Shown here: positions 1-30,026 of the stretch, in pieces
How positions within the stretch are numbered: the stretch's first letter is position 1
How the letters are laid out: each line of letters opens with the position of its first letter
Source of the DNA: a virus
Reading direction: 5' to 3' (one strand)
Length of the DNA: 30,026 bases
IMG/VR virus record: IMGVR_UViG_3300027608_000107
Span: 1-30,026 of that record
Position numbers and translations under genes: made by a program
Notes under the pieces: model-generated
The model's input: the letters and a program-made list of their open reading frames with translations, nothing else
What the model was told of the DNA's origin: nothing
Databases searched by the model: none

Positions 1-205
1 AGGCAAGGCAGTGGCCGTGATCGTGCTCCTCATGGTCGCAGTCCTGCTGCTCGCGGTAGATCCGCGCGGCCTCGGACCCGGCGCATGTAGGGCAGTCAGG
101 GGCACCGCAGTCGCGCAGACGGCAGCCCCTCATGGGAGGGGTTAGGTGGGTGCCATCCGGTCGCATCGGAGTGGCGCAGTATCCGCATTTATTGGGCATC
201 TTCAT
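1..205 (-). CDS. Cys/His-rich putative zinc-binding protein, partial (C-terminus off the left edge)
   Basis: The frame opens at an ATG whose first bases overlap the stop of the preceding gene (ATGA) and stays open to the left edge, giving 68 codons without a stop. Cysteine pairs are visible: CGYC near residue 7, two further cysteines near 28 and 33, CPTC near 38, then a C/H cluster (CDHEEHDHGHC) near 56. This spacing is typical of small zinc-ribbon or zinc-knuckle phage proteins, but I recognise no named family. It is the last gene of the leftward early operon inside the window. A second ATG two codons in could also be the start. Confidence 0.6.
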   Translation of the reverse strand, partial: MKMPNKCGYCATPMRPDGTHLTPPMRGCRLRDCGAPDCPTCAGSEAARIYREQQDCDHEEHDHGHCLA

Positions 206-378
206 GCGCGGCGCACGGAGTTCTTTTTCAACTTCCCGGTCTTCGTGAGTCGGCAGCCGTATTGCGCGCCATTCACGAGGAAGAAAAGAAAGTCCTCGAT
301 CTGGCGGACGTGTTCGATGAACTCGTTCGGGATGTTCATTTCTGCGGCGATGTCGAGGATGTTTTGCGTTGCGTTCAT
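202..378 (-). CDS. hypothetical protein, 58 aa
   Basis: Small protein (MNATQNILDIAAEMNIPNEF...) with no family I recognise. Start at 378 is favoured because a promoter-like sequence ends 6 bases before it, and because its TGA overlaps the ATG of the next gene (ATGA at 202-205), the junction used throughout this operon. The C-terminus is lysine/arginine-rich; the middle is predicted helical and contains an aromatic run (DFLFFL). It heads the leftmost transcription unit in the window. Confidence 0.6.
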   Translation of the reverse strand: MNATQNILDIAAEMNIPNEFIEHVRQIEDFLFFLVNGAQYGCRLTKTGKLKKNSVRRA

Positions 379-384
379 GGGTCG

Positions 385-412
385 AATCTAGCGGGCCTCA
401 GCCGTGCGTCAA
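385..412 (-). promoter_or_regulatory. candidate sigma70-like promoter for the 378 gene, leaderless
   Basis: On the minus strand TTGACG (407-412) and TAGATT (385-390) are separated by 16 bases, and only 6 bases lie between the -10 box and the ATG at 378. A start site 6-7 bases after the -10 would fall on the start codon, giving a leaderless mRNA. The region just upstream, 413-443, is A/T-rich in an otherwise G+C-rich window. Assigned from motif match alone. Confidence 0.5.
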
Positions 413-443
413 ATGTTTTTATTTTTATTTTGTGGACGGCTTT

Positions 444-566
444 TTACGGCCAAGGATCCCAGAACTCCATCGCCTCCACCGCGCGCAGTAGCTCGGCAAA
501 CCCGGCGAGGATTTCCTCGTGCGTGAGGCGGCGCGGGATGTGAGGGAACATGTCGAGTTGGCTCAT
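444..566 (-). CDS. hypothetical small protein, 40 aa
   Basis: A 40-codon frame (MSQLDMFPHIPRRLTHEEIL..., ending EFWDPWP) whose ATG overlaps the TGA of the upstream gene as ATGA at 563-566. That overlap, shared by most genes here, is the main reason to accept it. It resembles the very short Leu/Glu-rich proteins common in phage early regions, but I know no function. The TAA at 444 closes the operon segment before the promoter that drives the next unit leftwards. Confidence 0.5.
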   Translation of the reverse strand: MSQLDMFPHIPRRLTHEEILAGFAELLRAVEAMEFWDPWP

Positions 567-910
567 TGTGCGGGTGAGGCGAGGGTTGCGCGTGCTGCCA
601 TCCAGTGCGGCTCGGCCTCGGTCTCGTCGGCGCTGAATCCATCCATTTGCCGCACCTCCATTTCCGCGATGAGCATCCCTTCCAGCGCGGTGCGCAGCCG
701 TGTGGCGTCGGCGCGGGCTGCGTCCCGCTCGGCGGTCGTGATGTGCAGCGCGAGCAGGCTGCCGTTGTTGCGCGCGATGTGCTCGTCCCGCTCGGCACGG
801 GCTGCGTTGCGCTGGATTTCCAGCGCGCGGGCGAAGGCAGGCCAGTCGCTCGGCGGGTGCGGGTCGCTGGCGTGCTTGGCGTCTGTTTCAGGTGTGGGTT
901 GGTCGGTCAT
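563..910 (-). CDS. coiled-coil phage protein of unknown function, 115 aa
   Basis: Begins MTDQPTPETDAKHAS and continues with a long helical stretch rich in Ala, Arg and Glu (ARALEIQRNAARAERDEH, then TTAERDAARADATRLR), which should form a coiled coil over about residues 25-85. Proteins that open with this kind of PTPETDA segment followed by an ERD-rich coil are common in phage early operons, but no function is established that I can cite. It is coupled to the DnaB-type helicase by an ATGA overlap at 907-910, so it may be made in a fixed ratio to it. Confidence 0.6.
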   Translation of the reverse strand: MTDQPTPETDAKHASDPHPPSDWPAFARALEIQRNAARAERDEHIARNNGSLLALHITTAERDAARADATRLRTALEGMLIAEMEVRQMDGFSADETEAEPHWMAARATLASPAQ

Positions 911-2196
911 TTGTGTTTTCGGTTTTGTTTGCTGGTGAAAGATTTCCCGCTGGCCTGCTCCGGCTCATGCGCCAATGGGTGCCACTCGAAAGTTTCGCCA
1001 CTGAATGACACCGGCACCGCTACGCCGGTCTTGCCCTGCCGCTGGCGCAGCCGTAGCAGCCGCGCGCCGGGTTCGTTCTCGCACATTTCAATGGTAACTT
1101 GCACCGTCGCGTCCATGCCGATGGCGCGACACTCGCGAAGCTCCCCGTCATCGTTCAGTTGCGCCAGTGCAATGACGGCTAGATTCTCGTCCTTTGCCAT
1201 GCGGCGAAGTGCCTTTGAGACGATGGCGATTTCCTGCTCACGCCGGTCTGCGCTTCCCGCGCCCTCAGTCAGTTGCAGGTAGTCCACCACCACCACGGCG
1301 AGGTCGGGCTGGACGGCCTTCACCTGCCGCACGTATGAGCGGATGCCCGCGAGGTCATACACGTCGTCACGGAAGAATATCGGCGCGAGCGCGAGGTTGT
1401 TTGCGGCGGCTTGCAGCTTAGGAAAGTCCATTTCGTGCATCGTTCCATCCCGCATCCGGCTCGCGCTCACCTTGCCCTCGGTCGCGAGCATGGCCTCCAC
1501 CGTGTCGTCACTGCTCATTTCCAGCCCGAAGACGAGCACGGGCTTCGCTTGGTCGAGTGCGACGGCGCGGACGATGTAGCGCACAAGGGCTGATTTGCCG
1601 CCCTTGGTTGGGCCTGCAATCACCCAGTATCCGCCAGTGCGAATTCCCCCGGTTTCCTCGTCCAGTCGAACGATGCCCGTGGACAAGCCGGCCATTTTCG
1701 AGCCATTCGTGCGGTTGTTGAGGTTTCCGAGCACAGTCATCACGATTTCTCGCGTGGTTTGAATTCTCGCCTTGTCCCGCCCTGCCGCAATGCTGGAAAT
1801 TTCCGCTTCGATGGCGGCGAGCACGGTGCCGGTCGGTTCCGTGGTCAACTGCTTGTAGGCGGCCTTGAGCGCGAGGGCGAGGCGGCGCTTGGCGTGCCCC
1901 TCCTTCACAATCTCGGCGTAGTGCGGGAGGGTGACGGGTTGCGCGGCTCCTTCGATGGCCGTTTGCAGCGTCCCGGCGCCCCCTACGGCGTCGAGACGGT
2001 CGCCGAGGGCGGTAGCGATGCCCACGAACCCTCCCGGTGCCTTGGCGAGCCATGCCGTCGCGATGGCGGTGAAGATGGTCGAGGGGATTTCATGGCTGAA
2101 CGTGTCGGCCCTGATTCCCGCTTCCGTCAGGAACGGGAGCGATTCGTCAGGCCACTGCAACGCGCAGCCGAGGATGGCGGTTTCTTCAAGTGTCAT
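907..2196 (-). CDS. dnaB: replicative DNA helicase, DnaB family
   Basis: A 429-residue protein with the two-domain plan of DnaB. The N-terminal domain (about 1-100) opens with the family's characteristic EETAILGCAL-type helix. A RecA-like domain follows, with Walker A GPTKGGKS at about 195-202, an EMSSDD segment after beta-strand 2, and a Walker B/YLQL strand (VVVVDYLQL). It would unwind DNA ahead of the fork as a hexamer. The family is normally about 450 residues, so length fits. The TGA at 2193 of the preceding replication protein overlaps its ATG (ATGA), the classic initiator/loader-then-helicase order. The Lys/Arg-rich tail (SKQNRKHK) may contact DNA. Confidence 0.9.
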   Translation of the reverse strand: MTLEETAILGCALQWPDESLPFLTEAGIRADTFSHEIPSTIFTAIATAWLAKAPGGFVGIATALGDRLDAVGGAGTLQTAIEGAAQPVTLPHYAEIVKEGHAKRRLALALKAAYKQLTTEPTGTVLAAIEAEISSIAAGRDKARIQTTREIVMTVLGNLNNRTNGSKMAGLSTGIVRLDEETGGIRTGGYWVIAGPTKGGKSALVRYIVRAVALDQAKPVLVFGLEMSSDDTVEAMLATEGKVSASRMRDGTMHEMDFPKLQAAANNLALAPIFFRDDVYDLAGIRSYVRQVKAVQPDLAVVVVDYLQLTEGAGSADRREQEIAIVSKALRRMAKDENLAVIALAQLNDDGELRECRAIGMDATVQVTIEMCENEPGARLLRLRQRQGKTGVAVPVSFSGETFEWHPLAHEPEQASGKSFTSKQNRKHK

Positions 2197-3083
2197 TGCA
2201 TTAAGCGTTTGCCGCCTTGGGTGTCGAATGGGCGTGCCAGCGGCGTGAATCCCGGCACCGGCTGGCGGTAGAAGGCTTCGAGCGGCGATTGCCCGTTGGC
2301 CACGCCCTCATCGCGCTGGTCGTAGTATTTCTGGAAGTTCGATGCGCGGAAAAGCGTCGAGGGCACAAGATGCGCGGACATTTTCGGATCGTTCTTCCAG
2401 AGCTTGACCTGTCGGCGAAGCATCTTCTCGCATTCCTCCGGCTCGATTCCCGACTCGTTTAGCCGTGCGATGATCGGGCTGAGGTGCGAGTCAACCGGCG
2501 TGAACTTCTTCCCGGTCAATTCGTTCAGAGCTTCCAGCAGCAGCTTTGCGTCGGCACGGATTGCGGCTCTGTGCGCTTCCATTTCCTCGCGAACTTGTCG
2601 CGCTTCCGCGACGGTGGGGTCTTCGGGTGGTTCTTCTTCCGTTCCTTTCTTATTCTCCTTCCTTTCTCCTTCCTCTTCCCCTTCCGTTGCGGCAGGTGCT
2701 TGAGCGAGTGGTCGAGCAGGTGCTTGAGCATCCGGTCGAGCATGTGCTTGAGCGTATGCCTGAGCACTTGCTTTACCGCCCCTTTTTCCAGCCTTCCGAT
2801 TCGCTGCAACCATCGCCTCCTTTTCGGTCGGATAGGCCGCGCAAAAGTAGTCCGCGCCTTCGCAGTAGAGCAGCGGCTTTGCGGATTCCACTTCGGCTTT
2901 TGTCACGCCTGCGGAAATCATCCACGTCCGGTCGTTCCATTCAACGGCACCTGCAAGCCTGCCACCGTTCTCTTGCTCACAGCAAAAGGAAAGCACGCGG
3001 AGCCACACGCCCAGCGCGGCGTTGTCGCATCCCGAAAATTCAGCGGATCGAAGCGATTCGGTTTTGATGTTCATCCAGTTCAT
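2193..3083 (-). CDS. replication initiation protein (lambda O / phage conserved C-terminal domain type)
   Basis: A 296-residue protein. The N-terminus (MNWMNIKTESLRSAEF, then ALGVWLRVLSFCC and TWMISAGVT) looks like a winged-helix DNA-binding domain. The middle (about 125-180) is a low-complexity Ala/Gln/Pro/Arg segment followed by a Glu/Lys-rich tract. The C-terminal 100 residues (LNELTGKKFTPVDSHLSPI, then RQVKLWKNDPKM and LVPSTLFRASNFQKYYDQ) match the conserved C-terminal phage replication domain that recruits the helicase. Start at 3083 is set by the ATGA overlap with the 67-aa gene; a longer in-frame start at 3173 would overrun that gene. The DnaB gene follows with another ATGA overlap. 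Confidence 0.82.
   Translation of the reverse strand: MNWMNIKTESLRSAEFSGCDNAALGVWLRVLSFCCEQENGGRLAGAVEWNDRTWMISAGVTKAEVESAKPLLYCEGADYFCAAYPTEKEAMVAANRKAGKRGGKASAQAYAQAHARPDAQAPARPLAQAPAATEGEEEGERKENKKGTEEEPPEDPTVAEARQVREEMEAHRAAIRADAKLLLEALNELTGKKFTPVDSHLSPIIARLNESGIEPEECEKMLRRQVKLWKNDPKMSAHLVPSTLFRASNFQKYYDQRDEGVANGQSPLEAFYRQPVPGFTPLARPFDTQGGKRLMQ
2631..2773. other. putative replication origin (iterons plus purine tract)
   Basis: Next to the iteron-like array lies a tract of about 55 bases (2631-2685) that is nearly all purine on the minus strand, interrupted at only three positions. In lambda, O-binding iterons are followed by an asymmetric A-rich strand where the duplex opens; the order here is the same and also sits inside the initiator gene. 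That comparison is established knowledge; its application here is inference. Confidence 0.45.
2692..2773 (-). repeat. tandem 24-bp iteron-like repeats inside the replication gene
   Basis: Three units of 24 bp (2692-2715, 2716-2739, 2740-2763) and part of a fourth follow head to tail. On the plus strand each starts GCA(G/T)GTGCTTGAGC. Inside each unit a 12-bp sub-period repeats the core TGCTTGAGC or a variant (TGGTCGAGC, CGGTCGAGC, TGCCTGAGC), giving about seven copies. The encoded peptide is an AQA-rich linker. Lambda carries its origin iterons inside gene O in the same way, so these are candidate initiator-binding sites. They could instead simply be a repetitive linker. Confidence 0.6.
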
Positions 3084-3283
3084 TTGTCCTCCAATCTCCA
3101 CACGCGCATCATGGTTCCTTCGCTTCGTTGCACCATGCGCCAGCCAACGTATCGGCCATGCGCGCGGACGCATTTTGCGGTTTCCTCGTCGAGTAGAAGG
3201 CTTTGATTTGGGAGCATCGCGCGATGCTCGTCAGTCAGGCGCGGATTTCGTTCGCGCGGTTGTGGTGCGGGCGGGTTGTGCAT
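3080..3283 (-). CDS. hypothetical basic protein, 67 aa
   Basis: Small Arg/Pro-rich protein starting MHNPPAPQPRERNPRLTDEH and ending with a compact segment (RAHGRYVGWRMVQRSEGTMM, then RVWRLEDK). No family recognised. It is the first gene after the best promoter match in the window and is coupled by ATGA to the replication initiator, so it is probably made early and may help replication or its control. The start at 3283 is the only in-frame ATG near the promoter. Confidence 0.6.
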   Translation of the reverse strand: MHNPPAPQPRERNPRLTDEHRAMLPNQSLLLDEETAKCVRAHGRYVGWRMVQRSEGTMMRVWRLEDK

Positions 3284-3292
3284 ATTCGTTTG

Positions 3293-3320
3293 TTTATAGC
3301 TAAGTCTTTGCCTTTGTCAA
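3293..3320 (-). promoter_or_regulatory. near-consensus sigma70-like promoter for the replication genes
   Basis: Minus-strand TTGACA (3315-3320), a 16-base spacer and TATAAA (3293-3298) lie at the very end of the upstream methyltransferase gene and the short gap after it. Nine bases separate the -10 from the ATG at 3283, so the leader would be only about 3 bases. This is the closest consensus match I found in the window and would uncouple replication genes from the modification genes upstream. Confidence 0.65.
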
Positions 3321-4283
3321 TACGGAATCGCAAATATCAGCGGCCTTTCTTCCGTCGCCTTTCACGAACACAAGCACGTTCTGGTGTGTCTTGCACAGCT
3401 TCCGCCCAGCGCTGAATTGCCGTGTAACGCGCATGGATGCGCTGCCGACGCTCGTAACGAGGATGGCTTCATTATAAAGGGACAGCCCAGCGTCTAGGAA
3501 GGCCGCTATCGTCTCAGAAACGAAGTTCCGGTAGTTTCCCTTTCCATCGCGGAAATCGCCCACCACAAAGCACGCAAATCGGTTTTCGCGCAGACGCTTG
3601 CAGGCGCGGAAGATGATTGTGCGATACGCGATCACGAAATCTTTGTGAGGCATCGCGGACAAGTCCTCGCGGATGTCGCTGTATTGCTCTAAGTCTCCGT
3701 AGGGCGGGCAAGAGAAGATGAAATCTGCCTCGGGCGCTTTCTCCACTTCGTTCATCGAGTCGCCGCACACCCATTCCGGCATTGACTTGCCTTCGCACAG
3801 CGCCGCGCCTTGCGCTCGGTTCGCTTCGATTTGCTCGGCGCGGAGGTCGCATCCCCAATACCTCCGGCCAAGGTGCGCCGCCACAATGCCGCGCACGCTG
3901 CCGCCCGCGAACGGGTCGAGGATTTGTGCGCCTTCGCCGCTGAACCAGCGGTAGGCGAGTTCGCAGAGAACCGGGTCGAACAAAGAAACAACGCCGCCGC
4001 CTTCCTCTCCATTCTCCGGCTGCAAGTGCGGACTGGCGGCGAGCGCAGTCATCATGCAGGAGTTTTTACCAGTTGTGCAGTTCTTGCCGGTGACTTTTCG
4101 CGCCTCTGGCTTTATTCCCATCGCCGCCCACGCCCGCTTGCGCTCTTGCCAGTCGCCTTCCCGCGCATTGAGCACCGAGAACGGCGGCACGAGGAACTTT
4201 TGCGCCACGGGCGACGTGACCGGCGGGCGCATGGACTCGCCGAATAGATCGGTGCCGTAGAGGTGTTTTTCGAGGGTGCTCAT
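3300..4283 (-). CDS. DNA adenine/cytosine (amino) methyltransferase, SCPPY type
   Basis: A 327-residue AdoMet-dependent DNA methyltransferase. An N-terminal segment (VPPFSVLNAREGDWQERKR, about 32-50) precedes the catalytic part. Motif I is DPFAGGSVRG at 123-132, followed by the acidic AdoMet-ribose strand (GCDLR), and catalytic motif IV is SCPPY at 191-195. Motif I therefore comes before motif IV, the opposite order to the methyltransferase at 5348. The exocyclic-amino class is clear; N4-cytosine versus N6-adenine is not. Start at 4283 rests on the ATGA overlap with the PLP-enzyme gene. From memory, phage proteins with this N-terminal segment tend to occur beside PLP enzymes; this needs a search. 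The N-terminal segment may be a specificity or partner-binding part. Confidence 0.85.
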   Translation of the reverse strand: MSTLEKHLYGTDLFGESMRPPVTSPVAQKFLVPPFSVLNAREGDWQERKRAWAAMGIKPEARKVTGKNCTTGKNSCMMTALAASPHLQPENGEEGGGVVSLFDPVLCELAYRWFSGEGAQILDPFAGGSVRGIVAAHLGRRYWGCDLRAEQIEANRAQGAALCEGKSMPEWVCGDSMNEVEKAPEADFIFSCPPYGDLEQYSDIREDLSAMPHKDFVIAYRTIIFRACKRLRENRFACFVVGDFRDGKGNYRNFVSETIAAFLDAGLSLYNEAILVTSVGSASMRVTRQFSAGRKLCKTHQNVLVFVKGDGRKAADICDSVLTKAKT

Positions 4284-4975
4284 GCTGCGACGTTCCAGAA
4301 AAGTGCTCCGTTGCTGGCTCTGGCGACGATGTGCCGCCAAGCCTTCGCGTCGTAGTTTGAGCAGGACGGAAAGGGCGGCGGCTCGGCGGCGTCTTGCTCG
4401 TATTTCTCCGTGGCCACGATTATCTCAGCGGTGCCAGCGTCCGGCGTCTTGCCGACTTGGACGGCGAAGAATTGCGCGGACGGCCACGCCCGCTGCAATC
4501 CACGCTGCAAGGTGCCGCTGCCCGCCACGCTCCAAACTTCATCCGGCACGATTGAGAGCATCCGCGCCCGTTGTGCGATGGCTTCCACCATTTCCTCGCA
4601 CGCCAGCCCGAACGGGAGCATCCTTGCGCCTGTCTCCGCGCAGTAGCCACGTGCCCGCGATTGAACCACGGATAGATAACCGGGGCGGGCTTTAAGAACC
4701 TTCGCGCCAAGCTCCATCGCCTTTAGCGTGCGCGGATGCGTCACCATGCTGTCGGCCAGATAAAGCGTGGCCAGCTTTCCTGCCGCCTTACACGCCGCCG
4801 CCAGCGCGATCTGCGCGTAGCCTTGGCGCGGGCCAGCATAGACAAGCTCGCGCTCCGGCATGTTTTCGATGAAGGAAAGCAACGCCGCCTCTTTCGTGCC
4901 TCCGGTCAATAAGTCATCACGCACGACGGAAATGCTTTTCCCGTTCGCCGTGAATGTTTCTAGTTTTGCGCTCAT
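4280..4975 (-). CDS. PLP-dependent enzyme (fold type II, tryptophan synthase beta-like), phage type
   Basis: A 231-residue protein with features of fold type II pyridoxal-phosphate enzymes. GGTK at 25-28 would supply the Schiff-base lysine (K28), QGYAQIALA at about 51-59 replaces the substrate loop, and AGSGT at 151-155 is the expected phosphate-binding turn. The C-terminal PFPSCSNYDAKAW (201-213) is a distinctive signature. At 231 residues it is much shorter than metabolic relatives (usually 330 or more), so it is a compact variant. It is coupled on both sides by ATGA overlaps, to the 60-aa gene and to the methyltransferase. The reaction is unknown; beta-replacement, elimination or modification of a nucleobase adduct are possible. 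Confidence 0.72.
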   Translation of the reverse strand: MSAKLETFTANGKSISVVRDDLLTGGTKEAALLSFIENMPERELVYAGPRQGYAQIALAAACKAAGKLATLYLADSMVTHPRTLKAMELGAKVLKARPGYLSVVQSRARGYCAETGARMLPFGLACEEMVEAIAQRARMLSIVPDEVWSVAGSGTLQRGLQRAWPSAQFFAVQVGKTPDAGTAEIIVATEKYEQDAAEPPPFPSCSNYDAKAWRHIVARASNGALFWNVAA

Positions 4976-5154
4976 AGCGGATTGCGTCCCTTCTCTGTGA
5001 TTTCCATCACGCGCCACTTGCCCTTGCCAAACGCGGAGCGGGCTTCATCGGGCGTCGCAAATTGCTTTTGCACGTCGCGCCACGCGAGTTGTTTTTCGTC
5101 GAACCATTGCGCCTTGTAGTAGGGCGCGAATCGGCAGCTTCCTTGTGTTCTCAT
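4972..5154 (-). CDS. hypothetical protein, 60 aa
   Basis: Compact protein (MRTQGSCRFAPYYKAQWFDE, with DVQKQFATPDEARSAFGKGK later) with the look of a small beta-alpha domain of about 55 residues, similar in layout to short proteins that carry a 'query sequence then helix' fold in phages. No family recognised with confidence. It overlaps the PLP-enzyme gene by ATGA and lies just after the strong hairpin at 5166-5213, so it is the first gene of the PLP/methyltransferase unit if that hairpin terminates upstream transcription. Confidence 0.6.
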   Translation of the reverse strand: MRTQGSCRFAPYYKAQWFDEKQLAWRDVQKQFATPDEARSAFGKGKWRVMEITEKGRNPL

Positions 5155-5249
5155 AGCAGAAAAGCGCCCGCACGTGGCTTACCCGGCTGCGAAAGCAACC
5201 GGCACGTGCGGGCAGAGTTTTCTTGGATTGGAAGGGTAAGCGCCTTCAT
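5151..5249 (-). CDS. possible 32-aa micro-ORF across the hairpin
   Basis: A frame beginning MKALTLPIQENSARTC and ending with TGA that overlaps the ATG of the 60-aa gene as ATGA (5151-5154), the junction favoured here. It reads through both arms of the 5166-5213 hairpin, so it may be a leader peptide whose translation opens the structure and couples it to the next gene. It may equally be chance. No recognisable domain. Confidence 0.3.
   Translation of the reverse strand: MKALTLPIQENSARTCRLLSQPGKPRAGAFLL
5166..5213 (-). terminator. strong two-part hairpin, possible bidirectional terminator or regulatory RNA
   Basis: A perfect 11-bp outer stem (5166-5176 with 5203-5213) encloses an 8-bp inner stem (5183-5190 with 5195-5202) and a 4-base loop, leaving a 6-base bulge on one side. 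The only weak inner pair is G-U on the minus-strand RNA and C-A on the plus-strand RNA. Short T runs follow on both strands (TTTTCT on the minus, TTTTCTT on the plus). It lies between the methyltransferase/helicase unit and the PLP-enzyme unit and 11 bases before the ATG at 5154. Confidence 0.55.
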
Positions 5250-5261
5250 GGTGATCAATCT

Positions 5262-5351
5262 CTACCGCATCCCCGCGCCCGTTGCAAGCGCAATCTCTCG
5301 CCTGCTCATGCGCGGGCGCGGCGGGGTGGTTTGGTTCTGGGTCGTGCTCAT
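5262..5351 (-). CDS. possible 29-aa micro-ORF
   Basis: Starts MSTTQNQTTPPRPRMSRREI and ends GAGMR. Its ATG overlaps the TGA of the methyltransferase as ATGA (5348-5351), which argues for real coupling. It is Thr/Pro-rich then basic, with no recognised domain. The gap from 5155 to 5347 contains only this frame, the 32-codon frame and the hairpin. Confidence 0.35.
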   Translation of the reverse strand: MSTTQNQTTPPRPRMSRREIALATGAGMR

Positions 5352-6304
5352 ACCGGGATAAGCTCTTGCTCTACGTGGTTCTCAACGTCAGCAAGGTTGG
5401 CAATGGCCTGTTTGAAATACGATTCTTTTAGTTCGCATCCCATTCCTTTTCGCCCGTTCAATACGGCACCAAATACTTCACTGCCAACGCCCATAAACGG
5501 CGTGAATACGACTTCTCCGGGGTTGCTCCAAAGCACGCAAGCGCGCTCGATAACGTCGAGTTGAAGCGGATGGCAGTGCCGCTCATCGTCATTCTCTTTG
5601 GCCTCCCGATGCTTCAACACCTCGTCAATGCGGATGTCGTCCCAGAAGGCGTCCGCGTAGCGCCGCCAAATCCAGTGAGAGAAGCGGTTTTTCTTTTGGT
5701 CGCCATCCATGCCCTTGAGGTGCCGGATGTCGGCAGGCATTTGCTCCTCGCCAGCGTAGCGGTGCAGTCCGGTAGGGTGAGAGACAGGCACCGCGTTTTC
5801 ACCGCTACGGCGGAAGATGAGAAGCTGGTCAGCGTTTGCCATAGAGCACCGCGATGAGTCCTCACACATTTGCCGATGAGCCAGAGATTTCATCATCGTG
5901 CGGTTGCGAACCGTTAGCGGCTCTTTCCAGATGAAATACCGATGAGTGAAACGGAATCCGTTCTTTTCGTGCAGGCGGATAACGTCGCCGGGAAAATCCG
6001 TAAGCGCGTCATTGCCTGAGTTGCCGGTCGGAATATCCATGCAATGCACGGCGCTCATCCTTCCCGGCTTCGTGAGTCGGTGGAGTTCTTGAATCACAAA
6101 CTCGTAATGCCTGTAAAACTCATCCTTAGAAATGCAGTTGGACAAATCCTGTTCGTCGCTGCTGTATTGGTAGAGTCCCGCGAATGGCGGCGAGTAAAGC
6201 GAGAGATCAACGATGCTCGCCGGGAGTTGCTTCATCACCTCCACGCAGTCGCCGTGGTAGAGTGCATATTTTTTGGTCAGTAGTTCTTTCGGTGTAGTGT
6301 TCAT
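5348..6304 (-). CDS. DNA N4-cytosine-type methyltransferase (SPPF, permuted motif order)
   Basis: A 318-residue methyltransferase. The N-terminus carries LYHGDCVEVMKQLP and the catalytic motif IV SPPF at 38-41, a form typical of N4-cytosine enzymes. The AdoMet-binding motif X/I region is at the C-terminal end: HPLQLDVIERA at 245-255 and TPFMGVGSEVFGA at 268-280. Motif IV thus precedes motif I, as in beta-class enzymes. A C-terminal GMGCEL strand supports the fold. It sits 4 bases after the SNF2-type helicase, a pairing often seen in phage genomes. There is no restriction endonuclease nearby, so it is most likely an orphan methyltransferase for protecting phage DNA or marking it. Confidence 0.88.
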   Translation of the reverse strand: MNTTPKELLTKKYALYHGDCVEVMKQLPASIVDLSLYSPPFAGLYQYSSDEQDLSNCISKDEFYRHYEFVIQELHRLTKPGRMSAVHCMDIPTGNSGNDALTDFPGDVIRLHEKNGFRFTHRYFIWKEPLTVRNRTMMKSLAHRQMCEDSSRCSMANADQLLIFRRSGENAVPVSHPTGLHRYAGEEQMPADIRHLKGMDGDQKKNRFSHWIWRRYADAFWDDIRIDEVLKHREAKENDDERHCHPLQLDVIERACVLWSNPGEVVFTPFMGVGSEVFGAVLNGRKGMGCELKESYFKQAIANLADVENHVEQELIPV

Positions 6305-6308
6305 GTTA

Positions 6309-7733
6309 TTAAATCCAGCTTGGCAGTGTCGGGGTTATGGTGTGTGTTTTTCTTTCAGATTTGATTGCGTCATTCATGTGCTTCACAAGCTCCTCAAACA
6401 TCTTCTCAGCTTGCGCGGCCTTGCGGCTCATATTGTCGCGCACGCGCTGTTCGCCTTCGCTGGCGATGATGTCCACGGTTACGGGGTTTTTCTGTCCAAA
6501 GCGCCAGCATCGGCGGATTGACTGATAGTATTGCTCGTAAGAGTGCGAGGCGAACGTGACAACGTGATTGCAGAATTGCCAGTTGAGTCCCCAAGCGCCG
6601 ATCTTCGGCTTGATGACGAGCACGCGCTTTTCCTGATTCAAGAATGAATCGTAAGCGGCCTCTTTTTCGTCGTCACTCATCGGCCCCTTCACTTGCACGC
6701 TGTTGGGAATCATGGCTTCCAGCGCCTCGCCCTCGGCGTTCGTGTGGCACCATGCCACGGCGGGACTGTCGTGAGAGACAAGCTGTGCAACCATTTCGCA
6801 CCGCTCTTTCAGCGTGCGCTTGCGCTCATCTCTTTCCTCGGCAAGCCCGAAGGCAGGCATCGTGAAAAGCATCCCGTCCGGTGGCGTTGTCGGCTTCACT
6901 ATATGCTCGCGCTCATTCAGCGCCGGGAGTTCGTAGCCATCATCGGCAAACCCGATGTCAGACGGCTTGCGGCACGCGCGCGCCCATGAGCAAACCCATT
7001 TCCAGAAATGGTCATGCGCGTGGCCCTTTAATCGCCAGCCGTTAATTGCCTGTGAGACGCGGAACGAGATTTTCCCGAAATGGTTCGCCTGCTTTTCGAG
7101 ATTGTTGATCTTTTTCTCGTATTGGTCGGTCGTCTTTTGATCCATCTGCTTAAAGAAGCGCGAAAGCATGTCCGAGTTGTTCAGGTCGCCTAGCGCCTCG
7201 GATGATGTTCCAAGCTCCGTGAAGTCATTCGGTGCCGCTGTTGCCGTCCAGAGGGAGCGGTAAGGCAGCTTGCACATAAAGCGCGTAACGGCCTTCTGTG
7301 TCGCTCCTGTGGCGTGTTTGATGATGCTGCTTTCATCGCACGCGACGGCCACGAAATCAGAAGCGTTGAAAAGGTGGAGCTTTTCGTAATTGGAAATCGT
7401 GATTTTCCCGGCTGGCTTTCCGTCGCGAGAGCGTCCCGCAGCTATGCCAAAGCGCGCCGCCTCTTTGAGCGTCTGCCCGCCGACTGCCAGCGGCGTGAGA
7501 ATAAGCACGTTGCCGTTGGTTTTTTCCACGATGTTTTGGCACCACACAAGCTGCATGAGCGTCTTACCGAGTCCGCAGTCCGCGAAGATTGCGGAGCGTC
7601 CTTTGCGGCAGGCCCATTTGATAAGTGCGCGCTGGAATGGGAAAAGGAAATCCGGCATGAATGTAGGTTCAAATCCAAACTCGCCTCCGAGTTGAGATTT
7701 CGCGTCTAGGAATTGTTCGTAGGTCTGATTCAT
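6309..7733 (-). CDS. SNF2-type DEAD/DEAH-box helicase
   Basis: A 474-residue superfamily 2 ATPase. Motif I is ADCGLGKT (51-58), motif II is DESS at about 133-136, motif III is TATAAPND at about 163-170, and the second RecA-like domain ends with the motif VI-like segment QSIRRCWRFGQ, characteristic of SNF2/phage DEAD helicases. It would translocate on or remodel double-stranded DNA. A GGAG sequence 8 bases before the ATG at 7733 is one of the few Shine-Dalgarno-like sites in this region. The methyltransferase begins 4 bases downstream, so the two are co-expressed; a joint role in replication or modification of phage DNA is plausible. Confidence 0.88.
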   Translation of the reverse strand: MNQTYEQFLDAKSQLGGEFGFEPTFMPDFLFPFQRALIKWACRKGRSAIFADCGLGKTLMQLVWCQNIVEKTNGNVLILTPLAVGGQTLKEAARFGIAAGRSRDGKPAGKITISNYEKLHLFNASDFVAVACDESSIIKHATGATQKAVTRFMCKLPYRSLWTATAAPNDFTELGTSSEALGDLNNSDMLSRFFKQMDQKTTDQYEKKINNLEKQANHFGKISFRVSQAINGWRLKGHAHDHFWKWVCSWARACRKPSDIGFADDGYELPALNEREHIVKPTTPPDGMLFTMPAFGLAEERDERKRTLKERCEMVAQLVSHDSPAVAWCHTNAEGEALEAMIPNSVQVKGPMSDDEKEAAYDSFLNQEKRVLVIKPKIGAWGLNWQFCNHVVTFASHSYEQYYQSIRRCWRFGQKNPVTVDIIASEGEQRVRDNMSRKAAQAEKMFEELVKHMNDAIKSERKTHTITPTLPSWI

Positions 7734-7737
7734 AAAG

Positions 7738-7803
7738 TTACTCCTGCAAGATAGCCCGCACGCGGGCGATGAGTTGCTCCTTGGTCTCGCTGTCCGTGGT
7801 CAT
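7738..7803 (-). CDS. micro-ORF, 21 aa
   Basis: MTTDSETKEQLIARVRAILQ... with its ATG overlapping the TGA of the upstream 71-aa gene (ATGA at 7800-7803). The peptide is a single amphipathic helix. Its last codons (CAG GAG TAA) contain the GGAG that serves as ribosome-binding site for the helicase at 7733, so translation of this frame may deliver ribosomes to the helicase gene. No domain recognisable. Confidence 0.4.
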   Translation of the reverse strand: MTTDSETKEQLIARVRAILQE

Positions 7804-8015
7804 GCCTTCACCGGGTATTTCGTCCAGTCCACCGCAAAGCAGGCTGTGGCGAGCATCTTGGCCAGCGGCTCCACCGTGTGCGGGCGGTAGCGGCCAATGA
7901 CGTGCGGCCAGTCCCACACGCGCGCTTCGATGAGTCGGCCTGTGTTGTCGAGGCTCCAGCCTAGGCCGCGCGATTCGAGGTCTGCGATGATGTCGTCAAC
8001 GGTTGGTGTGTTCAT
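7800..8015 (-). CDS. hypothetical protein, 71 aa
   Basis: Starts MNTPTVDDIIADLESRGLGW and ends CFAVDWTKYPVKA. The central segment (GRLIEARVWDWPHVIGRYRP) is aromatic and basic. No recognised family. The start at 8015 is set by the ATGA overlap with the 95-aa gene; an upstream in-frame ATG at 8084 would lie deep inside that gene. Confidence 0.55.
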   Translation of the reverse strand: MNTPTVDDIIADLESRGLGWSLDNTGRLIEARVWDWPHVIGRYRPHTVEPLAKMLATACFAVDWTKYPVKA

Positions 8016-8299
8016 GGCTTTGCTTTGCGTTTGGGTTCGTCGGCTGGCCACGGAATGCCGTTGCGCTCGGCGAGCAGCTTGCACGCGCTGAGTTCGGTCT
8101 CGTCGTCGGCTACTTTGTCACGACGCATTAGCGAGGCCATTGAATACTCATGGGCCAACTCGGTGAACGCCCGCCGCGTGCCGTCCTTCATCGTGATGCG
8201 CTCGAAAAAAGCCATCCATGCGTAGCGATGCCCCGCGCCTGCCAGCCGATGCGTTGCCACGCCGTTCTCGCGCTTGAATGTAGCGAGGGCCGTGCTCAT
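8012..8299 (-). CDS. hypothetical protein, 95 aa
   Basis: A mixed alpha/beta small protein (MSTALATFKRENGVATHRLA, later TMKDGTRRAFTELAHEYSMA) that ends with a basic tail (EPKRKAKP). No family identified. ATGA overlaps at both ends place it in the same coupled run as its neighbours. Confidence 0.55.
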   Translation of the reverse strand: MSTALATFKRENGVATHRLAGAGHRYAWMAFFERITMKDGTRRAFTELAHEYSMASLMRRDKVADDETELSACKLLAERNGIPWPADEPKRKAKP

Positions 8300-8562
8300 T
8301 GCATCAGGATGCTCTCGGCGTGATTCAGCCGCTCCATCGCAGCGGCGAGGTCTGCCACCAGCCGCGCATTGACGGCGCGCAGGTCGCTGTTGACGCTATC
8401 TGTCTCGGCCACGTCCTGCTCGGCTGCGCGCAGGCTTTGGCGCGCGTTGTCCCGCTCGGCTGCGACGCTGCGAAGCTCGGCCATTGCCAGCGCGAGGTCA
8501 AATGTTTGTTCGGCGAATAGGACGCGCAGATTTGATAATAGTTCGTCAATTTTTGTGCTCAT
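8296..8562 (-). CDS. coiled-coil protein, 88 aa
   Basis: Almost entirely helical: MSTKIDELLSNLRVLFAEQT then a heptad-like Ala/Leu/Glu/Arg pattern (ELRSVAAERDNARQSLRAAE) to the end. It resembles the 115-aa coiled-coil protein at 563-910 in composition. Function unknown. The start at 8562 coincides with an ATGA overlap with a 21-codon frame; a longer in-frame start at 8613 is possible. Confidence 0.55.
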   Translation of the reverse strand: MSTKIDELLSNLRVLFAEQTFDLALAMAELRSVAAERDNARQSLRAAEQDVAETDSVNSDLRAVNARLVADLAAAMERLNHAESILMQ

Positions 8563-8624
8563 ATCAGTTTGTGAAAGTGTTTTCCCCGGCTTGCGTAAGT
8601 GCAGCCCGCGCAATTCTCCGTCAT
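8559..8624 (-). CDS. micro-ORF with CxxC motif, 21 aa
   Basis: MTENCAGCTYASRGKHFHKL... contains a CAGC pair and two histidines, enough for one zinc site. A GGAG lies 9 bases before its ATG, and its TGA overlaps the next ATG (ATGA at 8559-8562). An in-frame ATG at 8639 would add five residues. The remaining gap 8640-8689 holds only a short dyad (CGTGC, 3 bases, GCACG at 8665-8677). Confidence 0.35.
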   Translation of the reverse strand: MTENCAGCTYASRGKHFHKLI

Positions 8625-8689
8625 CGGTTTAATCTCCATGATTACCAGTGATTTCATTGAATCGCGTGCATGGCACGGGAAAGGGTTAG

Positions 8690-9031
8690 CTACTCAGTAG
8701 CAAAAGGGTTGTCTGTGCGGTACTCCAGCGAGAGGCACTCATGGCGGAAGTGCCCGTCCCATTCGGTGATAGGCGTCCACGTAGGCGTCGGCCTGCCGTG
8801 GCGTTCCTTTAGCTCGTAACACCACACCGTCTCGCGCTCGGTGAAGGCGATGATGAACGGGAGAAGCGCGGTCAGTTCCTCGCGGCTAATCGGGTCTGCG
8901 TAACGCCTGTCGAGTTCGTCGAATGTAACCTCGCCGCGCGTCGCCTCGCGTGCGTCGTTTTCGGCGTGTCGTAGCTGCGAGGCTGTCACGCGCAGGTCGC
9001 GCTCGCTGATACTGTTGTGAAAGTCTGGCAT
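8690..9031 (-). CDS. hypothetical protein, 113 aa
   Basis: Starts MPDFHNSISERDLRVTASQL and has an N-terminal helical half (HAENDAREATRGEVTFDELD) and a C-terminal half with many aromatics (ETVWCYELKERHGRPTPTW, then WDGHFRHECLSLEYR). No family recognised. The start at 9031 follows the TAG of the 43-aa gene by 2 bases; the longer frame beginning at 9199 would run through that gene and has Arg-rich composition typical of an out-of-phase shadow. Confidence 0.6.
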   Translation of the reverse strand: MPDFHNSISERDLRVTASQLRHAENDAREATRGEVTFDELDRRYADPISREELTALLPFIIAFTERETVWCYELKERHGRPTPTWTPITEWDGHFRHECLSLEYRTDNPFATE

Positions 9032-9033
9032 GG

Positions 9034-9165
9034 CTAGAGTTCCCACGGCGGCACCTGCGACGCGCCTGCAAAGGGTGATTCCGGCTCCTGCTCTGAGCCT
9101 TCGGGGACAGGCACGGGTCGCACGGTGTCGCGCGGGTTGGTTGGCTCTTGCGATGGTTCGGTCAT
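9034..9165 (-). CDS. small acidic Pro/Glu-rich protein, 43 aa
   Basis: A 43-codon frame starting MTEPSQEPTNPRDTVRPVPV and ending QVPPWEL, strongly Pro/Glu-rich and probably unstructured with an aromatic C-terminal tip. It fills the interval between the hairpin at 9182-9216 and the 113-aa gene with no wasted bases, the main argument for it. Short acidic proteins with an aromatic end can mimic single-strand-DNA-binding-protein tails, but I have no evidence for that role here. Confidence 0.5.
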   Translation of the reverse strand: MTEPSQEPTNPRDTVRPVPVPEGSEQEPESPFAGASQVPPWEL

Positions 9166-9181
9166 GGTGTGTCGTCCGCGT

Positions 9182-9216
9182 CCGTCGCGTCCCGGCCATG
9201 TGCCGAGACGCGACGG
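9182..9216 (-). other. 15-bp stem-loop in the early operon
   Basis: Arms 9182-9196 and 9202-9216 pair over 15 bases with a 5-base loop. On the minus-strand transcript all positions pair, one as G-U (bases 9192 and 9206); on the plus strand that position is a C-A mismatch, so the structure appears selected on the minus-strand RNA. No T run follows, so it is not a standard intrinsic terminator. It lies just after the ERF/74-aa genes and before the 43-aa gene. Confidence 0.6.
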
Positions 9217-9229
9217 GTGGCGGTGTGGG

Positions 9230-9454
9230 TTAGATGTCCTCTTCGCGCTGAGTCTGCGCGGGCTGCTTGTCCTTTCGCTTCACTTTGCCGGAGAGCACGG
9301 GAGCCTGTTCGGGCGCAGTCGGAGGTTTCTTCCAGCAATCCACGAAATACTCCACTCCGTCCACGTTGACGGTGCCGGTGTAGTCGGGGTGTTTCTCATT
9401 TTCCTTCTTGGAGTTTTTCCAAAGGGAAATGCGGTTGGTGTTGTCGTATTTCAT
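9230..9454 (-). CDS. small conserved phage protein (KYDNTN...PDYTG type), 74 aa
   Basis: Begins MKYDNTNRISLWKNSKKENE and continues HPDYTGTVNVDGVEYFVDCW. This 'kydNtn...LwkN.kK...hPDytG..nVdG.eY...W' pattern is familiar from short phage and plasmid proteins found near recombination and replication genes; the biochemical role is not established as far as I know. The C-terminus is charged and disordered. It overlaps the ERF gene by ATGA and ends TAACCCAC, a context seen at three other gene ends. Confidence 0.7.
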   Translation of the reverse strand: MKYDNTNRISLWKNSKKENEKHPDYTGTVNVDGVEYFVDCWKKPPTAPEQAPVLSGKVKRKDKQPAQTQREEDI

Positions 9455-9963
9455 AGGTCGTCGATTTCTGCGGTTTGTGTTGTTGGTTTGCGGAATTTAT
9501 CCCCGGCGTGCTTCATCGGCACGTCATCCGGTTCTTGTGCGCGCTGTGTGGGTTGCACCGTGCGCTGCGTAGGACGGGCAACAGCGGCCTCGCCGTCGTC
9601 GTCTGCGGGACACACGCCCACAATGGCGGCGAGGGCATAGCGGCGTCCGTAGGTGATTGCGGAGCCTAGCCCTTGCGCGTCTGCCTTGGTGAGCGGCACC
9701 GCGAGCGTCGAGGATACCCATTCGCCGGATGAGTGCGCGAGGATTGTCTCGATGATGGCGTGCGTAGGGTCGCTGCTGACAAGTTGGACGATGGACAGGC
9801 CAGCGTTTGCAAGCGGTGCGCGGCAGGCATCCCACACGCTTGCGAGGTCTGCGTAGGCCGTGCGGAAGTGCGGGTTTGTGCTGTCCTTTTTTGCGCCGCC
9901 CATAGCGGATTGCGCTTTGACAAGTGCCGCTGCGAGAGCGGCGATGGTAGGTGATGTAGGCAT
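9451..9963 (-). CDS. erf: ERF-family single-strand annealing recombinase
   Basis: A 170-residue protein matching ERF through its first 125 residues: NPHFRTAYADLASVWDACR, GLSIVQLV, SSGEWVSSTLAVPL, then GLGSAITYGRRYALAAIVG and the acidic DDDGEA. ERF proteins form rings that anneal complementary single strands for phage recombination and genome circularisation. The C-terminal 45 residues are Thr/Gln/Pro-rich linker, ending IDDL, an acidic tip like those that bind single-strand-binding proteins. It begins 1 base after the stop of the 64-aa gene and is followed with ATGA overlap by the 74-aa gene. The RusA resolvase at 11459 would act later in the same pathway. Confidence 0.92.
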   Translation of the reverse strand: MPTSPTIAALAAALVKAQSAMGGAKKDSTNPHFRTAYADLASVWDACRAPLANAGLSIVQLVSSDPTHAIIETILAHSSGEWVSSTLAVPLTKADAQGLGSAITYGRRYALAAIVGVCPADDDGEAAVARPTQRTVQPTQRAQEPDDVPMKHAGDKFRKPTTQTAEIDDL

Positions 9964-9964
9964 G

Positions 9965-10159
9965 TTATTTCAGTAGGTCGGGTTGTGATTCGTCGGCTTC
10001 CGGTGCGCGGTAATACTCCACCGCGATGTCCGCCTCTAGTCGGCTGTGCGCGGTCACGATGAAGTCGCGCCCGCCGTAGCGGATGGCGTATTCCGTCGCG
10101 CCCTCGGCGTCTGCGACGCACCGGATGGCGCGGGAGTTGATGCGGATGGGGTTGCTCAC
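9965..10159 (-). CDS. hypothetical protein, 64 aa, GTG start
   Basis: Begins with GTG (VSNPIRINSRAIRCVADAEG) and ends EADESQPDLLK; the core (TEYAIRYGGRDFIVTAHSRL) looks like a three-strand sheet plus helix. The GTG at 10159 overlaps the TGA of the upstream gene (GTGA) and has a strong AAGGAGG 4 bases before it, which outweighs the upstream in-frame ATG at 10207. Function unknown. Confidence 0.6.
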   Translation of the reverse strand: MSNPIRINSRAIRCVADAEGATEYAIRYGGRDFIVTAHSRLEADIAVEYYRAPEADESQPDLLK

Positions 10160-10425
10160 TTGCCCTCCTTGCCAAGCTCGGCGATGAGCTCGTCGGCGTA
10201 GCCACACGCAGCGCGAGCCGTGGCCGCTTGCAGGTCGGCTGGCTTGTACTCCGCAGCATCGGCGGGCGTCATAAGGCCGATGATGGCTGGCATGGCTTGG
10301 GCGGCGATGTATGCGCGCAGGCTCATGCCGGGGTGCATATTGAGCGACTCGCCTGTTGCCATTTCAGAGCGCACAAACTCCGCGAACATTTTCGATTCTT
10401 CCGGCGTCATGTTTTTCATAGTCAT
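10156..10425 (-). CDS. phage protein with SLRAYIAAQAM motif, 89 aa
   Basis: The segment GMSLRAYIAAQAMPAIIG (about 33-50) matches a short motif ('SLRDYFAA.AM') common in small early phage proteins; the rest is helical and ends ADELIAELGKEGK. Function unknown. Three in-frame ATGs (10425, 10419, 10410) are possible starts; I give the longest. It is coupled by GTGA to the 64-aa gene. Confidence 0.65.
   Translation of the reverse strand: MTMKNMTPEESKMFAEFVRSEMATGESLNMHPGMSLRAYIAAQAMPAIIGLMTPADAAEYKPADLQAATARAACGYADELIAELGKEGK
10164..10170 (-). promoter_or_regulatory. strong Shine-Dalgarno sequence for the GTG start at 10159
   Basis: AAGGAGG on the minus strand, 4 bases before GTG. It is notable because most non-overlapping genes in this window have no recognisable Shine-Dalgarno sequence; it fixes the start of the 64-aa gene and lies in the last codons of the 89-aa gene. 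Confidence 0.7.
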
Positions 10426-10431
10426 TTGTCG

Positions 10432-10569
10432 TTATTTGCGAAGGATGAGCCAGCCAACAACGGCGGCAGTGGCGACTAGCAGCGGCGCGAGGCGCATGGT
10501 GAGCCGCGCATTGCGGCGGCGGTTGGCGCGGCATTCCGCGCAGTTGCATGGGGTGGGTGTGTAGGACAT
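10432..10569 (-). CDS. small membrane protein with CxCxxC motif, 45 aa
   Basis: Starts MSYTPTPCNCAECRANRRRN, with a cysteine cluster CNCAEC and an Arg-rich patch, then a single hydrophobic segment LAPLLVATAAVVGWLIL near the C-terminus that would span the inner membrane. An in-frame GTG at 10620 would add 17 residues but would run through the hairpin at 10584-10623, so I prefer 10569. Possible roles such as membrane-anchored metal-binding or superinfection functions cannot be separated from sequence. Confidence 0.5.
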   Translation of the reverse strand: MSYTPTPCNCAECRANRRRNARLTMRLAPLLVATAAVVGWLILRK

Positions 10570-10583
10570 GGCAGGAGTCTCGC

Positions 10584-10623
10584 CGGGTATCGCCCGCCCC
10601 GTTGCCGAGGCGAGCGTCACCCG
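10584..10623 (-). other. nested stem-loop upstream of the small membrane protein
   Basis: An outer 5-bp stem (10584-10588 with 10619-10623) and an inner 8-bp stem (10591-10598 with 10609-10616) are separated by a 2x2 internal loop. The one weak inner pair is U-G on the minus-strand RNA. The loop is 10 bases. It fills most of the 64-base gap between the genes at 10569 and 10634 and may control translation of the former. Confidence 0.35.
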
Positions 10624-10633
10624 ACAAGGTAGA

Positions 10634-10942
10634 TTAGATGGAGGCTCCGCAAACGTGGCGAGCGTGAGCCTTCGCAGCGCGGGACGATTTGAAGCCGGTG
10701 AAGCCGGACAGCTTCACCGTGGGTGCGGCGAGTTGAAGCGCGATGTGTTCGCATTCAGGGCAGCCGATTTGCCCGGTGATGAATCCGCACTTGCGGCAGC
10801 GGTTGCCGAGTTGCGTGAGCGGCCTTGCGGTCAGTGTCGAGTTGAGTGTTTTCATTTTGTCGGATGAGGTTTGGTTTGGTTTCGCTCGGCGGGTGCCTTG
10901 CTTGGGAAACACTAAAGCGCACGCCGCCGAATCGCGCAACAT
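10634..10942 (-). CDS. putative zinc-binding protein, up to 102 aa
   Basis: The C-terminal 73 residues hold two CxxC pairs (CRKC and CPEC, 11 residues between) consistent with a zinc ribbon, followed by a basic tail with a further His and Cys (HARHVCGASI). The start is uncertain: ATG at 10942 gives 102 residues, ATG at 10855 gives 73, and a GTG at 10978 overlaps the regulator gene. The sequence between 10856 and 10958 is otherwise A/T-rich after the regulator stop and holds no clear terminator. No named family. Confidence 0.55.
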   Translation of the reverse strand: MLRDSAACALVFPKQGTRRAKPNQTSSDKMKTLNSTLTARPLTQLGNRCRKCGFITGQIGCPECEHIALQLAAPTVKLSGFTGFKSSRAAKAHARHVCGASI

Positions 10943-10958
10943 CTTTTTAAGTTTATTT

Positions 10959-11267
10959 TTATGCAGTCTTTTTAGCACTTCGTAAACCCTTGAGTTGCGG
11001 GCGCACTACGCCGGATTTTGCCACCGCTCTTTTTCGGTATTCGCCGCGCTTTTTCCCCGCGTCGCTGCGCTTTTTCGGCGCGAGATTCGTCCGCGATGCC
11101 ACGATTGCGCGCAGTGATTCCGCCTCCTGCTCCGTGGGATTCCAGATGCCATCGAACATCCGGCGCACGTTGCCGTAATGCGTGCCGAGGAGCGCGGCGA
11201 TGCGGCTGATTGCGCCGCGTCGCGGGCGTGACGTGAGTGGGTCGGTGATGTATTTTTTCCAATTCAT
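10959..11267 (-). CDS. small helix-turn-helix regulator, 102 aa
   Basis: Residues about 18-52 (GAISRIAALLGTHYGNVRRM, then FDGIWNPTEQEAESL) have the pattern of a Cro/XRE-like helix-turn-helix. The last 40 residues are very basic (APKKRSDAGKKRGEYRKRAV), likely a DNA-contacting tail. It is the first gene of the leftward early operon and lies 42 bases from the divergent RusA cassette, the position of a phage switch regulator. Whether it represses itself, the divergent genes or both is inference. Its promoter ends 6 bases before the ATG, so its mRNA is probably leaderless, as lambda cI is from PRM. Confidence 0.65.
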   Translation of the reverse strand: MNWKKYITDPLTSRPRRGAISRIAALLGTHYGNVRRMFDGIWNPTEQEAESLRAIVASRTNLAPKKRSDAGKKRGEYRKRAVAKSGVVRPQLKGLRSAKKTA

Positions 11268-11270
11268 CTT

Positions 11271-11302
11271 TTGACTTTATTTCGCCGATGTGCTTTTGTC
11301 AA
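11271..11302 (+). promoter_or_regulatory. divergent regulatory region with TTGAC/GTCAA dyad
   Basis: TTGAC at 11271-11275 and its complement GTCAA at 11298-11302 form an inverted repeat. On the plus strand this gives TTGACT, a 17-base spacer and a weak -10 (TTTTGT, 11294-11299) 10 bases before the ATG at 11310. The two promoters therefore overlap face to face in 42 bases, so binding at either would block the other. The dyad is a candidate operator for the helix-turn-helix protein. Confidence 0.45.
11274..11302 (-). promoter_or_regulatory. promoter for the early leftward operon, leaderless
   Basis: Minus-strand TTGACA (11297-11302), 17-base spacer, TAAAGT (11274-11279), then 6 bases to the ATG at 11267. 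A start site 6-7 bases after the -10 box falls on the start codon. The -35 is a perfect consensus; the -10 matches four of six positions. Confidence 0.62.
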
Positions 11303-11309
11303 GACTGGC

Positions 11310-11462
11310 ATGAAAAAACACCGCTTCATCATCGTCGTGACAACTGACATGAGCCGCGCGCACGCCGCCGTCGCGCTAACGGCTGCGCTTGGATGGAGCG
11401 TGCCCGGCAGGTGCGAATTTCACCTGCGGAAATCAGCGCAGAAAACGAAAGGCACGAAATGA
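11310..11462 (+). CDS. hypothetical protein, 50 aa
   Basis: Starts MKKHRFIIVVTTDMSRAHAA and has a hydrophobic first strand, a helix (AAVALTAALGW) and a basic tail (RKSAQKTKGTK). No family recognised. It is the first gene of the rightward cassette. I choose the ATG at 11310 because the earlier in-frame start at 11271 lies inside the promoter region. Its TGA overlaps the resolvase ATG (ATGA at 11459-11462). Confidence 0.5.
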   Translation: MKKHRFIIVVTTDMSRAHAAVALTAALGWSVPGRCEFHLRKSAQKTKGTK

Positions 11463-12031
11463 GCGCCATGCCAGCCAACGCCAAGCTGTGCCACCGCTGC
11501 GGCGAACACTACATTGGCCGCGCGTGCCCGAAGTGCCCGCCTGCGCTCGCCAGCGCCCCGCCATCGGCTCCGGTGTGCCGTTGCTCGCTTCGCGGGCGGC
11601 TCGTCGGCGACGGATGCTCTGTCTGTAATCCAGAATTAGCTGCGGATATGGCTGAGTCGTGTGCTGTGGACGTGCCGCCGCTCGTCCTGCGGCTGACAGG
11701 GCAGGTGCGAGGCGGCAAGAACGGCATGGGAGTCACGCGCACCGGACGGCACTATGCCAAGCCGACGTTCGCGCGGTGGCGCGATGATGCCGTGCGACAG
11801 ATTCGCTGCCAGCTTCCGAGCGGATGGAAGCCGATAGACGTGCCGTGCAACGTGCGGCTCGACTACGTTGCCGGGGATCGGCGGCGGCGCGACATGCCCG
11901 CTGTGCTAGATGCGATTTTTCACGCGCTGGAAAAGGCCGAGTGCTGTGTTGACGACACGCTGATTTGGGTCACGCAGTCCTCGCGCTCCTACGACAAGGC
12001 AGCGCCGGGAGTCACGATTACGTTTTTATGA
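11459..12031 (+). CDS. rusA: RusA-family Holliday junction resolvase with N-terminal zinc-finger extension
   Basis: The last 120 residues match RusA: GQVRGGKNGM (about 81-90) for the opening strand, RRRRDMPAVLDAIFHAL at 131-147 with aspartates D135 and D141, and CVDD at 153-156, the acidic residues that bind metal and cut four-way junctions. Family members are about 120 residues; this protein is 190 because of an N-terminal module with cysteines at 11, 14, 23 and 26 (CHRC...CPKC), then C40/C42 and C53/C56, enough for two zinc sites. ATGA overlaps on both sides define start and coupling. Its substrate would be branched DNA left by ERF annealing or replication, before packaging. Confidence 0.85.
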   Translation: MSAMPANAKLCHRCGEHYIGRACPKCPPALASAPPSAPVCRCSLRGRLVGDGCSVCNPELAADMAESCAVDVPPLVLRLTGQVRGGKNGMGVTRTGRHYAKPTFARWRDDAVRQIRCQLPSGWKPIDVPCNVRLDYVAGDRRRRDMPAVLDAIFHALEKAECCVDDTLIWVTQSSRSYDKAAPGVTITFL

Positions 12032-12243
12032 ACACACCGAACTGGATACGATTTAGAGCCGGGGAACGCGCGCACGTCGTCACCGGCATGAGCGGCCCCA
12101 TGCTCATCATCCCATGCGGCTACGCTGCCCACGGCGCGACGGGCGTGCCGGACAAGCGTGCGAAGAAATGCCGCACCTGCTCGCGCGCTGTGCGGCCCGT
12201 GTCTCCGCAGGAATGGCGCAAGGCAGGCCACGCGCCGGAATAA
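12028..12243 (+). CDS. hypothetical protein with C..H..CxxC pattern, 71 aa
   Basis: Contains CGYAAHG (near 31) and KKCRTC (near 48), a Cys-His-Cys-Cys set that could bind zinc in the manner of small phage proteins with a 'CG...H...CrtC' layout. Ends KAGHAPE. Start at 12028 is fixed by ATGA overlap with the resolvase. It is the last gene of the rightward cassette and converges on the lysis genes across a 116-base spacer. Function unknown. Confidence 0.55.
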   Translation: MNTPNWIRFRAGERAHVVTGMSGPMLIIPCGYAAHGATGVPDKRAKKCRTCSRAVRPVSPQEWRKAGHAPE

Positions 12244-12254
12244 TTTCGCAAAGC

Positions 12255-12300
12255 GCGGACGCTAAACTTGGCCAGTGTATCGTCCGCTCCGAGTTTAGCG
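12255..12300. other. interleaved inverted repeats in the convergent spacer
   Basis: Two perfect dyads cross each other: GCGGACG (12255-12261) with CGTCCGC (12281-12287), and CTAAACT (12262-12268) with AGTTTAG (12292-12298; extendable to 9 bp at its outer end where it meets the first dyad). They could form alternative hairpins or a pseudoknot. A third dyad TTACC/GGTAA lies at 12310-12324. The spacer 12244-12359 has no gene and no T-rich terminator tail. Candidate roles: terminator for converging transcription, protein-binding site or attachment site. Confidence 0.5.
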
Positions 12301-12359
12301 GAAATTCAGTTACCGCGCTGGTAAAACGCTTACAGGCCGCAGCCTCGCAGCGAAAACGA

Positions 12360-12443
12360 TTACCGCTTCCCTCCGATGCCCGCGCAAATCACGACGATGC
12401 CGGCGAGGATGAACACGGCGGCGATGGCGATGGCGAGGCTCAC
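12360..12443 (-). CDS. 27-aa single-pass membrane peptide in the lysis cassette
   Basis: A GTG-started frame (reading VSLAIAIAAVFILAGIVVIC before a basic GGKR end) that is almost wholly hydrophobic and would span the membrane once, with positive charges inside. Its GTG overlaps the endolysin TGA (GTGA at 12440-12443), the same junction used by the endolysin and two other lysis genes, which strongly supports it. Small holin-like, antiholin-like or pinholin-like roles are possible. It is the last gene of the late operon. Confidence 0.55.
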   Translation of the reverse strand: MSLAIAIAAVFILAGIVVICAGIGGKR

Positions 12444-13081
12444 GTCCAAACGGCGAGGCCGTTGTTCACCCTGTAAATCAGCGCGTTGATAAAAGCCGTT
12501 TCGCCCATTCCGCGCATGCTTGGCGGTCGCAGGCAGATGTGCGGCCTGTCGCCGAAGTCAGCACCCCAGTGGAATCCAGCGGCGCGCGCGAGCTTCCCGG
12601 CCACGTCGTATTGCGGCCCTTCGTCTAGGTAGGTGCCGCCTGCGGAGAAAAAGCCGATGTCGCACGCGAAGCCGGTCGTGCCGCCGCCGCCGTTGTGCGA
12701 CGATGTAGGCCAGCGGGCGGACGTGACGCGCGGCCCCGGTGCCGTGCGGCCCTTGGCGTAGAGCGCGTTTTGCTCGGCCTCGCCACGATAGCCGGAGATC
12801 CACTTTCCAATGGCCGGCGCGACGGCGGCGTTGATCTGGCGCAGTAGGTCGCGGAATGGCTGCTGCACTTGCGGGTGGAGTGTCGCAATGGTCGCCTCGC
12901 TGCGCGGGTCCACAAGGCCCGTGAGGGGCTGCGCGGGCGTGGCAGGCACTGGCGCTTCCGTTCCGCCGTGCGCGGCTATCCATGCCAGTCCGAGGTTGAG
13001 CGTGGCAGGGCCGAAAATGCCGTCGGGATTTGCTCCCACGGCGCGTTGGAACTGCCGCACCTTGTCAGCGTCGAGGTTCAC
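12440..13081 (-). CDS. endolysin: peptidoglycan-binding domain plus M15-type peptidase
   Basis: A 213-residue protein. Residues about 4-30 (DKVRQFQRAVGANPDGIFGP) are a peptidoglycan-binding-1-like motif. Residues about 96-185 match the M15 (VanY/L-Ala-D-Glu peptidase) family: SGYRGEAEQNALYAKGRT, then H129 in TSSHN, D141 in FACDIG, and H181 in the GDRPHICL segment, together a Zn-binding H...D...H set. It would cut peptide stems of the cell wall at lysis. Start is GTG at 13081, overlapping the lipoprotein stop as GTGA. There is no N-terminal signal, so release depends on a holin. Confidence 0.85.
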   Translation of the reverse strand: MNLDADKVRQFQRAVGANPDGIFGPATLNLGLAWIAAHGGTEAPVPATPAQPLTGLVDPRSEATIATLHPQVQQPFRDLLRQINAAVAPAIGKWISGYRGEAEQNALYAKGRTAPGPRVTSARWPTSSHNGGGGTTGFACDIGFFSAGGTYLDEGPQYDVAGKLARAAGFHWGADFGDRPHICLRPPSMRGMGETAFINALIYRVNNGLAVWT

Positions 13082-13458
13082 TTCGCCCCGGCAAACGCCG
13101 CCTCAGAAAGTGCCGACGCGACTGCGTTAATCACGGTCGCCTTGGTGACGTGGTGCGTCGCCAGCGCCTCCGCCGCGATGCTCTCGACGGCGCGTGCGGC
13201 TGCGGGATGCCCCGTTGCGCTGCGCACAAGCTGGCCAATGTCTGCCACGTCCACCGCGCCCCACGCGGCTGAGGCTGCGGCGTGCCCGTAGTCCGAGCCG
13301 AGGTTGCCCGCGACGAGCGTGCGGAGTTGCGCCACTGCGACTTTGCCGAGGATGGCCCCGGCGTCCCGGCGCACGGCTGGCCAGTTGGTGCCCGCGCAAC
13401 CGGCGAGAGAGTTGATGAGCGTGGCGACGATGGCGAGGATGAGAAGTTGCTTTTTCAT
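13078..13458 (-). CDS. lipoprotein of the lysis cassette, 126 aa
   Basis: The N-terminus MKKQLLILAIVATLINSLAG ends in a lipobox LAGC at 18-21, so C21 would be lipidated and the protein placed in a membrane facing the periplasm. The rest is Ala-rich and helical (AVRRDAGAILGKVAVAQLRT, SEAAFAGAK). Its position between holin and endolysin genes and its lipoprotein nature are what an outer-membrane spanin would show, but I see no partner inner-membrane spanin. It supports a diderm host. ATG start 4 bases after the previous TAA. Confidence 0.6.
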   Translation of the reverse strand: MKKQLLILAIVATLINSLAGCAGTNWPAVRRDAGAILGKVAVAQLRTLVAGNLGSDYGHAAASAAWGAVDVADIGQLVRSATGHPAAARAVESIAAEALATHHVTKATVINAVASALSEAAFAGAK

Positions 13459-13462
13459 GGAG

Positions 13463-13630
13463 TTATTGTTTCGGCGGCGGTGTTGAGAGATAGACTTTCC
13501 ACGTCACGAAGAATGCGGCAACCGCGCGCAGTCCGTAGAGATACCACTCCCAACTCGTCGCGGGTGCATGGTCAATGATGAGCGCGGCGATGGTGGCGAT
13601 TGAGCAATAGATGAAACAGGTTTTGTTCAC
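13463..13630 (-). CDS. small two-segment membrane protein, holin candidate, 55 aa, GTG start
   Basis: Starts at GTG (VNKTCFIYCSIATIAALIID), overlapping the stop of the preceding gene as GTGA. Two hydrophobic segments are visible: about residues 5-20 and 29-48 (WYLYGLRAVAAFFVTWKVYL), separated by a short loop with His and Pro, ending PPPKQ. Length and topology fit a small class II-like holin, which would form lesions letting the endolysin reach the wall. An upstream in-frame ATG at 13705 lies inside the previous gene and encodes His/Arg-rich sequence, so it is rejected. Confidence 0.55.
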   Translation of the reverse strand: MNKTCFIYCSIATIAALIIDHAPATSWEWYLYGLRAVAAFFVTWKVYLSTPPPKQ

Positions 13631-13914
13631 GGGTGCTTGATGAGTGTCGCGATGACTGTGAAAATGGCCCCGACGATAACCTGAGCCGTGATGATTCCGC
13701 CCCACAGTTTCGCGCCTGACAGCTCAAGTTTTGCAACACGGTCAGGCAGCCCGCGCAGTTGCTCGAATTGCGCCATCTGGAGCTGGATTGCGGAGATGTG
13801 CCGCTCCACCCGCATGACGGCCTCGCGCGTCGTCGCGGTGTCCATCGCTACACGATGCCGGGATTCATCGCGCAACTTTTCAAGCTCGGTTCGGTCGTCC
13901 AGTTCGCTGCTCAC
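13627..13914 (-). CDS. XhlA-like coiled-coil protein with C-terminal membrane segment, 95 aa
   Basis: A charged N-terminal coil (MSSELDDRTELEKLRDESRH to DRVAKLEL) is followed by one membrane segment at about 70-92 (LWGGIITAQVIVGAIFTVIA). This N-coil/C-anchor layout is typical of the haemolysin XhlA family that sits beside holins and endolysins, though identity beyond the layout is not proved. Start is GTG at 13914, which overlaps the stop of the previous gene. Confidence 0.55.
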   Translation of the reverse strand: MSSELDDRTELEKLRDESRHRVAMDTATTREAVMRVERHISAIQLQMAQFEQLRGLPDRVAKLELSGAKLWGGIITAQVIVGAIFTVIATLIKHP

Positions 13915-14408
13915 TTCTTAGCCTCAACTTTCTCCACCGCAGCGGCGAGTTGCGCTTCGAGTTCCTTCACACGCGCGGCTTTGGCAGCGGCTTCGCGATC
14001 GGCAAACGGCGCATTGATCGCGGCGGCGAGCGTTGCCAGCGTCGCGCGTGCGGCGTCATACTTCGCGCTGTTCGCTGCGAGCTTAATTTGCAAGTCGGCG
14101 TATTCCGCGTCAATCGCCGTCCAGTCCAGCGCGGCGAGCAATGCGCTGGCGTGCTTCTGGTCTTGCGCGGTCATTGCGGCGAGTTCCGAGGTGGCCTTGT
14201 CGCGCGCTGCGTTGGCCGTGGCGATGGCTGCGTCACTCGCGGCCTTGGCGGTCGCGGCGTCGGCGGCTGCTTTGTCGGCGGCTTCTTTTGCCGTGGCCTG
14301 CGCCGCTGCGAGGGCGTCCGCGCCTTCCTTGCGGAGCGCGTCGAGTTGTGCGGAGATGTCCAACCAGAGTTGGCCTGATTCGGTTTGGATTTCAAACAGT
14401 GATTTCAT
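13911..14408 (-). CDS. Ala-rich coiled-coil protein, 165 aa
   Basis: After MKSLFEIQTESGQLWLDISA the protein is a continuous Ala/Lys/Glu/Asp helix (KEAADKAAADAATAKAASDA and similar) with a hydrophobic break near residues 90-105 and a Lys/Glu-rich end. It may be a fibre-associated rod or a lysis-module structural protein. Its leader from 14409 to 14429 has no G on the transcript and no Shine-Dalgarno sequence. GTGA coupling leads to the XhlA-like gene. Confidence 0.55.
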   Translation of the reverse strand: MKSLFEIQTESGQLWLDISAQLDALRKEGADALAAAQATAKEAADKAAADAATAKAASDAAIATANAARDKATSELAAMTAQDQKHASALLAALDWTAIDAEYADLQIKLAANSAKYDAARATLATLAAAINAPFADREAAAKAARVKELEAQLAAAVEKVEAKK

Positions 14409-14426
14409 GGGTTTGTGGGTTGTGGG

Positions 14427-16904
14427 TTAGGCTAAGAGTCCGGCGTTCCGTAGTGCTTTGACTACTTGTGCGATCGTGTAGCCGTCAAACGTGTCGTCCG
14501 TTTTGAGATTTGTCCCCCCGCCGGGGCTTGCAACGGTTGCGCTGGCAACTGCCGTTGTCGGCTGAACGATTGGCGTGGCGTTCCAGAAGCTGAGTTTTTG
14601 TGAAGTCGTCGCGCCAATCTTAGTGCCGGTCGTCGTGTTGAAAGCGATGTTCTGCGCATCGCCTAAAGTGATTCCGCCGTTAGCTGTGAGAAGCCCCGTC
14701 AGCGTGCTCGCGCCGGTCACGGCGAGGGTGCCGCCCGCCACGATATTTAAGCAGCCAAGTGAACCAAGTGCATTCGCTGCGCTTGTGCCGATTTGCAGGA
14801 TGCCCGCCGATTGCCGGGAAAAAGTCAAGTCTTTCGTGCCGCTAGCCTCACCGGACGACGCGGCCCATTGCCACACAAATCCAGACAACATGTTACCATT
14901 GCTGGTGCCGATCGCGAACTGAAAGGAACTTTTGGCCGAATTAGCGCGGACGTATATGGCCCCAAAGCAATTCGTGTTTCCGCTGCCATCCACCTCAAAA
15001 TAGCTGACAGGAATTCCGCCACCGCTTGTGCCATCAACCTTGCAGTCAATGAATTTCGGTGAAGCGGTGTTGAGGTTGATGCCGAGCGCGGTGCCCGTCG
15101 TTGACCAAGAGGTTGAGGCTGTTGCGCCGCTCTCGTTGATGTAGATGTGAGGGAAGTTCGTAGTCCCGGTGCCCGCTGCGTAAATCGCGCCGGTCGTCGA
15201 AATAGCGGACGTGGACGCGCCGGGGGCGAGGCTGAATGCGTTTGCCGCCGTGAACGTATTCGCCGCGCCGACATAAGCCGGGTCGCCGTCGCTCACTGCG
15301 GTGCTGAGTTGCGCCATCGTGAACGAGCCAAGCACGGTGGCGTTGCCGGTATTCGTGATTGCGCCGGAGAGGGCCGGGATCGTCGTGACGGTTGCCGCAT
15401 TCCCCGTGAATGTCGCCGCGTCAACAGTGCCGAGCGTGCTGCCGTTTGTCGTGACTCGCAGTGTGCCGGTGGCTGGCGCGGTGAGATATGTCAGATGCCC
15501 CCCGGTGCCGTCCCGCACGCGCAGGCCGGAGCCAAGGTCTGTGCAAATATCCACATAACCGCCAGCCGCTCCAGCGTTAATTACTGGGGAATCAGACGCC
15601 CCTCCGCCGATACGAATCCACGGATGGCCAGCCGTCACTTGCGCCGTGCTGTTGTATGGGCTTATGTCGAACCCTATTGTGGCAATGCTTGGATTCGTCA
15701 CAACCACAGAGTTGTTAGCGTACGTGTTATTGTTTACCGTCAGTGTCCCGCTAAACGTCCCCGTCGTCCCCGCAACCGTGCTCGGCGTGGTCGCGCCCAC
15801 GGTGCCGTTGAATGCGCCTGCCAAGCCCGTCGCGGAGAGCAGCCTCGTCGCGCTGTTGAACGTCAGCCCTGCGTTGCTCATCGCCGCCAAGCTGCCCGTC
15901 GCAGCCGTCGCGAATAGTGGGAAGCATGTCGTGTCAGTCGCCTCGTTTGCCACGGTCACGGTTGCTGCGAGCGTAGCGTTGCCCGCCGTGAGGCTGGCGG
16001 CGGTGCCGCTGGCGTTCGTTAGGACGATTGCAGATGGCGTGTCGAGGGCGGGCGTCGTGAAGCTCGGCGAGGTAGTCATCGCCACGCTGCCGGTGCCGCT
16101 GATTGTCAGTAGTTCCGGCGTGCCCGTCCCGGCTGTTGTGCGCCCCAAAACGCGAGCCGTTGGCATGTGCGCCAGTTTCGCGAGCGTTATCGTGTCGTTG
16201 TCAATCGTCCACGTCGCGCCGCTACTGCTGACTGTTATATCGCCCTTGTCGCCGTCGCTCACGGAGCTGACGGTGCCCCACGATGTAGCCGTGCCGTTCG
16301 TGGTGAGGTATTTGCCAGAGTTGCCGGTCTGGGATGGCAATTCATTCGGGACATTGGTAAGCTGCGAGCCATCCACTGCCGGGAGCCGTGCCGAGCTATC
16401 CAGCCGCACGAAGCCGAGCGCGGTGTTGATCGCGACTAGCAGCGCAGCGGCGACGCCAGTGCCGAGGATGGAGGGCGTCGGCACCGCTGTATCGGGGTCA
16501 ATCACGCTCCGGTAAATGACAATCGGCGCGGAGAAAATCGTGTTCGTGTAAGCTCCGCGCGTGCGGACGACGCCGACGTTTAGCGTCAACTGATTCGCCG
16601 AGGTCGCCGCGAATAGCGCAACCATGCCCACGGTATTGATCGCCATCGTGCCCGTCGCTGGCGAGGCACTGGAAAGCTCGATGTAGCACACGGGCGCATT
16701 CACGCCGTCGCCGATGCCGATGTGCAGCACGTCGCCAGCAACAAACGAATCCGTGATCACTCCCGCCGTGCGCGTGAAGGTCTGCACTGACACGGCCTGC
16801 CCCTCGTCTGCCATGGAAATGTCCGGGACGCTGCCAATGCCGCCCGTTGTGCTCGCAAAAAGGCCAGCGAGCGGCTTCGTTTCGTTGATGAGAAGTGTCA
16901 GCAT
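14427..16904 (-). CDS. tail fibre / receptor-binding protein, 825 aa
   Basis: Largely Thr/Ser/Ala/Gly-rich beta-repeat sequence: after an N-terminal domain (MLTLLINETKPLAGLFASTT...) come many short beta-strand repeats (TGTFSGTLTVNNNTY, TVGATTPSTVAGT), typical of phage side-fibre shafts. The C-terminus (TGTKIGATTSQKLSFWNATP, then DGYTIAQVVKALRNAGLLA) is a conserved fibre end seen in many environmental phages and may be the trimerisation/receptor tip. It would bind the host surface. A promoter-like sequence ends 9 bases before its ATG; no Shine-Dalgarno sequence is present. The gene ends TAACCCAC. Confidence 0.75.
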   Translation of the reverse strand: MLTLLINETKPLAGLFASTTGGIGSVPDISMADEGQAVSVQTFTRTAGVITDSFVAGDVLHIGIGDGVNAPVCYIELSSASPATGTMAINTVGMVALFAATSANQLTLNVGVVRTRGAYTNTIFSAPIVIYRSVIDPDTAVPTPSILGTGVAAALLVAINTALGFVRLDSSARLPAVDGSQLTNVPNELPSQTGNSGKYLTTNGTATSWGTVSSVSDGDKGDITVSSSGATWTIDNDTITLAKLAHMPTARVLGRTTAGTGTPELLTISGTGSVAMTTSPSFTTPALDTPSAIVLTNASGTAASLTAGNATLAATVTVANEATDTTCFPLFATAATGSLAAMSNAGLTFNSATRLLSATGLAGAFNGTVGATTPSTVAGTTGTFSGTLTVNNNTYANNSVVVTNPSIATIGFDISPYNSTAQVTAGHPWIRIGGGASDSPVINAGAAGGYVDICTDLGSGLRVRDGTGGHLTYLTAPATGTLRVTTNGSTLGTVDAATFTGNAATVTTIPALSGAITNTGNATVLGSFTMAQLSTAVSDGDPAYVGAANTFTAANAFSLAPGASTSAISTTGAIYAAGTGTTNFPHIYINESGATASTSWSTTGTALGINLNTASPKFIDCKVDGTSGGGIPVSYFEVDGSGNTNCFGAIYVRANSAKSSFQFAIGTSNGNMLSGFVWQWAASSGEASGTKDLTFSRQSAGILQIGTSAANALGSLGCLNIVAGGTLAVTGASTLTGLLTANGGITLGDAQNIAFNTTTGTKIGATTSQKLSFWNATPIVQPTTAVASATVASPGGGTNLKTDDTFDGYTIAQVVKALRNAGLLA

Positions 16905-16913
16905 TGCGGTGGT

Positions 16914-16942
16914 CTTTTAGGGTTTGCGGGTGCGGTTGTCAA
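16914..16942 (-). promoter_or_regulatory. candidate promoter for the fibre and lysis genes
   Basis: Minus-strand TTGACA (16937-16942), 17-base spacer, TAAAAG (16914-16919), then 9 bases to the fibre ATG at 16904. The -35 overlaps the stop of the upstream gene. Geometry is the same as at 3293-3320 (9 bases), giving a leader of about 3 bases. Confidence 0.55.
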
Positions 16943-17220
16943 ATTGGTTTTCGTTCGGGCCATTTTCCTTTGGGGCAGTCCTCAGTAATCAGCGCGGCCT
17001 TCGCTTGCAAAAAGCATCCGCAGACGGCGCACCGCGCGCCTAGCGCGCCATCCGGCATAAGGAAGTGCGTGCATTCTGTGCAAGCTGCCATCCGCCCCTT
17101 GCGAACATCCAGCGAAGCAATCAGCTTGCCTGTCGCGATGACGCCAATCACCGCCTTCGTTGCCGCCGCCGCAACTCGCCCCGCCGCTGTCACCGCGTTC
17201 TTTACGCATCCGCAACTCAT
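16939..17220 (-). CDS. Cys-rich phage protein ending CPxGKW (putative zinc site), 93 aa
   Basis: Starts MSCGCVKNAVTAAGRVAAAA and, after a hydrophobic Ala/Val segment (about 18-32), contains CTECTHF then CAVCGC and the closing CPKGKW. The 'C..C...C..CGC.l..K...CP.GKW' pattern recurs in small phage proteins encoded near tail/fibre genes; its function is unknown to me, but a zinc site is likely. Start at 17220 is chosen because it overlaps the preceding TGA (ATGA at 17217-17220); the upstream ATGs at 17235 and 17226 are inside the previous gene. Confidence 0.65.
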   Translation of the reverse strand: MSCGCVKNAVTAAGRVAAAATKAVIGVIATGKLIASLDVRKGRMAACTECTHFLMPDGALGARCAVCGCFLQAKAALITEDCPKGKWPERKPI

Positions 17221-17765
17221 GGGCATGAAGCGCAAGTTATTTCAATGAGCGTGCCGCCGCTGTATGCGCTTTGGTTTCCGCTGCTGCTTAAATAGTAAAT
17301 TGTGGACGACACGTAATCATCGCCGGGCGCAATATCTTCGCCGTTGACGCAGATGGAGTATCCGCCAGTATTTGTCACTCGAATCTCTGTTGTCTCAGTG
17401 CCCGCGTATGTTCCGCAAGAACTGTATCTGTTATACCAAAAACGAAACTGGCGGACGGTAGGAGTGTCGAACGTATAATTGCCGGTGATTATTTCTGGCG
17501 GATATGGGCTGCTGGCGCAATTCGGGTGTGCGTCGCTGTTAAGCGTAAGTGTGCCGCCGACTCCGACTTGAGATAAGCGACCGTAATATACCGCACTCAG
17601 CGCGTCCTCACGTCCATACAAGTCGAGGTCGGTTCCATCCGTCCAATCCAGCGTGGCGGTGATTGTGAACGTGCATGTTTGCCCGCAATCCACAAGCAGC
17701 GTGGACGCCGCGCAGTTTGTTAGCAGCGTGGATGCGGCGCAGTTTGTTAGCAGTTTCGCAGCCAT
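17217..17765 (-). CDS. Cys-rich secreted-type beta-sandwich (YfaP/DUF2135-like), 182 aa
   Basis: The core, about 30-130, resembles the YfaP/DUF2135 beta-sandwich: TATLDWTDGTDLDLYG, then YYGRLSQVGVGGTLTLNSDA and PPEIITGNYTF, followed by strands ending TEIRVTNTGG. The family is usually associated with cell-surface proteins. Nine or more cysteines suggest disulphides or metal sites. The N-terminus holds two copies of LLTNCAAST and a degenerate third. It sits between distal tail and fibre genes, so it may be a tail-tip decoration or adhesin. No signal peptide is evident, so cysteines may stay reduced until virions are released. Confidence 0.5.
   Translation of the reverse strand: MAAKLLTNCAASTLLTNCAASTLLVDCGQTCTFTITATLDWTDGTDLDLYGREDALSAVYYGRLSQVGVGGTLTLNSDAHPNCASSPYPPEIITGNYTFDTPTVRQFRFWYNRYSSCGTYAGTETTEIRVTNTGGYSICVNGEDIAPGDDYVSSTIYYLSSSGNQSAYSGGTLIEITCASCP
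17695..17748 (-). repeat. 27-bp tandem repeat encoding LLTNCAAST
   Basis: Units 17695-17721 and 17722-17748 are identical at 25 of 27 positions and lie head to tail in the 5' end of the Cys-rich gene. Unit length is a multiple of three, so copy number can change without loss of frame. A third partial unit (LLVDCG region) follows in the protein direction. Confidence 0.75.
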
Positions 17766-17768
17766 TGC

Positions 17769-18767
17769 TTAGGGGCATGTATCTGGCACGCTGGCGGTCG
17801 TGGTGATCAAATCCACCCATTCGGGAGAGCTTGCTTCATCATCCATCACCCATACCTTCTTATATTGCCCCTGCAACTTCCCGCCATAAAGCCGTAAACC
17901 CACAAGCACGTCAATCTGCACATGCTCAAACGCAAGAGTCTCGGCGGGCGCGATTGTTATTGCGCCGAGGGAATTGATCGTCACTTCACGAAGAAACGCC
18001 TTCAGGTTCCCGTCGTCATTTACGAACCGGACAAAGCCCGATTTGTTCAACTTCACTGAGTCGTAAGTCGGCGCGAGATTTGCCGCTCCTGTGTTCTTGC
18101 CCTTTCCCGTCTCAGTTAAATTCCAATAGTCTGCTTGCGCGGTGTTTTGCGTTCCCGGCGACGGAGGCATTAGGTAGGGATTTGATGCCGTTCCCGGCAA
18201 GTCGTCAATCGGCCCCCATCGGCTTTGCGCGACGATTGGAATGTTCCCGGTGCCGAGCGTGATAGTGGCAAGCTGGTAGTATCGCGTTGCCGTCAGCGTG
18301 TTATTCGTCGGCACTGTCGCCGCCGCTTCGATGGTGCGACTTGTGATCGTGCTCACGATGTCGCCATTTGCCAACACGCGACGATCCCAAGTAATCGCAG
18401 CGTAAATCTTATCGTTATTAGCAACCGACAGCGTGAACATCGGGCTGTTATTCACCTCGAAATCATCCGGCAATTCACCGAAAAGAGTGCCGTTGTAAAT
18501 CTTCACCGTGCTTGCCCCGGCTGCGACAATCTGAAACTCGCGCTGCGATTGCACCTGCGACGACGCGGGCACCTTTAGCCGCGTGAGGTCAACCACCCAT
18601 CCCGTATTGCTCACAAGAATCCTGCCGCTGCCCCACTCTGTTGACGGGAGCTTCACCTCGCCAGCGTGCCACAAGTTGAGATGCCCCACCACGTTGAACA
18701 TCCATTTTTTGTCGAGCACTCCGCCCTCAAAGGCGTTCTCAGGGTTGGCTAGTTTGACGGGTTCCAT
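17769..18767 (-). CDS. virion structural protein, probably tail tip or fibre-proximal, 332 aa
   Basis: Starts MEPVKLANPENAFEGG. The first half has a beta-rich segment (LNLWHAGEVKLPSTEWGSGR), the centre a Thr/Asn-rich repeat region (TITSRTIEAAATVPTNNTLT), and the C-terminal half (KKVWVMDDEASSPEWVDLIT) another beta region. No family recognised. It lies between the tail cluster and the fibre. The ATG at 18767 follows the previous TAA by one base; an in-frame ATG at 18788 would overlap that gene by 20 bases and is less likely. Confidence 0.55.
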   Translation of the reverse strand: MEPVKLANPENAFEGGVLDKKWMFNVVGHLNLWHAGEVKLPSTEWGSGRILVSNTGWVVDLTRLKVPASSQVQSQREFQIVAAGASTVKIYNGTLFGELPDDFEVNNSPMFTLSVANNDKIYAAITWDRRVLANGDIVSTITSRTIEAAATVPTNNTLTATRYYQLATITLGTGNIPIVAQSRWGPIDDLPGTASNPYLMPPSPGTQNTAQADYWNLTETGKGKNTGAANLAPTYDSVKLNKSGFVRFVNDDGNLKAFLREVTINSLGAITIAPAETLAFEHVQIDVLVGLRLYGGKLQGQYKKVWVMDDEASSPEWVDLITTTASVPDTCP

Positions 18768-18768
18768 A

Positions 18769-19431
18769 TTAGGCGGAAAGCTCGGCAATCGTCGGCGTGT
18801 TCACGTAGAGCGTTTTGCGCTCGATGATGCTGCCTTTGTAGATGCTGATTTCGGAATCCTTGGAAACGAACGTGCCCGTGTTTGGCGGGACTTGGTTTGT
18901 CATTAACAAAAAGCCAAAGAGTGAAGTGATTTTAGGCGCGCGAAGTGGTTCCGGCCAGTAGGATAGAAAGTATTCGTAGAGGTAGTAGCCTGTGCATACT
19001 AGCGGCCATTCTGCTACCTCCGGCGCGGGCGGTGGCTCCGTCCAGTCATAGCTCGCCGATGTGCTGTAAAACTGGAACGAATGAACAACGGAAGTCCCTT
19101 CCTGCCGAGTGATTGGCAGACTCGCATACACGCGTTTGAATTTCAGCCACCCCTTGCACGCGGTGTATTCCGGCTGCTCCTCATGCACAAGGTATGCCGT
19201 GCCGAGCGCGGTCGTCACGTATTGCATGTTTTCAACTGGCGAGACGAAGCCCGGCGAGTAGTAGCGCGCGTTTTGGAACGGCGTGAAGTTTGCGGCCAAC
19301 TGGTAGCAGTCAATATGCCACTCGAAGCTCTGCGTGTCGCCCCGGTCTTGAAACGGGCGCACGTAGCGGCCCGGCCCGTCAAATGTGACGGATGAGAGCG
19401 TGCCCACCATTACTCTGTTTGGAGTGCTCAT
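18769..19431 (-). CDS. distal tail protein candidate, 220 aa
   Basis: Beta-rich with many aromatics (RYVRPFQDRGDTQSFEWHID, later FLLMTNQVPPNTGTFVSKD). Position directly after the tape measure is where distal tail or tail-tip proteins are encoded in siphophages, and this is the main reason for the call; I recognise no domain. The start overlaps the tape-measure TGA as ATGA. Confidence 0.45.
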   Translation of the reverse strand: MSTPNRVMVGTLSSVTFDGPGRYVRPFQDRGDTQSFEWHIDCYQLAANFTPFQNARYYSPGFVSPVENMQYVTTALGTAYLVHEEQPEYTACKGWLKFKRVYASLPITRQEGTSVVHSFQFYSTSASYDWTEPPPAPEVAEWPLVCTGYYLYEYFLSYWPEPLRAPKITSLFGFLLMTNQVPPNTGTFVSKDSEISIYKGSIIERKTLYVNTPTIAELSA

Positions 19432-21056
19432 TTGGATTTGATTTGAGTGACGATTAGCGTTTGAGCCTTGAACTCGTTGACCTTTTTATCAGCGGGCGGC
19501 GCGGGAGGAATTGCGCGCTTTATAGCGTCGTCAATCGCCTTGCGCGTTGCTTCACTTCCTTTTTCGCCGGATTTTTTGTAGCTTGCACCACCGGGGAGAG
19601 CATCAAGCGGCGGAAGCCCGTTGGATTTTCTGATTCGATTCTCAGCATCCAGCGCGGCCTTGTCCCTCGCCTCAGATTCCTTTCGGTTTTTGTCATTTTG
19701 TGCCGCCGCGCGCATAGCAGCTTCTTTCTTTCTTCGCTCTTTGTCCTCGGCTGCTTTTTCTTTTGGCGTTTTCAATAAATCTGCCGCGCGTGCCTCCAAC
19801 TCGGCAATCGCCTGCTGCTTTCTTAGTTCGTCCGCAACGTCGTTCCTTCGCTCATGAATGGCCTGCGCGATTTTCAACTCGAAATCCAATCGCGTCTTTG
19901 TGAGGTCTGCAATGAGTTTTGTGTTTCCGATTTGAGCCGCCATTCCTGCGGTCGCGTTATTGGCCGCGCGCTGCGTCATTAGAATCTGATGCTCGATGTT
20001 GTTGTAAGCCATCGTTCGCTCATGCGACTGCGCGCGAAGTTGAAGCGTGGCGATGGAATTGACGCCGTTTTGCTTTTCGGAAAGCGCGATTTGATCGGCT
20101 AGCACATTCGTTTCTGCCAGCAAGATTCTAAGCTGACTCTCTAGGGAAACGTCCGTTTTTTGATGTTGAAGCAAAAGCTCTTTTTGGTTCGCGGCGACGT
20201 TAATGATGCTTTCCGATGATGCCTTTTTCTTCTCTTCAATTTTCCCTTTTGGCTCATGGAATCGGTTATCCCATTTCTTCTTCCCTTCCTCGGAGTATTC
20301 CCCAGTTCCAGAGACTGCTGACGAGACTTCGCCGATGAGATTTGTCGCGCCAGACATAAGGCCTTGCCATTTTCCTTTAACCCACCTTCCGGCTTCTTTG
20401 GCCGCTTTCGCGTTTTCTGCCGACACCGCGCTTACCCCCATCCTTTCTCGGATAGCACCCCCACCGCCTGAGACCGTTTCCTTTACGGCTCTGGCATTAT
20501 CGCCGAAAACCTTGTTGAGTTGCGCGACGGATTGCGCCGCCTTTCCAGCGCGGTCTGCGATTTCCAGAAATGCTTGGTCGGCTTTTCCGTTGTTGATTGT
20601 TTCAATCGAAACGCCGATTTCCTGCAAGGCATCCGACGCCTCTGGGATGCCGCCCCTTGCCGCGTCAAGTGCCTGCGTGACACTGTTAATCGCGGAAGTA
20701 AATTCGCCCTTTGAAAGCGTGCCCTCGGTTGCCCTTTGTAGCTGCTGAAATGATTCCGCGCTCACGTCCGCGTGCCGCGCCGCGTCGTTTATCTCCACCC
20801 CCATTTCTGCCGCCGCCTGCCCAAACTGCGCGACCTTGCGAACCGCCAGCGCGCCGCCGATGAGCTTTAGGGAACCGGCTAAGAATCCCGCTGACTTGGC
20901 AGTGTTCGCGGTTGCCTGAGACGTTTTCTGCATCTCCTGATTAAGCTCGGCCCCTTGCTTTTGCACGGCGATCATGCTGCTCGTCATCGTCGCAATGTCC
21001 TTCTTCCATTGCTCCAAGCTGATACCCGCCTGCGCTGTGAAATCGTTCTTGGCCAT
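19428..21056 (-). CDS. tail tape measure protein, short, 542 aa
   Basis: Helical throughout, with heptad-like Ala/Gln/Lys-rich stretches (ISLEQWKKDIATMTSSMIAV, ELNQEMQKTSQATANTAKSA), a hydrophobic Gly/Ala segment at about 55-70 and long charged coils in the second half (EARAADLLKTPKEKAAEDKE). Tape measures set tail length and this one, at 542 residues, implies a short siphovirus-like or podovirus-like tail tube if the usual scale of about 1.5 angstrom per residue holds. It follows the chaperone gene by one base (TAA C ATG). Composition is more A+T-rich than the capsid genes. Confidence 0.75.
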   Translation of the reverse strand: MAKNDFTAQAGISLEQWKKDIATMTSSMIAVQKQGAELNQEMQKTSQATANTAKSAGFLAGSLKLIGGALAVRKVAQFGQAAAEMGVEINDAARHADVSAESFQQLQRATEGTLSKGEFTSAINSVTQALDAARGGIPEASDALQEIGVSIETINNGKADQAFLEIADRAGKAAQSVAQLNKVFGDNARAVKETVSGGGGAIRERMGVSAVSAENAKAAKEAGRWVKGKWQGLMSGATNLIGEVSSAVSGTGEYSEEGKKKWDNRFHEPKGKIEEKKKASSESIINVAANQKELLLQHQKTDVSLESQLRILLAETNVLADQIALSEKQNGVNSIATLQLRAQSHERTMAYNNIEHQILMTQRAANNATAGMAAQIGNTKLIADLTKTRLDFELKIAQAIHERRNDVADELRKQQAIAELEARAADLLKTPKEKAAEDKERRKKEAAMRAAAQNDKNRKESEARDKAALDAENRIRKSNGLPPLDALPGGASYKKSGEKGSEATRKAIDDAIKRAIPPAPPADKKVNEFKAQTLIVTQIKSK

Positions 21057-21057
21057 G

Positions 21058-21798
21058 TTAGCTCACTTTCCGCATCGGCACAATCCACGGCGCGTCTTGC
21101 TGGCAAGCTGCCGGTATTGCGAGGTTGATCTTCTGAATCGGTTCACTGCACAGCTTATACCCCTCCGCACACTTCGCGTCAACAAATGCGTCCATTTCGG
21201 CATCGAAGTCTGCCACGATGGAAAGCTCGAAGTGTTCAATCTCAGACAGAAACTTGGAAATGAGCGGCGATGAGCGGCGATTCTGCATGGAGCATCCGCG
21301 CGCGTCGTCCGCCGCTTTGATGAGCTGGTAGAGAACTCGCAGCGGAGTGTCTAGGACGCGCTCTAGGTGCCACCCTGCGCCGGGATAGGCCGTGTTCAGC
21401 GAGCAATACAGGCCAGCCGTGGAGCCGTAGAACGACACGCCTTCGCGCCCCGGCCCCGCGTCGAGAAATGCGCGGTCGAGATACTCGTCAATTCCATCGC
21501 GTGCTTCGTCCACGTCGAGGTCGAGGATGGCCGCTAGAAACGCCTTGCGCCGCTCATCGTCGCCAAACGCGAAGTCTTTGGTCACATACCAAATGAAGTC
21601 AGGAATGGCCGCAATCGGGCAATCCCCTCCGCAAACGAACGGGTTGCCCATTGCGCGCAGCCATTCGAGTCGGCGCGGTGTCAGCGGCTCCACTTGCACG
21701 CCCGCGATTAGCTCGGGCAAGCCAAGCATCGCAACGGCGCGGTCTTTCCGCTCGCTGTCTAGCGCGTCCGCATGTTCATCGAGTGTGGCGTCCGACAC
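21058..21798 (-). CDS. tail assembly chaperone candidate, 246 aa
   Basis: The segment PLTPRRLEWLRAMGNPFVCGG (written here as PLTPRRLEWLRAMG, then NPFVCGG) at about 38-58 resembles the 'LT..r...L..i.sPfl' core of tail chaperones, and it lies immediately before the tape measure, where chaperones sit. At 246 residues it is longer than most gpG-type proteins, and I found no slippery sequence for a gpG/gpGT frameshift, so the extra length may replace the T domain. It would hold the tape measure while the tube assembles. The protein ends with a Cys-rich tail (KLCSEPIQKINLAIPAACQQ). Confidence 0.5.
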   Translation of the reverse strand: MSDATLDEHADALDSERKDRAVAMLGLPELIAGVQVEPLTPRRLEWLRAMGNPFVCGGDCPIAAIPDFIWYVTKDFAFGDDERRKAFLAAILDLDVDEARDGIDEYLDRAFLDAGPGREGVSFYGSTAGLYCSLNTAYPGAGWHLERVLDTPLRVLYQLIKAADDARGCSMQNRRSSPLISKFLSEIEHFELSIVADFDAEMDAFVDAKCAEGYKLCSEPIQKINLAIPAACQQDAPWIVPMRKVS

Positions 21799-21803
21799 AT
21801 GCC

Positions 21804-22202
21804 TTACAAGTTGGAGGTCGAGACGTTGCCTGCGCCGCCAGTGGCTTGCTCGGCTTCGATGGACGTTGTGCGAATCTTCGTTTCGGTCGTCTTGGCAATC
21901 GTCGCTTTCAAGACGACAAACGTGACGCTGCTCGCCTCGTTTTCAACGGTGCGCGTGAAGGTCGCTCCAAGCGTCGGCGGAAGCGTGCCGCTGCTGGCAA
22001 GCTGCCACTCGGCCTTGTATTGGTAGAGGCCTTTCTGATGCAACGCCTGATTCGGGTTGCCGTATTGGTCTTTGTTGTGGTCACTGGTAATCTCAGGAGT
22101 GATTTCCTCCGTGTTGACGTTGTAGGTGACAGACTCGGAAGTCGTGACGGGCGCGACGCCGTAACCGGGTGCGAGGACAAGAACGCGATTTGGTGATGGC
22201 AT
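21804..22202 (-). CDS. major tail tube protein candidate, 132 aa
   Basis: Beta-rich: MPSPNRVLVLAPGYGVAPVT then TYNVNTEEITPEITSDHNKD, and Thr-rich strands to the end. Position before the chaperone/tape-measure pair, small size and the G-free leader at 22203-22214 (seen also at capsid genes, so suited to high expression) fit a tail tube protein, but no motif proves it. Confidence 0.45.
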   Translation of the reverse strand: MPSPNRVLVLAPGYGVAPVTTSESVTYNVNTEEITPEITSDHNKDQYGNPNQALHQKGLYQYKAEWQLASSGTLPPTLGATFTRTVENEASSVTFVVLKATIAKTTETKIRTTSIEAEQATGGAGNVSTSNL

Positions 22203-22211
22203 AATGGTGGG

Positions 22212-22712
22212 TTAGTTGAGGATGGTTAGTGCTGCGGGATTTATGACGAGAATAAAAGTGATGGCAAGCGTCGTGTTGTCGAGGTTTTCCGTGTCCTGCT
22301 CTGAGTTGTCGCTTTCAGCCGGTTTGACTTGTGTGACGAGGCACGGAAGCGCCGCGCTGCTGACTGCAAGCTGATCGTTCTGGTATTGGTTCAGGTAGTA
22401 TTCGCTCAACCGTTGCGCGACTTTGCCGACAAGCGTGTTGTGCGCGCCGGTTGTTTCCTCGCTTGTCCTGTTGGTCGTCACGACAAACTCCGCGCGGCAT
22501 TCATAGGCGGAATAGACGAAAAACGGCTCAACGCCAATGGTGAGCTTCTGCTCTTGGAACTGTGCGCCCACCATTACTGAGCACGAAATGCGCGGGCTTT
22601 CGTTCGTGTCGCTTTGCCGGGAACCGTAGATGTTCGGGCAAACAGATTCCAGCGCGCCGATAAGCACGGCTTCGGCGTTTTCTTCAAGTTGGAGGATTTC
22701 GGAAAGTTCCAT
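22212..22712 (-). CDS. tail completion / head-tail joining protein candidate, 166 aa
   Basis: N-terminal helix (MELSEILQLEENAEAVLIGA) followed by alternating beta and short helical segments (SAYECRAEFVVTTNRTSEET, KVAQRLSEYYLNQYQND). Size and position (between the connector genes and the tail tube) match gpU-type tail terminators, which stop tail polymerisation and join it to the head. An AGGAG 5 bases before the ATG is one of the few clear Shine-Dalgarno sequences in the late region. Ends TAACCCAC. Confidence 0.45.
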   Translation of the reverse strand: MELSEILQLEENAEAVLIGALESVCPNIYGSRQSDTNESPRISCSVMVGAQFQEQKLTIGVEPFFVYSAYECRAEFVVTTNRTSEETTGAHNTLVGKVAQRLSEYYLNQYQNDQLAVSSAALPCLVTQVKPAESDNSEQDTENLDNTTLAITFILVINPAALTILN

Positions 22713-22713
22713 G

Positions 22714-23310
22714 TTAGCTCCTCGCGATTGCAGCGACGGCGCGCTTCATCTTGCGCTCGCACGCACGGTTGAATACCGGGAACTGCGCCGCCATGATGGG
22801 CGTCAGGATGCCTTGCCCGGTAAATGGCTTGTATTTGCGCTCTGGCGCGTCCAAGAACGGAACGCTGATGCTCGCGGTAAGCTTCGTTTCGCCGCCGTGC
22901 CATTGCCCGCGCCCTTGCGGGATGTCAGGCTCATCGTGGTTGCGCGTGGTTGCCGAGAGGACTGCCGCCGATGCGGTCACATTCACGCCGAGCGAATAGC
23001 CCACCTGCACCCATTGCAGTTGGAACAGGAAACGTGCGGGCGCGCGGTCTGCGAGGAATTGCGCCTTTGTAACGCCCTGCCCGCCTCCCCTTGCCCTCCA
23101 CTTGGCATATTGGCTGTTGGGCTTGCCTGTTTGATTCTCGCGGATTGTAGCAAGGTCGCGCACGGGAGTCGCAGCCTTGGCTTTGTTGAGCGAAGGACGG
23201 AGGAAGTAATTGCTGATTTCCGGCTTGAATATGCGCGCGGGGATAGCCGCAAGCTCGCGCTGCTTGCGACGAATCCCGCTCATGTCCATTTTGAAGCCGG
23301 AGTTTCTCAT
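22714..23310 (-). CDS. minor tail / connector protein candidate, 198 aa
   Basis: Starts MRNSGFKMDMSGIRRKQREL and is basic in its first 100 residues (ARIFKPEISNYFLRPSLNKA, YAKWRARGGGQGVTKAQFL). It ends MKRAVAAIARS. The position matches gpZ or HK97 gp10-type proteins that complete the head-tail interface. I place the start at 23310 because of the ATGA overlap with the preceding gene; an ATG at 23562 in the same frame lies far inside it. Confidence 0.45.
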   Translation of the reverse strand: MRNSGFKMDMSGIRRKQRELAAIPARIFKPEISNYFLRPSLNKAKAATPVRDLATIRENQTGKPNSQYAKWRARGGGQGVTKAQFLADRAPARFLFQLQWVQVGYSLGVNVTASAAVLSATTRNHDEPDIPQGRGQWHGGETKLTASISVPFLDAPERKYKPFTGQGILTPIMAAQFPVFNRACERKMKRAVAAIARS

Positions 23311-23651
23311 TGCTTGAGGTTGCAAATCAGCCGCACGATTGAGTCGTCTTTGTCGGGCTGGAAGTTTGCGACTTGGAATGCCAGCGAAGTCCGCCCCTCG
23401 CCAAAGGTGGATGCGTAGGGCGTGGCAAATTCGATTGTGTCCCTGAGCTTGATTCCCGCCGTTGCGCGGTCGCTTTCGAGTATCTGGAATGAGAACGTCA
23501 CCTTGGCGTCGTAAGTGTTGGGGTTGATCGTCTTGAATAAATCCAACGGCGGGGCGATGCACGCAATGGTTGCGCCGTTGAACGTGATGGAATCGGGGAA
23601 GATTGCCAGCAACGCCGTATTCAGCGCGGCCATTGAATCAGCCCAACTCAT
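23307..23651 (-). CDS. head-tail joining protein candidate (gpFII position), 114 aa
   Basis: Starts MSWADSMAALNTALLAIFPD and is a small beta-rich protein (ITFNGATIACIAPPLDLFKT, KVTFSFQILESDRATAGIKL) ending LICNLKQ. Small beta-barrel head-tail joining proteins of this size occupy this position in lambda-like phages. Begins 3 bases after the decoration-like gene ends, ATGA to the next. Confidence 0.45.
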   Translation of the reverse strand: MSWADSMAALNTALLAIFPDSITFNGATIACIAPPLDLFKTINPNTYDAKVTFSFQILESDRATAGIKLRDTIEFATPYASTFGEGRTSLAFQVANFQPDKDDSIVRLICNLKQ

Positions 23652-23654
23652 ACG

Positions 23655-24074
23655 CTAGGGCTTCGCTACTGCGTCGCCTGTGATGCTCAGTCGCATCGTG
23701 GTTGCTGTGAGCGCCTGCCCAATCGGGACAAGCCATTCACCGCTCGCCACGTCTGCCGCGGTCTCAGTGATTGCCCCCGCCGTAGGCGAGAGGTAAATCA
23801 CCGCCGCGACCGTCATCGTGCATCCCGGCGTGAGCGAACTATCGCCGCTCACGAAGAAAAACGGTTGCCCCGGCCCTGCGCCGCCGAGCGCCATGCCAGC
23901 AGGAACTTTGACGGCGGTGACGTTCGCGTCGGCGAGTTTGTAGGTGTTAGTCGCCGAGTCGAGTGATATCATGTTACCGGCAACAATGGTGACGCCAGCA
24001 GCGGCGGTGCCGGTGCTGATGACGCCGTTGGCGGAGCGAAGAACGGAAGCGGGAGTTTGTGAGAGTGCAGCCAT
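23655..24074 (-). CDS. capsid decoration-like or head protein, 139 aa
   Basis: Starts MAALSQTPASVLRSANGVIS and is Ala/Thr/Gly-rich beta sequence (GVTIVAGNMISLDSATNTYK, SLTPGCTMTVAAVIYLSPT). That pattern fits small trimeric capsid-decorating or head proteins (DUF2190-like in general look), but I cannot place it in a family. The leader 24075-24098 has no G and no Shine-Dalgarno sequence, and a terminator-like hairpin lies between it and the cement gene. Confidence 0.45.
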   Translation of the reverse strand: MAALSQTPASVLRSANGVISTGTAAAGVTIVAGNMISLDSATNTYKLADANVTAVKVPAGMALGGAGPGQPFFFVSGDSSLTPGCTMTVAAVIYLSPTAGAITETAADVASGEWLVPIGQALTATTMRLSITGDAVAKP

Positions 24075-24094
24075 TTTAGTAAGTAGGAAAAGGA

Positions 24095-24130
24095 AAGACG
24101 CCGCGCCGCAATGAAACAGCGCGGCGTCTT
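24095..24130 (-). terminator. Rho-independent-type terminator after the capsid/cement genes
   Basis: Arms 24095-24106 and 24119-24130 form a perfect 12-bp stem (AAGACGCCGCGC and its complement), loop 12 bases. On the minus strand the stem is followed by a pyrimidine tail (TCCTTTTCC). It lies in the 74-base gap after the cement gene. A partial terminator here would raise capsid and cement over the connector and tail genes. Confidence 0.7.
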
Positions 24131-24148
24131 AGGTTGATTGTGCGTGGG

Positions 24149-24553
24149 TTAGAAACGGAGCGTGTAGGTGATGGACGTTGCCGTAAGCGTGTCCGTCGCG
24201 CCGCACGTCTGCGAAAACGCAATGTAGCGGCGGGTGTTGGGAGGCAGGCGGAAGCGGCAGAGAACCGCGACGCTGCCAGTGCTAACAACGCCGAGAACCT
24301 TCACCTGCGTCATCGGGACAACCTCAGCAAAGCTGGAATTATCCGCGCTGTCGTGGAGCGTGATCGTCGTGTTGTTCGCGGTGACGTGAAGCGCCATTGC
24401 TGGCACGCTGATTTCGACTTCCAATTGCTCCGGCTTGAACCCGACATTGCCGAGGTCAAAGGAGTCAGAGACATTGGTTGCCGATGCTGCGGGGAGCGCC
24501 TTAGACGTGGTAAAAACCGCGTCTTGAATATTACGTCCGAATTCGTTAGCCAT
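24149..24553 (-). CDS. Bbp16-like capsid cement protein, 134 aa
   Basis: Starts MANEFGRNIQDAVFTTSKAL and shows the Bbp16 layout: ATNVSDSFDLGNVGFKPEQL, an ITLHDSADNSSF strand pair, then a late LPPNTRRYIAFS segment followed by TDTLTATSITYTLRF. In the family this protein binds the outside of the capsid at three-fold sites and stabilises it. Directly after the major capsid gene, as usual. Leader 24554-24582 is 29 bases without G and has no Shine-Dalgarno sequence. Ends TAACCCAC. Confidence 0.75.
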   Translation of the reverse strand: MANEFGRNIQDAVFTTSKALPAASATNVSDSFDLGNVGFKPEQLEVEISVPAMALHVTANNTTITLHDSADNSSFAEVVPMTQVKVLGVVSTGSVAVLCRFRLPPNTRRYIAFSQTCGATDTLTATSITYTLRF

Positions 24554-24579
24554 GATGGTGTGTTAGTTAGTGGTTGAGG

Positions 24580-25521
24580 TTAAGCGATTGCTTCGGTGCT
24601 CAGGATGGAGTCCGTGCAGATAATCGGGATGCCGTCATAGCTGTCGGGAATCGGCGCGAGCAGTTCCTGATTCGGGCGGGTCGTGCCCTGTCCGAACAGA
24701 GTAACCGTGCGCGACGCCTGCAACTGCTGGCGCGAGCGGCGATTCATGAAGAAGTGCGTCGGCTTCACGCCAATCGGGAACTTCTGGATGAGCTGCGAAA
24801 GCAGCGAGTCGGTGAGCGTCTTTCCGGACTGCGCGGTCAGATTCTTAATCTGGCCGACTGCGAACTTGGAATAGAACGCCGCGCCCACCCATCCTTCGAG
24901 GCTGTTCTTCCACGCGGTCAGTTCCTTGGAACTGCGCGTGATGGTCTGCTTGCGCCATTCGCCGACTTCGAGAACGGTGTTCTTGCCGAAGATAAGCTCG
25001 AAAAACTTAGGCATCGCGCAGATAGCCCACACGGAGCTTCCGGTGTCAGCCGTGCTGCCTGTGGCGTCGAGCACAAGGTCGGAATCCACGACTTCCTTCG
25101 CGCCGGGAAAGCCCTTCGCGTCGCCGTTCGTGCCGCGTCCATACCAGACTTGCGGCCCGATGTCGAGCATGTAACCGCGCGCCGCGCCGTCCGCTTCCAT
25201 CGCGAGGGCGTGCTCAGGGCCGTTCTCGTCGGCGCTGGCGATAGCAGCGTCCATTTCGAGTTGCAGGTCGTAGTAGAACGTCTCGTGAGTCCGGTTGAGG
25301 TAGGTGCTCTTGACCGGCTCAACGCCTTCGTTCGCGGAGCGGAATGCGCCGGAAGGATAAGCGGTGCGGACGAGCGACTTGAACGAAGTGCCAGAAACTT
25401 GACGCGCGGGAAGGATTGCAGCTTCCGGTGCGGCGTTCAGGTTTTCCTCGATAAGTCCAACGGTCTGGTCAGAGCCGTTGACCTTCGCGAGGTCGAGCAT
25501 GGTGAGGTAGGAGTATGCCAT
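24580..25521 (-). CDS. major capsid protein (gp7-like, HK97 fold)
   Basis: 313 residues. MAYSYLTMLDLAKVNGSDQT opens, and the central and C-terminal parts (GYMLDIGPQVWYGRGTNGDA, then FELIFGKNTVLEVGEWRKQ) and HFFMNRRSRQQLQASRTVTL match phage major capsid proteins of the gp7 group. It would form the icosahedral shell. Upstream is the protease/scaffold gene and downstream the cement protein, the standard head order. Leader 25522-25536 has no G and no Shine-Dalgarno sequence, and the ATG is the only candidate. Confidence 0.85.
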   Translation of the reverse strand: MAYSYLTMLDLAKVNGSDQTVGLIEENLNAAPEAAILPARQVSGTSFKSLVRTAYPSGAFRSANEGVEPVKSTYLNRTHETFYYDLQLEMDAAIASADENGPEHALAMEADGAARGYMLDIGPQVWYGRGTNGDAKGFPGAKEVVDSDLVLDATGSTADTGSSVWAICAMPKFFELIFGKNTVLEVGEWRKQTITRSSKELTAWKNSLEGWVGAAFYSKFAVGQIKNLTAQSGKTLTDSLLSQLIQKFPIGVKPTHFFMNRRSRQQLQASRTVTLFGQGTTRPNQELLAPIPDSYDGIPIICTDSILSTEAIA

Positions 25522-25533
25522 TGTGTAGGGTAG

Positions 25534-26487
25534 TTAGTTTTTCTGTTTTTCGAGTTGGGCGGTGATTGCTGCTTTGACTTTTTGCATACCGAAAAGCGCG
25601 GTTTCGGCCTTGGATTTTTCAGCCGGAACTTTGACGCTTCCGAGTTCCGCGATGATTTGCGCCTTGGCTTCGATGAGCAAATCAGCCTTGGATTTCTCCT
25701 GCGCCGTAGCGAAGTCGGCAAGCTGCGCGGTGAGGCGAGCCTCAAACTTCTTTTCCAGCGCGGCCATAGCTGCGACGGCTCCGGCGTCATCGTTCGGGGT
25801 TTCCACGACTTCCGTGACTTCGGTTTCATCTTCGGGCTTGTCAGCCTTTTCGATGGATTTGAGCATCGCCTTGACTGCGGCGAGCGTGTGCGGGTCGGCC
25901 TGACAAGCTGTGCTCAACTTAGAGAGCAGGTCGTCAACATTAGGTGTGGTGGTTTCGTCCATAGGTGAGGTTGTTAAATCGGCTGCGAGAAGTGCAGTGA
26001 CGCCAGCGCCTTTTTCCACAAGGTCGGCGGCTTGGAAATCCTGCGGAATGCAAAGCGGGTCATCGGGAAGAAACGAATAGACTGCCGAGAGCATAAAGTT
26101 CTCAGGGTCGTTTTCCGCGTGCCAAAGCGCCGTTTCGCGAGTTGCGCCCGGAGCGAGATGCAAATCAGCGCGGAGGTTTTTGGAATCGTCGCGGTAAAAT
26201 CCTTTCAGCGCGCCAGCCTTCGTCACAAGCCCGTCCTGTTCCTTGGACGTGTGAGAGTGCGTCATGTGAACCGGGATGCTGCGATTGCCCGCATGGTTCA
26301 TCAAAGCGGCAAGGTGGGCATCGTCGAGCGTTACAGCCCTATGCGTTTTCGTGCCGTCGTCCCTGCGGGCGGAAAACTGCGCCAGCTTTCCGAGTTCCAT
26401 CACATACACGCCGCGAATGATGCCAGCGGCACGGTCATCCGCCGTGATTTCCGGTTTGCGAAAAGTTGCTTGAAAGGTTGCGAGCAC
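25534..26487 (-). CDS. prohead protease fused to scaffold domain, 317 aa, GTG start
   Basis: The N-terminal half (about 1-165) contains IPVHMTHSHTSKEQDGLVTK and then LRADLHLAPGATRE and FMLSAVYSF; a His-rich strand followed by a Ser in a LSAV strand resembles the His/Ser pair of phage maturation proteases. The C-terminal part (about 175-317) is charged and coiled (EKADKPEDETEVTEVVETPN, KSKADLLIEAKAQIIAELGS), as in scaffold domains. Lambda makes scaffold from an internal start in its protease gene; here MDET (near 176) has no Shine-Dalgarno sequence, so that cannot be claimed. Start is GTG at 26487, the only start codon between the upstream in-frame stop and the conserved part. Confidence 0.68.
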   Translation of the reverse strand: MLATFQATFRKPEITADDRAAGIIRGVYVMELGKLAQFSARRDDGTKTHRAVTLDDAHLAALMNHAGNRSIPVHMTHSHTSKEQDGLVTKAGALKGFYRDDSKNLRADLHLAPGATRETALWHAENDPENFMLSAVYSFLPDDPLCIPQDFQAADLVEKGAGVTALLAADLTTSPMDETTTPNVDDLLSKLSTACQADPHTLAAVKAMLKSIEKADKPEDETEVTEVVETPNDDAGAVAAMAALEKKFEARLTAQLADFATAQEKSKADLLIEAKAQIIAELGSVKVPAEKSKAETALFGMQKVKAAITAQLEKQKN

Positions 26488-26490
26488 GGA

Positions 26491-26507
26491 TAGGCTTTTA
26501 TAGCCTA
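26491..26507 (-). promoter_or_regulatory. palindrome over a candidate -10 box before the protease gene
   Basis: TAGGCT (26491-26496) and AGCCTA (26502-26507) form a 6-bp dyad with a 5-base centre. The minus-strand TATAAA (26497-26502) in its middle is 9 bases before the GTG at 26487. A TGGACA (26518-26523) would be its -35 with a 15-base spacer, shorter than ideal. The dyad could be an operator. A second perfect palindrome, TAACGCGTTA, is at 26535-26544 overlapping the stop of the XRE gene. Confidence 0.42.
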
Positions 26508-26541
26508 GTGTTCAGCTTGTCCACCACCGCCTCTTAACGCG

Positions 26542-26730
26542 TTATCTTTTCGCGGGGAGTGCCAAGAGAAACGCCACCGCGCGTTGCACTAGGCTTGCGC
26601 TTTGCCTGCGCCCGTTTTCCACGTAGGACAGATGCACTGGATGAACGCCTAGCTCCCCGGCCAGCTCCTTTGCGCGCACGTCTCGCGATGCGCGGAGCCT
26701 TGCAATCTGCGTGTGCGGGATAGGCTTCAT
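26542..26730 (-). CDS. small XRE-family helix-turn-helix protein, 62 aa
   Basis: MKPIPHTQIARLRASRDVRA begins a one-domain HTH: ELAGELGVHPVHLSYVENGR is the helix-turn-helix core, followed by QSASLVQRAVAFLLALP. XRE proteins are usually 60-110 residues and bind short palindromes as dimers. Its presence between portal and protease genes is unusual, because regulators rarely sit inside head operons. It is coupled to the portal by ATGA and followed by a spacer with palindromes, so it may regulate the head genes. It could also act elsewhere. Confidence 0.75.
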   Translation of the reverse strand: MKPIPHTQIARLRASRDVRAKELAGELGVHPVHLSYVENGRRQSASLVQRAVAFLLALPAKR

Positions 26731-29288
26731 TTCGCTTTCTCTGCAACGTATTCCGTGCGCTTCCGCGCCGCTTCATGCTGCGGCGAATCTTGCCCGTGCT
26801 CATCGGCGGCGATGTCCTCTCCGCGCAGCGCGTGCTGAATCGTTTGCGTGTGCATCTTTGTCTCCGCAATCTTCGCGCCGAGTTCGCTCACGGTCTTTTT
26901 CAAGTCGTCATTCGCCGTGCCGGTTCCGGCTTTGAGTTGCTCCACAAGCTGCGAGTGCAATTCCGAGACGCGCGCATTTGTGTCCGCTAGCTTCTTTGCT
27001 CCTTCCGCGTTTTTCGCGCGCAATGCTTCCAGCTTTTTCCGCATGTCGTGCGTTTTCTTTTCGCCCTTGGACATTTGCGAGACTGGCTTTTGCTTGCCGT
27101 CCGCGCCTTCGCCAAACTTCCCATCATCGGCGCGCGGGTGTTTCGATTCGTCGAAGGCGAGCGCGGCGGTTGCGGGTTTTAATTTTTCCTTATCGGTTCT
27201 CCGATTTTCTTGCTCCATCCAAACGATTGTAAATTTCGAGTTTTCGTGATCAAGCGCCTGCCCTAGATATTTTCGCTCGTCCTTCAATGCTTGCGATGTC
27301 GGATTGTCTTTGAGTGCGTTCTCCACGTCTTGCCGTTCAGAATCAATCCCGTCGATTTTAGCCTTCAACTTTGCGTGAACTTTTTCGAGAACTTCATCAG
27401 GAACGCTTGCCGCCCATTGATAGGCATCTTGATTTCCAATCGGCCTTTCATCTGCCTCAGTTACGCGCAACTTTCGCATTTTTTCGCCCTCAGCAACGTA
27501 TCCCCGTTTGTAAAGATCATCCTCCATTCCGGTCACATCCTTTTTGTGAATGTCTTTTCCTGCCATTGCGGTCTGATAAATCCTGTCAACAATTCGCTTG
27601 CGCTCGTCTTTGTTCAGCTTGCTCCAATTCTCCGGCATGATGCGAGCGGGAGCGCCGGTCTTAGCGGCTGGTTCGTTCGGGCTTGCTTTCCCGCCTCCGC
27701 TGCCAAACTCGCCGTCCTTTGCGCGCGGGTGTTTCGATTCGTCGAATGCCAGCGCCGCCGTAGCGTTCGCAGGAGCCTCGCCTTGCGGTTGCTGCGTCGG
27801 GTTTGCTGTGTCCTGCGCGATGTTCAGGTCTGACACGGTGGGCTTGTATCCGCGCCGCACAAGCTCCCGGTTCGCGTCCTGCGTTGCCATTTCGATAGCA
27901 ATGGCTTCCTGCGTTCCGCGCGCAAGCACGTCCTCAAACGTGCCGTCGCCGTTCTTGGCGATGATAGCCGTGCGCGTCGTGAGGCCCGCGCGCATCGCTT
28001 CCACGTCGCTTTTGTCGTCCCTAAAGGCATCTGCCGTGGGCAGCGAAGGCCAGTGCCAATGCCCGTTGAGCACGCCAGCGCGGGCTGGGAGTTTTTTGCG
28101 CGCGATGCCGTCCATCAAAAAAAGGTAGGCCATCTTTTCCAAGCGCGGCAAATACACATCATTGCGAAGGCGCATGATTTCCCGCCCTGCGCGGCTCATG
28201 TCGAATCGCGTAGGAGCGCCGCCGCCGTCGCGTGCAGAAATGAGAAACGCCTTAGGGAAGCCGAGCGAGAGGCATGTGCGCTCGTCTGAGTAGTCAAGCC
28301 CCTGCAAAAGCGCGGGGCCGGGAGCTTCCGACTTCATAAACTGATAGCTGTCGCCGTCGCTGAACTGGTATTTCACCACCGCGCCGTCTGCCATCTTTTC
28401 CGTGTAGGTGATGGTGCCGTCTGAGTTCGTGGTCGTTTCGTAGTCCAGCGGGTCGGGCGATCCACTGGCGTTGCTGGCGATGGCTGCGATTTTCGATTGA
28501 ATTGCCATGCTATCCATCCCGCTTTGCCAGATTTTATTCCGCTTCTGGATGCTCTGGATTGCAGGCGCGAACTTGGTCACTCCGCGATGCCCGTCGAATA
28601 GGTTGTCTTGGAAGAAAATGACGTTGCACGCCGGGACGATTTGCGGATTGAGGTAGGTCTGATTGTATCCGCGCTCGTAAATCTTGAACGCTTCATTCAT
28701 CCCGTTCGGCGCGAGGAAAATTCCGGCGATGTAGCGCACGGATGGCGCGGGAGGTTGCACGAATGCCTCGGCACCGTAGCTGGCAGGATTCACGAATCGG
28801 TAAAGCTCGCCGATTTGATCGGCGCATCGCACGATGAAGCGAAGCTGCGTTTCGTCGTCATACCGCTCCAGAATGGAGTCGCCACGAACCGGCATTTCCA
28901 CATGGGCCGCGCACGAAAAAGCGGAAAGCGCGGACTGGTTAATGCCGCCGCGCTTCATCACTTCGCGCATGTATTGGTTCACCTCGCTATCTAGCGCCGG
29001 GTCGCCGGTCTGCGCGAGGTAGCCAATCGGCTGGCAGTATTGTTTTAGCGAATAGCAAACGGAAACCCAGTCTGAGTTTTTCACTAAGTCCTCGGCCTGC
29101 CACATGAGCGTCACGCGCTGCTGCTGCGCGTATGCCGAGTTGGGGTTCGTGCCGATGCGATTCGACATCATCCGTGTCTTGTCGGGCATCGCGCCGTCAT
29201 AGCTCGCCATCGAAGCGAGCGCGAGTCCGCTGCGCTTTGACCGTTCAAGGGTTGCCGTGTGTTTCTGGTATCGGTTGCGCTTGCTCAT
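26727..29288 (-). CDS. phage portal protein (lambda family) with long C-terminal extension, 853 aa
   Basis: The first 480 residues match lambda-type portal proteins: RMMSNRIGTNPNSAYAQQQR, later LDSEVNQYMREVMKRGGIN, RFIVRCADQIGELYRFVNP, AFKIYERGYNQTYLN and LLQGLDYSDERTCLSLGFPK. It forms the dodecameric channel at one capsid vertex. Known family members have about 500 residues; this is 853 because of an extension with two copies of FDESKHPR..DG.FG (near 515 and 712) separated by a helical insert, then a coiled tail (KKLEALRAKNAEGAKKLADT). The insert is more A+T-rich than its flanks. ATGA overlaps join it to the gpW-like gene and to the XRE gene. Confidence 0.85.
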   Translation of the reverse strand: MSKRNRYQKHTATLERSKRSGLALASMASYDGAMPDKTRMMSNRIGTNPNSAYAQQQRVTLMWQAEDLVKNSDWVSVCYSLKQYCQPIGYLAQTGDPALDSEVNQYMREVMKRGGINQSALSAFSCAAHVEMPVRGDSILERYDDETQLRFIVRCADQIGELYRFVNPASYGAEAFVQPPAPSVRYIAGIFLAPNGMNEAFKIYERGYNQTYLNPQIVPACNVIFFQDNLFDGHRGVTKFAPAIQSIQKRNKIWQSGMDSMAIQSKIAAIASNASGSPDPLDYETTTNSDGTITYTEKMADGAVVKYQFSDGDSYQFMKSEAPGPALLQGLDYSDERTCLSLGFPKAFLISARDGGGAPTRFDMSRAGREIMRLRNDVYLPRLEKMAYLFLMDGIARKKLPARAGVLNGHWHWPSLPTADAFRDDKSDVEAMRAGLTTRTAIIAKNGDGTFEDVLARGTQEAIAIEMATQDANRELVRRGYKPTVSDLNIAQDTANPTQQPQGEAPANATAALAFDESKHPRAKDGEFGSGGGKASPNEPAAKTGAPARIMPENWSKLNKDERKRIVDRIYQTAMAGKDIHKKDVTGMEDDLYKRGYVAEGEKMRKLRVTEADERPIGNQDAYQWAASVPDEVLEKVHAKLKAKIDGIDSERQDVENALKDNPTSQALKDERKYLGQALDHENSKFTIVWMEQENRRTDKEKLKPATAALAFDESKHPRADDGKFGEGADGKQKPVSQMSKGEKKTHDMRKKLEALRAKNAEGAKKLADTNARVSELHSQLVEQLKAGTGTANDDLKKTVSELGAKIAETKMHTQTIQHALRGEDIAADEHGQDSPQHEAARKRTEYVAEKAK
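27132..27155 (-). repeat. 24-bp exact direct repeat, copy 1 (portal C-terminus)
   Basis: The 24 bases at 27132-27155 are identical to 27721-27744 and encode the shared part of the two FDESKHPR modules. Copies are 589 bp apart. A run of this length identical at the DNA level suggests a recent duplication or conversion. Confidence 0.75.
27721..27744 (-). repeat. 24-bp exact direct repeat, copy 2 (portal C-terminus)
   Basis: Partner of the copy at 27132-27155. The flanking residues (ALAFDESKHPRA) are also nearly the same, but the bases outside the core have drifted, so the exact run is the most conserved part. Confidence 0.75.
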
Positions 29289-29524
29289 TTGTATCCGCTT
29301 AAATCCATGTTCACTTTTTTCGTCGTCATAATGCCCGCCCGAAAATCCATTTCCGCGTTTATCTCATGCAGCCTCAGTTTGGCATCCGTGATTGCCTTTG
29401 TGCCGCTCTTTGCGCCGCCTCCAACAGACTGCCAGCACTCCTCCAATTCCGCCTTGGCTTTCGCAAACGCAGCCGCCAAATCGGGCGTGGAATAATGGCG
29501 GTAAAGACGTTGCGGAGATGGCAT
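29285..29524 (-). CDS. gpW-position head-tail connector or terminase-proximal protein, 79 aa
   Basis: Starts MPSPQRLYRHYSTPDLAAAF and has helices (AFAKAKAELEECWQSVGGGA, ITDAKLRLHEINAEMDFRAG). It lies between the terminase large subunit and portal genes, the place of gpW in lambda, and has a similar size (gpW is about 68 residues). I cannot confirm the fold. It overlaps the portal by ATGA. Confidence 0.5.
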   Translation of the reverse strand: MPSPQRLYRHYSTPDLAAAFAKAKAELEECWQSVGGGAKSGTKAITDAKLRLHEINAEMDFRAGIMTTKKVNMDLSGYK

Positions 29525-29538
29525 GGTTTGCCGTGTAT

Positions 29539-30026
29539 TTACACGGGCGGCGGCGGCGTGTCAATCTCGGATTGTTTGCCGAGCGGGAAGAAGCCGCTGC
29601 GAATGGCAATGACGAGCGCCATCACTTCTAAATCCCAGTAGTGATCTTCGCGGATTTTCTTCCACACGATTTTTTTCACCGTAGCCGTTTTCTTATCCGG
29701 CTCGATCAACGGCATGAAGCCCGGCATGTTTTTCACGTAGCACTCCGGCATGTCCTGCGCGATGCCGAAATAGCGGCCCGAAGTGCCCGTGATGAGCGCG
29801 TAGAGGTATCCGTAAAGCTCTGGATTATGCGACGTGATGCAATACGCCCACCCATCCGGCAAACGGCCAACCTTGACCTTGCGTGCGCTTTTTGGCAGTG
29901 CCTCGCCGACAACGCCGGATTGCGGCTCCGGCTGCGAATACGGCATGGGATGAGTGACGTTCATGGCGTCCGCGCCGATGCCCTGCTTGACCGCGTGGAA
30001 CTGCTGGAGGTCGCTCCCCTTGAACG
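29539..30026 (-). CDS. terminase large subunit, C-terminal part (GpA-like), partial
   Basis: The frame has no start at the edge and continues beyond 30026; the visible part is 162 residues. The end resembles the nuclease domain of GpA terminases: VGRLPDGWAYCITSHNPELY, then PGFMPLIEPDKKTATVKKIV and DHYWDLEVMALVIAIRSGFF, with the acidic 'DhYWDlEV' segment being the late signature (compare 'DclDCEVYAL'). The ATP-binding part would lie to the right of the window. The first in-frame ATG at 29964 is not a start. It cuts and threads DNA into the capsid with the portal encoded next to it. Confidence 0.62.
   Translation of the reverse strand, partial: FKGSDLQQFHAVKQGIGADAMNVTHPMPYSQPEPQSGVVGEALPKSARKVKVGRLPDGWAYCITSHNPELYGYLYALITGTSGRYFGIAQDMPECYVKNMPGFMPLIEPDKKTATVKKIVWKKIREDHYWDLEVMALVIAIRSGFFPLGKQSEIDTPPPPV

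Follow-up and report, generated by a model that had tools for sequence, protein, structure and literature searches.

The linker of a viral replication initiator gene very probably doubles as a phage replication origin of the iteron type that works like the origin of lambda, judging by its sequence pattern: an array of short repeats is followed, within the gene, by a tract of purines. The gene lies in a 30,026-base virus record (IMG/VR IMGVR_UViG_3300027608_000107), analysed over its whole length and referred to below as the window. Its initiator falls outside the lambda O family, and its tract has purines concentrated on one strand but is not AT-rich. On this basis, origins can be predicted for a large set of phages with kinship to those of Akkermansia. 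A literature search yielded no prior description of such origins; most subscription journals lay outside its coverage.

The initiator gene and its repeats

The initiator gene (2193–3083, minus strand) encodes 296 amino acids and matches PHROG 428, replication initiation protein (E 2.6e-17). Its C-terminal part carries the Phg_2220_C domain (PF09524; 2322–2537, minus strand; 52 bits against a cut-off of 27), the sole Pfam family in the protein up to E 0.1, and its N-terminal domain (amino acids 1–104; 2772–3083, minus strand) is a putative DNA-binding domain common to Akkermansia phages and recovered at 112 loci. The gene stands directly upstream of a DnaB-like replicative helicase gene (907–2196, minus strand; PF03796, E 5.9e-41; phrog_19, E 9.4e-56), whose start overlaps the initiator stop. 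Because the initiator gene is on the minus strand, the order within it is repeats, then tract. Two DNA methyltransferase genes and a threonine-dehydratase-like (PALP) phage gene adjoin the replication genes (3300–5017 and 5348–6304).

Tandem Repeats Finder reports a 24-bp array at 2692–2758 (2.8 copies, score 92, 12-bp sub-period), and a separate repeat search gives three copies at 24-bp spacing that extend to 2773. The iteron array, about three 24-bp units at 2692–2773 on the minus strand, lies between the N-terminal and C-terminal domains of the initiator gene. The original prediction had placed about 3.5 copies of a 24-bp repeat in the linker of the replication protein; repeat and place stand, and the copy number comes down to nearer three. 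The four AAGC cores of the array (2773–2770, 2749–2746, 2725–2722 and 2701–2698, minus strand) are spaced 24 bp, and GCTCAAGCA (reverse complement TGCTTGAGC) has exactly three exact occurrences in the record, all within the array. Another array, at 17695–17753, outscores that of the linker in Tandem Repeats Finder (104 vs 92); it is a 27-bp repeat of 2.2 copies in a small ORF (17217–17765) of the structural-gene half.

Does the peptide account for the repeats? When the peptide was left as it is and its codons were replaced at random by synonyms, drawn from those of the gene itself plus every synonym equally, 2.5 repeated 8-mer pairs are expected in the linker and 16 are found (p = 0.002, the floor of the test); the linker stretches are also those with the densest repeated 8-mers per 100 nt in the window. 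GCA and GCT make up 12 of the 13 alanine codons in the linker; elsewhere in the gene their share is 12 of 29 (Fisher p = 0.002), and across 12 other genes it is 232 of 657 (p = 4e-5). All repeat copies of the window are in frame, so that protein constraint as the cause of the repeats is only disfavoured from the window alone, and the reading-frame argument rests on relatives.

Relatives conserve the DNA pattern and not the peptide

A scan with the full-length protein gave no relatives, and alignments with the N-domain were therefore used instead; its ~104 residues are shared by three phages of Akkermansia (tblastn E 3e-14 to 2e-13). These alignments gave 26 viral loci, then the best 80 of 129 matching places (L009 being in both), and four bacterial loci. 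The window and 112 loci, the three named Akkermansia phages included, make 113 gene copies, some of them copies of one phage. They reduce to 87 distinct DNAs and, once the truncated L047 was dropped, to 86 genes of at least 130 codons, which fall into 47 clusters when genes are joined at 90% identity across 300 nt or more of their first 450. Their common layout is an N-domain, an array of short repeats, a purine tract and then varied C-termini. One contig (L037), titled as a Clostridiales MAG, has its initiator placed among those of Akkermansia phages, which is probably a binning error.

The synonymous-codon test gave p < 0.05 for the linker in 34 of 47 clusters, for the N-domain in 1 of 47 and for the C-terminal part in 2 of 46; repeated pairs numbered 821, 6 and 18 in these three parts, with 63.8, 4.8 and 13.7 expected. 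Of the 47 clusters, 20 have two or more repeat pairs in different frames. L087 carries AACCCAAGC every 11 bp, read in all three frames, and Akkermansia phage DTMo-2021a has GGAAACCAACG repeats spaced 25 bp. Of 129 spacings between successive AAGC cores, 101 measure 11, 12, 23 or 24 bp (30, 52, 6 and 13 times, respectively; other spacings, 28 times), and, the spacing being mostly 11 or 12 bp, the copies therefore stand in different frames. The original prediction had suggested looking among relatives for a DNA repeat kept while the protein drifts, a kept peptide with a lost repeat being the outcome that would count against an origin. The relatives do the opposite of the latter: they keep the DNA pattern and alter the peptide, also by way of other reading frames. 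With the synonymous control exceeded and the DNA repeated out of frame in relatives, the claim that protein constraint alone is insufficient for the DNA repeat holds. A DNA element inside a gene thus keeps its sequence while the peptide changes, even across frames.

A later set covered the phylum of an Akkermansia genome, where 13 of 288 genomes matched, with 16 loci. The synonymous test gave p < 0.05 at nine of the 16 and not at three, and four were unscorable; several loci are near-copies of earlier ones, the clearly new being L263, L264 and L265. L266, L268, L269 and L272 match remotely or in part, with an unconvincing pattern, and L267 is a fragment.

The purine tract and the proposed working of the candidate origin

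The tract of the window (2631–2685, minus strand) measures 55 nt and is 96% purine, in agreement with the ~55 nearly pure purine bases first noted on one strand; we propose it as an element for unwinding and helicase loading. It scores 45, whereas no other tract in the window reaches 20 and the highest score in 100 shuffles was 22; it also falls within the least stable 1.3% of the window's 50-mers. Its position is matched in relatives: in 46 of 47 clusters no other purine tract of the gene scores better, and in 45 of 47 a tract scoring at least 20 comes after the array. L009, whose tract was misplaced in the computation, was tallied as a miss, though its sequence has repeats and a purine tract that continues beyond a stop codon.

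In the relatives, the tract is a GGAA array with a period of about 5 bp, and GGAA units stand 5 bp apart 112 times vs 9.3 expected. Self-match of the tracts at lag 5 is 0.654, vs 0.455 with letters shuffled within tracts, and at lag 3 it is 0.311, under the shuffled value; the periodicity is therefore a pattern of the DNA rather than of codons. The window tract is looser than those of its relatives, with its best self-match at lags 6 and 11. The array/tract boundary is marked by the junction ACGGAA (2682–2687, minus strand, in the window); 30 of 47 clusters have it where the tract begins, 14 of them in frame 0, 3 in frame 1 and 13 in frame 2. One DNA string is therefore read as three different peptides, T-E-G, N-G-K/R or R-K-G.

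How far does the likeness to lambda extend? In lambdoid phages the origin, made up of iterons and an AT-rich tract, occupies the central part of O (PMC7466680), and the A+T-rich region of lambda is described as having almost all purines on one strand (PMC5043065). When the same synonymous test was run on lambda gene O, in which iterons are annotated, the gene gave 16 pairs vs 0.1 expected (p 0.002), and its best purine run on the coding strand came soon after iteron 4; both signals thus recur there, and in the order seen in the window. The window resembles lambda in having its initiator sites mid-gene with a nearly all-purine strand just after them, and in a similar test score. It differs in several respects: (i) the window tract is 46% GC (median 42% in the 47 clusters), whereas the 18-nt purine run of lambda is 17% GC; (ii) the window initiator has no O-family match in Pfam; (iii) the gene that follows encodes DnaB itself, where lambda has a P-type loader; and (iv) the cores are 11–12 or 24 bp apart. 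The lambda-like arrangement of the original prediction is therefore upheld for the gene position, the repeats beside a tract and the purine strand bias, and not for AT-richness or homology to lambda O. The closest functional parallel is the Rep protein of pSK41 (RepA_N), whose N-domain is reported to bind boxes centrally in rep, the ori-encoded linker being dispensable for the protein (PMC5703833); by position and pattern, the candidate origin here is likewise central in its rep gene. RepA_N has no Pfam match here, and its structural match (Z 4.2) is tied with other winged helices.

What would be the mechanism of initiation? Several initiator copies would bind the AAGC-core iterons through their N-terminal domains. 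Plasmid iterons are described as generally in phase with the helix (PMC5043065). Here, iterons one or two helical turns apart (11–12 or 23–24 bp) would align the bound copies on one face of the DNA, which they may bend or wrap. The resulting strain would open the adjacent purine/pyrimidine tract, and the C-terminal module would load the phage DnaB onto the exposed strand; in some relatives, a DnaC-like loader would probably be brought instead of DnaB.

Alternatively, the repeats could have arisen incidentally, by slippage in a tolerant, low-complexity Ala/Gln linker and a charged Glu/Lys/Gly stretch, the DNA itself being functionless. The in-frame copies of the window would fit such a history, as would the unrelated Ala-rich protein of L160, which also has repeated GCTCAAGCACCTGCTC. 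It is nevertheless very improbable given that the synonymous-codon control is exceeded, that the same DNA is repeated out of frame in 20 of 47 clusters and the junction occurs in three frames, and that the tracts fall below their shuffled value at lag 3 and far above it at lag 5. The array could also serve as an operator through which the initiator represses or adjusts its own operon, the origin being elsewhere. Arrays of initiator sites near rep genes can indeed serve autoregulation, according to PMC5703833, and GC skew, which had been put forward as a check on the site, does not mark it in Akkermansia phage Chantilly or in the window, where the minimum is at 5673; DTMo-2021a has its maximum (10822) close to the site (10058). 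An operator is, however, hard to reconcile with an array in mid-gene rather than at a promoter, and it would have no need of the purine tract that follows the array with a score of at least 20 in 45 of 47 clusters, and we consider it very improbable.

Shine-Dalgarno-like AAGGAG stretches within the tract raise the question of an internal ribosome site from which the C-terminal domain would be made as a separate product. This candidate was rejected as extremely improbable: an in-frame ATG near the tract end is no commoner than expected (6 of 47 clusters vs 7.1), one site would not need so long an array of 5-bp units, and the iterons would be left unexplained. An iteron-type origin within the gene is the reading we retain. 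Counting against it are the GC skew, the switching of repeat classes beneath similar N-domains and the small number of clusters with a DnaB relative downstream (both described below), and the in-frame copies and looser tract of the window itself.

A bolder proposal, which we put forward as possible and rather doubtful, is that the tract is a new kind of unwinding element: a ~5-bp GGAA purine array that is not AT-rich and occurs in all frames and across lineages. Opening might follow from transcription of the gene, if it formed a stable purine-rich RNA-DNA hybrid, or the initiator or a loader might capture the pyrimidine strand. Purely by analogy, the tract may be compared with the DnaD recognition element of Bacillus subtilis oriC, described as a strand-specific single-stranded motif of the unwinding region, beside initiator boxes, that serves to recruit the helicase (PMC10201434). 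The same proposal would make origin and N-domain a portable cartridge fitted to many C-terminal helicase-recruiting modules; in pPR9, N-domain and origin are reported to have been replaced together, the C-terminus staying (PMC5703833). A tract that is not AT-rich offers a test case for how origins open, and the idea of a swappable origin/initiator module becomes directly testable.

The N-domain, repeat classes and apparent module exchange

DNA binding by the N-domain is suggested by resemblance only. Its AlphaFold2 model (pLDDT 89.7) has a helix-turn-helix (helix pair) and a two-stranded wing. Foldseek against viral models matched phage replisome organizers and helix-turn-helix proteins (best E 2.6e-4), and against the PDB it gave nothing at E 0.001 or below; VIA placed initiator/Rep structures first, at Z 4.2 at most and tied with other winged helices. 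No Pfam family matched the N-domain at its cut-off.

Does the repeat type follow the N-domain? The data bear this out in part only. Repeat classes A and B, which both keep the AAGC core, switch beneath nearly identical N-domains (L048/L057, L079/L087, L067/L078), and the repeat type therefore does not simply follow the N-domain. On an N-domain tree of 54 rows (47 clusters and 7 further members; the window, L078, L105 and L052 set to class A by eye), the Akkermansia repeat type clusters, with 2 changes vs 8.5 when shuffled, and classes A and B barely do (13 vs 17.3 and 10 vs 12.6). Class B is accompanied by a peptide segment, AK..A..NG, which follows the N-domain in 14 of 14 distinct genes with at least three ACCnAAG copies and in three genes with fewer; 69 genes have neither. 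Either only the AAGC core is read, or the AK..A..NG segment helps to read the remainder. The nearest tree neighbour of the window, L009, has from position 521 onward an array of TCGCTGAGCGA units, partly out of frame; its purine tract continues past an in-frame stop, and no C-terminal domain was found there.

Behind the same N-domain, the C-terminal parts form 13 groups by score (15 less the stubs L009 and L033; single linkage, so that some groups may be remote kin). L034 shares 80% of its N-domain with L006 and not its C-terminus; with L005 it shares 81% of the C-terminus over 183 residues, at 57% N-domain identity. Among the 46 other clusters, 6 have a recognisable DnaB relative downstream of the initiator, within 120 bases in L004, L006, L040, L098 and L102 and at 929 in L105; the remaining clusters are flanked by other genes, some loader-like by eye. 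With the window DnaB as query, 14 loci (L238–L251) gave DnaB stretches 96–100% identical, and the window's initiator stands beside none of them. In its place, upstream of these DnaBs, come other and apparently unrelated initiator-like proteins (5 and 3 loci), a loader resembling DnaC (4 loci) or, at 2 loci, a methyltransferase, named partly by eye; the loader gene weakly matches an IstB-like ATPase and the gene preceding it, weakly, DUF1376. The tail FDTQGGKRLMQ is common to the window and 8 of the 14. Initiator and origin thus look as though they had been exchanged as a cassette beside a constant helicase.

The pattern GCTCAAGCACNTGCTC has many matches in viral contigs and alone is not diagnostic; of the 80 matches listed, all but L155 and L160 had a single copy. 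L155 has the layout of an initiator-like protein with a different N-domain (by eye; no Pfam match). At ~4700–4830 on its minus strand, the linker holds an array of TGCTCAAGCACC with a 12-bp period, followed by a stretch that is AT-rich rather than purine-rich.

Follow-up and report, generated by a model that had tools for sequence, protein, structure and literature searches.

The window analysed here, a 30,026-base IMG/VR virus record that is probably a fragment, carries a compact minus-strand gene set that we read, with a probability of roughly 0.6, as a two-enzyme DNA hypermodification unit of tailed phages, in which a PLP enzyme acts on an amino-acid-type group linked to a base (Table 1). 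On the sequence comparisons presented below, the best reading is that a hypermodification PLP enzyme has been re-paired with a SAM-dependent DNA transferase; we infer that the PLP enzyme has a DNA substrate, and likewise the identity of the modified base and of the group it bears. New nucleic-acid chemistry can be found among the hypermodifications of phage DNA, which also explain restriction escape and whose best-known complex examples start from hydroxymethyl-pyrimidines. A one- or two-gene unit, with the PLP enzyme in some cases nested in a methyltransferase-fold enzyme, would imply that modification can begin on an unmodified base, without enzymes of the nucleotide pool. Such PLP/methyltransferase units are present in hundreds of viral contigs, and cultured phages carrying them exist.

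Table 1. Features of the unit and of the adjoining methyltransferase gene in the window (positions of the window; residue numbers are those of each protein).
Feature	Position	Strand	Basis or detail
Small protein, 60 aa	4972..5154 (stop end 4972)	-	Open reading frame; no assigned function
Overlap ATGA, stop of 60-aa gene / start of PLP gene	4972..4975	-	
Fold-type-II PLP enzyme, 231 aa	4280..4975 (ATG 4975, stop 4280)	-	Profiles, model, tree
Residues of the PLP enzyme			K28 internal-aldimine lysine; GSG phosphate loop 152-154; Y208-x-x-K211; FW-N-V 226-229
Overlap ATGA, stop of PLP gene / start of methyltransferase gene	4280..4283	-	
DNA amino-methyltransferase-fold enzyme, 327 aa	3300..4283 (ATG 4283, stop 3300)	-	Profiles
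Residues of the methyltransferase			ParB-junction segment 27-65; motif I DPFAGGSVRG 123-132; motif III GDS; motif IV CPPY 192-195
Separate beta-class N6/N4 DNA methyltransferase, 318 aa	5348..6304	-	Outside the conserved unit

Fold and active site of the PLP enzyme

The sequence-only reading had described a three-gene set joined by ATGA at both junctions, and this is borne out by the sequence, with all three genes on the minus strand, as is the presence of the motifs GGTK (containing K28), AGSGT (151-155), DPFAGGSVRG, and SCPPY, to which RDD (19-21) can be added. The AlphaFold2 model of the PLP protein, made from an input of 68 sequences (the window's own and relatives from the fetched loci), has a pLDDT of 95.7 and a pTM of 0.91. 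Its best matches among solved folds are the ACC-deaminase homologue 1j0a and the D-cysteine desulfhydrase 4d9f (Z 23.2), and the match spans all or nearly all of the 231 residues, against chains of ∼320 residues, at ∼17% identity. The protein matches phrog_7093 at E 6e-41 and PALP (PF00291) at E 1e-5, the latter below the Pfam cut-off, which the fused homologue L013 passes; a search of the PDB with the window's protein as a single sequence returned no match.

The lysine proposed earlier as the PLP-binding residue, K28, is conserved in 97 of 98 PLP relatives, a count in which this residue lay outside the patterns of the viral scan but inside those of the smaller genome scan. Through the enzyme of Mycobacterium phage Vincenzo it aligns with K54 of 1j0a, the PLP lysine within the ACC-deaminase signature RDD..GG.K, and the equivalent position is a lysine in all 28 enzymes compared (20 cellular and 8 other phage enzymes). 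With this conservation, the alignment to the PLP lysine of fold-type-II enzymes, and the high-confidence predicted fold, the earlier assignment holds: the window protein is, as judged from sequence and model, a fold-type-II PLP enzyme with K28 at the position of the Schiff-base lysine. The relatives in viral contigs were found with an alignment query, using patterns from the YDAKAW and VVRDD regions, which inflates the apparent conservation of those residues; gene neighborhood was never a search criterion. The single-sequence search of viral contigs with the window's PLP protein, which used poorly conserved peptides, found no relatives.

The GSG loop and Y208/K211 are also conserved, including in stand-alone PLP genes, and this bears on whether the domain is catalytic at all. 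A PLP domain devoid of catalysis that contributes structure or DNA binding to the methyltransferase would agree with its insertion into a surface seam of that enzyme (see below) and with its short length relative to catalytic relatives (231 vs. ∼325 aa), but retention of K28 together with these residues even where the gene stands alone, and the finding that the copies lacking K28 are decayed ones with no methyltransferase, make such a role very unlikely.

The likeness to ACC deaminase and D-cysteine desulfhydrase (1j0a, 4d9f) comprises the fold (Z 23), RDD..GGxK, the GSG loop, and a Y-x-G/A-K motif; the window enzyme, however, is ∼100 residues shorter and ends in FWxV where those enzymes have HTGG. 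In the alignments, the substrate-carboxylate loop of ACC deaminase and D-Cys desulfhydrase (SNH/SNQ) is replaced by G-x-A-Q in the window family, and the PLP enzyme is therefore not simply one of these two. None of the NCBIfam functional models for these enzymes (among them TIGR01275) scored above its curated cut-off, and the only match was to NF006094 (18 bits vs. 331).

Coupling to the CPPY methyltransferase family

The partner gene product matches N6_N4_Mtase (PF01555; E 5e-8, 33.7 bits vs. a cut-off of 26.7) and phrog_12517 (E 2e-93). Its earlier description as an amino-methyltransferase with SCPPY stands for the fold, motif I, and the profile match, but not for the standard (D/N/S)PP(Y/F/W) catalytic motif: known amino-methyltransferases have D, N, or S before PPY, whereas motif IV here is CPPY, and Cys192 is present in all 127 family members compared, with or without a PLP enzyme. 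Relative to the beta class, the motifs of the family are circularly permuted, and the structure 2zie aligns in two swapped pieces. At most PLP loci the CPPY methyltransferase has a ParB domain at its N-terminus, fused to it or encoded by a separate overlapping gene, and the window record is without one. The family resembles the ParB-fused DNA amino-methyltransferases (PF02195 + PF01555; phrog_498, phrog_12517) in SAM motif I and the ParB fusion, its methyltransferase half falling within that broad group, and differs from them in the permuted motif order, the Cys of motif IV, and the PLP partner or insert, with the window copy further differing in having no ParB. At several loci where ParB and methyltransferase are split, the two genes share a start/stop overlap, ATGGCTAA; programmed frameshifting between them was considered and rejected, as the split resembles ordinary gene fission.

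The association was counted over 64 PLP loci flanked on each side by 2 kb of sequence or more. At 59 of these the PLP gene occurs with one methyltransferase family (DPFAGGSVRG, [ST]CPPY), being adjacent to it in 54 cases and lying inside it in five. The conserved co-occurrence that the sequence-only reading named as a check is thus found, up to complete fusion, and the association is well beyond chance. The five exceptions include three Rhodobacter chromosomal remnants (L109, L110, and L111, near 8000-8520) that have neither the K28 region nor an adjoining methyltransferase, which suggests that they decayed after loss of the partner. Another is L025 (7977-10703), where the PLP gene has no CPPY methyltransferase and a different, SPPY methyltransferase is located ∼0.6 kb downstream, a possible partner swap.

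In the Erythrobacter phages ZS04 and R6L and in contigs L013, L028, and L035/L036, the methyltransferase is interrupted after motif II (ANRAQ) and before motif III (W..GDS) by the whole PLP domain. The same site is occupied in Pseudanabaena phage Pam4 by a PLP domain that has only 24% identity with the window's, and the PLP tree resolves these as two separate nesting events. The insertion point coincides with the circular-permutation seam of the methyltransferase. A predicted model of the fused protein has a pTM of 0.54 with low inter-domain confidence, and the domain orientation it shows is unreliable. In ZS04, a PAPS-reductase-like gene (L001, 1-939) lies 1.4 kb upstream of the fused ParB-methyltransferase-PLP gene.

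Conversely, among 80 sampled CPPY methyltransferases, at least 16 have a PLP gene within ∼3 kb (a lower bound, given that some contigs are cut), and 64 (∼80%, some of them truncated by contig ends) have none nearby, so that the methyltransferase evidently works without the PLP enzyme. Presence of PLP requires ∼16 changes on the methyltransferase tree, compared with ∼29 when labels are shuffled. The active-site residues of the methyltransferase, Cys192 included, are identical with and without PLP, and among the residues separating PLP-linked from PLP-free methyltransferases there was no active-site signal; at the level of sequence, this identity fits plain methylation as well as it would any other transfer. 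Because of the ∼16 changes on the tree, the 16 of 80 copies with PLP, and an active site that is the same either way, the PLP enzyme is an accessory, gained or lost repeatedly, to the CPPY methyltransferase, with which it works. In the methyltransferase tree, the window's copy is surrounded by ParB-less, PLP-free CPPY enzymes (L118-L132, L197), and it is a rare PLP-bearing member there.

The unit is often near terminase and portal genes, and this location, together with the 16 gains or losses of PLP, could be taken to mean that the two genes have come together by chance in a phage cargo region located upstream of terminase. Adjacency or nesting in 59 of 64 loci, and the nesting of two divergent PLP lineages at one methyltransferase site, leave this explanation with a negligible probability, and the conserved fusions already contradict it.

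Kinship with thymidine-hypermodification enzymes

A maximum-likelihood tree of the window PLP family, phage hypermodification PLP enzymes, and 20 cellular fold-type-II enzymes places the window family in one clade with the PLP enzymes of ViI, Ackermannviridae, and Montesquieu (UFBoot 100, 20/20 members), apart from the cellular relatives, and this phage clade is sister to the ACC-deaminase/D-Cys-desulfhydrase enzymes (97). Because its PLP enzyme falls in one clade with those of thymidine-hypermodified phages, a role of the unit in DNA hypermodification is likely. The C-terminal motif FW[NIL]V occurs in 63 of 68 window-family and all eight hypermodification-type enzymes, as compared with one of 24 genome-search enzymes (probably L222, which itself has the phage-family signature). 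In a profile comparison, the score to phage hypermodification-type PLP enzymes is 86, vs. 26-49 for cellular groups; when the intermediates Vincenzo and Pam4 are left out, the ViI-type profile scores 49 and ties with one cellular group (49). The proposed link to ViI-type enzymes thus rests on the tree, the motifs, and these two intermediates. The window enzyme shares with the PLP enzymes of thymidine-hypermodified phages (ViI Vi01_182, Montesquieu MONT_41) the clade, the K28 position, YxxK, and the FWxV end, and differs in being shorter (231 vs. 300-424 aa).

The PLP protein of Vincenzo, which adjoins a CPPY ParB-methyltransferase, matches 342 phage records, among them Salmonella phage ViI (Vi01_182) and Glutamicibacter phage Montesquieu. 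The thymidine-pathway PLP enzymes are said, in work from 2022 attributed to Lee and colleagues, to decarboxylate amino acids already on the base. ViI DNA contains 5-(2-aminoethoxy)methyl-dU (5-NeOmdU) (PMC6449724), and a PLP enzyme is among the 5-hmdU-transformation genes in all Ackermannviridae (PMC6336734). In Montesquieu, the PLP gene (MONT_41) overlaps an alpha-glutamyl/putrescinyl thymine pyrophosphorylase gene and is ∼4.5 kb from a thymidylate synthase/pyrimidine hydroxymethylase gene; within one PLP clade, then, the enzyme has the thymidine pathway as its partner in Montesquieu and the CPPY methyltransferase in Vincenzo.

The two gene contexts are mirror images. Thymidylate synthase is absent from all 26 records with a window-family PLP enzyme and present in 6/6 thymidine-type records, and the amino-acid:DNA transferase (aGPT-PPlase) is likewise absent from the 26 and present in the 3/3 thymidine-type controls tested. 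A CPPY methyltransferase is found in 24 of the 26 in the stretch read, and in 0/6 thymidine-type phage records. Thymidine-type phages therefore have the thymidylate synthase/hydroxymethylase and the transferase with no CPPY methyltransferase, and window-family phages the reverse. The 26 include fragmentary records, that of the window among them, so absence from any one of them proves little, and it is the contrast over the set that constitutes evidence. The sequence-only reading had drawn on pathways that build amino-acid-derived additions on phage thymidines; a hypermodification role for the PLP-methyltransferase unit is supported by the clade and the coupling, but the thymidine route is not, with neither enzyme in any of the 26 records.

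This grouping also bears on whether the PLP enzyme is a metabolic one that provides or removes a small molecule in the vicinity of the methyltransferase (e.g., by disposing of homocysteine- or cysteine-type products, or by releasing ammonia or sulfide), in which case the DNA product would be simple methylation. Such a role would be in keeping with the nearest solved folds and with the annotation of relatives as threonine dehydratase or carboxylate deaminase. It is, however, quite improbable given the almost exclusive partnering with one methyltransferase family and the two nestings within it, the position of the window enzyme with hypermodification PLP enzymes instead of cellular deaminases, and the lack of a SAH-processing gene among the recurrent neighbor clusters inspected.

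Proposed chemistry and genomic setting

In the proposed hypermodification mechanism, the CPPY enzyme would flip a base of the phage DNA and transfer to it a group derived from S-adenosylmethionine. The PLP enzyme would then act on the base-linked amino-acid-type group, most plausibly by decarboxylation or a related reaction at the alpha carbon, and host nucleases would be blocked by the resulting base, which would be bulky and probably carry an amine. PLP enzymes do not act on N-methyl groups; a plausible one-transferase route to a PLP substrate would be aminocarboxypropyl transfer, with decarboxylation following. In this tentative version, which we regard as possible but doubtful, the CPPY enzyme is not a methylase, and it would transfer the 3-amino-3-carboxypropyl group of SAM to the exocyclic amine of A or C, leaving the PLP enzyme to decarboxylate it to a 3-aminopropyl base. 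TYW2 and acp3U enzymes are known to transfer the SAM aminocarboxypropyl group to RNA; to our knowledge, chemistry of the proposed kind is known nowhere in DNA. If true, it would amount to a self-sufficient DNA hypermodification pathway that needs only SAM and PLP and is often contained in one polypeptide. The unit is small enough for expression in E. coli with a mass-spectrometry readout.

Alternatively, the CPPY enzyme may be an ordinary DNA amino-methyltransferase (m4C or m6A), with the PLP enzyme independently adding a group derived from a free amino acid (e.g., alanyl via PLP-aminoacrylate) to the same or another base, so that targeting is all that the two have in common. Fold-type-II PLP enzymes of the beta-substituted-alanine synthase group do alkylate free nucleobases (lupinic acid, willardiine), and both the unchanging methyltransferase active site and the occurrence of ParB, methyltransferase, and PLP as either separate or fused genes are compatible with this arrangement. 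Nonetheless, G-x-A-Q stands in place of the SNH loop with which the ACC-deaminase homologue binds the substrate carboxylate, and the closest pathway-linked PLP relatives reportedly act once the amino acid is on the base; independent addition is accordingly unlikely.

The preferred reading, of a transferase followed by a PLP enzyme, has a parallel in the CmoX/CmoY carboxymethylcytosine system of phage S-B43, where a DNA 'methyltransferase' installs a handle that a second enzyme elaborates (PMC12783734). The likeness lies in this methyltransferase-then-second-enzyme logic and in the ParB proteins nearby, and the S-B43 system differs in relying on carboxy-SAM, a C5-cytosine methyltransferase, and an ATP-dependent ligase; neither PLP nor pyridoxal is mentioned in that paper (PMC12783734). 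The fused gene of R6L is annotated as a CcrM-like methylase in its genome paper, with no mention of a PLP domain found in the part of the paper available. Our literature search, which took in only a minority of subscription papers, returned no account of a DNA methyltransferase with a PLP enzyme as its partner or insert, nor of a hypermodification PLP enzyme that operates independently of the 5-hmdU route; base chemistry for a phage carrying the PLP/CPPY unit was likewise not found in the literature. The component families are already known, and the pairing of a PLP enzyme with a DNA methyltransferase, as read from sequence, appears to be new as far as we have found.

The recurrent neighbor clusters inspected around the unit comprise terminase, portal, replication, and DUF6362 genes, or opposite-strand ORFs with no Pfam match, and no recurrent extra enzyme (kinase, glycosyltransferase, or CmoA) was found among them. 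Homologues of the 60-aa protein, which has the signature AWRD...RVMEIT..GR.PL, adjoin the PLP/methyltransferase unit elsewhere (L018:8650-8829, L059:6636-6827, and L008:2388-2540, all on the minus strand; L128:2819-2959; and also L054), and the recurring copies are often convergent to it. Of ten large late genes farther along the window (14427-29288, minus strand), two match a PHROG at E 1e-4, one encoding a major head protein and the other a member of an unknown family; the remaining eight match none, and this phage is therefore poorly represented in databases. Replication genes (Phg_2220_C, DnaB) are also near the unit in the window. The separate beta-class methyltransferase gene directly follows a SNF2/Helicase_C-type helicase gene (5348-7733 for the two, minus strand), and these constitute a second DNA-modification pair adjoining the unit.
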